Source of the DNA: Verrucomicrobiota bacterium JB024 | Lineage (GTDB): Bacteria; Verrucomicrobiota; Verrucomicrobiia; Opitutales; Cerasicoccaceae | Length of the DNA: 50,728 nucleotides | NCBI GenBank assembly: GCA_030673825.1 | Contig: JAUTCS010000042.1 | Span: forward strand, 1-50,728 | Reading direction: 5' to 3' | Part shown: piece by piece, positions 1 through 50,728 of the stretch | Position numbering within the stretch: position 1 is the stretch's first letter | Layout of the letters: every line of letters begins with the position of its first letter | The notes under the pieces: model-generated | Seen by the model: the letters and a program-made list of their open reading frames with translations, nothing else | Told to the model about the DNA's origin: nothing | The model's database searches: none | Translations under genes and position numbers: made by a program

Positions 1-840
1 GGGTTCCAGACCCGCTACATCGGCGCGCTGGGCAAGCTGGCCATCCACCCCGTTTTCGAGGAGTTCGCCCACAAGACCAACGCCGTCTCCATCACCGACC
101 CTGGCGTGACCACCGCCGCTGAGTTCAAGGACGGCAAGATCATGCTCGGCAACATGGCCGCGCTCGACGAGGTCACCTACCCCGCCATGGTCGAGGCCAT
201 GGGCGAGGGTCCGCTGCTGGACATGTTCTCCCGCGCCGACCTCATCGCCATGGTTAACTGGACCATGCTGCCCTACCTGACCAACGCCTTTAACGACATG
301 CTGGACCGGCTCTTCCCGACTCTGCCGCCGCATGAAAACCGCCGCTTCTTCTTCGACCTGGCCGACCCGGCCAAGCGCTCCTCCGGCGACATCGCCACCG
401 TCCTGAAGATCATCAGCCGCTACCAGGCCTTCGGCGCGGTCACCCTCGGGCTCAACCTGAGCGAGACCCAGCAGATTTTCAAGGTCCTCGGCCACACCAA
501 GGTCGGCACCGAAGAAAAGGACCTCAAGCTGATGGCCCAGACCATCCGCCAGGACCTCGACATCGCCTGCGTGGTCGTCCACCCCACCCGTTGCGCCGCC
601 TGCGCCACCCGCGACGGGGTCTACTACGTCGAGGGGCCGTACTGCGAGCACCCGAAGATCACCACCGGGGCCGGGGACCACTTCAACGCCGGCTTCGCCG
701 TCGGCCAGGTGCTCGGGCTCTCGCCTGAGGCATGCCTGACCGTGGCGGTCAGCTTCTCGGGCTCCTATGTGCGTACCGCCAAGAGCCCGTCGCTCGGCGA
801 CATCGCTAACTTCATTCACGGCTGGGACAGTCACGACTGA
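1..840 (+). CDS. PfkB-family carbohydrate kinase, 5' end outside window
   Basis: The reading frame is open from the first base, so the start lies upstream and about 280 C-terminal residues are visible. Near the C-terminus the sequence TGAGDHFNAGF matches PfkB signature 2, the anion-hole/catalytic Asp motif of the ribokinase superfamily. Family members phosphorylate sugars or nucleosides with ATP in the cytoplasm. The substrate cannot be read from this fragment. The stop codon lies two bases before the tmk start, so it probably shares a transcript with tmk and holB. The identification as a PfkB kinase is firm; a more specific name such as ribokinase or adenosine kinase is not justified. Confidence 0.85.
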   Translation, partial: GFQTRYIGALGKLAIHPVFEEFAHKTNAVSITDPGVTTAAEFKDGKIMLGNMAALDEVTYPAMVEAMGEGPLLDMFSRADLIAMVNWTMLPYLTNAFNDMLDRLFPTLPPHENRRFFFDLADPAKRSSGDIATVLKIISRYQAFGAVTLGLNLSETQQIFKVLGHTKVGTEEKDLKLMAQTIRQDLDIACVVVHPTRCAACATRDGVYYVEGPYCEHPKITTGAGDHFNAGFAVGQVLGLSPEACLTVAVSFSGSYVRTAKSPSLGDIANFIHGWDSHD

Positions 841-842
841 GC

Positions 843-1475
843 GTGAAGGGCCGGTTCATCACCTTCGAGGGCACGGAGGGCTGCGGTAAATCCACCCAGC
901 TCGCCCGCCTCGCCGAACGGCTCCGGGCCGCGGGCGCGGAGGTCGTAGTCACCCGCGAGCCCGGCGGCACCCCGCTGGGTGAGGACATCCGGCACCTGCT
1001 CAAGCACGCCGAGTCCGGCCAGGGCATGTGCCCGGAGGCCGAGGTGCTGCTCTTTGCCGCCAGCCGCGCCCAGCACGTGCGCGCGGTCATCCTCCCCGCC
1101 CTTGCGGCGGGTAAGACCGTCCTGTGCGACCGTTTCCTGGACTCGACCACCGTGTATCAGGGAGCAGCCCGAAAGCTCCCTGCCGACGCCGTGGCCAGTC
1201 TCAACGCCTTCGCAGTGGAGGGCTGCCTGCCGGATTTGACCTTCGTGCTGGACATCCCCGCCGAGGTCGGCCTCCAGCGCGCCTGGAAGCGCACCTGCGA
1301 GGCCCCCGACCGCATGGAGCAGGAGGAGCTTGCCTTCTACCAGGCCGTACGGCAGGGTTTTCTGGACTTGGCCGGGGCCGAGCCGCAGCGCTTCGCCGTC
1401 ATCGACGGCACGCAGAGCGTGGAAGCCGTGGCCGCCGCCATCGACGCCGCACTTGACCGAAAATTCCCCGCATGA
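843..1475 (+). CDS. tmk: Thymidylate kinase
   Basis: Phosphorylates dTMP to dTDP with ATP in the cytoplasm, an essential step of dTTP synthesis. The 210 residues equal the usual family length. The P-loop GTEGCGKST is at residues 10-18, the DR(F)xxST motif appears in CDRFLDSTTVYQGAAR, and TREPGG follows the first strand, as in Tmk proteins. The start is a GTG directly after the upstream kinase stop, chosen because it places the P-loop at the normal distance from the N-terminus; no clear Shine-Dalgarno is visible. Its last four bases overlap the holB start (ATGA), a classic translational-coupling arrangement, and tmk-holB is a common bacterial gene pair. Confidence 0.96.
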   Translation: MKGRFITFEGTEGCGKSTQLARLAERLRAAGAEVVVTREPGGTPLGEDIRHLLKHAESGQGMCPEAEVLLFAASRAQHVRAVILPALAAGKTVLCDRFLDSTTVYQGAARKLPADAVASLNAFAVEGCLPDLTFVLDIPAEVGLQRAWKRTCEAPDRMEQEELAFYQAVRQGFLDLAGAEPQRFAVIDGTQSVEAVAAAIDAALDRKFPA

Positions 1476-2404
1476 GCACCCTCGCCGATCTCCCGCCCGA
1501 GCTGGCCGACAGCCGTCCCGCCACCGTGCTGCGGCAGTCGCTGGAGCGGGGCCGCCTGCCCCACGCCATCCTGCTGCAAGGGGCGTCACTGGAGGGCTTG
1601 GAGGCAATCTGTCTGGCCTTCGCCGGGGAACTGCTCAAAAGCGAACACCCGGAGCGGCACCCGGACTTTTTCAGCATCCGCCCGGCCAACAAGATGCGCC
1701 AGATCAACGCCGAGGGCACCCGCGCGATGATCCGCGACATCCAGCACTCGTCCAACCAGGGCGGGCGCAAGGTCGCCGCCATTTACGAGGCCGACCGGAT
1801 GAACACCGCCGCGGCCAACGCCTTTCTGAAAACGCTGGAGGAGCCACCTGCGGATACCACGATTTTCCTCATCTCGACCCGCCCCTATGACCTGCTGCCG
1901 ACGATCCGCAGCCGTTGCGTCTCCCTGCGCCTGCCGCTGGAGCTGGACCGAGTGAGCGAGCCGGACTGGCAGCAATGGCTGGCCGACTACACCGAGTGGC
2001 TGGAGATGGTCCACTCCGGGCACGCCGCCCGCGGCGGAGCCTCCGAGTGCGTGCTGGCCGTTTACGGGCTGGTCACACGCTTCAGCGGGATTTTGGAAAA
2101 TATGGCCTCCGAGGCCTGGAAGCAGTACAAAGCCTCCCTGCCCGAAGGGCTGACCGACGAGCAGGTCACCGCGCTCGAAAGCGGCTACTTCAAGGGCCTG
2201 CGCGCCCGCCTGCTGGCCGAGATCGAAACCCAGACCCGCCACTTCGCTCTGAAAAAGCCCGACGCGGTCCCCTCGGTCAAGCTCGCCCAAAGCGTCGCCG
2301 CCCTCGAAAAAGCCGCCGGGTTGCTGGAGTTGAATTTCAACGAGGCTGCTGCCATGGAAGCCTTTTTGCTTCAATCGCTGCGCCTCTGGGCCCGCAGCGC
2401 GTAA
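1472..2404 (+). CDS. holB: DNA polymerase III delta-prime-like clamp-loader subunit
   Basis: A 310-residue AAA+ protein of the delta-prime/gamma-tau type, part of the clamp loader that places the beta sliding clamp on DNA. Visible landmarks are HAILLQG near residue 31, the box AANAFLKTLEEPP, and TIRSRC, the SRC motif of clamp-loader subunits. The Walker A region at residues 37-45 reads GASLEGLEA and lacks the Lys-Thr needed for ATP binding, as expected for a structural delta-prime subunit. There is no typical four-Cys zinc module in the N-terminal domain. The overlap with tmk supports the assignment. The C-terminal half is divergent and fits the clamp-loader collar domain. Confidence 0.88.
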   Translation: MSTLADLPPELADSRPATVLRQSLERGRLPHAILLQGASLEGLEAICLAFAGELLKSEHPERHPDFFSIRPANKMRQINAEGTRAMIRDIQHSSNQGGRKVAAIYEADRMNTAAANAFLKTLEEPPADTTIFLISTRPYDLLPTIRSRCVSLRLPLELDRVSEPDWQQWLADYTEWLEMVHSGHAARGGASECVLAVYGLVTRFSGILENMASEAWKQYKASLPEGLTDEQVTALESGYFKGLRARLLAEIETQTRHFALKKPDAVPSVKLAQSVAALEKAAGLLELNFNEAAAMEAFLLQSLRLWARSA

Positions 2405-2428
2405 CCGGTACAGAACCTGGGCCCCGAA

Positions 2429-3034
2429 CTAGTCCGGGCGGACCATCTCGAAGCGGTCCCGTGTGCGGCAATACCAGTGCGGCGAAGCCATGCGCCCGAT
2501 GGTGGCCAGCTTCTCGGTATTAATGCGCCGGGCGGGCGCGTCATACAGCTCTTCGCGGACATGCACGCGCTTGATAAGTCCGACAACGACCCGGTTCTGG
2601 CCGATCCGCAGCGTGCCCCACTCCTCGCATTCCAGGGATGCCGGAGCTTCCGCGATGCGCGGGGGCTTCACGACCGAGGAGGCCGCCGCCGTCAGCCCGG
2701 CATGCGCCAGCTCGCTCTGCCCGAAGGGAAGCGCGGCCGCCGTCAGGTTCATCGCCTCGGCCAGCGCCTCATCCACGAGATTGACCACAAACTCACCCGT
2801 CGCGCGGATGTTACGCGCCGTGTCCTTCGGGCCGCCCTCGGGGCGGTCGCCGGGGGCGAAGGCGCAGATGGGCGGGTTGGCTCCGAGCAGGTTGAAAAAG
2901 CTGAAGGGAGCGGCGTTCACGCGCCCCTCGGCGTCGATGCTCGTGACCAACGCGATCGGACGCGGCGTGACCAAGCTGGCCAGCACCGGGTATGCGCGAC
3001 CCGCCAGTTCCGGAAGATCAAAATCCAGTTCCAT
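2429..3034 (-). CDS. Flavin reductase-like FMN-binding split-barrel protein
   Basis: A 201-residue protein of the flavin reductase/DIM6-NTAB family. The N-terminal stretch with RPIALVTSIDAEGRVNAAPFSFFN is the typical FMN-binding strand-turn of these proteins, followed by KDTARNI and EFVVNLV, also family landmarks. Members bind FMN as dimers and either reduce flavin with NAD(P)H or act as stand-alone oxidoreductases; the substrate is not predictable. It is convergent with holB, with only about 24 bases between the stops. It is likely a monocistronic cytoplasmic protein with no signal peptide. The fold is confident; the reaction is not. Confidence 0.87.
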   Translation of the reverse strand: MELDFDLPELAGRAYPVLASLVTPRPIALVTSIDAEGRVNAAPFSFFNLLGANPPICAFAPGDRPEGGPKDTARNIRATGEFVVNLVDEALAEAMNLTAAALPFGQSELAHAGLTAAASSVVKPPRIAEAPASLECEEWGTLRIGQNRVVVGLIKRVHVREELYDAPARRINTEKLATIGRMASPHWYCRTRDRFEMVRPD

Positions 3035-3098
3035 GACAGAGCGGCCTAAGCCCTGCCAGCGCGCAAGTCAACGGCGCGGATTACCCCGTCGGCCAGCC

Positions 3099-3896
3099 TT
3101 ACACCCCGGCCACGGCCTTATGCCGCATTTTGGCAAAGTCCTCCAGGATGGCGAGAAAAGCCTGGGGCTGGTCGATGTGGGGGTTGTGCCCGGCGTCGGC
3201 GACGGTGCGGATCTGCGCCTTGGGAAAATAGTCGCGGATGGTCGCGTGGTCCTCGGGGCGAACGAAGCGCGAGTGCTCTCCGAGGATGAACAGGCTAGGT
3301 CCCTCGTAGGTCTCGCCCTCGCGCAGGGAGTTCTTGCGCAGCGTATCGAGATTCCAATACAGCGTCTTCAGGTTCACGCCCCAGACGAACTTGCCATCCT
3401 CGCCGCGCTTGAGATTCGTTAAGAGAAACTGGCGCTGCCCGTAATCCGGGACGGAGCGCTTGAGAAAGGTATCGGCCTCCTTGCGGGTCGTGAGCACGTC
3501 GAGGTTGAGTGCCATCATGCCCTCAAAGTCGTCGATGTGGTACGGCGGGTAGGACTTCGGGGCGATGTCCACCACGGTCAGGCTGCGAACCCGGTGCGGG
3601 TCGCCCACAGCCAGGTGCATGGCGACCTTTCCCCCCAGGCTGTGCCCGAGCAGGTGCGCGCTCTCCAGGCCCTGCCGGTGCAGGAAGCCCTCCACGTCTC
3701 CGGCCATGTCGTCGAAGCCGCTTTTCGAGTCGTGGGGCGAGTCCCCATGGTTGCGCAGGTCCAGCGCGAACACCTCATAGTGGGCAGACAGAGCCTTGCC
3801 GATCGTGATCCAGTTGCGGGAGGAGCCGAGCAGCCCGTGCAGCATAACCAGCGGCGCATTCCCCTCCCCCCCGAAATAGCGGTATGCGAGTTTCAT
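3099..3896 (-). CDS. Alpha/beta hydrolase, YbfF-like esterase
   Basis: A 265-residue serine hydrolase. LHGLLGSSRNW forms the oxyanion-hole region, DLRNHGDSPH follows, the nucleophile is Ser86 in GHSLGG, and the catalytic His sits near the C-terminus in AGHNPH. This pattern resembles the YbfF/acyl-CoA-esterase-like branch of the fold. I chose the ATG giving MKLAYRYFGG because the 16 residues that an upstream start would add are Cys-rich and unlike any family N-terminus. There is no signal peptide, so it is probably cytoplasmic. Substrates are likely short acyl esters by family analogy only. Confidence 0.88.
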   Translation of the reverse strand: MKLAYRYFGGEGNAPLVMLHGLLGSSRNWITIGKALSAHYEVFALDLRNHGDSPHDSKSGFDDMAGDVEGFLHRQGLESAHLLGHSLGGKVAMHLAVGDPHRVRSLTVVDIAPKSYPPYHIDDFEGMMALNLDVLTTRKEADTFLKRSVPDYGQRQFLLTNLKRGEDGKFVWGVNLKTLYWNLDTLRKNSLREGETYEGPSLFILGEHSRFVRPEDHATIRDYFPKAQIRTVADAGHNPHIDQPQAFLAILEDFAKMRHKAVAGV

Positions 3897-3966
3897 TGAT
3901 GAGACGAAATTCAGAATAATTGTGCAAACGCAGCATGTCAACAAGGCATACCCCTAACGGGCAAAA

Positions 3967-3988
3967 CACACGCACGTGTACTCGTGCG
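3967..3988 (-). terminator. Terminator-like hairpin after the serine hydrolase gene
   Basis: A perfect 6-bp stem CGCACG/CGTGCG with a 6-base loop. On the minus strand it is followed by TGTGTTTTG, a weak U-rich tail. It lies just beyond the stop of the minus-strand serine hydrolase and before the YbfF-like gene. The position and tail suggest an intrinsic terminator, but the tail is imperfect. Confidence 0.45.
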
Positions 3989-4003
3989 CGCATGTCCGGC
4001 CCT

Positions 4004-5080
4004 TTATTGCATATGCGCGTCGATCACTTGGACAATGCGGGCGCTCAGGTCGCCGCCAAGGCGGGACTTCAGAACGGAGACGGCCAGCCCATAACGCCGG
4101 TCGGCAAAGGAGGTCGAGCCGCCGTAGCCACCGTGGCCGAAGCGCACGCCCGGCTGCTCGTCCGGTCCTTGCAGCGCGTAACCGAGGCCCCAGCAGCCAT
4201 TGCCAGGGATGACCCCGTCCGTGGCCGGGTCCCAGCGCGTGGCGACAGCGAGCGTCTCGTCGGACAGCAGCTTTACCCCGTCCACGCCTTCGCCCAACAA
4301 TGCCGCATAGTGGCGGGCTACATCGCGGGCCGTCCCGTAGCCATTCGAAGCGGGAATGCAGGCCGAGCGCACGTCCGAGCGATTGATCCAGTCCTCCAGC
4401 GGCTTGACCCACTCGGGGATGGCACGGGCCGCGATGGGATCCGGCGCAGGAGCGGGTTCAGGCGTAGTGGCCGCAGGCGGCTCGGGCAGGGTGTCGGTAT
4501 CGATACAGTCCGCGAGCCGGTCAGCCGGGACGCCGATAAAGAGATTCTCAAGGCCCAGCGGATCGATTACCTCGTCGCGCAGTATCTGCGAAAAGGGTCG
4601 CCCGTCGGCCCGGGAAGCCGTCTCACCCAGGAGCCACGCATAGGTGATCGCATGGTAGTAACGGTGCGCACCGGGCGCATGTACCGGCGTAGCGGCGGAG
4701 AGGTAATCGCACATGCCCTGCCAGTCGCCCACCGGCACCGGGGACTCCGGCATCATGGGCAGCCCGGCAGTGTGGTTCATGGCGTGACGAAGGAGGATGC
4801 CGCTCTTGCCGTTGGCCGCGAACTCCGGCCAGTACTCGGCCAGCGGGGCGTCCCAGGATAACACACCACGCTCCACCAGTCGGTGGACCGCCGTGGCGGC
4901 AAGACCCTTGCCCGTGGAAAAGAAGGCGATGAGCGACTTATCCGTCAGCGGCACCGACTCCGGGGCAACCGTCACATCCACCACGGGTTCTCCCCGTTGA
5001 AACACCGCCACCTGCACGGCCCCTTCGCCCTCTTCGGCAATGGCCCGCTCCACCAGATTTCTGATCTTGTCCTGCAGCAT
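4004..5080 (-). CDS. Serine hydrolase of the class C beta-lactamase/EstB family
   Basis: A 358-residue protein with the SxxK motif STGK at residues 55-58 (Ser acylation nucleophile and Lys base), a YYHAITYAW segment around residues 141-149 that provides the catalytic Tyr, and FGHGGYGG near the C-terminus in place of the KTG box. This combination is typical of the beta-lactamase-related esterase group (LovD/EstB type) rather than true AmpC enzymes. There is no signal peptide, so it is probably cytoplasmic. The start was chosen at MLQDKIRNLV; an open frame continues 73 codons upstream, but that part overlaps the start region of the divergent CPBP gene and has no family character. A Pro/Ala-rich insert near residues 235-255 is a probable flexible loop. 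Confidence 0.88.
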   Translation of the reverse strand: MLQDKIRNLVERAIAEEGEGAVQVAVFQRGEPVVDVTVAPESVPLTDKSLIAFFSTGKGLAATAVHRLVERGVLSWDAPLAEYWPEFAANGKSGILLRHAMNHTAGLPMMPESPVPVGDWQGMCDYLSAATPVHAPGAHRYYHAITYAWLLGETASRADGRPFSQILRDEVIDPLGLENLFIGVPADRLADCIDTDTLPEPPAATTPEPAPAPDPIAARAIPEWVKPLEDWINRSDVRSACIPASNGYGTARDVARHYAALLGEGVDGVKLLSDETLAVATRWDPATDGVIPGNGCWGLGYALQGPDEQPGVRFGHGGYGGSTSFADRRYGLAVSVLKSRLGGDLSARIVQVIDAHMQ

Positions 5081-5141
5081 GCAACATGGATTACCAAGCC
5101 ATCTCCGCCAGATAAAGGGAGAAGTTTCGTGACGGTTAGTT

Positions 5142-5166
5142 TCTCCGCTCACACTAAAAGCGGAGA
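5142..5166. repeat. Inverted repeat in divergent promoter region
   Basis: Perfect 8-bp arms TCTCCGCT and AGCGGAGA around a 9-base loop. It lies between the divergent starts of the serine hydrolase and the CPBP protease, so it may be an operator or a leader hairpin. No function can be assigned. Confidence 0.4.
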
Positions 5167-5245
5167 GCAAACGCCCATCGCCACGCCGCTCTCGTCCGGC
5201 ACCGGCGAAAGACCGGGAAAAGCTGTTGCACTCCGGGCCGGAAGC

Positions 5246-5287
5246 GGCAGCATGGGCGACTTTGGAGGGCGCAGCCGCCCTCTCCTC
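5246..5287. repeat. Possible partial copy (D) of the hairpin repeat family
   Basis: The segment GCGGCAGCATGGGCGAC resembles the right end of the third hairpin of the repeat at 9206-9295 (GCGGCGGCATGGGCAAC). It is followed by a hairpin with perfect 7-bp arms GAGGGCG/CGCCCTC and loop CAGC at 5265-5282. It ends about 10 bases before the CPBP start codon. The relationship to the family is suggestive only. Confidence 0.35.
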
Positions 5288-5297
5288 CGAAAAACCC

Positions 5298-6302
5298 ATG
5301 CAGCGCGAACGCCCCTATATTCTCTTCGGACTGAGCGAGGACCGCACCAGCTGGAAAGGCGTGTTCGCTCTGGTTGCGATTTTTTTCGGGGCTATGGTGT
5401 TCGCCGCTATTTTCAGCCCCCTGCTCTACTTCGCGGTCAAGGCCTGGGCCGCCTCCTCCCCGGAGACCCTGCCCGGCTGGCTCGCCACGCGGATGGAGCC
5501 GCAGGATTTCCCCCGCTACTTCGACCGGGTGCGCTGGCTGCCGGTGTTGCTGTGCCTGCCGTGGCTGTTCCGCTGGACGGGGCTATTCTCCTTCAAGCGG
5601 CTGGGTTACGGCAACCCCGGACGGGCGCCTCTGCCGCTGCTGAAGTGGTGGCTGGCAGGCCTGCTCATGCTGGTGGCTGTCGCGCTCGTTCAGTGGACGG
5701 TAGTGGGCGCAACGGTTAGCCCGGATTTCACCGCAGGCTATTTTTTGGAAAAGCTCGCTCTCGGTCTCGTTTCGGGGCTCATCGTGGCGCTGCTGGAAGA
5801 GATGATTTTTCGCGGCCTGATCTTCCGGCTCTTTTACACCGCCCTGCGGCCCCTCCCGGCAGTGGTGCTGGCGGCACTGTTTTTCGCCTACGTCCACTTC
5901 AAGCACGTGTCCTGGCCCGAAGGGCAGGAGGTGCACTGGTGGAGCGGGTTCGAGGTCTGCTGGCAGGTGGGCGCGGGCTTCGTCCTGCACCCGGACTGGT
6001 GGAAGTTCGCCAACCTCTTCGCCGCCGGAGCCTTTCTGAACCTGCTGTTCCTGCGCAGCGGCAGCCTGTGGCCCTGTGTGGGTGTGCACGCCGGTTGGGT
6101 CTGCTTCCGCGCGGTGTACACGCGCTTTGTCAACATCCCCGCCGGAGACAGCCAGTGGCTGTGGGGCTCGCAGACCATGCTCGACGGGCTGCTGCCACTC
6201 CTGCCGCTGGCCGCGCTCTGCGCCTGGGCGATGCTCGCTCCCCGCAAACAACTTTCCTCCCCCGAGCCAGTGTCCACTCCCCCTGGTTCCTCTCACGACT
6301 GA
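5298..6302 (+). CDS. CPBP-family intramembrane glutamic endopeptidase
   Basis: A 334-residue integral membrane protein of the Abi/CAAX-protease (CPBP) family. The motifs are present: EEMIFR with Glu167, Glu168 and Arg172; FAYVH with Phe196 and His200; and a third histidine in the last conserved helix (GVHAGW). About seven hydrophobic segments are visible. Bacterial members are putative proteases, some linked to bacteriocin immunity or signalling; the substrate is unknown. The start MQRERPYIL was preferred over one 24 codons upstream because the extra residues come from the hairpin region and are not family-like. Its TGA overlaps the ATG of the next gene by one base, indicating coupled translation with the PAP2 phosphatase. 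Confidence 0.88.
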   Translation: MQRERPYILFGLSEDRTSWKGVFALVAIFFGAMVFAAIFSPLLYFAVKAWAASSPETLPGWLATRMEPQDFPRYFDRVRWLPVLLCLPWLFRWTGLFSFKRLGYGNPGRAPLPLLKWWLAGLLMLVAVALVQWTVVGATVSPDFTAGYFLEKLALGLVSGLIVALLEEMIFRGLIFRLFYTALRPLPAVVLAALFFAYVHFKHVSWPEGQEVHWWSGFEVCWQVGAGFVLHPDWWKFANLFAAGAFLNLLFLRSGSLWPCVGVHAGWVCFRAVYTRFVNIPAGDSQWLWGSQTMLDGLLPLLPLAALCAWAMLAPRKQLSSPEPVSTPPGSSHD

Positions 6303-7006
6303 TGAAAGCTCTTTTCAAACACCTCTGGACCCTCACCCGTGAACTCCACATCTCCGCCTGGCGGACCTTCAAGCGCCGCTGGCCGTGGTTCCTCGTCGGC
6401 CTGGCGGTGATCACGGTAGCGGTCCTGCTCGTGCTCCCGCACGACAAGGCCTGGCTGGCCGACATCCGCCAGCCCGAAGTCATCCCCGGCAGCAACCCGG
6501 TAGAGTTCACGCCCGTGCAGAAAGTCGCCCGTTCGATCAGCTACTGGGGCGATTTTTTCAAGGTCAACGTCATCGTCTTTCTCGTCGGACTGCCGCTGGC
6601 GCTGGTGTTCAAGAGCGTGCGCTGGCAGCGGATCATGCTGGCCATCTTTTTCGGAGCGCTCTGGGGCGGCATCGCGGTCAACGTGCTGCGCCCGGCCTTC
6701 GGTCGGCCCCGCCCGAGCGAAAACGTGCCCGACGGCATGTACCTGATGGAGTTCAAGCACGGCTACCACAGCTTTCCCTCCGGGCACACGACGACGGCCT
6801 TTGCCAGCGCGACGGTGGTGACCTTCGTCTGCCCGCCGGCGGGGCTGATCGCCTTCCCGATAGCCGGAAGCATCTCGTGGTCGCGCATGCAACTCAACCG
6901 CCACCACCCCGCCGACATCATCGGGGGCATCGGCCTGGGCGTGGCCTGGGGCGTGCTCTTCGGCGCCGCCTACCGGCAGGGCAAAGCCCTGCACCCTCGA
7001 TGCTAA
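6302..7006 (+). CDS. PAP2-family phosphatase
   Basis: A 234-residue membrane protein with the three phosphatase motifs of the PAP2/acid phosphatase family: RPAFGRPRP (about residues 130-138), PSGHT (159-163) and SRMQLNRHHPAD (194-205), giving the catalytic His and Asp. A basic N-terminus is followed by a transmembrane segment near residues 28-46 and more helices around the motifs. Members dephosphorylate membrane lipids such as phosphatidic acid, PGP or undecaprenyl pyrophosphate; lipid A and peptidoglycan carrier roles are both possible here. The last nine residues (QGKALHPRC) are encoded by a hairpin repeat, so the C-terminus has probably been altered by repeat insertion. Confidence 0.92.
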   Translation: MKALFKHLWTLTRELHISAWRTFKRRWPWFLVGLAVITVAVLLVLPHDKAWLADIRQPEVIPGSNPVEFTPVQKVARSISYWGDFFKVNVIVFLVGLPLALVFKSVRWQRIMLAIFFGALWGGIAVNVLRPAFGRPRPSENVPDGMYLMEFKHGYHSFPSGHTTTAFASATVVTFVCPPAGLIAFPIAGSISWSRMQLNRHHPADIIGGIGLGVAWGVLFGAAYRQGKALHPRC

Positions 7007-7050
7007 CGCATCGTGATGCCTTTTCCCGGGAAAAGGCATGGCGCAACGGC
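6977..7050 (+). repeat. Three-hairpin repeat, copy A
   Basis: Three consecutive hairpins. The first is CAGGGC-AAA-GCCCTG (6977-6991), the second CGATGC-TAAC-GCATCG (6998-7013), and the third a perfect 24-base palindrome (7016-7039) starting ATGCC and ending GGCAT; the unit ends with GCAACGGC. Copy B at 9206-9295 has the same order, the same spacing and the same third-hairpin length, but different stem bases that still pair. The unit covers the last codons and stop of the PAP2 gene. It may also act as a transcript-end structure, although there is no U-tract. Confidence 0.8.
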
Positions 7051-7091
7051 AAGAGCCTACGCCCATTCACCCAACATCTTTTCTAAAAAAT

Positions 7092-7202
7092 CCTCTGCGC
7101 CTCTGCGCCTTTGCGGTTCAATAGCAAAGACCTGCCGAATCAACGGAAGCGCTACGACTCCGCCCGTCTCTCCTCTGTGAACTCCGTGCGCTCCGTGTGA
7201 GG
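7092..7202. repeat. Two low-complexity CTCTGCG/CTCCGTG phrases
   Basis: Two short periodic phrases in the gap before the glycosyltransferase stop: at 7092-7119 units of CCTCTGCG/CCTTTGCG, and at 7172-7202 units such as CTCTGTGA, CTCCGTGCG and CTCCGTGTGAG. Both repeat with a period of about 8-9 bases. From memory, similar phrases are scattered between genes in many environmental genomes, and their role is unknown to me. No coding potential is evident. Confidence 0.55.
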
Positions 7203-7225
7203 ATGCATAATCGGTACCCTCCGGC

Positions 7226-9136
7226 TCACTCCTGCAGCTTCTCGGGCATGATCACGATCAACTCAATCCAGGACATACGGGCGAAGTTGATCCCTTGCAG
7301 GTACACCGCGTCACCGGGGCCTAGGCCGAGTTTGTCCCAGTCGGCCTCGTAGTTTTTACCGGCCTCCAGGGGCTGCCCGATGAGGGTCTTGGCAAAGTCC
7401 TCCAGCCGCCACTCGCGGGTCAGCCCGATCGTACCAGTGGGCTGCGCGGCCTCCTCGCGGAAGGCCTCCTCGGTCAGAATGGCGTCCACCCCGCCGTAGA
7501 ACTTCCACGGCAGACCCGGGGCTTCGTCCCCGGAGGCGAGAGCCGCCTGTTTCTCCGGTGAAGCGTGCTCAAGCAGGTAACGATCTCCGCTGTAGAAGAC
7601 CAGGCTCGGCTCCTGATAAATGACGCCGCGCCACTGCGTGCCCGCCGGGGCGTTTTCAAAGACCTTGACCAGCGCCGGGGCCGGGGCCGCACCGCGCAGG
7701 CCGACCGCCATGGCGTGCGTGCCAAGGAAGATGGCGAACAGCGCGAAAATCATCTGCCCTATGCTCGGCTTGCGGAAGCTGTAGCCGATGCCCAGCAGAC
7801 CGAGCCAGACTACCGCCGCCCCGGCCAGCACCAGCTTCAGCGGGGCCGTCGGCGAGGGGTTGCCGCCGAAGTTCTGCGTCACCAGCAGGTAGGCCAGCAG
7901 CGCGAACACGAGCAGCCACACGGCGTTGACGCACCAGTAGAAGATTTTTTCCCATTTGCCGGTCTTGAAGGCGTTGCGGGCCGGACTGAACAGCAGCAGG
8001 AAAAACGCCGCGAAGCCCGGCATCGTGTAGTGCGGCAGCTGCGTGGCGTAAAAGGTAAAGATGATGAACGGGGCGACGAGCCAGCTGAGCAAGTAGGCGG
8101 CACGGGCGTCCCAATTGCGGCGGATTTTGACGACGCCCCACCAGGCGAAGGCCACCCAGGGCATCAGGCTGATGAAGGCTGTCAGCGGATAGTAGATAGG
8201 CAGCGTGAGCCGGTCGTTGAAGGACTTGAAGCCGCGGTCCACCACGTGCTCGCCCATCCCCTTGTCCCAGAACAGGCCGTGCGTCTGGATGAGCGCCGGA
8301 ACGCCCCACAGGCCGATGATGACGAGAAAGAGCACGATGCCACTCACCCACTGCATGCGGCCCCACTTCTGCTTGTGGCCGCGCCAGAAGACCCAGCGCC
8401 ACAGCAGCCAGCCCAGCAGCGGCACAAAGAACACGATCGGCCCCTTGGCCAGAAAACCCAGCCCCATGCCGACCCACAGGAGCCAGAACCAGACGGAGTA
8501 CCTCCGCTGGCACTGATGGGGCTGTGCCCCATCGCTCACTACGTTCGCTGCCCCCTCGGGAGAAGTATTAGGCATTTCGGGGTGGGAGCCTTTTGGCTCC
8601 GTAGGGGCAGAGCCCCTCAGTGCTGCTCCAGCCGGAGCGCCCATGAGGAGCTCCCAGGCCGCCCACATGATGAGGATGACGGCGAGGACCATGGGCATGT
8701 CCGCCACGGCCATGCGCGAGTGGATCATGACCTGGAGGCAGGTCAACCAGCCGAGCCCGGCCAGGAGCCCGGCGCGGGCATCGTACAGGCGCGTGCCGAA
8801 GCCGAAAATGGCCAGCGCGCAGAAGTAGCCCGCGAGCATCGAGTGCAACCGCGCGGCGAACTCCGTCGTGCCGAAAATCCAGTAGTTCACGCGCATCCAC
8901 CAGTAGGTGAGCGGCGGCTTGTCGAAGCGGTACTCGCCATTGAAGTACGGGATGACCCACTGGTCCGTCTGCATCATCTCCAGCGTGGCCTCGGCAAAAC
9001 GCGGCTCGTCGCGGTCGATCAGCGGCAGCGTGGCGGAGCCGCCGGTCAGGGTCAGCGCGGCGATGATGAGCAGCAGCAGCCAGGCCCAACGTTTGAGGAA
9101 GGCTTCCTCGGCGAATTTGCGGATAAACTTTTTCAA
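7226..9136 (-). CDS. ArnT/PMT-type glycosyltransferase (GT39/GT83-like) with in-frame repeat insert
   Basis: A 636-residue polytopic inner-membrane glycosyltransferase that uses a lipid-linked sugar donor. The first periplasmic loop carries DRDEPRFAEA at residues 41-50, with the catalytic DE signature of ArnT/PMT enzymes, and RFDKPPLTYWW at 70-80. Around a dozen hydrophobic helices follow, then a soluble C-terminal domain. Possible acceptors are lipid A (aminoarabinose or other sugar) or protein; this cannot be decided. Residues about 171-210 (GAPAG to HQCQR) are hydrophilic, Pro/Gly-rich and encoded by a palindromic repeat inserted without a frameshift between two predicted helices. The gene appears monocistronic. 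Confidence 0.9.
   Translation of the reverse strand: MKKFIRKFAEEAFLKRWAWLLLLIIAALTLTGGSATLPLIDRDEPRFAEATLEMMQTDQWVIPYFNGEYRFDKPPLTYWWMRVNYWIFGTTEFAARLHSMLAGYFCALAIFGFGTRLYDARAGLLAGLGWLTCLQVMIHSRMAVADMPMVLAVILIMWAAWELLMGAPAGAALRGSAPTEPKGSHPEMPNTSPEGAANVVSDGAQPHQCQRRYSVWFWLLWVGMGLGFLAKGPIVFFVPLLGWLLWRWVFWRGHKQKWGRMQWVSGIVLFLVIIGLWGVPALIQTHGLFWDKGMGEHVVDRGFKSFNDRLTLPIYYPLTAFISLMPWVAFAWWGVVKIRRNWDARAAYLLSWLVAPFIIFTFYATQLPHYTMPGFAAFFLLLFSPARNAFKTGKWEKIFYWCVNAVWLLVFALLAYLLVTQNFGGNPSPTAPLKLVLAGAAVVWLGLLGIGYSFRKPSIGQMIFALFAIFLGTHAMAVGLRGAAPAPALVKVFENAPAGTQWRGVIYQEPSLVFYSGDRYLLEHASPEKQAALASGDEAPGLPWKFYGGVDAILTEEAFREEAAQPTGTIGLTREWRLEDFAKTLIGQPLEAGKNYEADWDKLGLGPGDAVYLQGINFARMSWIELIVIMPEKLQE
8504..8623 (-). 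repeat. Repeat copy C inserted in frame in the glycosyltransferase gene
   Basis: The segment 8510-8623 is bounded by inverted GCACTGA/TCAGTGC ends and is 114 bp, exactly 38 codons. Inside, on the minus strand, are hairpins AGGGGC-TCT-GCCCCT and GGAGCC-AAAA-GGCTCC, and near the far end GGGGC-ACA-GCCCC. The 13 bases CCGCTGGCACTGA at 8504-8516 are identical to the left end of intergenic copy B (9206-9218). The encoded peptide contains GSAPTEPKGSHPE and looks unlike membrane-protein sequence. Confidence 0.75.
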
Positions 9137-9205
9137 GGCGGAAAAAGCGGGATATTCAGGGAAGCCGCCTCCATGCGCCAGCGAAAAATGCCCCCCGGTT
9201 TACAC

Positions 9206-9295
9206 CCGCTGGCACTGAGCGCAGGACAGAGTCCTGCACCTGTGATCCTATCGGATCACTGATGCCGCCGCCAACGCGGCGGCATGGGCAACGGC
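9206..9295 (+). repeat. Three-hairpin repeat, copy B (fullest intergenic copy)
   Basis: It begins with CCGCTGGCACTGA and then carries three hairpins: CAGGAC-AGA-GTCCTG (9222-9236), GTGATCC-TATC-GGATCAC (9242-9259) and a 24-base hairpin with arms ATGCCGCCG/CGGCGGCAT (9262-9285). It ends with GGGCAACGGC. Compared with copy A the loops and spacers are kept, and stem changes are matched on both sides, for example GGGC/GCCC against GGAC/GTCC. This indicates that the fold, not the sequence, is maintained. Confidence 0.8.
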
Positions 9296-9466
9296 GATTG
9301 TCATCAACTCAAACGAACTTCATACACCTCTCTTGAGCAGGATGAGAAACCTGTAGGCAAATGACCATTGATTGCAAGTCCCCCTACGTGTCCTAAAGGC
9401 TGCTACCCCCAGCCACTGATCCAACCGGCCCGAGCCCATGAAAGGCACTCGGGGGCGGCATGCCCT

Positions 9467-9486
9467 GGGAAAGATAAAACTTTCCC
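9467..9486 (+). repeat. Inverted repeat upstream of the secreted protein gene
   Basis: Perfect 7-bp arms GGGAAAG and CTTTCCC around the loop ATAAAA, about 30 bases before the start codon at 9516. It could be an operator or a 5' leader hairpin. There is no independent support for either. Confidence 0.35.
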
Positions 9487-9515
9487 CACCCGCGCCGCTT
9501 CCCTATCCTCACGGC

Positions 9516-10163
9516 ATGCGACTGCCCTTCTGCTGCCTGTTCTTGCTTTCCCTTGCCTGCGGGCGCCTGACCGCCGAAGACAAGCCGCCGGTCCCCGCTC
9601 TGCCCTTTCAAATCTCCAGCAACAGCCTCCGCGTCGATCCCGACACGAGGGAAATTATCCCGCAGTTCGACGACCCCGCGGACCAGGCTGCCTGGGAGGA
9701 ACGGCAGAAAAATCCGCCCACCCTGTGGAAAAACCTGAAAGCCATCCCCACACTCGATGTGCTGGAAATCCGGACGGCGACGTACCGGGCGCCCGTGGTC
9801 GATAACTTCGAACCCGTGGAGGGAGAGCCGAAGACCTTCCGCCTGAAAACGCCCGTGGACCGCCGCCGGGAGGAAGCCTTCGAGCAGGCGGCCCGGACCA
9901 CGCGCCTGTCCGTCAGCGGACAACAGGCGGGCTGGGTTCAGTCCGGAGACGACCCGCGCATCCGGTACTCGGTCTGCAAGGTGGGCGACACTTACGAGGT
10001 CTATGTGCAGGCCCGCATGACGCTCATCGGGCAGCTGGCTCCCGGCGACTCGCCCATCAGCACCAGCTTGACCCTCGAAAAGCATGCCGACGGCGAGGAG
10101 ACTGTTTTCACGCTGTCGGTGCGATTGCTCGGGCCGGACGAGACAACGGACAGTCCTGAGTGA
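9516..10163 (+). CDS. Exported protein of unknown function
   Basis: I do not recognise this 215-residue protein. The chosen start gives MRLPFCCLFLLSLACGRLTAED, a typical signal peptide with a probable cleavage after Thr-Ala; an ACG-type lipobox (SLACG) is an alternative. A start 26 codons upstream would bury the signal peptide and was rejected. The mature part is hydrophilic, with a charged first half (many Pro, Glu and Arg) and a C-terminal half with alternating hydrophobic residues (YSVCKVGDTYEVYVQARM) suggesting a small beta-rich domain. It is followed in the same direction by the CE2-type esterase after about 80 bases. Function is unknown. Confidence 0.75.
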   Translation: MRLPFCCLFLLSLACGRLTAEDKPPVPALPFQISSNSLRVDPDTREIIPQFDDPADQAAWEERQKNPPTLWKNLKAIPTLDVLEIRTATYRAPVVDNFEPVEGEPKTFRLKTPVDRRREEAFEQAARTTRLSVSGQQAGWVQSGDDPRIRYSVCKVGDTYEVYVQARMTLIGQLAPGDSPISTSLTLEKHADGEETVFTLSVRLLGPDETTDSPE

Positions 10164-10242
10164 TTTTTCCTCGCTCAGACCTTGTCAAAAACCTTGGCAG
10201 GGCGGCGGCGTTTCGGCGATACTCGGCGTTTTGACACGCGCC

Positions 10243-11331
10243 ATGATTGCCAAGACCTCCCCCCGCCCCGCCCAGGCCCTTAAAGCTTGGCTCGTATTCA
10301 CGTTCACCGCCCTGATCGCCCAGGGGCTTTGCGCCGAGACGATCACCGCCGACGACCCGGCCTTCACCTACTCGGGGCGGATCGACTTCAGTGATCCGCA
10401 GGCTCCGGCCCTGATGTGGTCCGGCACGGCGGTCGAGTTCGGGGTCGAGGGGCCGTCCGTCGAGTTGATCCTCGACGACTCCACCGGCAACAGTTTTTAC
10501 CAGGTCATCGCCAACGGCGACGACGCCCACCCCGTCATCATCGACTGCGAGAAGGGCCTGCACAACTATCCGGTCGAGCTGCCCACCGGCACCAACCGCG
10601 TCCTCCTGTTCAAGCGCAACGAGGGCACCAGCGGAAAGACTCTGTTCAAGGGTGTCGAGCTGCCCGAAGGCGCGAGCCTGCTGCCCCCCGTGCCCGCTCC
10701 CTCACGGCGCATTGAGTTTTACGGTGACTCGATCACCTGCGGCATGGGCAACGAGGCCCCCGACCAGGGCAAGGACAACGTGGAGGCTGAGAAAAACAAC
10801 TACCTGGCCTACGGGGCCATCACCGCGCGCAATCTCGACGCGCAGTACCGCTGCATCGCCCGCAGCGGCATCGGCATCATCACGAGCTGGTTCCCCCTGA
10901 CCATGCCCGAGATGTACAACCGGCTCGACCCGAACGATGCCACCAGCGCCTGGGATTTCAGCCAATGGCAGCCGGATGTCGTTGTGATCAACCTCTTTCA
11001 GAACGACAAGTGGCTCACCCCGAAGATGGACCCCGTGCCCACGCCGGACGAGATTGTCGCCGCGTACGCGGACTTCGTCAGCGCGATTCGGGCCGAGTAC
11101 CCGGACGCCCACATCGTCTGTGCCCTGGGCTCGATGGACGCCACCGAGTCCGGCACCCCCTGGCCCGGTTACATCGAAAAGGCAGTCGCCGAGCTCAAGG
11201 CCGACGGTGACGAAAATATCTCGCTCTGCTTCTTCCCCTTCGACGGCTTCCGCAAGCACCCGCGTGTGCGACACCACCAACGCAACGCCGAGATCCTCAC
11301 TGCCCACATCCGCGAGGTCACGGGTTGGTAA
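10243..11331 (+). CDS. Exported SGNH esterase, CE2 (acetylxylan esterase)-like
   Basis: A 362-residue exported enzyme. A signal peptide occupies about residues 1-31 (LCAET). Residues 35-145 form a beta-sandwich like the CE2 N-terminal domain, and residues 155-362 form an SGNH hydrolase domain. The nucleophile is Ser163 in FYGDSITCG, and a C-terminal catalytic His lies in KHPRVRHH. The order of domains and the GDSITCG motif match carbohydrate esterase family 2, which removes acetyl groups from plant polysaccharides such as xylan or glucomannan. The start was placed at MIAKTSPRPA because it directly precedes the signal peptide. The preceding spacer shows no clear terminator, so cotranscription with the upstream exported protein is possible. 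Confidence 0.87.
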   Translation: MIAKTSPRPAQALKAWLVFTFTALIAQGLCAETITADDPAFTYSGRIDFSDPQAPALMWSGTAVEFGVEGPSVELILDDSTGNSFYQVIANGDDAHPVIIDCEKGLHNYPVELPTGTNRVLLFKRNEGTSGKTLFKGVELPEGASLLPPVPAPSRRIEFYGDSITCGMGNEAPDQGKDNVEAEKNNYLAYGAITARNLDAQYRCIARSGIGIITSWFPLTMPEMYNRLDPNDATSAWDFSQWQPDVVVINLFQNDKWLTPKMDPVPTPDEIVAAYADFVSAIRAEYPDAHIVCALGSMDATESGTPWPGYIEKAVAELKADGDENISLCFFPFDGFRKHPRVRHHQRNAEILTAHIREVTGW

Positions 11332-11410
11332 AAACGGCTTCCAGTCTCACCAGCCCCATAACCAGGCTTCGAGCGTAAGGACTATCCTCCCACGCCTTCG
11401 CCTTCCCAGC

Positions 11411-11764
11411 TCAGGGGGCCGCGTGCGGCCAGGGGACGGCGTTACGCGTATAGGAGCCATCCTCGAAGCCGGAGAAATACAGCTCCGTCCACGGGTGAAT
11501 GATGCACTCGCCGGAGTCGTCCCCGGTCAGGCTGCTCTCGGCCGCGTAGGTCGAGTACGCCGCCCCGTCCACCAGCACATGGTACCAGGGCTGCCCGCGC
11601 TCGGGCTGAGTCTGGTTTTGCTCGTACCACACCTCGGAGGCCTGGCAGGACGCGTCAACTGCCACCACGACGCCCCGGTAGCCGTAGCGCGTATGCCGCA
11701 CGAGCTGGCCCACGCGAAAACGCGGCCTCTGCTTTTCCTGAAAAGCTTCCCTCGGTGCGATCAT
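11411..11764 (-). CDS. HspQ/YccV-like hemimethylated-DNA-binding-domain protein
   Basis: A 117-residue protein matching the YccV-like/HspQ domain: FRVGQLVRHTRYGYRGVVVAVD near the N-terminus, then QPWYHVLVDG, YAAESSL and IIHPWTELYF. In E. coli HspQ is a small heat-shock-regulated protein that modulates Lon specificity and affects DnaA, and the domain was named for binding hemimethylated DNA. Which role applies here is not visible. I chose the ATG; a GTG four codons upstream is also possible. It is convergent with the esterase gene and has no close cotranscribed partner. Confidence 0.9.
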   Translation of the reverse strand: MIAPREAFQEKQRPRFRVGQLVRHTRYGYRGVVVAVDASCQASEVWYEQNQTQPERGQPWYHVLVDGAAYSTYAAESSLTGDDSGECIIHPWTELYFSGFEDGSYTRNAVPWPHAAP

Positions 11765-11862
11765 GGTCGGGGGCACACACTACCCTGCCCCGCCCGGTGG
11801 ACAATGCTAAAAACGGACAGAAGGAGCGCCGCTGGCCGACTTCAGCCCGCTCATCCTCCCAC

Positions 11863-12210
11863 TCAGGACCCGGAAGACGAGTTCTCGTCCGCGCCACACA
11901 TCCCCGGAGGTGGCGGGGGAAGCGCACGCTGCCGGAGATTAACCACGGGAGGCACGGAACGCTTGAAAAAGGCCCAGCACTGAATGTCGGACGTCTGAAT
12001 GACCGTAACCAGTTCCCAGCCCTCGGCCCCCAGATCGTTCATCTCATCCATAAGTCCGGCCACCCCGGGCTGCGCTGGAAACCACAATTGCTTGTACTCG
12101 TAAGTCGTTCGCTGCTCAGGATCGGCAGGCTGAGACTGGGCGCGGAGCGGCGCGAATGCCGACAGCAGCGCCAGCACGGCCACCGGCAGGATAAGACGGT
12201 AACGTTTCAT
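11863..12210 (-). CDS. Exported DUF4177-like small protein
   Basis: A 115-residue protein with a signal peptide (MKRYRLILPVAVLALLSAFA, cleavage probably after LRA). The mature domain reads TYEYKQLWF, then LMDEMNDLGAEGWELVTV and WAFFKR, the pattern of the DUF4177 family, whose function is unknown. A Pro-rich tail (RALPPPPPG) ends the protein. The start is supported by AGGAAATCCC just before the ATG, one of the better Shine-Dalgarno sequences in this region. No partner gene gives a clue to its role. Confidence 0.8.
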   Translation of the reverse strand: MKRYRLILPVAVLALLSAFAPLRAQSQPADPEQRTTYEYKQLWFPAQPGVAGLMDEMNDLGAEGWELVTVIQTSDIQCWAFFKRSVPPVVNLRQRALPPPPPGMCGADENSSSGS

Positions 12211-12306
12211 GGGATTTCCTTTTCTTGAGGTTGGGCGGCGGAGAGCCACAGAAAAAGGAGTGTCCGGCGGGAACGATGGGCGGGCCTGAAACGGCCCTGC
12301 GCGCGA

Positions 12307-12855
12307 CTACTTCTTGCCGATGGCAGAGAAGATGGCCTTGAGGCGGTTGCCCCAATTAGCCTTTTCCACGGCGGAGGGCTTGGGGGCGTCGATGGCGCCT
12401 TCGTCCCACCACTGGGGGCTCTCAGTCTTGAGGCCGGTGGCCTTGCGCAGGCTGAAAAGGATCATGGGCACAACCTCGCGCAGCTCGATGTCCTTGCCGC
12501 GCGGGAAGATCAGGTCCATCTGGTGGACGTAGTTCTCGGCATGGCGCACGCTGGCGGGCACCGAGGTCAGGGACTGGATCGTGGGCAGGTGCTCACGCAG
12601 GGCCTTGAGGTCGAACTTGGCCAGCAGCTTTTCGATCTGGGTCTCGGCCTCGCGGTTCGGGGTGTCCACCACGAAGGTCAGACACAGGTAGTTGACGGTG
12701 TGCTCACCGGAGGGCCGGGCGACCTTGCACAGGCCGTTGAGCATCTTGCCGCCGGAGCCGGGCAGATAAAAATCGAAGTAGGCCAGAAACTCCTCGTGCG
12801 AGAAGAAATCGTTGAGTTCCTGTTGGACGTCGGAATTGGGGAAGGAATCGCTCAC
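12307..12855 (-). CDS. Uncharacterised cytoplasmic protein
   Basis: I do not recognise this 182-residue protein. It has no signal peptide or membrane segment. The N-terminal two thirds alternates hydrophobic and charged residues, as in an alpha/beta fold (VNYLCLTFVVDTPNREAETQIEKLL), and the C-terminus is basic. It faces away from the DUF456 gene; the roughly 95 bases between their starts probably hold both promoters. It reads in the same direction as the downstream DUF4177 gene, about 95 bases away. The even codon pattern supports a real gene; function is unknown. Confidence 0.7.
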   Translation of the reverse strand: MSDSFPNSDVQQELNDFFSHEEFLAYFDFYLPGSGGKMLNGLCKVARPSGEHTVNYLCLTFVVDTPNREAETQIEKLLAKFDLKALREHLPTIQSLTSVPASVRHAENYVHQMDLIFPRGKDIELREVVPMILFSLRKATGLKTESPQWWDEGAIDAPKPSAVEKANWGNRLKAIFSAIGKK

Positions 12856-12951
12856 GGTTTGTAAAATAATAGGGTATGAATGAACAACTTATCACTCCAA
12901 GGCGTTTTGACTAGCAAAAACGCCCCTGCCGCGCAAACTCGGACTGTTTTT

Positions 12952-13449
12952 ATGGAGCACGAAGGCATTCACTGGCTGCCCTTTCTGGTCACCGCCCTGA
13001 TCATCCTGATCGGCGTGGTGGGGACGCTCGTGCCCATCCTGCCGGGCTGCGTGATCATCTGGGCAGGCATCGTCATCTATGAGGTCTGGGTGCCCGGCGA
13101 CTTCTCCTGGAAGGTCGTGCTCAGCACCGGAGCACTCGCCGCCCTCGCCCAGGTGCTCGACTTCATCGCCGGGTACTGGGGGGCGAAAAAGTTCGGCGGG
13201 ACCACCCGTGGCGCGGTCGGTGCCGTCATCGGCGGGATCATCGGGCCGTTTGTGTTCTCGCCCTTCATCGGGCTGGTGGTCGGGCCGGTGCTCGGGGCCG
13301 TCATCGGCGAGCTGACCGCCCGCCGCACGATCAAGGAGTCCGGCAAGGCCGGCGTCGGCACCCTCGTCGGCGGCATCGCCTCCTTTGTCATCAAGATCGG
13401 CATCGCCTTCGTCATGATCGCGATCTTCTACTCCGCCCTGTTTCTGTAA
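12952..13449 (+). CDS. DUF456-family membrane protein
   Basis: A 165-residue hydrophobic protein that fits DUF456. Landmarks are VVGTLVPILPGCVIIWAGI near the N-terminus, then FIAGYWGAKKFGGTTRGAVGAVIGGIIG with the glycine-zipper-like repeat of the family, and a last helix IKIGIAFVMIAIFY. Four or five membrane segments are expected in the inner membrane. Function is unknown. I prefer the ATG at MEHEGIHW, which gives the usual family length; an ATG 24 codons upstream is possible. A strong hairpin overlaps its stop codon. Confidence 0.87.
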   Translation: MEHEGIHWLPFLVTALIILIGVVGTLVPILPGCVIIWAGIVIYEVWVPGDFSWKVVLSTGALAALAQVLDFIAGYWGAKKFGGTTRGAVGAVIGGIIGPFVFSPFIGLVVGPVLGAVIGELTARRTIKESGKAGVGTLVGGIASFVIKIGIAFVMIAIFYSALFL

Positions 13450-13468
13450 ACGCCGGGGGCGTTTACAG
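13444..13468 (+). terminator. Hairpin over the DUF456 stop codon
   Basis: Perfect 11-bp arms CTGTAAACGCC/GGCGTTTACAG with the loop GGG. The TAA stop of the upstream gene is part of the left arm. There is no U-run after the stem, so this is a terminator-like or mRNA-stabilising 3' structure rather than a textbook intrinsic terminator. It is followed by a low-complexity GTTTGAAA repeat up to about 13505. Confidence 0.6.
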
Positions 13469-13528
13469 GGTTTGAGAGTTTTGGGTTTGAAAGTTTGAAA
13501 GTTGGGGAGCGGAGGAACGGAGGGAAAC

Positions 13529-13566
13529 GACCGGGAACGGTCTCCGCCGCTTGCCATTGCGGCGGA
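13529..13566 (+). repeat. Two small hairpins upstream of lipB
   Basis: GACC-GGGAAC-GGTC at 13529-13542, then TCCGCCGC with an 8-base loop and GCGGCGGA at 13543-13566. They end 30 bases before the lipB start. They could be leader structures; their GC-rich style is like the repeat family at 7-9 kb, but the flanks do not match. Confidence 0.4.
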
Positions 13567-13595
13567 AACTGACATGCTGGAGTTTTTGGATAAAA

Positions 13596-14255
13596 ATGAC
13601 TTTGACGATCGAAGACTGGGGCCGCACGGCCTACGCGGACGCCTTTAACCGGCAGGTGGAGCGCGTCGAACAGCGCCTGAGCGGCGAAATCGGCGACACC
13701 CTCATCCTGACCGAGCACGCGTCCGTTTACACCATCGGCGCCCGCCACGGGGCCGAGAAGCACCTGCTGCTTGCCCCCGACGCCCTCCAGGCCCGCGGGA
13801 TCCAGCTCGCCAAGACCAACCGCGGGGGTGACATCACCTGGCACGGGCCGGGGCAGATCGTCGGCTACCCCATCGTTTCGCTGGCTCAAACCCGCGACCT
13901 TCACGCCTACCTGCGCAAGGTGGAGCAGTTGATCATCAACGTCATCGGCTCCCTCGGGCTGGCCGGGCACCGCCGCGAGGGCCTGACCGGCATCTGGCTG
14001 GGCAACCGCAAAATCGCGGCCATCGGCGTGGCCGTGAAGCGCTGGGTCACCTACCACGGCTTCGCGCTGAATGTGAGTTGCGACCTGGGCAACTTCGGCG
14101 GGATCGTCCCGTGCGGGATCGCCCCGGCCGAGGGGACCGTCACCTCCGTCTCCGCCGAGCTGGGCCGCGACATCGACCTGGCCAAGGTCAAGCCCCTCAT
14201 CGCCGCCGAGGCCGAGGCGCTGTTAGGAGTTGAAGAAATGACAAAAGGCTCCTAA
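13596..14255 (+). CDS. lipB: Octanoyl-[acyl carrier protein]:protein octanoyltransferase
   Basis: Transfers octanoyl groups from ACP to lipoyl domains of 2-oxoacid dehydrogenases and the glycine cleavage H protein, the first step of lipoate assembly in the cytoplasm. The 219 residues include TNRGGDITWHGPGQIVGYP (family signature, about 74-92), the conserved Lys139 in NRKIAAIGV, and the acyl-carrying Cys173 in PCGIAP. The start MTLTIEDWG is preferred because residues from the upstream start are encoded by the hairpin region. It precedes lipA, as expected for the pathway, but a hicB-hicA pair lies between them. Confidence 0.96.
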   Translation: MTLTIEDWGRTAYADAFNRQVERVEQRLSGEIGDTLILTEHASVYTIGARHGAEKHLLLAPDALQARGIQLAKTNRGGDITWHGPGQIVGYPIVSLAQTRDLHAYLRKVEQLIINVIGSLGLAGHRREGLTGIWLGNRKIAAIGVAVKRWVTYHGFALNVSCDLGNFGGIVPCGIAPAEGTVTSVSAELGRDIDLAKVKPLIAAEAEALLGVEEMTKGS

Positions 14256-14256
14256 C
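14222..14256 (+). repeat. Inverted repeat across the lipB stop codon
   Basis: Arms GTTAGGAG and CTCCTAAC, 8 bp and perfect, separated by 19 bases. The lipB TAA lies in the right arm. It may be a weak 3' structure or a control element of the following hicB gene, whose start is 18 bases beyond it. Confidence 0.4.
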
Positions 14257-14273
14257 TTACGGGCGTGTTTGAG

Positions 14274-14459
14274 ATGAAATACATCTACTGGCAAGACGGT
14301 TCCGAATTCATCGGCTACCTGGAGGATTTTCCGGATTATCGGACCCAGGGCGGCACGCTGGCCGAACTGGAGGAAAACCTCGCCGACCTGCACAAGGACC
14401 TGACGAGCGGAGATATTCCCCATGTTCGGAGGACGGGTAGGCTCATCGTCAGCCGGTGA
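14274..14459 (+). CDS. hicB: Short HicB-family antitoxin
   Basis: A 61-residue protein with the HicB partial RNase-H-like fold: MKYIYWQDGSEFIGYLEDFPDY, then TQGGTLAELEENLADLHKDL, the helix that follows in all HicB proteins. HicB antitoxins bind and mask the HicA RNase and often repress their own operon through a C-terminal HTH or RHH domain. Here that DNA-binding extension is absent. The ATG was chosen over a GTG three codons upstream because of the GAG just before it and family alignment. The order hicB then hicA is the reverse of the most common hicAB arrangement. Confidence 0.87.
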   Translation: MKYIYWQDGSEFIGYLEDFPDYRTQGGTLAELEENLADLHKDLTSGDIPHVRRTGRLIVSR

Positions 14460-14465
14460 TTGTTG

Positions 14466-14502
14466 GTGCTCTGATTTCGTTCGCCTGCCTGGACGAAAGC
14501 AC
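14466..14502 (+). repeat. Imperfect hairpin between hicB and hicA
   Basis: GTGC, a 5-base bulge, and TTTCGT pair with ACGAAAGCAC on the other side of a 12-base loop. It ends 12 bases before the hicA ATG, so it could modulate toxin translation. This is inference from position only. Confidence 0.4.
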
Positions 14503-14514
14503 TAAGTTGCCCGC

Positions 14515-14697
14515 ATGAAACAACGCGATCTCATCAAACAGATCGAAGCGATGGGTTGCCAGTTCATCCGCCACGGAGGGCGGCACGACTGGTATCAGAA
14601 TCCGTCCACCAAGGTCTGCCAGCCGGTTCCACGCCACCGGGAGATCAACGAAAACCTCGCCCGCCACATCATCAAGAAACTTTCCGCCTCCGACTAA
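14515..14697 (+). CDS. hicA: HicA-family mRNA interferase toxin
   Basis: A 60-residue protein of the HicA dsRBD-like RNase family, which cleaves mRNA when free of HicB. MKQRDLIKQIEAMGCQFIR is the usual N-terminal helix-strand, and RHGGRHDWYQNP carries the conserved catalytic His in the GGxH context, followed by VPRHREINENLARHIIKKL. The length is normal for HicA. It lies 55 bases after hicB, a wider gap than usual, with a possible hairpin in between. No good Shine-Dalgarno is visible, consistent with low toxin expression. Confidence 0.92.
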   Translation: MKQRDLIKQIEAMGCQFIRHGGRHDWYQNPSTKVCQPVPRHREINENLARHIIKKLSASD

Positions 14698-14710
14698 TCC
14701 CCTTCCGCCT

Positions 14711-14739
14711 TTGACAAACGCGCGCGGGGTGGCATCATT
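14711..14739 (+). promoter_or_regulatory. Probable sigma-70-type promoter of lipA
   Basis: A perfect -35 box TTGACA at 14711-14716 and CATCAT at 14733-14738 (16-base spacer), or ATCATT with a 17-base spacer. The lipA ATG is only about 14 bases past the -10 box, so the mRNA would be nearly leaderless, which fits the absence of a Shine-Dalgarno. It would let lipA be expressed separately from hicBA. Confidence 0.55.
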
Positions 14740-14752
14740 GTCCGTTTAATCC

Positions 14753-15646
14753 ATGAGCGATATCCAACGCAAACCGTCCTGGCTGCGGGCCAAGCTTCCG
14801 AATGGTCCGGGGTATATGGAAACCCGCCGTAACGTGGACAGCCACCAGCTGCACACCGTCTGCCAGAGCGCCCAGTGTCCGAACATGGGCGAGTGCTGGA
14901 GCCGCGGCACTGCCACGGTCATGATCCTGGGCAACATCTGTACCCGCTCGTGCACCTTTTGCGCCATCCACACGGGGCGCCCGACCGAGCTCGATCTGGG
15001 CGAACCTGCCCGCGTGGCCGACTCCGTCGCCCGCATGGGCCTCAAGCACGTGGTCGTCACCTCCGTGGCCCGCGACGACTTGAAGGACGGCGGCGCGAGC
15101 GTCTGGGCCGCCACCGTGCGCGCCATCCGCCACCGCTGCCCCAACACCGCCATCGAAGTGCTTCCGGCGGACTTCCGGGGCCAGCAGGAGCACCTCGACA
15201 CCCTGCTCGACGCCAAGCCCGACATTTTGAACCACAACATGGAGACGGTCAAACGCCTCCAGCGCCCCATCCGCAAGACCGCCAACTACGAGCGTTCGCT
15301 CTGGGTCCTCGAGCACGCCAAGAGCCGCGGCTTCGTGACCAAGAGCGGCATCATGCTCGGCATCGGCGAAAAGGAAGAGGAGATGGTCGAGCTGCTCAAG
15401 GACCTGCGCGCCATCGGCGTGAACATTCTTACCATCGGCCAGTACCTCCAGCCCACGAAGAACCACGAGCCCATCGACCGCTGGGTCACGCCGGAAGAGT
15501 TCGCGCACTGGAAAAGCTTCGGCCTCGGGATGGGCTTCGACGTGATCGAGAGCGGCCCACTCGTGCGCTCCTCTTACCACGCGGACGAGCAGAGCGACGG
15601 CTTCAAGCTCGTCGAGCGCCGCAACGGCACCGCCGCCAGCGCCTGA
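14753..15646 (+). CDS. lipA: Lipoyl synthase
   Basis: A radical SAM enzyme that inserts two sulfur atoms into protein-bound octanoyl chains. The 297 residues contain both iron-sulfur motifs: Cys37, Cys42 and Cys48 (CQSAQCPNMGEC) for the auxiliary cluster that supplies sulfur, and Cys63, Cys67 and Cys70 (CTRSCTFC) for the radical SAM cluster. The conserved C-terminal RSSYHA with the cluster-ligating serine is present. The chosen start fits the family length. It works directly after LipB, and the pair is split here by the hicB-hicA genes. An intrinsic terminator follows the gene. Confidence 0.98.
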   Translation: MSDIQRKPSWLRAKLPNGPGYMETRRNVDSHQLHTVCQSAQCPNMGECWSRGTATVMILGNICTRSCTFCAIHTGRPTELDLGEPARVADSVARMGLKHVVVTSVARDDLKDGGASVWAATVRAIRHRCPNTAIEVLPADFRGQQEHLDTLLDAKPDILNHNMETVKRLQRPIRKTANYERSLWVLEHAKSRGFVTKSGIMLGIGEKEEEMVELLKDLRAIGVNILTIGQYLQPTKNHEPIDRWVTPEEFAHWKSFGLGMGFDVIESGPLVRSSYHADEQSDGFKLVERRNGTAASA

Positions 15647-15673
15647 GTTTTTTCATCCGATTCGATGAAACAG

Positions 15674-15706
15674 AAAACGGCTGACCTTGCGTCAGCCGTT
15701 TTTTTT
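15674..15706 (+). terminator. Intrinsic terminator after lipA
   Basis: A 12-bp stem AAAACGGCTGAC/GTCAGCCGTTTT with the loop CTTGC and a run of eight T. It is a textbook Rho-independent terminator. A smaller hairpin TTTCATC/GATGAAA just before it (15651-15670) lies between the lipA stop and the terminator. Confidence 0.93.
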
Positions 15707-15722
15707 AGAATCTGAACAGTCC

Positions 15723-18293
15723 CTAGCGCACCACCTCGTACCAGAGCGTGCGGTGCTCCGGGCCGATCTGCCAGGTCGAGCCGGAACCGGCGGACACGAC
15801 CTCCACCTGCCCGATCCGCCGTCCGTCACCGTCGAGCGCGTACACGGCGCTGACCGGCGCGTCCAGCGTAACCTGAGCGGGGATGCCGTTGACCTCGGCG
15901 GGCCCCTTCCCCCAGCGGTCGGCTACGCTGTTGCGGTCGGCGTTCCAGCCCATGCCGGGGTTTTCGGCCCGGCTCACGGCGACGAGCAGCATCCGGGCGG
16001 ATTGCTCCAGCGGCTGACCGTCGAGGCTGCTAAGAAAGACGCAGACATAGTCGCGGTCCACCGGGCCCAACTCGAAGCTCACTCCGGCCAGCGTGATTTC
16101 GCTCCCGGCGATCAACCCAAAGGCCCCGCGCGTGGCCGGGGTGTCCACCGTCACCCGCGCCCGCTCGGGCTGCTCGGCATCCCAAACCACCCGCTCATCC
16201 GGCGAGGCCAGGTAAGCGTCCGACTGCGGCAGCGGAACCTCTTCAGGCTTCGCGAGTCCGGGCTCGATACCGATGCGGTAGCTCAGGCCCCGCTCCTGCG
16301 AAGGCCGTTCCTCCAGCGTGCCTGCCACAACTCCCTTTAGCGGGATCAGATCGCCGCGCAGGAAGAGATTCGCGCCGACACCGATCAGAGCGAGCTTGGC
16401 AGGCTGTCCGGTGAGGGAGAAAAAGTCGTACAGCCCCTGCACGTCCCAGCGGTCATCAGTGGTGTGGTAGTTGAAAAAGAACAGCCCGTCCCAGTCCTGA
16501 AGCCCGGCGATCACCGCCGCAAAGGGCGCGGTCGAGGCGCTGTAGTCGTTGGGGTTGGGGATGAGCCACTCGGACACCGTGAAAGGCCGGTCCAGCAGTC
16601 GCCAGGTCGCCAAGCGGGTGAGCGTGTCCGCGCCGGGGGCCTGCTCCATCGGGACATTGCCCACGAGCCAGTTTTTCCGGTCCCAGGGCTTACCGGGGAA
16701 CTTCGGATGCTGCCAGTAGCCGTGCATGTCCACGTACTGGCAAACCTCGGCGGTGATGGCCGTGCCGTGATAGCTGGCCTGGGAGCAGGTGATGGGCACT
16801 TTTACACCGAGATCCTCCCGCAGGTAGCGCGTCATGTCCGTGATAAAGTCCTTTTCCACATCGACCATGAACCGCTGCCCATCCGCCACGGCGGCCAGGT
16901 CGCTGCCGCGGATCGGCAGGGGAATGTTGCGGGCCTCCAGGCTCTCGCCCTCGGCCAGCCCCATGAGGTCGCCCCCGCGCTTGAGCACCACCCCCGCAAA
17001 CTCCAGGTCGATCCCCGAGTTGCCGAACTTGAAACACAGCCGGACGTTACCCGAGTTCGTCTCGGTGGCGATAAAGGGGCGCACGATATGCCGCCACTGC
17101 GGCCCGGCCTCGATCCTTTCGCTGTAGCCGAGCGAACGCCAGTTGTCCGGTCCGGCGTTGGAGATATCCACTTCAAAACGGCGGGGCTGGCTGGCGCGCA
17201 CCCAAAAGCTCAGCGTGTAGCCCTGCGCGCGCTCCAGGCTGAGGCCACCGTACTGCATTTCCTGCCGGGCGATATTGCCCGCCTCTTTGACGATGTGCAG
17301 GCCGAGGGCGGGCAGGTCCGCCTGCGGGCCGGGCTGGTCAGGGCGCTCCTCGACCTTGCCCACTCCCACATAAAGCTTCCAGGGACGGTTGAGTTTAGTT
17401 TCCCCGAAACCCTCCGCGCTGATCAGGACTTCGCCCCGGTGCGGGTCAGCCGGGGGCTCCCAGGCCGCGAGCATTTTCTCGGTGGTGCCGTAGCGCTGGG
17501 CGAGCCAGTCGTTCCACTGCCGTTGAAGCTCGGCCCGGTAGGCTTCGGGTAACAGCTCGGCGGTCACCATGCCCGCCTCGCTGAAGCGGTTTTCATTCGT
17601 GATCTCGATCAGGCCGATGCCAGGGTCGTCCACCCGCCGCAGATTGTCGCGGTAGGGGTTGCGGTGCCAGAGGTACTCGCGGCAGAACTCTTTGAACCGC
17701 GCCCGCATGCCCGGCTCGAAGTAGAGCAGAAACTTGTCGTAGCGAAACTCGCGGGAAAGGTCCTTGTCGATGAACCCCTCCTGCTCCGTAAAGGTGCGCG
17801 AGACGTGCAGGTTGAGGTTCGCGTAGATGCCGCGCGCGTGCAGCTCGTTCAGCAGGTAGTCCTGCCGGTCAAGCTGGGCGGGGTCGAGCTCGCGCCCCCC
17901 GTTCGCGGTCGGACGCCAGAGGCCACGCGGGGCCATGGCGTTGTCGTGGTGGTGGAAACGCACGGCGTTGACGCCCAGCCCGGCCAGGCGGGCTGCGATC
18001 TTCTCCGCGGCCTCGTGGCTGGGAAAATTCGCCCCAAAGCTGAAGTTCACGCCCCAGAAGCGCAGGCGCTCGTCCCCGGTGTAAAAGTGCCCGTCCTCGA
18101 CACGGACGAATCCCCCCTCCCCGGCGGGCGCGTGCAGCAAATAAGAAAAATCCGTCGCGGCAGAATCCTCCGCCGCCTCGCCCGTGATGGCAAAGGGGAA
18201 CCAGCCGGGATCGCCGGGTGCCTCAATGGCCAGCCCGGTCAGGGGCACGAGAAAACTCAGGGTGAACAGGGGTAGGCTCGTCCGTAACAGCAT
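15723..18293 (-). CDS. Large exported glycoside hydrolase-like protein with inserted carbohydrate-binding domain
   Basis: An 856-residue secreted protein. A signal peptide covers about residues 1-22 (LLRTSLPLFTLSFLVPLTG). A GH-A clan type TIM barrel starts near residue 60 (LRFWGVNFSF, NAVRFHHHDN) and has the acid/base candidate Glu in LIEITNEN at about 232. A beta-sandwich of CBM4/9 type (YTLSFWVRASQ and the following strands) is inserted at about residues 340-450, after which the barrel resumes, with a nucleophile candidate in FTVSEW near residue 574. A C-terminal beta domain ends the protein. The substrate is unknown. AGGAG about 10 bases before the ATG supports the start. It appears monocistronic and convergent with lipA. 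Confidence 0.82.
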   Translation of the reverse strand: MLLRTSLPLFTLSFLVPLTGLAIEAPGDPGWFPFAITGEAAEDSAATDFSYLLHAPAGEGGFVRVEDGHFYTGDERLRFWGVNFSFGANFPSHEAAEKIAARLAGLGVNAVRFHHHDNAMAPRGLWRPTANGGRELDPAQLDRQDYLLNELHARGIYANLNLHVSRTFTEQEGFIDKDLSREFRYDKFLLYFEPGMRARFKEFCREYLWHRNPYRDNLRRVDDPGIGLIEITNENRFSEAGMVTAELLPEAYRAELQRQWNDWLAQRYGTTEKMLAAWEPPADPHRGEVLISAEGFGETKLNRPWKLYVGVGKVEERPDQPGPQADLPALGLHIVKEAGNIARQEMQYGGLSLERAQGYTLSFWVRASQPRRFEVDISNAGPDNWRSLGYSERIEAGPQWRHIVRPFIATETNSGNVRLCFKFGNSGIDLEFAGVVLKRGGDLMGLAEGESLEARNIPLPIRGSDLAAVADGQRFMVDVEKDFITDMTRYLREDLGVKVPITCSQASYHGTAITAEVCQYVDMHGYWQHPKFPGKPWDRKNWLVGNVPMEQAPGADTLTRLATWRLLDRPFTVSEWLIPNPNDYSASTAPFAAVIAGLQDWDGLFFFNYHTTDDRWDVQGLYDFFSLTGQPAKLALIGVGANLFLRGDLIPLKGVVAGTLEERPSQERGLSYRIGIEPGLAKPEEVPLPQSDAYLASPDERVVWDAEQPERARVTVDTPATRGAFGLIAGSEITLAGVSFELGPVDRDYVCVFLSSLDGQPLEQSARMLLVAVSRAENPGMGWNADRNSVADRWGKGPAEVNGIPAQVTLDAPVSAVYALDGDGRRIGQVEVVSAGSGSTWQIGPEHRTLWYEVVR

Positions 18294-18403
18294 GAGGGGG
18301 TCTCCTGCCGGAAGACTGTTACCCCGCCCCGCAAAGATCAAGCAACAGTTTCAGGCACCATCAAAACCCTGGCGCGCAGCCTGAGCGCGGCCACTCCTGA
18401 GCC

Positions 18404-18844
18404 TCAGCCGAAGCGTCCGTCGCTCCAGGCTTGAAGGATAACGCAGACCCAGATGACGAGGACATTAACCAGGGCGAAAAAGACCGCGGCGCTACCCATG
18501 TCCTTCGCCCGCCGGGCGAAGGGGTGCGTCTCCTGGCTCACGTAGTCCACCGTCCACTCGATGGCGGAGTTGAGCAGCTCGGTGATGAGTACGATAAAAA
18601 GGCTGCCGAGCATCAGGCCCGTCCCCAGCCAGCCCACGGGCAGAAGGATGGCCACCGGCACGAGCACCACACACAGGATCATCTCCTGGCGAAAGGCCGA
18701 CTCCTGCTTCATGGCGGCGCCAATCCCCTGGAGGGAGTAGCGCAGGGCGTTGAAAATGCGTTTGAGCCCGCCGGTGGACTTGTCCTCGCGGACGAGGTTC
18801 TCGGCGGGGTGAGCGGCGGATTCCGGCTGGCGTTCCTGCAACAT
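18404..18844 (-). CDS. dgkA: Diacylglycerol kinase, prokaryotic type
   Basis: A 146-residue inner-membrane enzyme that phosphorylates diacylglycerol (or undecaprenol, in related proteins). The conserved QESAFRQE near residue 47 and ELLNSAIEWTVDY followed by HPFARRAKDMGSAAV match the DgkA family, with three hydrophobic segments. The N-terminal ~28 residues are hydrophilic and longer than in E. coli DgkA. The start was chosen at MLQERQPES; the frame upstream runs through a terminator. The hppA terminator ends only about 10 bases before this start codon, so dgkA must have a promoter inside or upstream of that hairpin, or depend on readthrough. Confidence 0.9.
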   Translation of the reverse strand: MLQERQPESAAHPAENLVREDKSTGGLKRIFNALRYSLQGIGAAMKQESAFRQEMILCVVLVPVAILLPVGWLGTGLMLGSLFIVLITELLNSAIEWTVDYVSQETHPFARRAKDMGSAAVFFALVNVLVIWVCVILQAWSDGRFG

Positions 18845-18853
18845 GATTTGTGC

Positions 18854-18888
18854 AAAAAAGGAAAGCCGCGACGTTATCGCGGCTTTCC
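18854..18888 (-). terminator. Intrinsic terminator of hppA
   Basis: On the minus strand a 12-bp stem GGAAAGCCGCGA/TCGCGGCTTTCC with a 5-base loop is followed by six T. It lies about 70 bases beyond the hppA stop and directly before the dgkA start codon. Confidence 0.9.
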
Positions 18889-18960
18889 CGTAAGGCAAAC
18901 TAATAAGGCGAACGTCACCAGCTTGTCACAGGGGACCAGCCGGGCCGTCTCGCGTCTTGC

Positions 18961-21189
18961 TTAGAGCAAGCTGAAGCTGACAGTGACGCCGGCCACAACG
19001 ATGGAAACCATGCTCATCAGCTTGATGAGAATGTTCAGGCTCGGGCCGGAGGTGTCCTTGAAGGGGTCACCCACGGTGTCACCGATGACGGAGGCCTTGT
19101 GGGCTTCGGAGCCCTTGCCGCCGTGGTGGCCTTCTTCGATGTGCTTCTTGGCATTGTCCCAGGCACCACCGCTGTTGGCCATGAAGACCGCCAGCGAGAA
19201 GCCGCCACAGAGAGCGCCCCCGAGCAGGCCGAGCACGCCCGGCACGCCGAAGACGATCCCGACCGCCACCGGCACGATCACGGCCGTCAGCGCGGGGAAG
19301 AGCATTTCCTTCTGCGCAGCGTAGGTCGAGATGGTCACGCAGCGGGCGTAGTCCGGCTCGGCCTTGCCTTCGAGGATACCCTTGATCTCGCGGAACTGGC
19401 GGCGCACTTCGTCCACCATCTGGGAGGCGGCGCGGCCCACGGCGTTCATGGTCAGCCCGCAGAAGACGAAGGCCATCATGCAGCCCAGGAACAGGCCGAT
19501 GATGACCTTGGGGTTCATCAGGTTGACTTCGAAGACTTCCATCATGTCGAACAGGCTCATGTTCGTGAGCTGGTCGAAGTTATTGACCACATCACCATTC
19601 GGGAAGACGAACTCCCCGAGCTGGCCCATGACGCGGCTGATGCCGATCTTGAGTTCTTCGATGTAGGAGGCCAGCAGCGCCAGGGCGGTCAGAGCGGCGG
19701 AGCCGATGGCGAAGCCCTTACCGGTGGCGGCGGTGGTGTTACCGAGCGAGTCGAGCAGGTCCGTGCGACGGCGCACTTCCGGTTCGAGGCCGCTCATTTC
19801 GGCGTTGCCACCGGCGTTGTCGGCGATGGGGCCGTAGGCGTCCGTCGCCAGGGTGATACCCAGCGTGGAGAGCATACCGACGGCGGCGATACCGATCCCG
19901 TACAGGCCCTGCGACATCGTCGAGGAGTCAAACGAGAAGCCGGTGGACAGCAGGTAGGCCAGCGTGGTGCCGACGCACACGGCGAGCACCGGAGCGGCGA
20001 CCGAGAGCATCCCCTCGCCCATCCCGGCGATGATAACCGTGGCCGGGCCGGTGTTGGCCTGCTCGGCGATCTTCTGCGTCGGGCGGTAAGCCTGCGAGGT
20101 GTAGTACTCGGTCGCGCGACCGATGAAAATACCCGTGATCAGGCCGACCACGATCGCACCCCAGACACCCCACCAGTTCGGGATTTCGAGGAAATACAGC
20201 ACGAGGGCGGAGAAGACGATGATCAGCGCGGAGCTGATGTTGATGCCCTTGCCCAGCGCGCCCAGGAGGGCCTTGCTGTCGGCGCCGCGTTGCACGCGGA
20301 CGCTGAAGATACCCAGGATCGACAGGAGCGTACCGAAAGCGCCGATCAGCATCGGGGCGATAACGGCCTTCATCTGAATATCCGTGCCCTGCCCGAGGAA
20401 CGCGGCAGCGCCCAGCGAAGCGGTGGCCAGGATCGAGCCGCAATAGCTCTCGTACAGGTCAGCGCCCATCCCGGCGACGTCACCGACGTTGTCACCGACG
20501 TTGTCGGCGATGGTGGCGGGGTTGCGAGGGTCGTCTTCGGGGATACCGGCTTCAACCTTACCGACGAGGTCGGCACCGACGTCGGCGGCCTTGGTGAAGA
20601 TCCCGCCGCCCACGCGGGCGAAGAGAGCCTGGAGCGAGGCACCCATGCCGAAGGTCAGCATGGTGGTGGTGATGATGATCAGGTTGTGCCCGTCAGCGCC
20701 GCCGATCGGATAGAAGTGCGAAAGCACCAGGAACCAGATGGAAATGTCCAGCAGGCCCAGGCCCACCACGACGAGGCCCATGACCGCGCCCGAACGGAAG
20801 GCCACGCGCAGGCCGTGGTCGAGCGAGTCCTTGGCGGCGTTGGCCGCGCGGGCACTGGCGTAGGTGGCGGTCTTCATACCGAAGAAACCGGCCAGACCGG
20901 AGAAGAAGCCCCCGGTCAGGAACGCGAACGGCACCCACGGGTTTTGCAGCTTCAGGCCGTAGGCCAGAAACATGAACACCAGCGTGATGATGACGAAGAC
21001 GATACCGACGATCTTGTACTGCTGACGCAGGTAGGCGTAAGCGCCCGCGCGGACGTGGGCGGCGATCTTGCGCATCGTGTCGGTACCTTCGTCTTCCGTC
21101 ATCATCTGACGGAAGAAGTACCAGGCAAAGCACAGGGCGACTACCGAGCCGACCGGCACAAACCAAAAGAGTGGATGGATGGAATGCAT
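18961..21189 (-). CDS. hppA: Membrane-bound pyrophosphate-energized ion pump, K+-dependent type
   Basis: A 742-residue inner-membrane pyrophosphatase with about 16 hydrophobic helices that couples PPi hydrolysis to H+ (or Na+) export. The catalytic loops are intact: [11 protein letters not shown] at residues 203-213 and DNVGDNVGD at 229-237, with further Asp clusters ([17 protein letters not shown]) near 449-465. At [14 protein letters not shown] (483-496) the K+-site positions are Ala487 and Gly490, the residues known for K+-dependent members; K+-independent enzymes have Lys and Thr there. Whether it pumps H+ or Na+ cannot be told. It follows an unknown gene in the same direction, 51 bases away, and lies across a divergent region from the polyphosphate kinase. 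Confidence 0.97.
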
Positions 21190-21240
21190 AACTAAACTGT
21201 GAATAAGATTTTAACTAAGCTGTGTCGTTGGAGGGGCGCC

Positions 21241-22014
21241 TCAGCCCATGGAGGACTCGGCGGAGCGCCACCACTCGTAATACTCGCGCTGGAGCTGGTC
21301 CATCGTCGGCATCGGGTAGTACAGCATCTTGCCGCCCCCGCCCACGAAGAAGCCATGCTTCACCGTGCGGTACATGAGGTCGCCGGGCATGGAGCGCACC
21401 ACGGTCTTGGTCTTCTTCGCAGGGTCACTTTTGACCGCGATGAGACAGTCGCGCAGGTGGGCGATGCCGGTGTAGGGCAGGTTGTCGGCCTTGGCGTCGG
21501 CCGGGTCTTCCGCCAGACCGTCGAGGTCCAGTTCGCAGAAGACAATCTTATCCACGGAGACCGGGCTGGTGCGGTCCGTGATGCGTTCACAGAAAGCTTT
21601 CGGGTCCATGGTACTGGCCACGCGCGGACGCAGCGGACAGATTTCCTGGTAAAGGTGCACCGGCGAGAGGTCCTTCACGTCGAACTCCTGCGGCTCGAGC
21701 GCGAGCATCTTGCCGTCGTCGGTGATCAGGTACAGCTTGCCGAGGGCCTCCAGCGGCACGTGCTCGAGCACGCGGTAGATCGAGAGGTAGCTCGACTTGC
21801 GCGGGCGCCCGTCCTCATGCGGGACGCAGCGCTTTTCGATCTCGTCCAGCTTGAGGTAATCCGAGGCGAAGTTGCGCTTCACTTCAAAGAAAAGCGCGCG
21901 GCCGCGGCTGCGTTTTTGTGTCCCGGTCGCGTAATACGCACCGAACTGCTCGGGCGGCAGCATCGAGGCGATCAGCGACTCAGGTATGAGTGACAGATAC
22001 AAGAACGTTTGCAT
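21241..22014 (-). CDS. Uncharacterised protein upstream of hppA
   Basis: I do not recognise this 257-residue protein. It lacks a signal peptide and membrane helices. The N-terminal segment (QTFLYLSLIPESLIASMLPPEQFGAYYATGT) and a later stretch, GRALFFEVKRNFASDYL, suggest an alpha/beta enzyme-like fold. A glycine cluster FFVGGGGKMLYYPMP lies near the C-terminus. It is 51 bases upstream of hppA in the same direction with no terminator between, so the two are probably cotranscribed and may be functionally linked. The starts of this gene and of the divergent ppk2 are about 220 bases apart. Function is unknown. Confidence 0.75.
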   Translation of the reverse strand: MQTFLYLSLIPESLIASMLPPEQFGAYYATGTQKRSRGRALFFEVKRNFASDYLKLDEIEKRCVPHEDGRPRKSSYLSIYRVLEHVPLEALGKLYLITDDGKMLALEPQEFDVKDLSPVHLYQEICPLRPRVASTMDPKAFCERITDRTSPVSVDKIVFCELDLDGLAEDPADAKADNLPYTGIAHLRDCLIAVKSDPAKKTKTVVRSMPGDLMYRTVKHGFFVGGGGKMLYYPMPTMDQLQREYYEWWRSAESSMG

Positions 22015-22184
22015 AACTCTTTATATTCCCGCTGTACCAAATTAGTTCTGCTTAAGCTAGGCAAGCACATAATTAGTTTAAATAAGAGCGCTAATGGACC
22101 TCTAAACCCAGCCTTAAGTTACCGTTGGGTGACTAAATCATTATCCGGTCCTCAAGATGTAACCGCATTGTCATAAAACCAGCT

Positions 22185-22214
22185 TTGACGCAGCACGGCG
22201 AAACCGTTTAACTA
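22185..22214 (+). promoter_or_regulatory. Possible ppk2 promoter
   Basis: TTGACG at 22185-22190 and TAACTA at 22209-22214 with an 18-base spacer, about 24 bases before the ATG. The -10 box is weak. The surrounding 220-base divergent spacer is clearly more AT-rich than the genes, as expected for a promoter region. Confidence 0.3.
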
Positions 22215-22237
22215 CGGGCCTCCAATCCCTTACAGCT

Positions 22238-23512
22238 ATGAAGCCCTCTCAAAAAAACTCTGCCCCCGCCAAAACCGCCAATAAGTCCCGAGTCCCCGCC
22301 GCGCCCAAAAAGAAAATCAAGGCCCTCCTCTCCCCTGCCCCCCAATCGGCGAAAAAATCCGCCGCCGCCAAGCCAAAGCCTGCCAAGGCCAAGTCCGCCA
22401 AAGAACCGGACGCCAAAGCCCGCACGAAAGCCAAGGCCGCGCTTATCGCCGCCGAGGAGACCGTGATCAAGGCCGCCGAGGAAGCCGCCCTCAAGACCGC
22501 GGCGGAGAAAGCGCCCGAGCTGGAGAAAGAGCTCAACCGCAAGGAGAAGAAGCGTCTCAAGAAGATGCTGAAAAAGGGAAAAAAGGGCCGGAAGGGCAAA
22601 CATTCCGCCTACGAGAGCCTCCATGAAGAGATCATGGACGATCTGGTCGAGGAGATTGAGCACGACCTGGAGGATATTTTCGAGGAACACATCGGCGACA
22701 AGATGGGCCTCAAGCCCAAGGGCGACGAAAAGGAACGGCTCGAGTTCCGGCGCTTTTACTTTCAGGAACTGAGGCGGCTTCAGATCGAGCTCGTGCAGAT
22801 GCAGGACTGGGTCGTGGAGACCGGGGCCAAGATCGCCGTCATCTTCGAGGGACGCGACGCCGCCGGCAAGGGAGGCGTGATCAAGCGCATCACCCAGCGG
22901 CTTAACCCCCGCGTCTGCCGCGTGACCGCCCTGCCCGCCCCCTCCGACCGCGAGAAGACCCAGTGGTACTTCCAGCGCTACGTCCCGCACCTGCCCGCCG
23001 GGGGCGAGATCGTGCTCTTTGACCGCAGCTGGTACAACCGCTCCGGCGTCGAACGCGTGATGGACTTTTGCACCGAGGAGCAGGTCGAGCAGTTTTTCCA
23101 CGATGTCCCGATGTTTGAGCAGATGCTGGTCAACTCCGGCGTGCGCCTGATCAAGTACTGGTTCTCCATCTCCGACGACGAGCAGGAGTTCCGATTCCAG
23201 TGCCGCATCCACGACCCGCTCAAGCAGTGGAAACTCAGCCCGATGGACCTCCAGTCCCGCGTGCGCTGGGAGGACTACACCAAGGCCAAGGAGGAGACCT
23301 TCGAGCGCACGAACTTCCCCTACGCGCCCTGGCACGTCGTCGAGGGCAACGACAAGAAGCGCGCCCGCCTGAACTGCATGCACCACCTGCTCGACCAGAT
23401 CCCCTATCAACCCGTCGAGCACGACGAGATCAAGCTGCCCAAGCGCGTCCACCACGAGGACTACCACCGGACTCCCGTTCCCGAGTCCATGAAAGTGCCA
23501 CACTATTACTGA
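22238..23512 (+). CDS. ppk2: PPK2-family polyphosphate kinase with lysine/alanine-rich N-terminal tail
   Basis: A 424-residue protein. The C-terminal ~260 residues are a PPK2 domain, which transfers phosphate between polyphosphate and nucleotides. Walker A is GRDAAGKGG at residues 205-213, Walker B is FDRSWYNRSG, and the lid region is WEDYTKAKEETFERT. Ahead of it are about 125 residues made almost only of Lys, Ala, Pro and Glu, ending in a very basic block (RKEKKRLKKMLKKGKKGRKG) and an acidic helix (EEIMDDLVEEIEHDLEDIFEE). The tail resembles histone H1-like DNA- or polyanion-binding tails and could bind polyphosphate, nucleic acid or granules. The gene lies divergent from the hppA unit. Confidence 0.93.
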   Translation: MKPSQKNSAPAKTANKSRVPAAPKKKIKALLSPAPQSAKKSAAAKPKPAKAKSAKEPDAKARTKAKAALIAAEETVIKAAEEAALKTAAEKAPELEKELNRKEKKRLKKMLKKGKKGRKGKHSAYESLHEEIMDDLVEEIEHDLEDIFEEHIGDKMGLKPKGDEKERLEFRRFYFQELRRLQIELVQMQDWVVETGAKIAVIFEGRDAAGKGGVIKRITQRLNPRVCRVTALPAPSDREKTQWYFQRYVPHLPAGGEIVLFDRSWYNRSGVERVMDFCTEEQVEQFFHDVPMFEQMLVNSGVRLIKYWFSISDDEQEFRFQCRIHDPLKQWKLSPMDLQSRVRWEDYTKAKEETFERTNFPYAPWHVVEGNDKKRARLNCMHHLLDQIPYQPVEHDEIKLPKRVHHEDYHRTPVPESMKVPHYY

Positions 23513-23771
23513 ATAGGCACTGTGTAATCCCTGGATGGCGGAGCGAACGCCGTTAGCCCATCAGCAGGTCTTATCCGTTTTTTTCCGCTGGTTAAGAAAC
23601 GCGGCGAGCCTTCCTTTGTCCTTTCGCCCCCGTGCTAAGAACCGCCCCGAAGCGTTATCTAGGGTTATGCCCTCATCCAACGTCGGCGGGGTCGAAACTT
23701 ACTCTTGCGCGCGCGGGAATACGGACATCCTCACAAACCTCTCGTCGATGGGCAGGCTTACACCGATTTCC

Positions 23772-23785
23772 TCAAGTTAACTTGA
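23772..23785. promoter_or_regulatory. Perfect palindrome TCAAGTTAACTTGA
   Basis: A 14-base perfect palindrome about 140 bases upstream of the Verru_Chthon-type gene. The form fits a dimeric regulator site. No second copy was found in the window. Confidence 0.4.
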
Positions 23786-23889
23786 TAGATTCCGATAACA
23801 AATCTGAGAACTAAACCTCATTCTACCCCCTTTATTCGCAAAAAAAAATGAATCAAAGCTTTCCTTTTTAGAAAATTGCGGGCATATAT

Positions 23890-23903
23890 AGACATCGATG
23901 TTA
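23890..23903. promoter_or_regulatory. CATCGATG operator-like site 1
   Basis: GACATCGATGTTAC, read on the minus strand as CATCGATGTCTATA. It lies 26 bases before the start codon and immediately downstream of a TATATA that could be the -10 box (23885-23890). That position, around the transcription start, suits a repressor. Confidence 0.6.
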
Positions 23904-23925
23904 CCTTAACCGCGTAACAAGCCCC

Positions 23926-26900
23926 ATGATGAGAAAAGCCTCCCATACCCCCAGGCGCGGCGGATTCGCCCTGATTGTGGCGATCAGCCTGATGGTCTTT
24001 GTCCTACTGCTCACGCTGTCCCTGAGTTCATTCACGATGGTGGAAACATCCACCAGTGTTCAGCAACGAGCCCATGCACGGGCACAGCTGAACGCGAAGT
24101 TCGGCCTGATGAAGGCAATGGCTCAGCTTCAGGAGATGGCCGGTCCCGACCAGCGTGTGACCGCGCAGGCATCCATCCTCGACAGCGACCCCTCCACAAC
24201 TGACATCGATGGTATTGATACGGCCAAATACTGGACCGGCGTCTGGAACTCCGAATACCCGACCAATGGCGGTAACCCGATCAGCGTACACCAGATCGCC
24301 GACAATGCTTACAACAACCTCGCCAACCGCCGCGCCGACAGCGACGCCGCCAACAGCCGTTTCCTCGGCTGGCTGGTCTCGGGCGAGCTGGATCTGACCG
24401 ACGCCAGAAACTACAACCCCAACGACAACGACGACGCCCTCCTGCTCAGCAACACCGATGCAAACGAAAACGTCTACGCGCGCAAGGTAGCCATCTCCGA
24501 CACCGACGACACCTCCCTCGGCCTCTATGCCTACTGGATCGACGACGAGGGCGTGAAGGCCAAATTCAACATCCGCGATATCCACAAGGAAGAGGCGCAG
24601 AACAATGACGAACGCCGCTACTCCGTCATGGCCGCCCAGCGCAGCGGCGTCGAAAACATGACCCAACTGGCCCAGGCCGGCTTCCCCGTCAACGACGGTA
24701 TTCTCAACAACATGGCCTCCTCGGCCAGCCTGTCCTCCTATTACTCAGCCCAGGGCGCCAACGACGCAACCCTGACCACCCTTGCCCAGGACACCATTCA
24801 CGACCTCACCGCCTACAGCTACGGTCTTCTGACCGACCCCAAACACGGCGGCTTAAAAAAAGACCTCACCTCCTACTTCGAGCAGGCCACAAGCACTGTC
24901 CCCAATGCCCTCGAAGAGCTCTCTTTCTACGTCGACACCAACTATACCTTTGATGACTTCGAACTCAACGAGCCCCGTGTAGCCGATTTCCCGGACCCAT
25001 ACAATGTCTACAGCGAGCCCGGGCCGACGTGGAAAAAGCTCTACTCGTGGTACCACCTGGCAAAAGAGTACAGTGTGGACGAAGCCATCGAGCCTCGCCC
25101 CGCCACCGACACCCAGCAGGGCATCGGCCCGATCATGATCCGCGCCATTGTCGGTTTTTCCCCCGAGGTCGTCCCGGACACAGACGCGGTCACCTCCAAC
25201 GTCTACCTGCGTGTCCACATCGACACCAAGATCGTCCTGTGGAACCCCTACAAGGTCGCACTCGCCCCCCATGACTACGAAGTCGAGTTTATGAGCGGCG
25301 GCAGCCAAACCGCGCTCTTCCCGCAATTCGTCTACGACGACTCAATCACTAATGAGGCCACCGACGCGGCACAGATCGTCACAGTTTCAGATGTGAATCA
25401 TTACCGAGGTTACTACCCAAATGCCATCAAGATCGAGCACAACAATGCCAACACAAACGGGAATTCCTCAGCATCAGTACCTGCGATGAAGGGTGTCTTT
25501 CAGCATCCTCAGATGTCCAGCATGAAAGCTGAGCTGGGCTTAACGGGCGCCGGCGTTATTTTCACGATTCAGGACGCCGCTTTTGAACCCGGCGAGGTCA
25601 AGGTATTCTCGATCAACAACATCAATGACGACGCCTACACTGAAGGCTATACGCTGAGCGAAGGGCTCTATCACGGTTCCGTCTATCTCGCCTACTCCGA
25701 TCCTTTGCCAAGCACGGTAGTGGACGGTGTCGAGGTAGAGTCCAAGCAGAAAGAGACAGACCCTAACACCGGAATCGAAACCGCCAAAACCGAGGTTCGC
25801 TACCCGGCCTTCCATTGGCGCCCTTGGGATACGACCGGTACCGGTGCGTATAACCTCAAGTACTCGAGCCCTTATGGTGAAATCTACGGAGTCGGCCTGC
25901 GCGAGCCTATCGCCGCTGGCGAGGACCGGAACATCCGCATCGGCGGTCTTGTCACAGGCCTGAACACCTATTACTCCCGGCAATTCCGCGAAAACCTGAC
26001 CCGTGCTGAGGCGAATGAAGGAAACGGCAGCGGGAACCTCAGCAACTTCACAGCCCGCACGACCACGCCCATTTTCAATACCCACTTTGATACAGACACC
26101 ACCCGGTCCCTGGAAAACGACTGGAGCGCCGGGCCGAATTTCAAGGCCAAGATCGAGTACAACTTAGACATACTCCCCTTCGACGAAGGCTCCCCTGTCA
26201 CCACGGCTAATGTTCCTTTTGCCGCCGCCATGATTCACTGGAACCCGACCGCCATCGAGTCCCGCCGTCTCGGCTATACCGGTGGCAATGTCATTCCCGG
26301 CCTGTCCTCCTACAACAGCATTGGCTGGACCTCCGGCGTCCGCTACAAAGAATATGGGAACATCACCACGGTGGATGTCAGTGGCACGAACGCCTTCTTC
26401 GGCCGCAGCTTCTCCGAAGCCAACGGGCTGACACACCTGCCCATCATGGATGCCCCCCAGGAAAACCAGCCCATTCTCTCCCTCGGCTTCTTCCAGAACG
26501 CGAACTTTAACCGGCAGGACGCCAGCCCGGGCTACCAGATCGGAAACTCTTTCCCCGAGATCCGCCTGGAAAGCCTGAAAAAACTCTACCGCGACCATGA
26601 TGAGCCTTACTATAACGCTGCCGCCGCCGGTCAGGGCGGGGGCGGTTCGCCGGCCATCGTCGACTCGACCTACCTGCTCAATGACGCACTCTGGGACCGC
26701 TTCTTCCTCTCCACCTACACCGATCCCGAAGACATCAACGACGCCAACTTCACCCCGCCCAATGCCCGTATGACGCGCGTCGTCCCCAATGAGACTGTGC
26801 CCACTGCCGCTCTCAACGACTTCTTCGACATGGCAGCCGCCTACCTCGCGGTCAACGGCGCCTTCAACGTTAACTCAACCTCTGTCGAGGCCTGGAAGGC

Positions 26901-27621
26901 GACACTCGGCAGCCTGAGTGACCTTTCCATCAACGGCAACACCGTCAACCGCGTGGTCTCCCACTATGCGGCCCCCAGCGGAGACTCCAACGCTGCCGAC
27001 GAAACCAATCTCTGGCAGGGTTTCCGCGAATTGACCGACGACCAGCTGACAGCACTGGCCGAGGCAATGGTTACACAGGTCAAAACACGCGGCCCCTTCC
27101 TCTCCATGGGCGAGTTCATCAACCGACGACTGGCCGAAGAGACTGATGAAACCAGCCGCCGCGGTGCCATGCAGGCCGCGATCGAGGCCGTCGATTACTC
27201 CGGCAACGCGATGTCTGCTGACGGCATCAACGCCACCCCCGCCAGTGTTTTCAACATGAACGATTTCACGACGGACAGCGAGATGGATGCGATCATGTAT
27301 CAGGAAAAAGCGGCACGCACACACCGTTATGCCGGCGTGCCGGGGTGGGTCAAGCAGGGGGACATCATCCAGGCCCTCGGCCCCTCCCTCACGGTACGTT
27401 CAGATACCTTCCGCATCCGCGCCTATGGCGAAACGCTCGATCCGATCACGGGGGACAAGATCGCCAGTGCCGTCTGCGAAGCCATTGTCCAGCGCGTTCC
27501 CGCGCCTGTCAGCCCCAACAGCACTGACGCAGACACCCTCGAATACTACGAGCCCAGCGACACCCTCGGTCGCAAGTTCGAGATCGTCTCCTTCCAATGG
27601 TTACCCTCTGACCAAATCTAA
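23926..27621 (+). CDS. Verru_Chthon cassette protein A-like, pilin-type N-terminus
   Basis: A 1231-residue protein. The N-terminus RRGGFALIVAISLMVFVLLLTLSLSSF is a type IV pilin/prepilin-like leader: a basic region, a glycine before a hydrophobic helix, then an amphipathic Ala/Gln-rich segment. This, the large size and the Asn/Asp-rich beta-type body match the family called Verru_Chthon cassette protein A (TIGR02600), which has no known function. It is presumably processed and anchored in the inner membrane or assembled by a secretion/pilus machinery. Normally proteins B, C and D of the cassette, each with prepilin leaders, accompany it; none is here. The next gene overlaps its stop by one base. 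A CATCGATG site precedes it, and a second lies inside at 24204-24211. Confidence 0.8.
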   Translation: MMRKASHTPRRGGFALIVAISLMVFVLLLTLSLSSFTMVETSTSVQQRAHARAQLNAKFGLMKAMAQLQEMAGPDQRVTAQASILDSDPSTTDIDGIDTAKYWTGVWNSEYPTNGGNPISVHQIADNAYNNLANRRADSDAANSRFLGWLVSGELDLTDARNYNPNDNDDALLLSNTDANENVYARKVAISDTDDTSLGLYAYWIDDEGVKAKFNIRDIHKEEAQNNDERRYSVMAAQRSGVENMTQLAQAGFPVNDGILNNMASSASLSSYYSAQGANDATLTTLAQDTIHDLTAYSYGLLTDPKHGGLKKDLTSYFEQATSTVPNALEELSFYVDTNYTFDDFELNEPRVADFPDPYNVYSEPGPTWKKLYSWYHLAKEYSVDEAIEPRPATDTQQGIGPIMIRAIVGFSPEVVPDTDAVTSNVYLRVHIDTKIVLWNPYKVALAPHDYEVEFMSGGSQTALFPQFVYDDSITNEATDAAQIVTVSDVNHYRGYYPNAIKIEHNNANTNGNSSASVPAMKGVFQHPQMSSMKAELGLTGAGVIFTIQDAAFEPGEVKVFSINNINDDAYTEGYTLSEGLYHGSVYLAYSDPLPSTVVDGVEVESKQKETDPNTGIETAKTEVRYPAFHWRPWDTTGTGAYNLKYSSPYGEIYGVGLREPIAAGEDRNIRIGGLVTGLNTYYSRQFRENLTRAEANEGNGSGNLSNFTARTTTPIFNTHFDTDTTRSLENDWSAGPNFKAKIEYNLDILPFDEGSPVTTANVPFAAAMIHWNPTAIESRRLGYTGGNVIPGLSSYNSIGWTSGVRYKEYGNITTVDVSGTNAFFGRSFSEANGLTHLPIMDAPQENQPILSLGFFQNANFNRQDASPGYQIGNSFPEIRLESLKKLYRDHDEPYYNAAAAGQGGGGSPAIVDSTYLLNDALWDRFFLSTYTDPEDINDANFTPPNARMTRVVPNETVPTAALNDFFDMAAAYLAVNGAFNVNSTSVEAWKATLGSLSDLSINGNTVNRVVSHYAAPSGDSNAADETNLWQGFRELTDDQLTALAEAMVTQVKTRGPFLSMGEFINRRLAEETDETSRRGAMQAAIEAVDYSGNAMSADGINATPASVFNMNDFTTDSEMDAIMYQEKAARTHRYAGVPGWVKQGDIIQALGPSLTVRSDTFRIRAYGETLDPITGDKIASAVCEAIVQRVPAPVSPNSTDADTLEYYEPSDTLGRKFEIVSFQWLPSDQI
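24201..24214. promoter_or_regulatory. Intragenic CATCGATG site
   Basis: TGACATCGATGGTA inside the Verru_Chthon-type gene, about 280 bases after its start. On the minus strand it reads CATCGATGTCA, matching the 11-base core of the intergenic sites at 35912, 37242 and 37382. It may be an auxiliary operator for looping or a chance match in the Asp-Ile-Asp-Gly codons. Confidence 0.35.
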
Positions 27622-28364
27622 TGCGACTCTCTCCTCTCATCCGCACCTATATCCTAACGAGCCTTTGCGGCCTCGTACTAGCTTGTCATCTCTCCGCCCA
27701 GACGCAGCAGCCCGTTTTCCGCTGCCAGTTGCGCACACTCGGTTGGCAGGGTGTCCCCTCAGAGCTCTACCTCAGGGATGGCCAGGGATATGAGCCGATC
27801 GCCATCCGCCGGGGGAAGCTCACCGACTCCTTCGAGTACCGGGGCAGCCCCACCCTGCAACTCTACATCCATGAGCCAATCGTCGTTGAGGGGCAGCTCC
27901 CCCCGCCGCCTGACTTCACCGTGCGCCTACCCGAGAACAGACAGGACTACATATTGTTGGTCATGCCAGGGAACGACAGTGATAACCACAAGCTGCGCAT
28001 TCTCCCCATCCAGGACTCGGCTACTCGCCCACCGGAGGGCTCACTCGCTCTTGTTAACACAACACCAGCGACCCTCGGGCTCGTCATCGGCGAGAAAAAA
28101 TGCGAGCTCCCCCCGCTGAAACTCGAGATAGTACCCCTGCCGGAGTCCAGTGACGTCCCCAAGAACCAAACCAGAAAAACACGGATAACGGTCCCCATTC
28201 GCATTTTCTGGAAGGGCGAAGAGGGCTGGAAAAAGCTCCGCTCGACCTCGCTCTTTGTCATCTCGGGCTCCAATGAATTCATGTTCCTGCATGAACCGGT
28301 CTGGAGCGATGGCCTCAGCGGTTTTGCCCACGATCCCATCCAGTGGACGATGATTTCCCGCTGA
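27621..28364 (+). CDS. Exported partner of the Verru_Chthon-type protein, unknown function
   Basis: I do not recognise this 247-residue protein. It starts on the TAATG overlap with the preceding gene, so translation is coupled and a common function is likely. The N-terminus MRLSPLIRTYILTSLCGLVLACHLSAQ is a signal peptide; cleavage before Gln or lipidation at the Cys of LVLAC are both possible. The body is beta-rich with many Pro residues (PPPPDFTVRLPENRQDYILLVMPG) and a C-terminal FVISGSNEFMFLHEP. It could be a periplasmic or outer-membrane accessory factor of the large pilin-like protein. No homologous family can be named. Confidence 0.8.
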   Translation: MRLSPLIRTYILTSLCGLVLACHLSAQTQQPVFRCQLRTLGWQGVPSELYLRDGQGYEPIAIRRGKLTDSFEYRGSPTLQLYIHEPIVVEGQLPPPPDFTVRLPENRQDYILLVMPGNDSDNHKLRILPIQDSATRPPEGSLALVNTTPATLGLVIGEKKCELPPLKLEIVPLPESSDVPKNQTRKTRITVPIRIFWKGEEGWKKLRSTSLFVISGSNEFMFLHEPVWSDGLSGFAHDPIQWTMISR

Positions 28365-28389
28365 GGGAAAATGCGCGCATAAATGCAAC

Positions 28390-28411
28390 GTGTAGTGATT
28401 GTTCGCTACAC
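28390..28411. terminator. Weak hairpin between convergent genes
   Basis: Arms GTGTAG/CTACAC with a 10-base loop, located between the stop of the exported partner protein and the stop of the sulfatase. It could serve both strands as a terminator, but there is no U-run of note. Confidence 0.35.
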
Positions 28412-28439
28412 TGTTTGAAAACATGCCCAAGCTAACAGT

Positions 28440-29801
28440 TCACTCCGGAAGCGGAAAACTGTCCCCCGTATCCTCGACCCAGCGGCGCAGGCGCTTGAGC
28501 AGGCGTTCGCGGACTTCGCGGTAGCGGGAGTTGTGCGCGAGGTTGACCTCTTCGTACGGATCCTCGTTGAGGTTGAACATCAGCCACGGCACGCGCTCCA
28601 GGCAGACGAGCTTCCAGCCGTCGTCCGTCACCACGCCACGCCAGGGCTGGTCCACCGAATCGCTGTGGCCGGTCGGAACGACGTTTTGTAAATAGGCCGA
28701 ATCGGGCCGCTCGATCACCGGGCCGCCACGGAAATGCAGCGGGGAAAGATCACGCCCCTGCATCCACTCCGGCGGCTTCAGGCCGCAAAGACCAAGCGAG
28801 GTCGGCGCCAGGTCCACGTGGTTGACCAGTGCGGGGGATGCCCCCTGCCGCCCGTAGTAGGGGCTGCCGCCACCCCAGATCATGAACGGGACACGAATAG
28901 ACTCCTCCCACGGGGCGGTCTTCTTGAACTGACCATGCGAGCCGTGTAGATCGCCATGGTCGGAGAAAAAGACGATGGCAGTCGAGTCCAGCAGATTCAG
29001 CCGCGCCAGCGCCTCCATCACGCGCCCGACGTTCCAGTCGAGATTTTCGATCAGCCCGTAGTACCCGGCCAGATCCTGCCGTGCCGCCTGTTCAACGCGA
29101 GGCACAGCGGGCACGTTCGGACGCAGGCTGAGCGTCGCGGGGTTGTGACGGCCCGCAAAGGGCGCAGGGGCGACGTACGGGTTGTGCGGCGGCTGCACGG
29201 AGAGCCCGGCGAAAAACGGTCGTGCCTCGCCGCCCTGCTGCGAACGCTTTTCCAGAAAATCCAGCAACAGGTCCGTCAAGGCATCGGTCTCAAATCCCGG
29301 CAACCGTGTATGCGCAACTTCGCCCGCACCGGCGCGGTGGCCATGCACCCAGCTATCCCAGGGGCTGTTGTTGTTCTCATAGCCAATCCACGTCTCGAAG
29401 CCACCCCGCCGCTCAGGCGGCACGGTGTGGAAAGCCGCCCGCCCCTCGGCCTCCTTGAAACCGTCCACATGCCACTTGCCGAACCACGCCGTCTCGTACC
29501 CATGTTCGGCAAAGGCGTGAGCAACGGTCTTCGTCTCGGTCGGCATCGCGTACTCGTGGCCGGGCACGCACTGGTGAGGATAACGGCTGCTCAGCAGCGA
29601 TCCGCGACACGGGCAGCACAGCGGGTAGCCCATGAGCGCACGCGGGAAGTCCTGCCCCTCCAGCCCGAGACGATCGATGTTGGGCGTATGCACGTTCGGA
29701 TCGCCGTGCAAGCTGAGCGCCTGGCTACGGTGCTGATCACCAAATATCCAGATGACGTTGCGGGGGAGCGAGCTTGGGGCTGAGACGGTCGTAGTGGCCA
29801 T
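28440..29801 (-). CDS. Sulfatase of the formylglycine-dependent (S1) family
   Basis: A 453-residue alkaline-phosphatase-superfamily sulfatase that hydrolyses sulfate esters. The formylglycine motif CxPxR is present as Cys62-Cys63-Pro64-Cys65-Arg66, followed by GSLLSSRYPH, and metal ligands are visible in FGDQHRSQ near residue 20 and FFSDHGDLHGSHG in the second half. The variant CCPCR is unusual, because the second and fourth positions are normally Ser or Thr and Ser. No clear signal peptide is present, so it may be cytoplasmic or use another export route. It is the last gene of the minus-strand glycan-use run, which suggests a sulfated arabinose-containing or pectin-like glycan. Confidence 0.92.
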   Translation of the reverse strand: MATTTVSAPSSLPRNVIWIFGDQHRSQALSLHGDPNVHTPNIDRLGLEGQDFPRALMGYPLCCPCRGSLLSSRYPHQCVPGHEYAMPTETKTVAHAFAEHGYETAWFGKWHVDGFKEAEGRAAFHTVPPERRGGFETWIGYENNNSPWDSWVHGHRAGAGEVAHTRLPGFETDALTDLLLDFLEKRSQQGGEARPFFAGLSVQPPHNPYVAPAPFAGRHNPATLSLRPNVPAVPRVEQAARQDLAGYYGLIENLDWNVGRVMEALARLNLLDSTAIVFFSDHGDLHGSHGQFKKTAPWEESIRVPFMIWGGGSPYYGRQGASPALVNHVDLAPTSLGLCGLKPPEWMQGRDLSPLHFRGGPVIERPDSAYLQNVVPTGHSDSVDQPWRGVVTDDGWKLVCLERVPWLMFNLNEDPYEEVNLAHNSRYREVRERLLKRLRRWVEDTGDSFPLPE

Positions 29802-29863
29802 GGCAATACAATGGAGCTCAGCCGGACGGCTGGCAACAGCGCTTTAGCCGTCCGGTGGTGCGG

Positions 29864-30976
29864 TTATTCCGAAGTGAGCCCGAGACGTTCGCGCTCCTGA
29901 CGCATGGCGCGGGCGTAGTCCGGGCGCGGCTCGGTCGCTCCGAACGGCGCTATGTCGGACTGGTACACATGGAAGAACGTCATCCCCCACTCGTCTCCGA
30001 CCTGAAGCGCCCCGCCGAGCGGGCCGTTGACGGACTCGTCCGGCTCGCTCGAACTCCAGAACATCTCCCCGCCGGTGGTGGCATAATTGGACAGCGCCCG
30101 GAAATGGTACACCATCGGCGCGGCGTGGTCGCCGGGCTTCTTCATGTCCTGCTTCTCGAACCAGATGGCGTTGAGATAGGTGTTGATGAAAAGCGCCCGG
30201 TCGCCGAAGACCTCCAGCGCGTAGGCCTCGACCGCCAGCGGCACCTGCATGGTCTTTTTCGTGCCCTTGTCGCCGGGGATCATGGCGATGTTGATACAGA
30301 CGGGCTTGTGCGTCCAGCACTTCGCGTAAAAGTCGATCACGCGCTTCCACGCATCGATGATCTTGCGCGCCGAGTAGCCGCTCTTTTCACGGAAGTCCTC
30401 GAAGTGCTCATCCTTGATCCGGTAACCCATCTCGATGGCCTGCCCTCCGGGGCCGCTCAGCATCAGGTAGCCGACGTTCGAGTCATCGCCGTAGCGCTCA
30501 GCCACCTTGCCGATAAAGGTGAACCACGGGTCGAGGTATTCATCGGTCCACGGCAGCGGATAGACGACCTTCGCGGCAGCGTTGTTCGCGCTCATCCCGG
30601 CATGCATGTGCTGGGAGGGGTTGGTCCAGGTCGGGCAGTTGTCTATGACCCACTGCGGCGCGTAGTGGCCGCCGAAAAAGCCGAGGTTGACGACCTTGCC
30701 CTCGCGGCGGGCCACGTCGAGACAGTTATCAATCAGCTCCCAGCGGATATTGCCCGGCTCGGGCTCGATCTCGGCCCACGGCATGTAGAGCGTAGCCCCA
30801 TCGATGTAGTCGAGCTCGAAGCACGGGGGCACGCCCTGGCGCAACGCGTGCGGGGCCCACATCAGGCTATAGATACCACGCGGACGCCACTGCTCGTCAA
30901 CCGGACCGGACTGTGCCCGGCACGGCGCCACCGCCAGCAGGACGGCGGCGCACACCCAAAGGGATACGATTTTCAC
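29864..30976 (-). CDS. Exported TIM-barrel protein, glycoside hydrolase-like
   Basis: A 370-residue protein with a signal peptide (MKIVSLWVCAAVLLAVAPCRAQ). The body begins RGIYSLMWAPHALRQG and contains YMPWAEIEPEPGNIRWELIDNCLDVARREGK, the loop-strand pattern seen at the start of GH42/GH-A type barrels (WxxxEPxPGxYxW). GYLMLSGPG and, later, MFWSSSEPDES would be strands near the active site. I cannot place it in a CAZy family, and the acid/base Glu is not certain. Its start codon lies three bases after the stop of the upstream beta-sandwich gene, so translation is coupled. It is probably a glycosidase of the arabinan/pectin locus. Confidence 0.72.
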   Translation of the reverse strand: MKIVSLWVCAAVLLAVAPCRAQSGPVDEQWRPRGIYSLMWAPHALRQGVPPCFELDYIDGATLYMPWAEIEPEPGNIRWELIDNCLDVARREGKVVNLGFFGGHYAPQWVIDNCPTWTNPSQHMHAGMSANNAAAKVVYPLPWTDEYLDPWFTFIGKVAERYGDDSNVGYLMLSGPGGQAIEMGYRIKDEHFEDFREKSGYSARKIIDAWKRVIDFYAKCWTHKPVCINIAMIPGDKGTKKTMQVPLAVEAYALEVFGDRALFINTYLNAIWFEKQDMKKPGDHAAPMVYHFRALSNYATTGGEMFWSSSEPDESVNGPLGGALQVGDEWGMTFFHVYQSDIAPFGATEPRPDYARAMRQERERLGLTSE

Positions 30977-30979
30977 GGC

Positions 30980-31855
30980 TTAGTTCTGGATTTCGATGGA
31001 GTGAATGTTGAGCGTGACCCCGTAGCTGGAGTTGCTCATAATGTCGCCGACAACGAGGCGCAGGCGCTTGATGTCCAGCGAGCTCACCAGCTTCGAGGCG
31101 GGGAAGCTGCCGGCAGCCATCGTGTTGCGGGTCTTGAGATTTTTCAGCTCAAAGGAGAACTCGCCCCGGGAGCCGTCGTACTTCATCGCGTACTGATAGG
31201 TGTCGGTGCTGTTCAGCTTGGCGGCGGACGCCCCGGTCCCGACGACCCAGTTCTTACCATTGCCGCTGAAGCTGGCAACCGTACCGGTCGTGCCGGACTC
31301 GTCAGCCAGGTAGCGGACGTGCGCCTGCATATTGTGCAGGATATTCATCCCGAGCACCATGCTGGGCTTGGCGGACAGCGGGGCCTGAAGCTGCCCGCGA
31401 ATCGGCTGGAACTGATCCAGCGCCCACGACTTGGCGCCGACAGACTCGCCGCCAACGAGGGCGACGTACACGCCCGAACCATCCCCGATATCGGGTACGG
31501 AAAAGGTCACGGTCCACTCTAGCGTCTTGCCCTCGGCCTGCACGGGAGCAGCCTGGCCGACCCAGGAAAAGGGCTGCCCGTTCTTGCCGTTCGTCGTCAG
31601 TTGAAGCATCTTCGTGCCATCCACCGGGTTGCTCACGATGGTGCCACCCGCCGTCGCGCCGGTGGGCGCGTAGCATTGGAAGATGAACGGCCCGTCCTTG
31701 GCGTTCGGGAACTTCTCACCGGGACTGAGTTTGGTTCCAGCTGAGAAGGAGGAGAAATCGCAGGTCTGCGCGATAACTGGCTGTGCGAACAGCAACAGCG
31801 CGGCCCCGAGGGCCAGCGGGCTGACGCGTGTGATCAGGTGAGGGAACTTTTTCAT
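30980..31855 (-). CDS. Exported beta-sandwich protein of unknown function
   Basis: A 291-residue protein with a clear signal peptide (LALGAALLLFAQPVIAQ). The body is beta-rich with Gly/Ser/Asn-rich turns (LQLTTNGKNGQPFSWVGQAA, EWTVTFSVPD, RLRLVVGDIMSNSSYGVTLNIHSIEI), resembling LamG or polysaccharide-lyase-like jelly rolls. The start was set at MKKFPHL, since an alternative 50 codons upstream adds an Arg/Ser-rich stretch overlapping the previous gene. It lies between the GH51-like gene and the TIM-barrel gene and may be a carbohydrate-binding or lyase-like component. Function is not established. Confidence 0.75.
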   Translation of the reverse strand: MKKFPHLITRVSPLALGAALLLFAQPVIAQTCDFSSFSAGTKLSPGEKFPNAKDGPFIFQCYAPTGATAGGTIVSNPVDGTKMLQLTTNGKNGQPFSWVGQAAPVQAEGKTLEWTVTFSVPDIGDGSGVYVALVGGESVGAKSWALDQFQPIRGQLQAPLSAKPSMVLGMNILHNMQAHVRYLADESGTTGTVASFSGNGKNWVVGTGASAAKLNSTDTYQYAMKYDGSRGEFSFELKNLKTRNTMAAGSFPASKLVSSLDIKRLRLVVGDIMSNSSYGVTLNIHSIEIQN

Positions 31856-31898
31856 GGGAGGACTGGTTCGGATTACTGGAGGTTTAAAGTAAAGGTGG

Positions 31899-34307
31899 CT
31901 ACTCGGCAACAGAGGAGTCTTTCGGCAGGACGAGGCCGAGCACGGAGTTGGCCGGGACCGGCAGCGGTTCGCCCGGCTTGAAGCTGAACGTACCCTCAAA
32001 TACACGGGCCAGCTCGATGTCGTTTTCCGTGCCGGTCAGCGCATGCGCGGTGGATTGCAGGACGTAGCCGCCCTCGCCTTTCTTCAGGCCGGGGAGCTCG
32101 GGCATGACCGAGACGAAGTCCTCCGCGCCACGGTTGATCAGCACGAGGCCGTAGCTGTCGGACCGCTCGAAGACCACGGCCTTGAGCTCATCGGTCTCGC
32201 CCGCCACAGGGTAGCGGCTGTCACCGAGGGCCTCAGCAAAGGCCACGTACACGCCGTAATCCGGGCGCACGCGCGAGGGCCGTTTCTTGCCGCGGCTCGG
32301 CCCGCACATCGGGGTGAAATAATAGTTCTCATACAGGCACCAGCGGTTCGCGCCGAGGACGTTGGGGTCGTTCAGAAACTCGCGCACCATCCCGGCGACC
32401 ATAACGGCAGTGCCCATGGAAGACATGACGTTCTTGCCGCCGCGCGCGCCCATGCCGTACTCGCTGATGATGAGGGGCAACTCCCAGCCGACCTGCGTCT
32501 CGATCTGCTCGCTCGCGGCATCGACCAGGCGCCCGGTCACGTCAGCGTTTTTCATCAGGCCCTCAAACCATCCCTGGGACGGCGCAAGCTCGGGCGCGCC
32601 ACCACCGATATAGGTGTGGATCTGCACGAAGTCAGCCGCTTCGCCACCGGCGGCGAGCCCTTTGTTCATCCAGTCCGCGAGCACGTGGCCGTTAAAGCCG
32701 ATGAGGATATTCGGGTCGCGGGCCTTCATCGCCTCGACGTAGAGCGGGAAGGCTTCGCCGTACACCTCGGGGTCACACGAGCCCACCGGGTCGGCGCCCC
32801 AGGTTTCATTACCCACTTCCCAGTAAATGACGTTGTAGGGCTCGGGATGGCCGTTCTCGGCCCGGAGCTTGCCCATGGGCGTATCCACGGAACCATTACA
32901 GTACTCGACCCAGTCGGCGGCCAGCTGGATGCGGTCCTCGGCGCTCATCAGGTAGCCGGGGATCCACTCCTTCTTGCGCTGGCCCTTTTCCTGTATATCG
33001 GCAATGACGTTCTCGGGCGTGTCGTAGAGGAAGGCCGTGGTGATGATCGGGGTCATGCCCTCGCGCTCGCACATGCGCAGGAACTCGTCCACCCCGTAGA
33101 TCACGGGCGCGGTGTAGCTGCGGTTGTAGTAAGTCTGCTCGGGGCGCTCGGAGATCGGGCCGATGGCCTCGCGCCAGTCGAAGACGTCCGCATTACAGCC
33201 GCCCGGGTAGCGCATGAAGGTCACGTTCATGGGCCGGAGCGTTTCCATAAATTCACTGTCCATCTCACCGGTCTCATGATCGGTCACCATGTCGAACTCG
33301 CCCCAGTTGATGTTGTTACCGAAAATCAGCTTGTTCACCTCGACCGGCTCACCGGCGAGAGACAGGTCCACCTGGGCACCCGGCGCCGCGTCGTCGGCCA
33401 GGGAGGCGGCCCGGTTGCGCAGCCCGGCGATCTCCACCGCGCGGTCATCGGCGGCCTCGCCACTGAGCGCATCCATCCCGCCGGTCAGCTCGGCGGCATA
33501 ACCGGCGAAGTCGCGCGAGAGTGCCGCAGCCAGCGACTCCCCCTCGGCGCCCGCGGACACGGGCACGGCAAGAAGAGCCTCGCGCATAGCGGGCGTCCAG
33601 GCCGGGCGCGGGATGCGCACGTCGTCGCAATAAATCTCATACGCGCCACCAGGGGTTGCCACCAGGCGGGGTGGATGGTCCTGAATCATCTGGGCCAGCC
33701 GGTCCTTGGCAACCTGGGCGCTGTGCTTTTTAAATTGCTCCACGGTGCGGATATACGGGTCGATGTACACGCGCAGGTTCGAATAAGCGACCTGCCCCGA
33801 GGCGTCTTCGAAGCCGATACGCAGGTTGGCCGACTCCAGGTCGGCGGGCATCTGCGCGGCATAGCTGCGCAGGCTCCACTGCGTCGTCCCCTGGATGTCC
33901 GTGCCGTCGCCCTTGGCCCAGCGGCGCCCCTCCGGTGAAAGCCAGCTGAGCATGAGCTTGGCGCAGTTCCACGGGGCCTGGCCCACGCGCACGTCGTCGG
34001 CCTTGACCATTGCCTCCACGATGACCAGTTTACCGGCGATCTTGTCCGCCGGGAGGCTGTGGATCGCGGATGCCCACATGGCATGATCGGTTTTAATAAA
34101 TAAGCCCATGGAACCGTCGGCCAGCGCCTCGGTCCAGGTCTCCGCAGTGCCCCACTTGGCATCCCAGCCCGGCAGCGTGGAGTCGGTGAAATTCTCTTCG
34201 AGGATGATCTGAGGCTCGGCATAGGCAGCCACCGACAGCAAAAGCGATACCGCGGTTGCGGAACAGAGGGCCCGAAGCGAGCTGACTGAAGGCAGGGATT
34301 TCATCAT
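31899..34307 (-). CDS. GH51-like alpha-L-arabinofuranosidase, exported
   Basis: An 802-residue exported enzyme. A signal peptide covers about residues 1-30 (TAVSLLLSVAAYAEP), and a CBM-like jelly roll about 32-185 (IILEENFTD...SNLRVYIDPY). The catalytic barrel has FMRYPGGCNADVFDWREAIGP (RYPGG near 366-370), the acid/base Glu in WEVGNETWG near residue 501, and a nucleophile candidate in LIISEYGMG. A C-terminal beta-sandwich follows. These are hallmarks of GH51, which releases arabinose from arabinan, arabinoxylan or arabinogalactan. Start codons ATG-ATG at 34304-34307 were preferred to an upstream start that overlaps the transporter gene. The leader before it is pyrimidine-rich with no Shine-Dalgarno. 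Confidence 0.88.
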   Translation of the reverse strand: MMKSLPSVSSLRALCSATAVSLLLSVAAYAEPQIILEENFTDSTLPGWDAKWGTAETWTEALADGSMGLFIKTDHAMWASAIHSLPADKIAGKLVIVEAMVKADDVRVGQAPWNCAKLMLSWLSPEGRRWAKGDGTDIQGTTQWSLRSYAAQMPADLESANLRIGFEDASGQVAYSNLRVYIDPYIRTVEQFKKHSAQVAKDRLAQMIQDHPPRLVATPGGAYEIYCDDVRIPRPAWTPAMREALLAVPVSAGAEGESLAAALSRDFAGYAAELTGGMDALSGEAADDRAVEIAGLRNRAASLADDAAPGAQVDLSLAGEPVEVNKLIFGNNINWGEFDMVTDHETGEMDSEFMETLRPMNVTFMRYPGGCNADVFDWREAIGPISERPEQTYYNRSYTAPVIYGVDEFLRMCEREGMTPIITTAFLYDTPENVIADIQEKGQRKKEWIPGYLMSAEDRIQLAADWVEYCNGSVDTPMGKLRAENGHPEPYNVIYWEVGNETWGADPVGSCDPEVYGEAFPLYVEAMKARDPNILIGFNGHVLADWMNKGLAAGGEAADFVQIHTYIGGGAPELAPSQGWFEGLMKNADVTGRLVDAASEQIETQVGWELPLIISEYGMGARGGKNVMSSMGTAVMVAGMVREFLNDPNVLGANRWCLYENYYFTPMCGPSRGKKRPSRVRPDYGVYVAFAEALGDSRYPVAGETDELKAVVFERSDSYGLVLINRGAEDFVSVMPELPGLKKGEGGYVLQSTAHALTGTENDIELARVFEGTFSFKPGEPLPVPANSVLGLVLPKDSSVAE

Positions 34308-34398
34308 AGGGAGGAAGGGCTTGAGGATTATTGCGGGTGATTTCGATTCACCGGAGATAAAGGAAGGGTTGAGGATTTCGTAAAAAACGGGGGCGAGC

Positions 34399-35835
34399 TC
34401 AAACCACGCCACGGCGGGCTTCCAACTGGGTACGGATTTCCATAACCTTGCCGTGAGTGAGTTTATAACGGCTCAGCATGAAGAGGGCAATCACCCATAG
34501 GACCATCGGCATGAAAACGTACCATTCGAGCATGCGCTGAAGGACCTCGGGCGGCTGAGCCTTGCCGTACTTGACCACGTCGAAGCCTGTCAGCGTAATG
34601 ATAACGCCAGAGACCCCCGTCGTCAGTGTCATGGCCAGCTTGAAGAACCATGAGGAGATGGACGAGAAACTGCCCTCGCGGCGCTCGCCGGTGTTGAGCT
34701 CGTCGTAGTCGGCGATGTCCGCCTGCATGGACGGGATCAGCATCCAGATGGCCGAGCCAAAGGCCGACAAAAACACATGCGGCACAATCTGCAGGTACGG
34801 GTGCTCGGGTGTGTAGCAAAAGTAGATCAGGATGTTCGCGATAAAGCCCAGCAGAATCGTCAGGGCCAGGGCGTGGCGCTTGCCGAGCTTTTCCGAGACC
34901 CAGGCCCAGAACGGCACGCTCAGAATACCGGGGATCAACGTCGCCGTACTCTTCCACCCCTGAATGATCCCGGCAGTCTGGATGTCCCCGCTGTTGACGT
35001 AGTAGATATTCAAATACATCCCCAGTGCGCCCACCATGCTTGAGCCGATCACCTGCAAGAGATAGACCGACATGAGCACCATGAACGGCTTGCAGGTCAG
35101 CGTTACCTTCATGCTGTGGACGAGGCCGATTTTTTTCTGTTTGGCGGCGTCCTTCTGGTAATAGCGTTCCTTGACGAAGAGCCCCGGCAGTATCCCGAAC
35201 AAAATCGCGCACACGCCGATAAAAATAGAAATGTAGCTCATCCCCCGTGCCACGTCCGGCTCACCCGTGACGGGGTCGGCAAATATCTGCATCGAGGTCA
35301 GAGCGAGCATCCAGCCGGCGAATAGTCCCGCCAGCTTCTCGAAGACGGCCCGCACCGCCGTCACGCGCGTGCGCTCGTTATAGTCGGGGGTCAGCTCCAT
35401 CCCCAGGCTGTAGTAGGGCATGCCCCAGATGGTGGAGGCCGTGTACAGCAGCACCCCCGTCACGATCATGTAGGCGATAATCGTTGTATCGCTCCAATCG
35501 CGCGAGGCCTGCCAGACCCAAGGCAGGATGAAGCCCGCCAGCACCGAGCCGATAATGATAAAGGGACGACGGCGGCCCCAGCGGGTCCGGGCGTTGTCGG
35601 AGATGTTCCCCATCACCACGTCCGTGACCGAGTCCCACAGCCGGTAGAACATCAGCACTCCACCGATCACTGCCGGGCTGATCCCCATCATGATGTTAAA
35701 CACCGGGTTGAACATCTGGAGCGTCACACCGGTAACGAACTGACCGGTCATACAACCAGCCCCGTAGGCGACCTTTTGTCCAACGGGTACTCTGTCTTCC
35801 GGGGCAACGACGGGCTTATGTTTCTCCTGACTCAT
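34399..35835 (-). CDS. GPH-family sugar:cation symporter (MFS)
   Basis: A 478-residue inner-membrane transporter with 12 predicted helices. The loops WDSVTDVVMGNISDNARTRWGRRRPFI and ELTPDYNERTRVTAVR are typical of the glycoside-pentoside-hexuronide:cation symporters (MelB/YicJ type). The substrate is probably an arabinose-containing oligosaccharide or another pentoside released by the downstream enzymes. It is the first gene of the minus-strand run and stands behind CATCGATG site 2, 77-90 bases before its start codon, so its expression is likely coordinated with the glycosidases. Confidence 0.92.
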   Translation of the reverse strand: MSQEKHKPVVAPEDRVPVGQKVAYGAGCMTGQFVTGVTLQMFNPVFNIMMGISPAVIGGVLMFYRLWDSVTDVVMGNISDNARTRWGRRRPFIIIGSVLAGFILPWVWQASRDWSDTTIIAYMIVTGVLLYTASTIWGMPYYSLGMELTPDYNERTRVTAVRAVFEKLAGLFAGWMLALTSMQIFADPVTGEPDVARGMSYISIFIGVCAILFGILPGLFVKERYYQKDAAKQKKIGLVHSMKVTLTCKPFMVLMSVYLLQVIGSSMVGALGMYLNIYYVNSGDIQTAGIIQGWKSTATLIPGILSVPFWAWVSEKLGKRHALALTILLGFIANILIYFCYTPEHPYLQIVPHVFLSAFGSAIWMLIPSMQADIADYDELNTGERREGSFSSISSWFFKLAMTLTTGVSGVIITLTGFDVVKYGKAQPPEVLQRMLEWYVFMPMVLWVIALFMLSRYKLTHGKVMEIRTQLEARRGVV

Positions 35836-35911
35836 GCGGGTACAGACGGCGTGCGGGGTTGCAACATGCCCTCAGGATGGCGAATCCATCCCCGCCCTGA
35901 CAAGCGAAAAA

Positions 35912-35925
35912 GATCATCGATGTCA
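35912..35925. promoter_or_regulatory. CATCGATG operator-like site 2
   Basis: GATCATCGATGTCA, followed by CATT. The 13-base CATCGATGTCACA is identical to site 5. It lies 77-90 bases upstream of the transporter start codon, in the promoter region of the glycan-use operon. Confidence 0.65.
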
Positions 35926-36048
35926 CATTGTTATCCTGCATGAAGGAAACAAGCCACATGCCAACATTTTAAATACGATATACGACTTCACAGAAATGCG
36001 TCATTTCACACGCATACTCATCCATCATCAATGGAAAAGATCCATTAT

Positions 36049-36062
36049 TGACATCGATACCC
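36049..36062. promoter_or_regulatory. CATCGATA operator-like site 3
   Basis: TTGACATCGATACC; on the minus strand TATCGATGTCAATA, which shares ATCGATGTCAATA with site 4 and differs only in the first base of the core. It is about 130 bases away from site 2, a spacing that could allow looping. Confidence 0.5.
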
Positions 36063-36141
36063 TAGGCGACGAGGGCACCGCGTCCCCGCCCAGAAAGCAG
36101 ACCACCGTCACCCTACTGGCAACAGGTACGCACTCATTTTA

Positions 36142-36157
36142 TAACCGGACGCGGTTA
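36142..36157 (-). terminator. Hairpin over the esterase stop codon
   Basis: Arms TAACCG/CGGTTA with a 4-base loop. On the minus strand the TAA stop forms the start of the hairpin, followed by TAAAATG. There is no U-run, so it is terminator-like at best. Confidence 0.35.
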
Positions 36158-37099
36158 ATCGGCCATCGCCCGTTCGATCAGAAAGGCGATGATATCCCCG
36201 CCCTTGACCGGATCCTCCGCATTGACACGGTAGGCGACCATACAGACGGCTCCGCGCTCATCGGCGACCTGCTTGAAAGCGACGCCCCAGCGGGCCGAGT
36301 GCGTGGAGTCGTACTTGCCGGTGCCTGGGTCGTTCAGCGGCACCCCGTAGGTCAGAAAGATCGGCGGGTCCCCCGCATCGACCAGCGCAGCCGGAGAAAC
36401 GACCGGAAAGTATTCGGCCAGTTGCTCACGGTTATCGAGAAAGACCTGGAAGTTCGGCTGGTTAAAAGCGTGGCCACCGTAGGTCAGCCCCTCGCCCACC
36501 CACTCGCGCATCTGCGCCGGGTCGAGTGAAGTCTGCGCCCCCATCCCGCCAATGCCGTTCACGCGAGTGGACTCCCGCTCAACGGGATCGTCCGAATCCG
36601 GATCCGCCATGTCATCAGAGAGTCCCAGCCACAGTGAGCTGAATGCCCCCGCCGAGCCCCCGAAGACCACCACCCGGTCCGGGTCCAGGTTCCAGTCAGC
36701 GGCATGATAGCGGACAAACTGTAAAGCACGGCGGGCATCGCCGAGCGGCATCAGTACGGGCGGATAGACGCCTTCCTGACGCGCCTGCGGAATGAAGCGG
36801 TAATTGATCGACACGACCGCCACCCCAGCGTCGAGAAAGCGCTTCAGCTGGGAAGCGTTAAGTTTCTCTACCTTGTCCCCGTTGACCCAGCCGCCACCGT
36901 GAATGAAAAGCGCCACCGGAAATGGTCCCTCGCCCGCAGGCAGGTATACGTCGAGTTTCTGCATCGGGTCCTCACCATAGGCGACATCGGAGGCAGTCGG
37001 TGCCGGAAGAGCCTGGGCCCACGTGCAGGCAAAAAACATCAGCGCAAAGGCCGCGACAGACAGCGGAGAACAAAAAGAGACAACACGGGTGATTTTCAT
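36155..37099 (-). CDS. Exported alpha/beta-hydrolase esterase
   Basis: A 314-residue exported esterase. A signal peptide covers about residues 1-30 (VAAFALMFFACTWAQAL). KLDVYLPAGEGPFPVALFIHGGGWV provides the HGGG oxyanion hole, and FGGSAGAFSS carries the nucleophilic Ser, with DSTHSARWG a likely His region. It resembles the carboxylesterase/feruloyl-esterase-like (BD-FAE) group that removes acyl groups from plant or algal polysaccharides. It reads toward the transporter operon, 319 bases away, and has its own upstream region with site 4 and a 17-base palindrome. It is probably a periplasmic accessory enzyme of the same glycan pathway. Confidence 0.85.
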   Translation of the reverse strand: MKITRVVSFCSPLSVAAFALMFFACTWAQALPAPTASDVAYGEDPMQKLDVYLPAGEGPFPVALFIHGGGWVNGDKVEKLNASQLKRFLDAGVAVVSINYRFIPQARQEGVYPPVLMPLGDARRALQFVRYHAADWNLDPDRVVVFGGSAGAFSSLWLGLSDDMADPDSDDPVERESTRVNGIGGMGAQTSLDPAQMREWVGEGLTYGGHAFNQPNFQVFLDNREQLAEYFPVVSPAALVDAGDPPIFLTYGVPLNDPGTGKYDSTHSARWGVAFKQVADERGAVCMVAYRVNAEDPVKGGDIIAFLIERAMAD

Positions 37100-37241
37100 A
37101 ACAGCAGATCTAGATTAACCAAAGTCTTGGACCGAAGAAACGCGGCCACCGATGCCCTTTCGACACTGCGCAACCGTCGGTATCGTCGGGCGCGAACTCA
37201 TCCGCTCGGGGTAAAGGCATAGACGCGTCCATGATGATTTT

Positions 37242-37255
37242 GTTCATCGATGTCA
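37242..37255. promoter_or_regulatory. CATCGATG operator-like site 4
   Basis: GTTCATCGATGTCA, continuing AATAC. On the minus strand the sequence contains TATTGACATCGATG, so a TTGACA -35 box for the esterase gene overlaps the site. That is the expected position for repression of the esterase promoter. Confidence 0.65.
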
Positions 37256-37259
37256 ATAC

Positions 37260-37276
37260 TTGTCCGAGTCGGACAA
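37260..37276. promoter_or_regulatory. Palindrome TTGTCCGA-G-TCGGACAA
   Basis: A perfect 8-bp inverted repeat with one central base, 7 bases from site 4. The form suggests the operator of a second dimeric regulator. No other copy was seen in the window. Confidence 0.5.
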
Positions 37277-37375
37277 AATCAAGTGTGGCCACCCACGAAG
37301 ATTAGAATTCACGATGCGGGGCTCTCGATGACTGCCTCACCTAAGGCTATCCGGATTTCAAAGTTGAGAAACGCC

Positions 37376-37404
37376 TTGACGATACATCGATGTCACACAT
37401 AAAA
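37376..37404 (+). promoter_or_regulatory. Promoter of the 991-residue enzyme with embedded operator (site 5)
   Basis: TTGACG (-35) at 37376-37381 and CATAAA (-10) at 37398-37403. Operator-like site 5, ATACATCGATGTCA at 37382-37395, fills the spacer. A protein bound there would block RNA polymerase, so repression released by a sugar is the natural reading. Confidence 0.55.
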
Positions 37405-37441
37405 CTCCTTCGTTCCTGTTATCCATATCCTCCCTGAAAAC

Positions 37442-40417
37442 ATGAAGAGATTGCTGACGTTTCTCCTGCTTGGCTGTCCCCTGATCCCGGCCCAGGCAGC
37501 GACCCAGTCTGACAACGCGTCCTCCCCCTACACGGCGGATTTCAACACCGAGGGCAAAACATCTGGCCTTGCCCAAGGCTGGCGGCTGCAGGTGAGCGAA
37601 GGTGAGGTGTCCCCTGCCCTCCAGAACATCGGCGACGGCACCTCGCAGACCGTGAGTTTTCAGGAGCGCGCGACCGCCACCCTGCTTTCGGAGATGATCC
37701 CGGTCAAGCCTGGTGAAAATTACGTGCTGCATTTCCGCGCCCGACGCGAGGGGCGCTTCACGTACTTCCTCCGCCCGCTGTTCTTTAAAAGCGATACCTG
37801 GGACAAGCCCGTCGAGGGCGACAAGCAAACCGTCAACGACCCGCAGTGGAAGGACTACCGCCTGCCCGTCACCGTGCCCGAGGGACGGCATTTCCTCGTC
37901 ATCCAGGCCTGGATTGTCGGCGATGCCGGGACGGCCTGGCTCGACGATGTCCAGCTCACGCCCGCTCCCGAGGCCGCTGCCACCGATACAGTGGACACCG
38001 CCATCGCCCCTGCCCTGCCCGCCTTCGGCCCGGCCCCCGCTCCCTTGCCCACGGATACCACGCCCGCCGTCGAACCGCCCGCCAAGGGCTACGGCGTCGC
38101 CATGCACAACGGCGTGCCCACGGTCTTCTGCGACGGCGAGCCGCTCTTCATCCAGGCCTTTCACAACTGCACCTGGAACTACAAAGCCTCGGTCGGCCCG
38201 CTCTCACAGGAAATGAGCGGCGCGGGCGTGCATGTGCACATGCTCCAGACCGCGCTGGACTGGGGCGAGGAGTTCGCCAGCGGGGGCGTCGGCCTCTACG
38301 GCACGGCCCGCAACACCCTCGACAAGCGCATCGAGGCGATCCTCGCGATGGACCCGCAGGCGCGCTTCATCCTAAATGTTCACTGCTTCATCCCCGATAC
38401 CTGGTATGACAAGTACCCCGACGAGATGGTCCAGGCCGAAGACGGCACGCTGGTCAAATTCCGCCCCGGCGCCAAGCGCGGGTTCAACTCCTGGGCCTCA
38501 CCCAAGTGGCGCGAGGAGATCAACCGCCGCATCGCCAGCCTTATCGGCCACTTGAAAACCCGCCCCTACTACGACCACATCGTAGGGATGCAGAGCTTTG
38601 CCGGATGGGAGGGCCAGTGGACCTGGCCGCGTCCGCACCGTGACGCCTATGACGACGACGCCACCGTCAACCGTCTCAACCAGCTCACGGCAGACTACTC
38701 CCCGGCTATGGTGAACTATTTCCGCGCGTGGTGCCGCCAGCACTACAGCGGCGACCTCGCCAAGCTCCGCGCCGCCTGGGATCAACCGGAGGTGACTTTT
38801 GACACCATCGCCGTGCCGTCGCAGGACCTCATCGCCGAGAGCGACCTGTACGAGTTCAAGGACCCGTCCAACCCGCGCACCCGCTACGTGGCGGACTACT
38901 TCGAGGCTTTTACCGATTGCCGCGTCGAGGCCGTACTGGAGTTCGCCCATACGGTGAAGGAGCAGACGCGCGAGTCGCCCATCCTCTCGGGCGCGTACTT
39001 CGGGGCGGTGCTCTTCGCCCACATTGGTGGAACCAAGAACGTCCAGCGCGAGCTGCACGGGTACACGCGGCGCTTCTACGAATCGCCCGACCTGGATTAC
39101 TTCACCTCGCCTCCGCACCACTACGTGCACGAGGTCGGCGGGGCCGCCGTCATGCACCTCGTGGTCGATACCATGCTCCGCCACGGCAAGTTCGTCATCC
39201 TCGAAAACGACATCCCCACCCACCTGCGCAAGGAGCGCCGCCACCAGTTCAACCAGCCCGGCGCCGTGGCCAAGGATTTATCCGAGTCCATCGCCATCGT
39301 CGAACGCAGCTTCGCCTTCGTGGTTACGCGAGGCCTCGGCGTATGGTGGTGGGACGAGGAGATGGACCAGGAGACCGGCGAGCCGGTCTGGTACTCCGAT
39401 CCCGCGCTTTTTGAAACGCTGGCCGAGACCACCCGCATCGGTACCGAGGCGCTCGACTGGGACCGCTCGTCAGCATCAGAAGTGGCCGTCATCTACAGCG
39501 AGGACGCGAACCTCTACCTCCAGTCCACCGCCCGCGGCATCGGGCGCGACCTGCTGATGGAGCAAGTTTTGCCGCTGATGAAGCTGGGCGCGCCGGTCGA
39601 ATTCTACGAGCTAACCGACCTGGACAACATCCCCCCGCGCAAGCTCTACGTCTTCTGGAATGTCTTCCATGTGCCCGCCGACGAGCGCGATGCCCTGCGC
39701 GATGCCGTCCGCCGCAACCACGCCACCGCCCTTTGGGTTTACGCGCCGGGCTTCGTCTCGGACACGGAACTGTCCGCCGACAACATCACCGCCCTGACCG
39801 GCATCACCACGCGCCTGGACAATCGCAAGGGCGTGCTCGACACCCGCATCAGCAACTCCGCCCACCCGCTCAGCAAGCCGCTCTTTGGTGAGACCGTCGG
39901 CTCGATGCGCACGGACGAGTTCTCCGAGCGCCGCCGCGAAACGGACGAGATTGCCACCTACCGCACGATCTCGGGCGCGGCCACCACCGCCGCCAACCAG
40001 AAGCGTGAGCAGACCGACGTCATCGGGCCGCACTTCGTCATCGACGACCCGCAGGCCACCGTCCTGGGCCGCAGCACCGAGACCGGCGCCCCCACCCTGG
40101 CGATTAAAAAGTACGCCGACTGGACCTCCGTCTATGCCGCCTTTTACCCGGTCAACGCGCCGCTGCTGCGCGAAATCGCCCGCGAGGCGGGCGTCAATAT
40201 CTACGACGAGGCCGGAGACATCGTCTATGCCGACGCTTCGCTCCTGGGCATCCACGCCGCCACCCCCGGCACACGGACGATCCGCCTGCCCGAGCCTGCC
40301 GACGTGGTCGATCTTTTCAGCGGGGAAACAGTCGCGCAGGACGCTACTGCCTTTGAAATGGACGTGACCGAGCCCGTCACCCGGCTCTATCGCATCCAGC
40401 CATCCACCAAGGACTGA
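37442..40417 (+). CDS. Exported multidomain glycoside hydrolase-like protein
   Basis: A 991-residue exported protein. A signal peptide (residues 1-20) is followed by a jelly-roll carbohydrate-binding-like domain (about 28-180, with NYVLHFRARREG and WLDDVQL), a Pro/Ala-rich linker (180-220) and a TIM barrel (about 228-620). Acid/base and nucleophile candidates are Glu in AGWEGQW near 391 and Glu in VILENDIP near 588. A Rossmann-like domain follows (LYVFWNVFHVPADERDAL), and a C-terminal beta-sandwich ends in VVDLFSGE. The domain order resembles GH42-type beta-galactosidases (barrel, trimerisation-like, small beta domain), but I would not claim the family. It has its own operator-bearing promoter and a strong terminator. 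Confidence 0.82.
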   Translation: MKRLLTFLLLGCPLIPAQAATQSDNASSPYTADFNTEGKTSGLAQGWRLQVSEGEVSPALQNIGDGTSQTVSFQERATATLLSEMIPVKPGENYVLHFRARREGRFTYFLRPLFFKSDTWDKPVEGDKQTVNDPQWKDYRLPVTVPEGRHFLVIQAWIVGDAGTAWLDDVQLTPAPEAAATDTVDTAIAPALPAFGPAPAPLPTDTTPAVEPPAKGYGVAMHNGVPTVFCDGEPLFIQAFHNCTWNYKASVGPLSQEMSGAGVHVHMLQTALDWGEEFASGGVGLYGTARNTLDKRIEAILAMDPQARFILNVHCFIPDTWYDKYPDEMVQAEDGTLVKFRPGAKRGFNSWASPKWREEINRRIASLIGHLKTRPYYDHIVGMQSFAGWEGQWTWPRPHRDAYDDDATVNRLNQLTADYSPAMVNYFRAWCRQHYSGDLAKLRAAWDQPEVTFDTIAVPSQDLIAESDLYEFKDPSNPRTRYVADYFEAFTDCRVEAVLEFAHTVKEQTRESPILSGAYFGAVLFAHIGGTKNVQRELHGYTRRFYESPDLDYFTSPPHHYVHEVGGAAVMHLVVDTMLRHGKFVILENDIPTHLRKERRHQFNQPGAVAKDLSESIAIVERSFAFVVTRGLGVWWWDEEMDQETGEPVWYSDPALFETLAETTRIGTEALDWDRSSASEVAVIYSEDANLYLQSTARGIGRDLLMEQVLPLMKLGAPVEFYELTDLDNIPPRKLYVFWNVFHVPADERDALRDAVRRNHATALWVYAPGFVSDTELSADNITALTGITTRLDNRKGVLDTRISNSAHPLSKPLFGETVGSMRTDEFSERRRETDEIATYRTISGAATTAANQKREQTDVIGPHFVIDDPQATVLGRSTETGAPTLAIKKYADWTSVYAAFYPVNAPLLREIAREAGVNIYDEAGDIVYADASLLGIHAATPGTRTIRLPEPADVVDLFSGETVAQDATAFEMDVTEPVTRLYRIQPSTKD

Positions 40418-40471
40418 CCACGCGCTCCGCGCCGGAGATCGTCCGCCGGACAATAACCGTTTAGGCACACC

Positions 40472-40501
40472 AACGCCCGCCTCACTGGCGGGCGTTTTTT
40501 T
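40472..40501 (+). terminator. Intrinsic terminator
   Basis: A 10-bp stem AACGCCCGCC/GGCGGGCGTT with the loop TCACT and a run of seven T, about 55 bases after the stop of the 991-residue enzyme. Confidence 0.92.
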
Positions 40502-40576
40502 GCGCATGTGAGTTCATCGCGCAAATTTCCCAGCGCAGACTTGACCTGCCGCAGGACAAAGTTCAAAACACCCATT

Positions 40577-41887
40577 ATGCAAACGATTTTAAAATACGGT
40601 GCCATCGGCGACGGCAAGACCCTGAACACCACGGCGATTCAGGCCGCCATCGACGCGGTGGCAGAGAGCGGAGGCGGCACGCTGCTCGTCCCGCCGGGGC
40701 ACTACGTCACTGGCACGCTCGTACTGAAGAACAATCTCACGCTGCGACTGGAGCCCGGCGCGGTGATTGTAGGCTCGAGCAACCCCGACGACTACCCCCC
40801 GACGACGTTCCACCACCACCTCTTCGGCTACGTCAACTGCCTCCTCTACGCCTTTGACGGCGAAAACATCCGTCTGACCGGCGACGGCGTGATCGACTTC
40901 AACCACGAGGCCTTCATGGACTTTACGCGTCCTTACCCGGGACGGAACGCCACCTTCGACGGCATGAACGAGCGCCAGATCGGCGAGGCCCCCGTCACCC
41001 CCGGCAAGCGCCCGCGCCTGCCCCTGTTTTTTCACCACTGCAAGCATGTGCGCGTGGACGGCCTGCGCCTGATCAACTCGCCCTGCTGGACCGTCACCGC
41101 CAGCTGCTGTCAGGACGTGAAGATCGAGAGCCTGACCATCGATAACAACCTGCTCGCCCCCAACAACGACTGCGTGCACATCTGCGGCAGTCAGGACGTG
41201 GTCATCCGCGGCTGCGTCTTCTCGGCAGCGGACGACTGCATCGCCGTTACCGGGATCACTGACAGCAGCTTCGTGGCGGATCGCATCGTCATTTCCGACT
41301 GCACCATGCGTGCGCGCTCCTCGGCCATCCGGCTGGGCCACTTCGACGGCAAGGTCCAGAACGTCGTCATCTCCAACATCACCGCCTACGAGTGCAACCG
41401 CGGCCTGAGCATCTTCTCCGGGGACGGCGGCTGGGTCGAAAATGTCCGGGCCACGAACCTCGTCATGCAGACGCAGATCTACGCCGGGGGCTGGTGGGGC
41501 AAGGGCGAGCCCGCCGTCATCTGCGCCATCGGCGAATCTGCCCGCATCGCCAACATCTGCCTTTCCAACATCGAGGCCCGCTCCGAAAACTCGATCACCC
41601 TCATCGGCCAGGCCGGAAACGTCCGGGACATTTCGCTCATCGACTGGCGCCTGCGCCTGCGCGCGGGCTGGAACCGCCCCGTATACGGCAGCACGCTCGA
41701 CCTCGCCCCCTTCAATGAAGTGCAGATTGAGGTCGAGAACGGCGAAACCACCCGCATCCCGTGGTTGCATGCCCGTGAGGTCAACGGCCTGTACATGCGC
41801 AACGTCCGCGCCGAGATCGAGCCGGAGGAAACCGCCGAGCTCGACATCTCGCCCATCCAGCTGGACGTAACCCTGCGGGAAGACTAA
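40577..41887 (+). CDS. GH28-like polygalacturonase, apparently cytoplasmic
   Basis: A 436-residue right-handed beta-helix enzyme. YGAIGDGKTLNTTAIQAAIDA is the family N-terminus. Catalytic motifs are NNDCVHICGSQDV (the usual NTD loop with Asn for Thr), AADDCIAVTG (the DD pair) and a downstream RLGHFDG in the GHG position. GH28 enzymes hydrolyse galacturonan or rhamnogalacturonan linkages with three Asp residues. There is no signal peptide from this start or from the alternative start 23 codons upstream, so it probably acts on imported oligosaccharides in the cytoplasm. It is separated from the preceding gene by a terminator and must have its own promoter. Confidence 0.88.
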   Translation: MQTILKYGAIGDGKTLNTTAIQAAIDAVAESGGGTLLVPPGHYVTGTLVLKNNLTLRLEPGAVIVGSSNPDDYPPTTFHHHLFGYVNCLLYAFDGENIRLTGDGVIDFNHEAFMDFTRPYPGRNATFDGMNERQIGEAPVTPGKRPRLPLFFHHCKHVRVDGLRLINSPCWTVTASCCQDVKIESLTIDNNLLAPNNDCVHICGSQDVVIRGCVFSAADDCIAVTGITDSSFVADRIVISDCTMRARSSAIRLGHFDGKVQNVVISNITAYECNRGLSIFSGDGGWVENVRATNLVMQTQIYAGGWWGKGEPAVICAIGESARIANICLSNIEARSENSITLIGQAGNVRDISLIDWRLRLRAGWNRPVYGSTLDLAPFNEVQIEVENGETTRIPWLHAREVNGLYMRNVRAEIEPEETAELDISPIQLDVTLRED

Positions 41888-41993
41888 GCAGCCCTCGGCA
41901 GAGAAACTAACACTTTAGCCTGCGACATCTTCTTTGCTGCGGCGCGGTCTTTTTTATTAACGATCCGCATGCCCGCAACGAACGTGCGTGCAC

Positions 41994-44345
41994 TCAGAGC
42001 GGGCCCGCGCCAGCCACAGTGACTTCCATCGTCTCGGTTGCGGCGTGGTTGTGCTCCTGGAAGCGCTTGATGCCCTCGCGGTTGCCGATGACGTAGAGCA
42101 CGTCGCCGGGCTGGAGAATCTCGTCCGGCAGTGGCCCGGTGATGCGCCGCTCGCCTCGCTGGATGCCCAGCACCGTCACCCCGTAGGCCTTGCGCAGGTT
42201 GGATCCGGCGAGGGTCTTGTCCGCGATCTCCGAGTCGCGGTCGAGGTAGATCGTCTCGATAATGAAGGTCGGCGTCCCCGCCGAGTCTCCACCCCCATCG
42301 GCCCGCTCGAGCTGGAGCAGCTCCGTCGCCCGCTGGGTCTCCTCATCGCTGCCGAAGAGGTACAGGTGGTCGAGCGGAAAGATCACCGTCCCCGGGCCCG
42401 GGTCGTACTGGACCTGCCCGGCGCGTCCCAATGCGATGATCGAGGCCCGCGTCAGCTTGCGCAGGTCAAGGTCGCTGATACGCTTGCCGCAGGCCGCGGC
42501 GTTGGCCTTGACGAGCACGTCCCGGATCGAGACCGGCCAGGGGTACTGGCGCTTGATCTCCTCCAGGGTCTTCTGACGGCGGGCAGGCTCCTCAGCCTCA
42601 GCCCGCTTGTTAAAGCTCTCCATGAACAGCAGCTCCAGGCGGCTCTGGATATTGACGATGCGGTTCCAGAAGATAACCCCGGCCACGATCAGAAGGACGA
42701 AGAACCCGGCCAGCGCCACGCCACCGGGCAGGTACTGCGCCGTGACCGAGAGGTAGAGGCCCCCCAGCAGGATGATGAGCACGGCGAACAGAAAGGTGTT
42801 GAAGATGTTGCGCAGGCGCCCCCGGAAGTACTGCCGCTCCGCCGTGGAGGAAAAGAGCGAGTCCGTCAGCAGCAGGACGATGGCGTTGAGGTTGCGCAGG
42901 ATGGCCGAGATAAACGGCAGGCACAGCAGCGCAGAGACCCACCAGACCACCGGCACCGCCCAAGAGCGGTACTGCGCCAGATGCTCATGAGCGGTGATGA
43001 AGTGCGTCACGATATAGGCCAGCAGGACCACGCCGTTGAGCAGCAGAAAGGTGAAGAGGATTTGCAGGGCGGGCCGCTTGGCCAGCTTCAGAAACGGACT
43101 GCGCCCCATCTGGGAATGGATGTCGTCGTAAAAGTTGCGGTAGAACCGACCCACCACGCGCAAGCCGCGCGGCATGCGGGTGCTGAGTTTGCCGTAGAGG
43201 GGGTCGGCCTTGACCGTCAGGCTGAGCGCCAAAAGCGTAGTCAACAACGAGACCCCAACCGCGACCGCCACCAGGCTGTCCCCGGAGACGCCGGTCTTTT
43301 TCCCCATGGCGGCGATGATGAAGCTGAACTCCCCGATCTGGGCCTTGGCCACAGCGGCGCGAAAGGCGGTATCGGGATTCTGCCCGCCGAGGAAAAAGCC
43401 GATCCAGACCGTCAGCACCTTGATCACGACGACAAGCAAGCTCAGCCCGACGATCAGCTCCCAGTTGTCCCACAGCAGTTGCGGCTCGATCAGCATCCCT
43501 ACCGCCACGAAAAAAACCGCGCAGAAAATATTCCGCAGCGGTTCTGTGGCATTCTCGATCCGGTGAGCCAGCGGCGTTTGCGAGAGCACCGACCCGGCCA
43601 GGAAGGCCCCCAGCGCCTCGGAAAACTCCAGCTTCATCGCGATCACACTGACGCCAAGCATCAGAGCCACGACCGAAAGCGTGATCAGCTCGATACTGCC
43701 CACGCGGTCCAGCAGGTTCAGGAAGTACGGGGCGACGAGCTTGCCCACGTAGTAGGTCACCACGACGAACACCGCGATCAGGAACGTGATCTTGCCGATG
43801 GCAAAAAAACTGACCTGCCCCGAGAGCGCCACCCCGGAGAGCACGACCAGGAGCGTCACCGCGAGGATGTCCTCCAGGATCAGTACCCCGACGGCGAGCT
43901 GCGCGTGCGGCTTGTCCAGCCGCCCCAGGTCGCGCAGCACGGCTACCGTTACCATAGAGGAACTGATGGCCAGCAGCGATCCGAGAAAAATGCCCTGCAC
44001 CGGGCTCCACCCCAGCAACGGCGCAATCTGCGCCCCGACAAAGAGCAGCACTACGGTCTGAAGCGTGACCGCCAGCACAGCGGGCCCCATCACCCGCTGA
44101 AGCCGCCGCAGGTCGAACTCCAGCCCGATGTAGAACATCAGAAAGACCACACCGAGCTCGCTCAGCTCGTTGACCGTGGCCAGGTCGTGGATGGGCGATT
44201 GCTCCCACAAGTTGGGTCCGATGAGAAAACCGCTCAGCAGGTAGCCCAGAAAGACGGGCAATTTCAGCCGCTGGAACAGCAGCGAAACGCTCGCCGCGCA
44301 TACCAGCACGATCGCCAGGTCCCCGATGAAATTGCCGTGGTTCAA
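41994..44345 (-). CDS. CPA2/KefB-type cation:proton antiporter with two TrkA-C domains
   Basis: A 783-residue inner-membrane protein. About 12 helices cover residues 1-400 (LAIVLVCAASVSLLFQRLKL at the N-terminus, LAISSSMVTVAVLRDLGRL in the transport core, VFFVAVGMLIEPQLL later), as in the CPA2 family (KefB/KefC, GerN). A second membrane section (about 430-560) has the sequence ILFTFLLLNGVVLLAYIV. Two cytoplasmic RCK_C/TrkA-C-type domains follow at about 590-665 and 690-765. It should exchange K+ or Na+ for H+ under ligand control. The extra second membrane section is not typical of E. coli KefB. It is divergent from the epimerase-like gene and convergent with the GH28 gene. Confidence 0.9.
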   Translation of the reverse strand: MNHGNFIGDLAIVLVCAASVSLLFQRLKLPVFLGYLLSGFLIGPNLWEQSPIHDLATVNELSELGVVFLMFYIGLEFDLRRLQRVMGPAVLAVTLQTVVLLFVGAQIAPLLGWSPVQGIFLGSLLAISSSMVTVAVLRDLGRLDKPHAQLAVGVLILEDILAVTLLVVLSGVALSGQVSFFAIGKITFLIAVFVVVTYYVGKLVAPYFLNLLDRVGSIELITLSVVALMLGVSVIAMKLEFSEALGAFLAGSVLSQTPLAHRIENATEPLRNIFCAVFFVAVGMLIEPQLLWDNWELIVGLSLLVVVIKVLTVWIGFFLGGQNPDTAFRAAVAKAQIGEFSFIIAAMGKKTGVSGDSLVAVAVGVSLLTTLLALSLTVKADPLYGKLSTRMPRGLRVVGRFYRNFYDDIHSQMGRSPFLKLAKRPALQILFTFLLLNGVVLLAYIVTHFITAHEHLAQYRSWAVPVVWWVSALLCLPFISAILRNLNAIVLLLTDSLFSSTAERQYFRGRLRNIFNTFLFAVLIILLGGLYLSVTAQYLPGGVALAGFFVLLIVAGVIFWNRIVNIQSRLELLFMESFNKRAEAEEPARRQKTLEEIKRQYPWPVSIRDVLVKANAAACGKRISDLDLRKLTRASIIALGRAGQVQYDPGPGTVIFPLDHLYLFGSDEETQRATELLQLERADGGGDSAGTPTFIIETIYLDRDSEIADKTLAGSNLRKAYGVTVLGIQRGERRITGPLPDEILQPGDVLYVIGNREGIKRFQEHNHAATETMEVTVAGAGPL

Positions 44346-44579
44346 ACTGAGGAAAAGTTAGACAGTCAGAAGAGTCCGCCAGGTGAGAGTCAGGCAGCGG
44401 CAGCCCAGGTCATTTGAAGACACGACCTAAAGCAAAATCTGGGCCGAACCCTCCCCCGGCGCAACGGAAAATATGCCCGCGCCGCGATTTGCTGCCCAGT
44501 AAAGCAAGATTATCTGAAGCTTATTGCCTTAGCCGCCTTTCGGGGTTGCCACGCTGACGCTCTCCGCAAACATGCCAGC

Positions 44580-45359
44580 ATGCCCTTCATCCCCGGACTC
44601 GTCTCCGTTAGCTTTCGCCCGCTCGCCCCGGACGCCCTCGCCGCGCTGGCCGCCCGTGTCGGCGTGCAGGCCATCGAGTGGGGAGGCGACATCCACGTGC
44701 CCCCCGGCGACCTCGCCCGCGCCCGCGAAGTCGCCACCATCACCGCCGACCACGGCTTGTCCACCGCCTGCTACGGCTCCTACTACCGGCTCGGCGTGTC
44801 CGAGACCGACGGGCTGGCCTTCGGCACGGTGCTGGAAACCGCCACCGCGCTTGGAGCTCCCAGTATTCGCGTGTGGGCCGGAAACACGCCCTCGGCGGAT
44901 ATCTCCGAGGCTGACCGCCGCACCGTGACCGAGGACGCCGTCCGCTGCGCCGAGGCCGCTGCCCAGGCCGGGATCAAGCTCGCGCTGGAGTACCACGGTG
45001 GCACGCTGACCGACTGCGACGCCTCCGCCGTGCGCCTGCTCAACGAGGCTCCCCACCCCAACCTCTATACGCTCTGGCAGCCCATCAACGGCGAGACCCG
45101 CGAGAACAACCTCACCGCGCTGCGCCACGTGCTCCCGCGCCTGCTCAACCTCCACGTCTTCCACTGGACCAAGCCCGCCGCCGACATCATCCGCCACCCG
45201 CTGGCCGAGGGCGCGGACAACTGGGCCGCCTACCTCGGGCTCGCCGCGAAGGCTCCGTGCGAGCGCTATTGCCTGCTCGAGTTCGTCCTGAACGACGATC
45301 CCGAGCAGCTCGCCACCGACGCCGCCACGCTGCGGGAGTGGCTACACCACAACGGTTGA
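44580..45359 (+). CDS. Sugar phosphate isomerase/epimerase-like TIM barrel
   Basis: A 259-residue AP-endonuclease-2-like TIM barrel. VQAIEWGGDIHVPPG, YGSYYRLG, IRVWAGNTPS and LALEYHGGTLTD are the strand ends of the xylose-isomerase-like superfamily, with Glu and His metal-ligand candidates in IEWGGDIH, LEYHGG and LHVFHW. Members isomerise or epimerise free or phosphorylated sugars; the substrate is unknown. It has no signal peptide and is cytoplasmic. It lies divergent from the antiporter gene, with a 234-base spacer in which I see no clear promoter. A sugar-catabolic role with the neighbouring glycan locus is possible but not shown. Confidence 0.82.
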   Translation: MPFIPGLVSVSFRPLAPDALAALAARVGVQAIEWGGDIHVPPGDLARAREVATITADHGLSTACYGSYYRLGVSETDGLAFGTVLETATALGAPSIRVWAGNTPSADISEADRRTVTEDAVRCAEAAAQAGIKLALEYHGGTLTDCDASAVRLLNEAPHPNLYTLWQPINGETRENNLTALRHVLPRLLNLHVFHWTKPAADIIRHPLAEGADNWAAYLGLAAKAPCERYCLLEFVLNDDPEQLATDAATLREWLHHNG

Positions 45360-45372
45360 GGGCATAAAATTT

Positions 45373-46320
45373 TCAAGCGTCCCCCACCATCGCTTTCAAA
45401 TGTTCGCGAACCGAGGCCGCCAGCGCCTGTAGATGGTATCCACCTTCCAATACGCTGACGAGGCGCCCTGAGCAATGTTCGGCTGCAAGGGCGCAAGCCG
45501 TCCGCGTCATCTCCCCGAAGTCCTCCTCGGTCAGCTCCAAGTGTGCCATCGGGTCGAGATGGTGGGCGTCGAACCCCGCCGAGACGAGGATCATATCTGG
45601 GCGAAAATCCGCCACAGCGTCCGCAATGGGGCCGCTGAGCAGGTTGCGGCAGGCCATGCCCTTAGTACCCGGCGGAAGTGGAAAATTCAGCGTCGTTCCG
45701 CGGCCCGCACCGATGCCGCGCTCGTCCGCCTCGCCCGTACCCGGGTAAAACGGGTACTGGTGCATGCTGCAAAAGAACACCCGCTCGTTGTCGTAGAAAC
45801 TGTGCTGGGTGCCATTGCCGTGATGCACGTCCCAGTCGAGAATAAACACGCGTTCGAGCCCGTGCTTCGCCAGCGCATAGCGGGCCGCGATGGCGACATT
45901 GTTAAACAGGCAAAAACCCATCGCTTTGGCGCGCTCAGCGTGGTGGCCCGGCGGGCGTAACGCGCAAAAAGCGTTGTCGCACTCCCCTGTCATAACCGCA
46001 TCCACCGCTCCGATCGCAGCCCCCGCCGCCAGCAAGGCGACATGGTAGGACTCGTGAGAGACCCGTGTCTCTCCCCGGTCGAGCTGGTCCGCACCAGACA
46101 GGCACGCCTCCTCGATGCGGCGGATGTAGTCCACGTCATGATTAGCCTCTACCCAGGCGATATCAGCCGGCTCGGCCAAGTGCCACTGGAGCTTCGCCTG
46201 AAGGGGCGAGTTCTCCAAGTCATCAATGATAGCGCGGGTGCGCTCCAGCCGCTCGGGGTGATCCGCACCTGTCTCGTGATGGACAAAGTCCGGATGCTGG
46301 AAAAGCGCCGTCTTCAGCAT
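45373..46320 (-). CDS. Histone deacetylase-family amidohydrolase (class II-like)
   Basis: A 315-residue zinc-dependent deacetylase-fold protein. RPPGHHAERAKAMGFCLFNNVAIAA gives the active-site His pair and the FCxFNN signature, DWDVHHGNG provides Asp and His zinc ligands, VSAGFDAH gives the third, and EGGYHL near the C-terminus is the family glycine-tyrosine motif. Bacterial members deacetylate acetoin-utilisation proteins, polyamines or other small molecules. This protein reads like the class II/acetylpolyamine-amidohydrolase-related branch, but a substrate cannot be assigned. It is cytoplasmic, convergent with the epimerase-like gene, and in the same direction as the hydantoinase fusion gene after a 120-base spacer. 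Confidence 0.92.
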   Translation of the reverse strand: MLKTALFQHPDFVHHETGADHPERLERTRAIIDDLENSPLQAKLQWHLAEPADIAWVEANHDVDYIRRIEEACLSGADQLDRGETRVSHESYHVALLAAGAAIGAVDAVMTGECDNAFCALRPPGHHAERAKAMGFCLFNNVAIAARYALAKHGLERVFILDWDVHHGNGTQHSFYDNERVFFCSMHQYPFYPGTGEADERGIGAGRGTTLNFPLPPGTKGMACRNLLSGPIADAVADFRPDMILVSAGFDAHHLDPMAHLELTEEDFGEMTRTACALAAEHCSGRLVSVLEGGYHLQALAASVREHLKAMVGDA

Positions 46321-46440
46321 GAGGATAAAATAGCATAAACCGCTCCGCTGCCAAGCTCCGGCTTTGTCACTTTTTCAAAAAAGTCTGCGGGTCAGCCAGC
46401 CGGGTCCTTGCGACTGAAGAGAATCGGTTCTCGCTCGCCC

Positions 46441-49400
46441 TTACAAAGCGCTCCCGTAGCCGCCTCCGCCGGGCGTCTCAATCCGCAGGCGCTGCCCCGG
46501 CTGTGCGTCAAACTGGTCGCTCGCGCTCAGCTGACGCTGCTCGTCGCCTGGCCCGATCAAGGTCTGCCTGCCGGGCTGCCCGTCTCCTCCACCGGCGAGC
46601 CCTTCTGGCCCATCGCTGCGACGCTGCGTGAGTAGCGACACGCCGAGCGGCTCCAAAAACTCGACCTCGCGCACTAACCCGTCACCCCCGTGCCAGCGGC
46701 CCTCACCGCCCGAACCCGTGCGCAGACCGAAGCTCCAAAGCCGCACCGGGTAGCGCCACTCGAAAACCTCCGGGTCCGTGATGGCGGTGTTGGTCATGTG
46801 GCAATGCACGCCGCTGGCCCCGTCGAAGCCCTCCCCTGCGCCCGCGCCGCCACCGATCGTCTCGTAGTAGCTGCGTCGCTCGTCGCCAAAGACAAAGTTG
46901 TTCATCGTGCCCTGGCTGCACGCGACCATCCCCAACGCCAGCAATAGCGTATCCACGAGGCGCTGGCTGACCTCGACATTTCCGCCCATCACAGCGGGCG
47001 CGGTGGCAGGGTCTTCGGGGAAGGCTGGGTTGAGCATCCCCTCGGGCAGGCGAATATCCAGACCGGCGAGGAGGCCGTCATTCAAAGGGATGTCCTCGCG
47101 CACCAGCAGACGCAGCACGTAGATCAGGGCGCTGTGCACGATGGCGGGCGTGGCGTTCAGGTTATTGGCCTGAACCGCCGACGTATCCGAAAAATCGATA
47201 CATACCCGACTATCCGCGCGACTAATATCGACCGCGATCACCGCGCCGCCGTCCATCCGCTGGCGAGCCCGGCGGGGTTCGCTCACGGCTTTTTCAAGGG
47301 CCCGTTCCAACGCGGAGGCGGAGAAGGTTTTCAGGTCCTCCATCTGTTCGGCGACCTGGCTTCGTCCAAACTCATCCACCATCGCCAGCAGGGTCTGCGC
47401 GCCCCGGCGGTTCGCGGCCACCTGTGCGCGGATGTCCGCCAGGTTGTGCGACACATCGCGGCTGGGCCACTCCCCGCCGCGCAGAAGCTCTTCCAACCCG
47501 TCGAAGCGGTTCTCGCCCTTGCGCAGCAGATAGCGCGGTGCGATGACCACCCCCTCTTCGGCCAGAGAGGTTGCATCCACCGGCATGGAGCCGGGGCGCT
47601 TTCCGCCGATCTCGGCATGGTGGGCGCGACTGGCCACATAGCCGACGAGCGCGCCATCGTCCGCGTGCACGGGCGTGATAACGGTCACGTCCGGCAGGTG
47701 CGAACCGCCAAAGCCGGGGTGGTTCGTGACCACAACATCACCCGGACGCAACTCCAGCGCAGCGGCCACCCGGCGCACGCACAGCCCAAGGGCGCCGAGG
47801 TGGACAGGGATGTGCGGGGCGTTGGCGATGAGCTCGCCCTTCGCGTCCAGCAAGGCGCAGGAGTAGTCGAGGCGCTCTTTCACGTTGGTCGAAACCGCCG
47901 TACGCTGAAGCTGCATGCCCATCTCCTCCACCACACGCCGAAAGCGATTGGTAAAAAGCTCACGACGAACGAGCGTGTCGGCGGCATTTGTATCCGCTTT
48001 TTGATACGCGCCACCGGTCAGCTTCAGTGTACCCGCCTCGCCCCGGCTCAGGCTCCATCCCGGGTCCACAACCAGCGTGGCCGTCTCGTCCGCGAGCACG
48101 CGCGAGCGATCCGCCGCCGCTTCGGTTTCGTCAAAGCTTTCACGCTCATCCTGCCCCGACGCCGCCGCAACGACCGCCCGGAGCTTGACCACCTCCAGAG
48201 CATCGCCTGGTTGCCAGTAGCCGAAGACCTGCTCATAGCGCCCGGCGAACGCTTCCTCCAACGAGCCTTCGGGCGACCACGGCACCTCCAGCGGCGACTC
48301 TTGCCCGACCAGCCGCAGGTGCGCCACCCGTTGGCGGACCTCGCAACGATACGGCTCCACGCCCTCGGCTGCCAGTTGACGTCTGCCCTCAGCCTCCAGC
48401 TCGGCGAACTGTCCGGCGAGTCCATCCTGCACCTCCGCAAGCGGCTGAAGCACCTGACGCTCGCAGATGCGCTCCATCCGCGCGTGCCTCAGCCCATAGG
48501 CGCTGAGCAGGCCCGCGTCTTTTGGAAAAAGCACGGTGCGTATGCCGAGATTTTCCGCCACGGGGCAAGCATGCAGCCCGCCCGCCCCGCCGAAGCACAC
48601 CAGCGCGTAGTCCGCCAGGTCGTAGCCCTCACGCACGGAGATGGCACGTATGGCGTCGGCCATACGCTCGTTAGCGATGTCGAGAAACCCCTTCAGCAAC
48701 GCGTCGCGCTCGCTACCCGTGGCCGCGATGATCTCAGTCAAACGCGCCTCGGCGCCCTCCGGGCTGACCGGGATGCCGAAGTGCTCCGGATCGAGCCGCC
48801 CGGCCAACAGGTTGACATCCGTCAACGTGAGCGGGCCGCCCGCGCCATAGCAGGCCGGACCGGGCGAGGCGCCCGCGCTCTCGGGGCCGACAAAGAGCGA
48901 CTTCCCATCGAAGCCACAAATGGAGCCGCCACCGGCTGCGACCGTCTCGATGCTCAGCGCGGGTGCGACGATCTGAGAGTCCCCCACCCGCTGCACATCG
49001 CGGTAGGAAAACTCGCCGTCAAAGCGCGAGACATCCGTGCTTGTCCCGCCCATATCAAAGCCGATGAGTCGCGAGAACCCCGCCCGCATCCCAACCGACG
49101 CCGCGCCGACCACGCCCCCCGCCGGACCACTGAGCAGACTGTCCTTGGGGCGGAACTGCCCGCGCCCGACCAGGCCGCCCGCACTCGTCATCACGTGCAG
49201 TCGCCCGTCGGGGATCGCAGCCTCTACTCGGTCCAGGTAGGCCTCCATAACGGGCCCGAGGTAGGCGTCGGTCACAGCAGTCTGGGCGCGAGGCACGAAC
49301 TTGATAAAGGGCGCGAGCGCCGAAGACAGCGAGACAGTAGAAAAGCCTTCCTCGCGCAATATCGCCCCTAGCTGTTCCTCATGCTCCGGATTGAGATAGC

Positions 49401-50100
49401 TGTGCAGCAGCGCGACCGCGGCGGCCTCGCAGCCGTCTTCACGCGCCTGACGAATGGACGTAAGTAAATCCTCCCCGGTCTCCAGTTCACGCAGCACCGA
49501 GCCGTCGGCGCACAAACGCTCGTCCACCTCGATCACGCGGTCGTAGAGCGGACGCGGTTTGACGATATTGAGCGCGAACAAATCCGGTCGTCGCTGGTCG
49601 CCGATGCGCAGCAGGTCGCCGAACCCGGCGGTGACGAGAAAAAGCGTCCGCGCCCCACGCCGTTCCAGCAGGGCATTGGTCCCGCGCGTGGTCCCCAGGC
49701 GCATGGCCACGGGCGGAAGCGGCGCATCGCCGGGCGTACCGGTCATGACCCGCGCGCCGACGATGGGTGCCTCCTCGCCGGTAAACAGCTCTACCAGTTG
49801 CCCCAGCTCCACCCCGGCAGGAGTCTCCGCCAACTCCAGCTCGCCGTCTCGATGGGAAACCACCAGCCAACCCTTTTCGTCGCTACCAGTCGGGCGCAGT
49901 CGAAACCCGCGCAGCACCCCGTCGGCCATCGCAGGCAGGGCTTCCAGGCGCAACGCCGTTCCCTTCACCGAGCCGACCCGAGCCCGCAGGCATCCGCTGG
50001 AGAGCACCTTCGTCCGACACGGCTTACCTGCCGGATCGAGTCCGATCAGGTCCGTGAATGTGCCTCCCGTGTCCGCGCCGATGTGCCACATGAGCCGCAT
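46441..50100 (-). CDS. Fused hydantoinase A/B (5-oxoprolinase) protein
   Basis: A 1219-residue cytoplasmic enzyme of the hydantoinase/oxoprolinase family, with HyuA (about residues 1-680) and HyuB (about 705-1210) in one chain. HIGADTGGTFTDL is the ATP-binding start of HyuA, followed by RLGTTRGTNALLERRG and IGFDMGGTSTDVSRFDGE. HyuB begins with RRELFTNRFRRVVEEMGMQLQRTA and contains NHPGFGGSHLPDVTVITPV. ATP-dependent cleavage of 5-oxoproline to glutamate is the best guess; other cyclic amides such as hydantoins are possible. Fused forms resemble the eukaryotic OPLAH enzyme, whereas many bacteria encode separate HyuA and HyuB subunits. The first ATG was taken; one three codons later is equally possible. 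Confidence 0.9.
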   Translation of the reverse strand: MRLMWHIGADTGGTFTDLIGLDPAGKPCRTKVLSSGCLRARVGSVKGTALRLEALPAMADGVLRGFRLRPTGSDEKGWLVVSHRDGELELAETPAGVELGQLVELFTGEEAPIVGARVMTGTPGDAPLPPVAMRLGTTRGTNALLERRGARTLFLVTAGFGDLLRIGDQRRPDLFALNIVKPRPLYDRVIEVDERLCADGSVLRELETGEDLLTSIRQAREDGCEAAAVALLHSYLNPEHEEQLGAILREEGFSTVSLSSALAPFIKFVPRAQTAVTDAYLGPVMEAYLDRVEAAIPDGRLHVMTSAGGLVGRGQFRPKDSLLSGPAGGVVGAASVGMRAGFSRLIGFDMGGTSTDVSRFDGEFSYRDVQRVGDSQIVAPALSIETVAAGGGSICGFDGKSLFVGPESAGASPGPACYGAGGPLTLTDVNLLAGRLDPEHFGIPVSPEGAEARLTEIIAATGSERDALLKGFLDIANERMADAIRAISVREGYDLADYALVCFGGAGGLHACPVAENLGIRTVLFPKDAGLLSAYGLRHARMERICERQVLQPLAEVQDGLAGQFAELEAEGRRQLAAEGVEPYRCEVRQRVAHLRLVGQESPLEVPWSPEGSLEEAFAGRYEQVFGYWQPGDALEVVKLRAVVAAASGQDERESFDETEAAADRSRVLADETATLVVDPGWSLSRGEAGTLKLTGGAYQKADTNAADTLVRRELFTNRFRRVVEEMGMQLQRTAVSTNVKERLDYSCALLDAKGELIANAPHIPVHLGALGLCVRRVAAALELRPGDVVVTNHPGFGGSHLPDVTVITPVHADDGALVGYVASRAHHAEIGGKRPGSMPVDATSLAEEGVVIAPRYLLRKGENRFDGLEELLRGGEWPSRDVSHNLADIRAQVAANRRGAQTLLAMVDEFGRSQVAEQMEDLKTFSASALERALEKAVSEPRRARQRMDGGAVIAVDISRADSRVCIDFSDTSAVQANNLNATPAIVHSALIYVLRLLVREDIPLNDGLLAGLDIRLPEGMLNPAFPEDPATAPAVMGGNVEVSQRLVDTLLLALGMVACSQGTMNNFVFGDERRSYYETIGGGAGAGEGFDGASGVHCHMTNTAITDPEVFEWRYPVRLWSFGLRTGSGGEGRWHGGDGLVREVEFLEPLGVSLLTQRRSDGPEGLAGGGDGQPGRQTLIGPGDEQRQLSASDQFDAQPGQRLRIETPGGGGYGSAL

Positions 50101-50232
50101 TCAAAAGCCCACCGCAGTTCCCTGCAAGCGCGGGGCTCATTTCTTTCGGTAAAAGACCGGACAATTCGCCCGAGGCGACAGACAGTCGCACGAACTGACT
50201 AACGAGCTTAGCTCCCCTCGCCCGCCCCAAAC

Positions 50233-50269
50233 AAAAGCGCCCCGGCAGATCAGATCGTGCGGGGGCGCT
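50233..50269 (-). terminator. Terminator after cysN
   Basis: On the minus strand a stem AGCGCCCC/GGGGCGCT with an inner GCACG/TGC-type stem-loop is followed by TTTTGTTT. It is about 80 bases beyond the cysN stop and 130 bases upstream of the hydantoinase fusion start. Confidence 0.75.
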
Positions 50270-50346
50270 GGAAAGAAGGGGGAGCGGTGCGGCGGTCTTG
50301 TCGGAGACGTAGGCGGCGCTGTAGAGGCAACCGGACGCCTCGCGTT

Positions 50347-50728
<382 letters not shown>

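Follow-up and report, generated by a model that had tools for sequence, protein, structure and literature searches.

How do glycan-use genes that lie scattered over a bacterial genome, with a pilin-like gene among them, come under common control? The question is raised by contig C42 of the draft genome of Verrucomicrobiota bacterium JB024, a stretch of 50,728 nucleotides that was analyzed at its full length and is called the window below. The initial annotation had proposed that several control regions of the window share a palindromic operator whose regulator is encoded elsewhere. The palindrome CATCGATG indeed lies exactly at 23893, 35915, 37245 and 37385, all four positions being intergenic, and CATCGATA is present at 36052 as reported; the extended form CATCGATGTCA is exact at 35915, 37245 and 37385, with minus-strand forms carrying one change each at 23890 and 36049. 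The claim that fewer than one such 8-mer is expected in a random window agrees with 100 dinucleotide shuffles, which average 0.97 copies; the window holds seven, a number reached by none of them. Three of these copies, at 24204, 30352 and 30799, go beyond the original list and are all intragenic, and an exact minus-strand CATCGATGTCA at 24201 spans the first of them.

As a motif on its own, CATCGATG was rejected: the 4.6-Mb genome contains 104 copies, which is close to the approximately 88 per genome that follow from the shuffle rate (0.97 per 50.7 kb), and the bare 8-mer is therefore not the unit. The functional unit is longer, namely TGACATCGATGTCA, a 14-base even palindrome of LacI form centered on CG. 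Flanking bases separate the copies by location: in a set of 62 of the 104 genome copies, 15 of the 17 with at least three of six outer matches are intergenic, versus 1 of the 45 with fewer than three. The first 50 copies as listed give 9/11 for good flanks versus 1/39, and 5/6 versus 1/37 when the window contig is left aside. A genome scan, which had been suggested as a check, bore out the proposal by placing 10 of 11 CATCGATGTCA copies in intergenic DNA, two of them slightly overlapping a called gene end. With up to two changes allowed, the 14-mer is intergenic at 17 of 25 sites in this genome, the other eight being coding, versus 2 of 31 in the control relative G001 (P = 1.2e-6), in which no orthologue of the regulator described below was found. 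The intergenic sites are spread over eleven contigs, and many sites lie less than 200 bp upstream of start codons; on C159, 537 bp separate a site from the next start, and the sites at C16:18155 and C129:1392 stand beside genes without an assignment.

Counts of sites with at most two changes range from 20 to 49 in nine regulator-bearing genomes versus 10 to 52 in 14 others searched. Because these raw counts are alike with and without the regulator, it is position and closeness to the consensus that carry the argument, not number. The reversed pattern was set aside as a count control, since coding sequence seems to favor the forward form, whose counts are high whether or not a genome has the regulator; intergenic placing and the regulator-less relative were used instead. 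The perfect 14-mer occurs in five of 372 genomes of the order, three of which belong to the nine having the regulator. In the two others, where no orthologue was found at E ≤ 1e-60, it lies inside a gene (G191) and in a gap of about 1.2 kb (G205).

In the window, the inverted repeat with its central CG lies in the promoter region of the putative targets, five of six sites being intergenic. These sites are two to three changes off the consensus and deviate at their outer bases; at the orthologue sites, G009 and Coraliomargarita have perfect palindromes. Whether a matrix is derived from other contigs or from other genomes, the five reported sites and the one at 24201 are among its seven best window matches, a test that is not fully independent because the training sites were picked by likeness to the 14-mer that the window had suggested; being symmetric by construction, the matrices are no evidence for the palindromic form. 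The site AGACATCGATGTTA (23890..23903), located 22 bp upstream of the ATG of the pseudopilin-like gene at 23926, is the top intergenic window match of both matrices (21.4 with other contigs, 17.1 with other genomes). A probable auxiliary operator, TGACATCGATGGTA (24201..24214; scores 20.4 and 18.2, respectively), follows 311 bp downstream within the gene and has no counterpart in the pseudopilin homologue of Coraliomargarita. The site GATCATCGATGTCA (35912..35925), 76 bp upstream of the symporter operon, is the weakest of the six with the other-genomes matrix (9.9, under one coding match at 11.1) and shares its intergenic region with TGACATCGATACCC (36049..36062) at a distance of 137 bp. The site GTTCATCGATGTCA (37242..37255) is found 142 bp upstream of the minus-strand esterase gene and also 195 bp upstream of the called start of the gene for a 991-residue protein, and ATACATCGATGTCA (37382..37395) sits between TTGACG and ATAAAA upstream of the latter. 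The claim that this last site fills a −35/−10 spacer holds in so far as TTGACG-17-ATAAAA is readable, but a promoter scan of the window spacers detected no sigma-70-type site, there included. Rejected as operators were the copies at 30352 and 30799, which are coding, match zero and one of six flank bases, and look like chance matches. Paired sites of this genome are spaced by 21, 122, 132, 137 and 140 bp, with no common helical phase beyond the 21-bp pair.

The genes next to these sites largely bear out the proposed link to glycan use. The symporter operon on the minus strand begins with a GPH-type sugar:cation symporter (MFS_2; 34399..35835; PF13347, E = 1e-64) that is 46% identical to a Coraliomargarita symporter behind a perfect site. 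It continues with an α-L-arabinofuranosidase-like protein with an ASD1 domain (31899..34412), of which a 58% identical paralogue lies in a C119 cluster that also has sites; a protein without family assignment (30980..31855) that weakly resembles PEP-CTERM proteins encoded in this genome; and a GH42-like protein (29864..30976; PF02449, E = 2.7e-5, over cut-off). A sulfatase (28440..29801; PF00884, E = 5.4e-48) is its last gene. The exported esterase (36155..37099, minus strand; PF20434, E = 1.1e-29) belongs to the BD-FAE family. For the 991-residue protein (37442..40417, plus strand), the operator placement stands but the earlier designation as a glycosidase fares less well: it is weakly GH42-like (Pfam E = 0.0028, below the curated cut-off), and a solved-structure search returned two matches, at E = 0.14 and 0.34, neither convincing. 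Judging from its spacing, the gene of a GH28-family protein (40508..41887, plus strand; PF00295, E = 7.3e-16) is probably on the same transcript.

The pilin-like gene (23926..27621, plus strand; 1231 residues) belongs to a large paralogous family. Its product has a prepilin-like hydrophobic N-terminus, as read from the sequence, and looks GspK-like; the GspK model matches at E = 0.18 for the window protein and 0.06 for the Coraliomargarita homologue, both weak and far below cut-off. The Verru_Chthon label that it had been given found no match at E ≤ 10 in NCBIfam release 20.0, a library that may lack models so named, and does not appear in the literature searched. A small partner gene (27621..28364, plus strand) is likely on its transcript; a homologue of this partner lies at most 165 bp away in 15 of 18 family copies compared, the copy at 23926 included. 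The operator link is found for two of five close-clade members, those of the window and Coraliomargarita, and the pseudopilin copy of G009 is without a site though that genome has the regulator.

Which protein, then, reads these sites? As stated earlier, no transcription factor is visible in the window: Pfam finds none among 30 window ORFs, about ten others lying outside the run, and the 58 LacI matches of the genome all lie on contigs other than C42. The regulator is very probably encoded by a LacI-family gene on another contig of the same genome, at C1:24536-25546. Its product matches the N-terminal LacI helix-turn-helix domain (PF00356, E = 2.3e-7) and a ligand domain of the periplasmic-binding-protein-like type (PF13377, E = 2e-32), both over cut-off, and a CG-centered palindrome is present at its own promoter. 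This gene and the sites together support the proposal of a shared LacI-form operator with a regulator outside the window, and the expected vicinity of sites to one regulator gene is found, for a single LacI gene, in this and in related genomes.

Ten orthologues, including the C1 gene, have the common recognition helix SPKT[A/V]AR, which is absent from 30 other LacI genes examined in the genome. Sites with at most two changes are near eight of the ten; the loci of UBA4506 and G076 have none within 10 kb, and UBA4506 has a perfect site before an ADP-ribosylglycohydrolase gene on another contig. Altogether, 23 sites (20 without the three of this genome) fall within 202 kb around the ten orthologues versus 1.9 expected, the expectation being derived from 26 loci of distant homologues from other phyla. 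In Pelagicoccus mobilis, all eight sites with at most one change lie within 42 kb that include the regulator gene, one of them inside a sulfatase gene; in PL25a, five of eight such sites surround the regulator. An ADP-ribosylglycohydrolase gene is found in stretches from seven of the ten regulator genomes, with a site at its start in six and before its upstream genes in the seventh; with the ADP-ribosylglycohydrolase-like protein, a search of solved structures returned no match. Perfect sites are found in Coraliomargarita upstream of two genes homologous to those of the window, one for a symporter and one pilin-like.

We therefore consider it highly likely that one LacI/GalR-family repressor, the product of the C1 gene, uses TGACATCGATGTCA as its operator. 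It is unlikely that this LacI-type operator is read by more than one of the LacI paralogues, for example that of C158, with the window genes then falling into another or an overlapping regulon. Such a division would fit the 58 LacI genes of the genome, the deviating outer bases of the window sites, and the variant TTACACCGATGTCA, which lies between the C158 gene and its divergent neighbor, a weak match to a PEP-CTERM family. However, the recognition helix of C158 is different (VSVATVSRAL), and no site with at most three changes was found in the 420 bp before the helix-turn-helix of 30 of the 57 other LacI genes, a sample that does not contain the C158 gene; moreover, of the proteins compared, those that best match two window targets are encoded behind perfect sites in the regulator cluster of Coraliomargarita.

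Very improbable is chance, that is, a codon-favored 8-mer that landed in spacers by luck. It would account for the near-random genome-wide level of bare CATCGATG, for the 44 of 45 poorly flanked copies that are coding, and for the similar counts in genomes with and without the regulator, and it stands for the copies at 30352 and 30799; for the 14-mer it is refuted by the flank dependence, and the intergenic excess of the long form, the matrices from elsewhere and the clustering around orthologues also speak against it. Hardly more probable is a promoter-related signal (back-to-back TTGACA −35 boxes) or a DNA-modification signal (ATCGAT methylation) in place of a repressor site: the outer TGACA does form a TTGACA box at many sites, yet a −35 box does not need a CG-centered palindrome, and both signals leave the clustering by one regulator and by glycan genes unexplained.

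LacI/GalR regulators respond to small-molecule, mostly sugar, ligands, and the operators of RbsR, CytR and PurR have a sequence other than TGACATCGATGTCA. These three are the closest characterized relatives of the C1 protein (RbsR 9ny7, E = 1.5e-40; NCBIfam CytR, E = 4e-54), which resembles them in length, domains and end-to-end alignment but differs in its recognition helix SPKTAAR and reaches none of their NCBIfam equivalog cut-offs (best 183.9 of 436 bits). With the LacI/GalR-family sugar regulons surveyed by Ravcheev et al. 2014 (PMC4052901), as described in the parts consulted, the present system shares a CG-centered even palindrome, a site at the promoter of the regulator gene itself, frequent placement less than 200 bp before starts, and tandem sites with a spacing of about 22 bp (21 bp at C1 and 23 bp in PL25a). 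Unlike the regulons described there, intergenic sites are here spread over eleven contigs and accompany sulfatases, PEP-CTERM proteins, an ADP-ribosylglycohydrolase-like gene and a pseudopilin; the main text of the survey does not contain the word Verrucomicrob. Within its partial coverage, the literature searched describes neither an operator nor a LacI regulon for polysaccharide use by Verrucomicrobiota, gives no account of ADP-ribosylglycohydrolases in polysaccharide loci, and does not contain the exact 14-mer, and the passages of PMC8857213 and PMC12915301 hold nothing on a C1-type regulator. The LacI regulon itself is new; the kind of regulon is already known. For the pseudopilin, a parallel is offered by the passages on Verruconatronum alginivorum (PMC13274419), which likewise has many pseudopilin paralogues in one genome: one of its 67 lies in the alginate gene cluster, and a pseudopilin was over-expressed on alginate, with one proteome replicate per treatment. 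These pseudopilins are PulG-like, those here GspK-like, the two being likened by description; the passages mention neither operator nor LacI regulator, whereas here the operator link is drawn from sequence alone.

From the sites, their intergenic placing and their clustering near the regulator in relatives, all directly legible, we infer binding and repression as well as a ligand and a glycan. In the absence of a sugar ligand, the repressor dimer would occupy the palindrome, in many cases covering or adjoining the −35 box, and prevent transcription; a sugar or oligosaccharide derived from a sulfated glycan would release the dimer. Because the sites are mostly intergenic in this genome and, in related marine bacteria, lie beside one conserved LacI gene, the scattered glycan-eating genes, one pilin-like gene among them, are probably switched on and off together. 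The repressor gene would itself belong to the regulon, together with a divergent sulfatase and the adjoining ADP-ribosylglycohydrolase-like gene; on several contigs, further sulfatases, glycosidases, symporters and PEP-CTERM exported proteins; and in the window, the symporter operon, the esterase, the 991-residue/GH28 genes and the GspK-like pseudopilin gene.

A regulator, a probable operator and a target list common to Coraliomargarita, Pelagicoccus and this genome make the regulon testable in cultured species. It would place a pseudopilin and an ADP-ribosylglycohydrolase-like enzyme under probable common control with sulfatases and glycan transporters. More tentatively, and with somewhat less than even confidence, we suggest that in marine relatives each glycan cluster may possess its own long GspK-like pseudopilin and small exported partner, the LacI protein of the cluster co-inducing pseudopilin, degradative enzymes and transporter, such that transcription would select a glycan-specific device of the pilus- or type II-secretion-tip kind, serving capture or export. 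If this is true, one such set would be switched through TGACATCGATGTCA.

All four intergenic copies of the 8-base palindrome CATCGATG listed in the initial annotation are present in the window, and three further copies lie within genes (24204, 30352 and 30799), which brings the total to seven, a number reached in none of 100 shuffled windows (mean 0.97). As the motif itself the bare palindrome is ruled out: Across the host genome, Verrucomicrobiota bacterium JB024 (4.6 Mb, 163 contigs), it has 104 copies, about the chance rate as judged from the window shuffles. The longer 11-base motif CATCGATGTCA occurs exactly at four places in the window, including a minus-strand copy within the pseudopilin-like gene, and it stood up to the genome-wide check: Ten of its 11 copies are intergenic, two of these running a few bases into a called gene. 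For the 14-base putative operator TGACATCGATGTCA, we found 25 genome sites with at most two changes, 17 of them intergenic, where intergenic DNA makes up 12% of the sampled DNA according to a simple gene caller. Moreover, 15 of the 17 copies of CATCGATG with three or more of the six outer positions matching fall between genes, vs 1 of 45 for the remainder (Fisher 2e-11; 62 of the 104 copies examined). Because some stretches had been chosen for long-form sites, this count was redone on the first 50 copies in search order, yielding 9/11 vs 1/39, and 5/6 vs 1/37 after removal of the window's contig. The same 14-mer search in G001, a relative from the host's family that yielded no candidate-regulator orthologue at E≤1e-30, returned 31 sites with two intergenic. 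Judged from sequence, the functional unit is the 14-mer, not the bare 8-mer.

When a matrix is built from 13 host-genome sites that lie beyond the window, the five reported sites (23890, 35912, 36049, 37242 and 37382) and a sixth at 24201 obtain scores between 17.5 and 21.4, with the next window match at 11.8. When 23 sites from other genomes supply the matrix, five of the six lead at 15.8–18.2, and 35912 scores 9.9, under a coding match at 11.1. Simulated windows (n = 60) attained the fifth-best score 0.00 and 0.08 times on average for the two matrices, a test that is partly non-independent since the training sites were chosen for likeness to the 14-mer suggested by the window.

The regulator had been predicted to lie elsewhere, and indeed none of the 58 LacI helix-turn-helix (HTH) matches in the 4.6-Mb host genome is located on the window's contig. 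Our candidate is the LacI-family gene C1:24536-25546 on contig C1, whose product is nearest to RbsR/CytR/PurR, under every equivalog cut-off. The site TGGCATCGATGTCA lies between this gene and a divergent sulfatase gene. The next gene, which encodes an ADP-ribosylglycohydrolase homologue, has tandem sites 21 bp apart ahead of it, and another site follows about 9 kb on. Orthologues (E≤1e-60) are present in nine of 372 genomes of the order, the host counted, among them Coraliomargarita sp. SDUM461004 and Pelagicoccus mobilis, both of class Opitutia; together with the named locus TGS_VER1 they form a set of ten. All ten carry the recognition helix SPKTAAR or SPKTVAR, and candidate sites (at most two changes) occur in the DNA around eight. 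The fetched stretches around the ten hold 23 sites, three being the host's own, vs 1.9 expected from 26 loci of 26–30% identical homologues in other phyla; the helix, read for two of these homologues, differs. Sites with at most one change share the regulator's contig in 8 of 8 cases in P. mobilis, all within C90:157782-199513 together with the regulator and one of them inside a sulfatase gene, in five of eight in PL25a, two of four in Coraliomargarita, one of two in G009, and one of one both in BROCD003 and in the single-contig genome G006, where the site adjoins the regulator. The corresponding counts are 0/3 in UBA4506, which has its perfect site on another contig ahead of an ADP-ribosylglycohydrolase gene, and 0/1 in G076.

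Genomes with the regulator cannot be told apart from those without it by how many sites of two changes or fewer they hold (20–49 in the nine vs 10–52 in fourteen). Perfect 14-mers are more telling than these counts: They occur in five of the 372 genomes, three of which belong to the nine with the regulator (P 1e-4), and in the remaining two they lie inside a gene (G191) and in a long gap (G205). The host genome has no perfect 14-mer. A second host LacI gene, on C158, has a variant site upstream. Of the 57 host LacI genes besides the candidate, we sampled 30, the C158 gene not among them; all 30 lack both the SPKT helix and any site of three or fewer changes in the 420 bp before the HTH. In stretch L062 a distinct perfect CG-centred palindrome, TGTAATCGATTACA, is found 197 bp upstream of the HTH of the LacI paralogue at C15:35298 and is perhaps its operator.

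Elsewhere in the host genome, the sites adjoin genes for sulfatases (on C1 and, as a divergent pair, on C119), the ADP-ribosylglycohydrolase homologue (C1), an SSF symporter (C147) and an MGH1-like glycosidase (C119), and are followed by genes for PEP-CTERM exported proteins on C69 and C129 (L044 6685-7686, L050 3912-4946) and by one with a weak PEP-CTERM-family match on C158 (L055 4183-5046). Several adjoining genes encode proteins without a family; the list excludes the neighbours of sites C16:18155 and C129:1392. A host sortilin/BNR gene (L050 5382-7616) is near a site, though it starts at the end facing away from it. In the window, the putative targets are the GPH symporter operon with arabinofuranosidase-like, GH42-like and sulfatase genes, the esterase gene, the pseudopilin-like gene, and the 991-residue gene with the downstream GH28-family gene (40508-41887), which probably shares its transcript. 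The most constant target, seen in the fetched stretches of 7 of the 10 regulator genomes, is an ADP-ribosylglycohydrolase-like gene (PF03747; L042 9882-11387, homologues in L118, L121, L125, L129, L130 and L226). In six of the seven a site lies at its start, in PL25a extending a few bases across the called start, and in G006 the site is ahead of three genes upstream of it; once, gene and site are on a contig other than the regulator's. The stretches fetched from BROCD003, from G076 and from TGS_VER1 (limited to 5 kb) showed no such gene. In P. mobilis, nucleoside-hydrolase and sortilin/BNR-repeat genes (Pfam) stand behind a site near the regulator, an arrangement that PL25a shares by similar N-termini (stretches L129 14144-17453 and L130 12598-15893 for the two).

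The Verru_Chthon label given to the pseudopilin-like gene is unsupported: No model of that name matched, and within NCBIfam GspK comes closest, at E=0.18. The N-terminus is prepilin-type by reading. The family of these long GspK-like genes is large: The host has 38 matches (counted as aligned pieces), eleven relatives have 21–59 and G008 has 3; in the regulator-bearing G302, G312 and G360 no match reaches E≤1e-20. Five members are alike over their full length (38–50% identity): the window gene, C1:34199-37753 next to the regulator, a Coraliomargarita gene next to that genome's regulator, one gene from G009 and one from G007. Two of them have a site ahead, the window gene and its Coraliomargarita homologue, whose site is perfect and falls between the gene itself and that for the ADP-ribosylglycohydrolase. 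None was found ahead of C1:34199-37753, of the G009 copy (475 bp, up to the contig end) or of the copy in G007, a genome without the regulator at E≤1e-30. Of the 18 host copies that were fetched, the window gene alone carries a site of two or fewer changes no further than 500 bp from its start. A small partner gene stands no more than 165 bp away from 15 of the copies (the window pair spans 23926-28364), the fetched stretch of ten includes a sulfatase gene, and some have a LacI gene nearby.

By analogy with the LacI family, whose usual mode according to PMC4052901 is to bind DNA ligand-free, the regulator would repress its targets until a sugar ligand lifts repression. At many sites the operator coincides in part with a TTGACA-like −35 box, to some extent because it holds TGACA itself; a strict promoter scan of the window spacers returned nothing. 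The site at 24201, missed in the initial annotation, lies 311 bp behind 23890 within the pseudopilin-like gene (23926-27621) and could serve as an auxiliary operator of the kind found in lacZ; Coraliomargarita lacks an equivalent site.

The set of arabinofuranosidase-, GH28-, esterase- and sulfatase-like genes tentatively suggests that the glycan is a polymer of pectin- or arabinan-like type bearing acyl and sulfate groups. Verruconatronum alginivorum, with 67 pseudopilin homologues, is reported to over-express a pseudopilin on alginate (PMC13274419), which, though from one proteome replicate per treatment, fits the idea of glycan-induced pseudopilins. A literature search of partial coverage found no description of this operator or regulon. 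On its sequence features, the system is probably a new LacI regulon of a type already known, with an unusual list of predicted targets.
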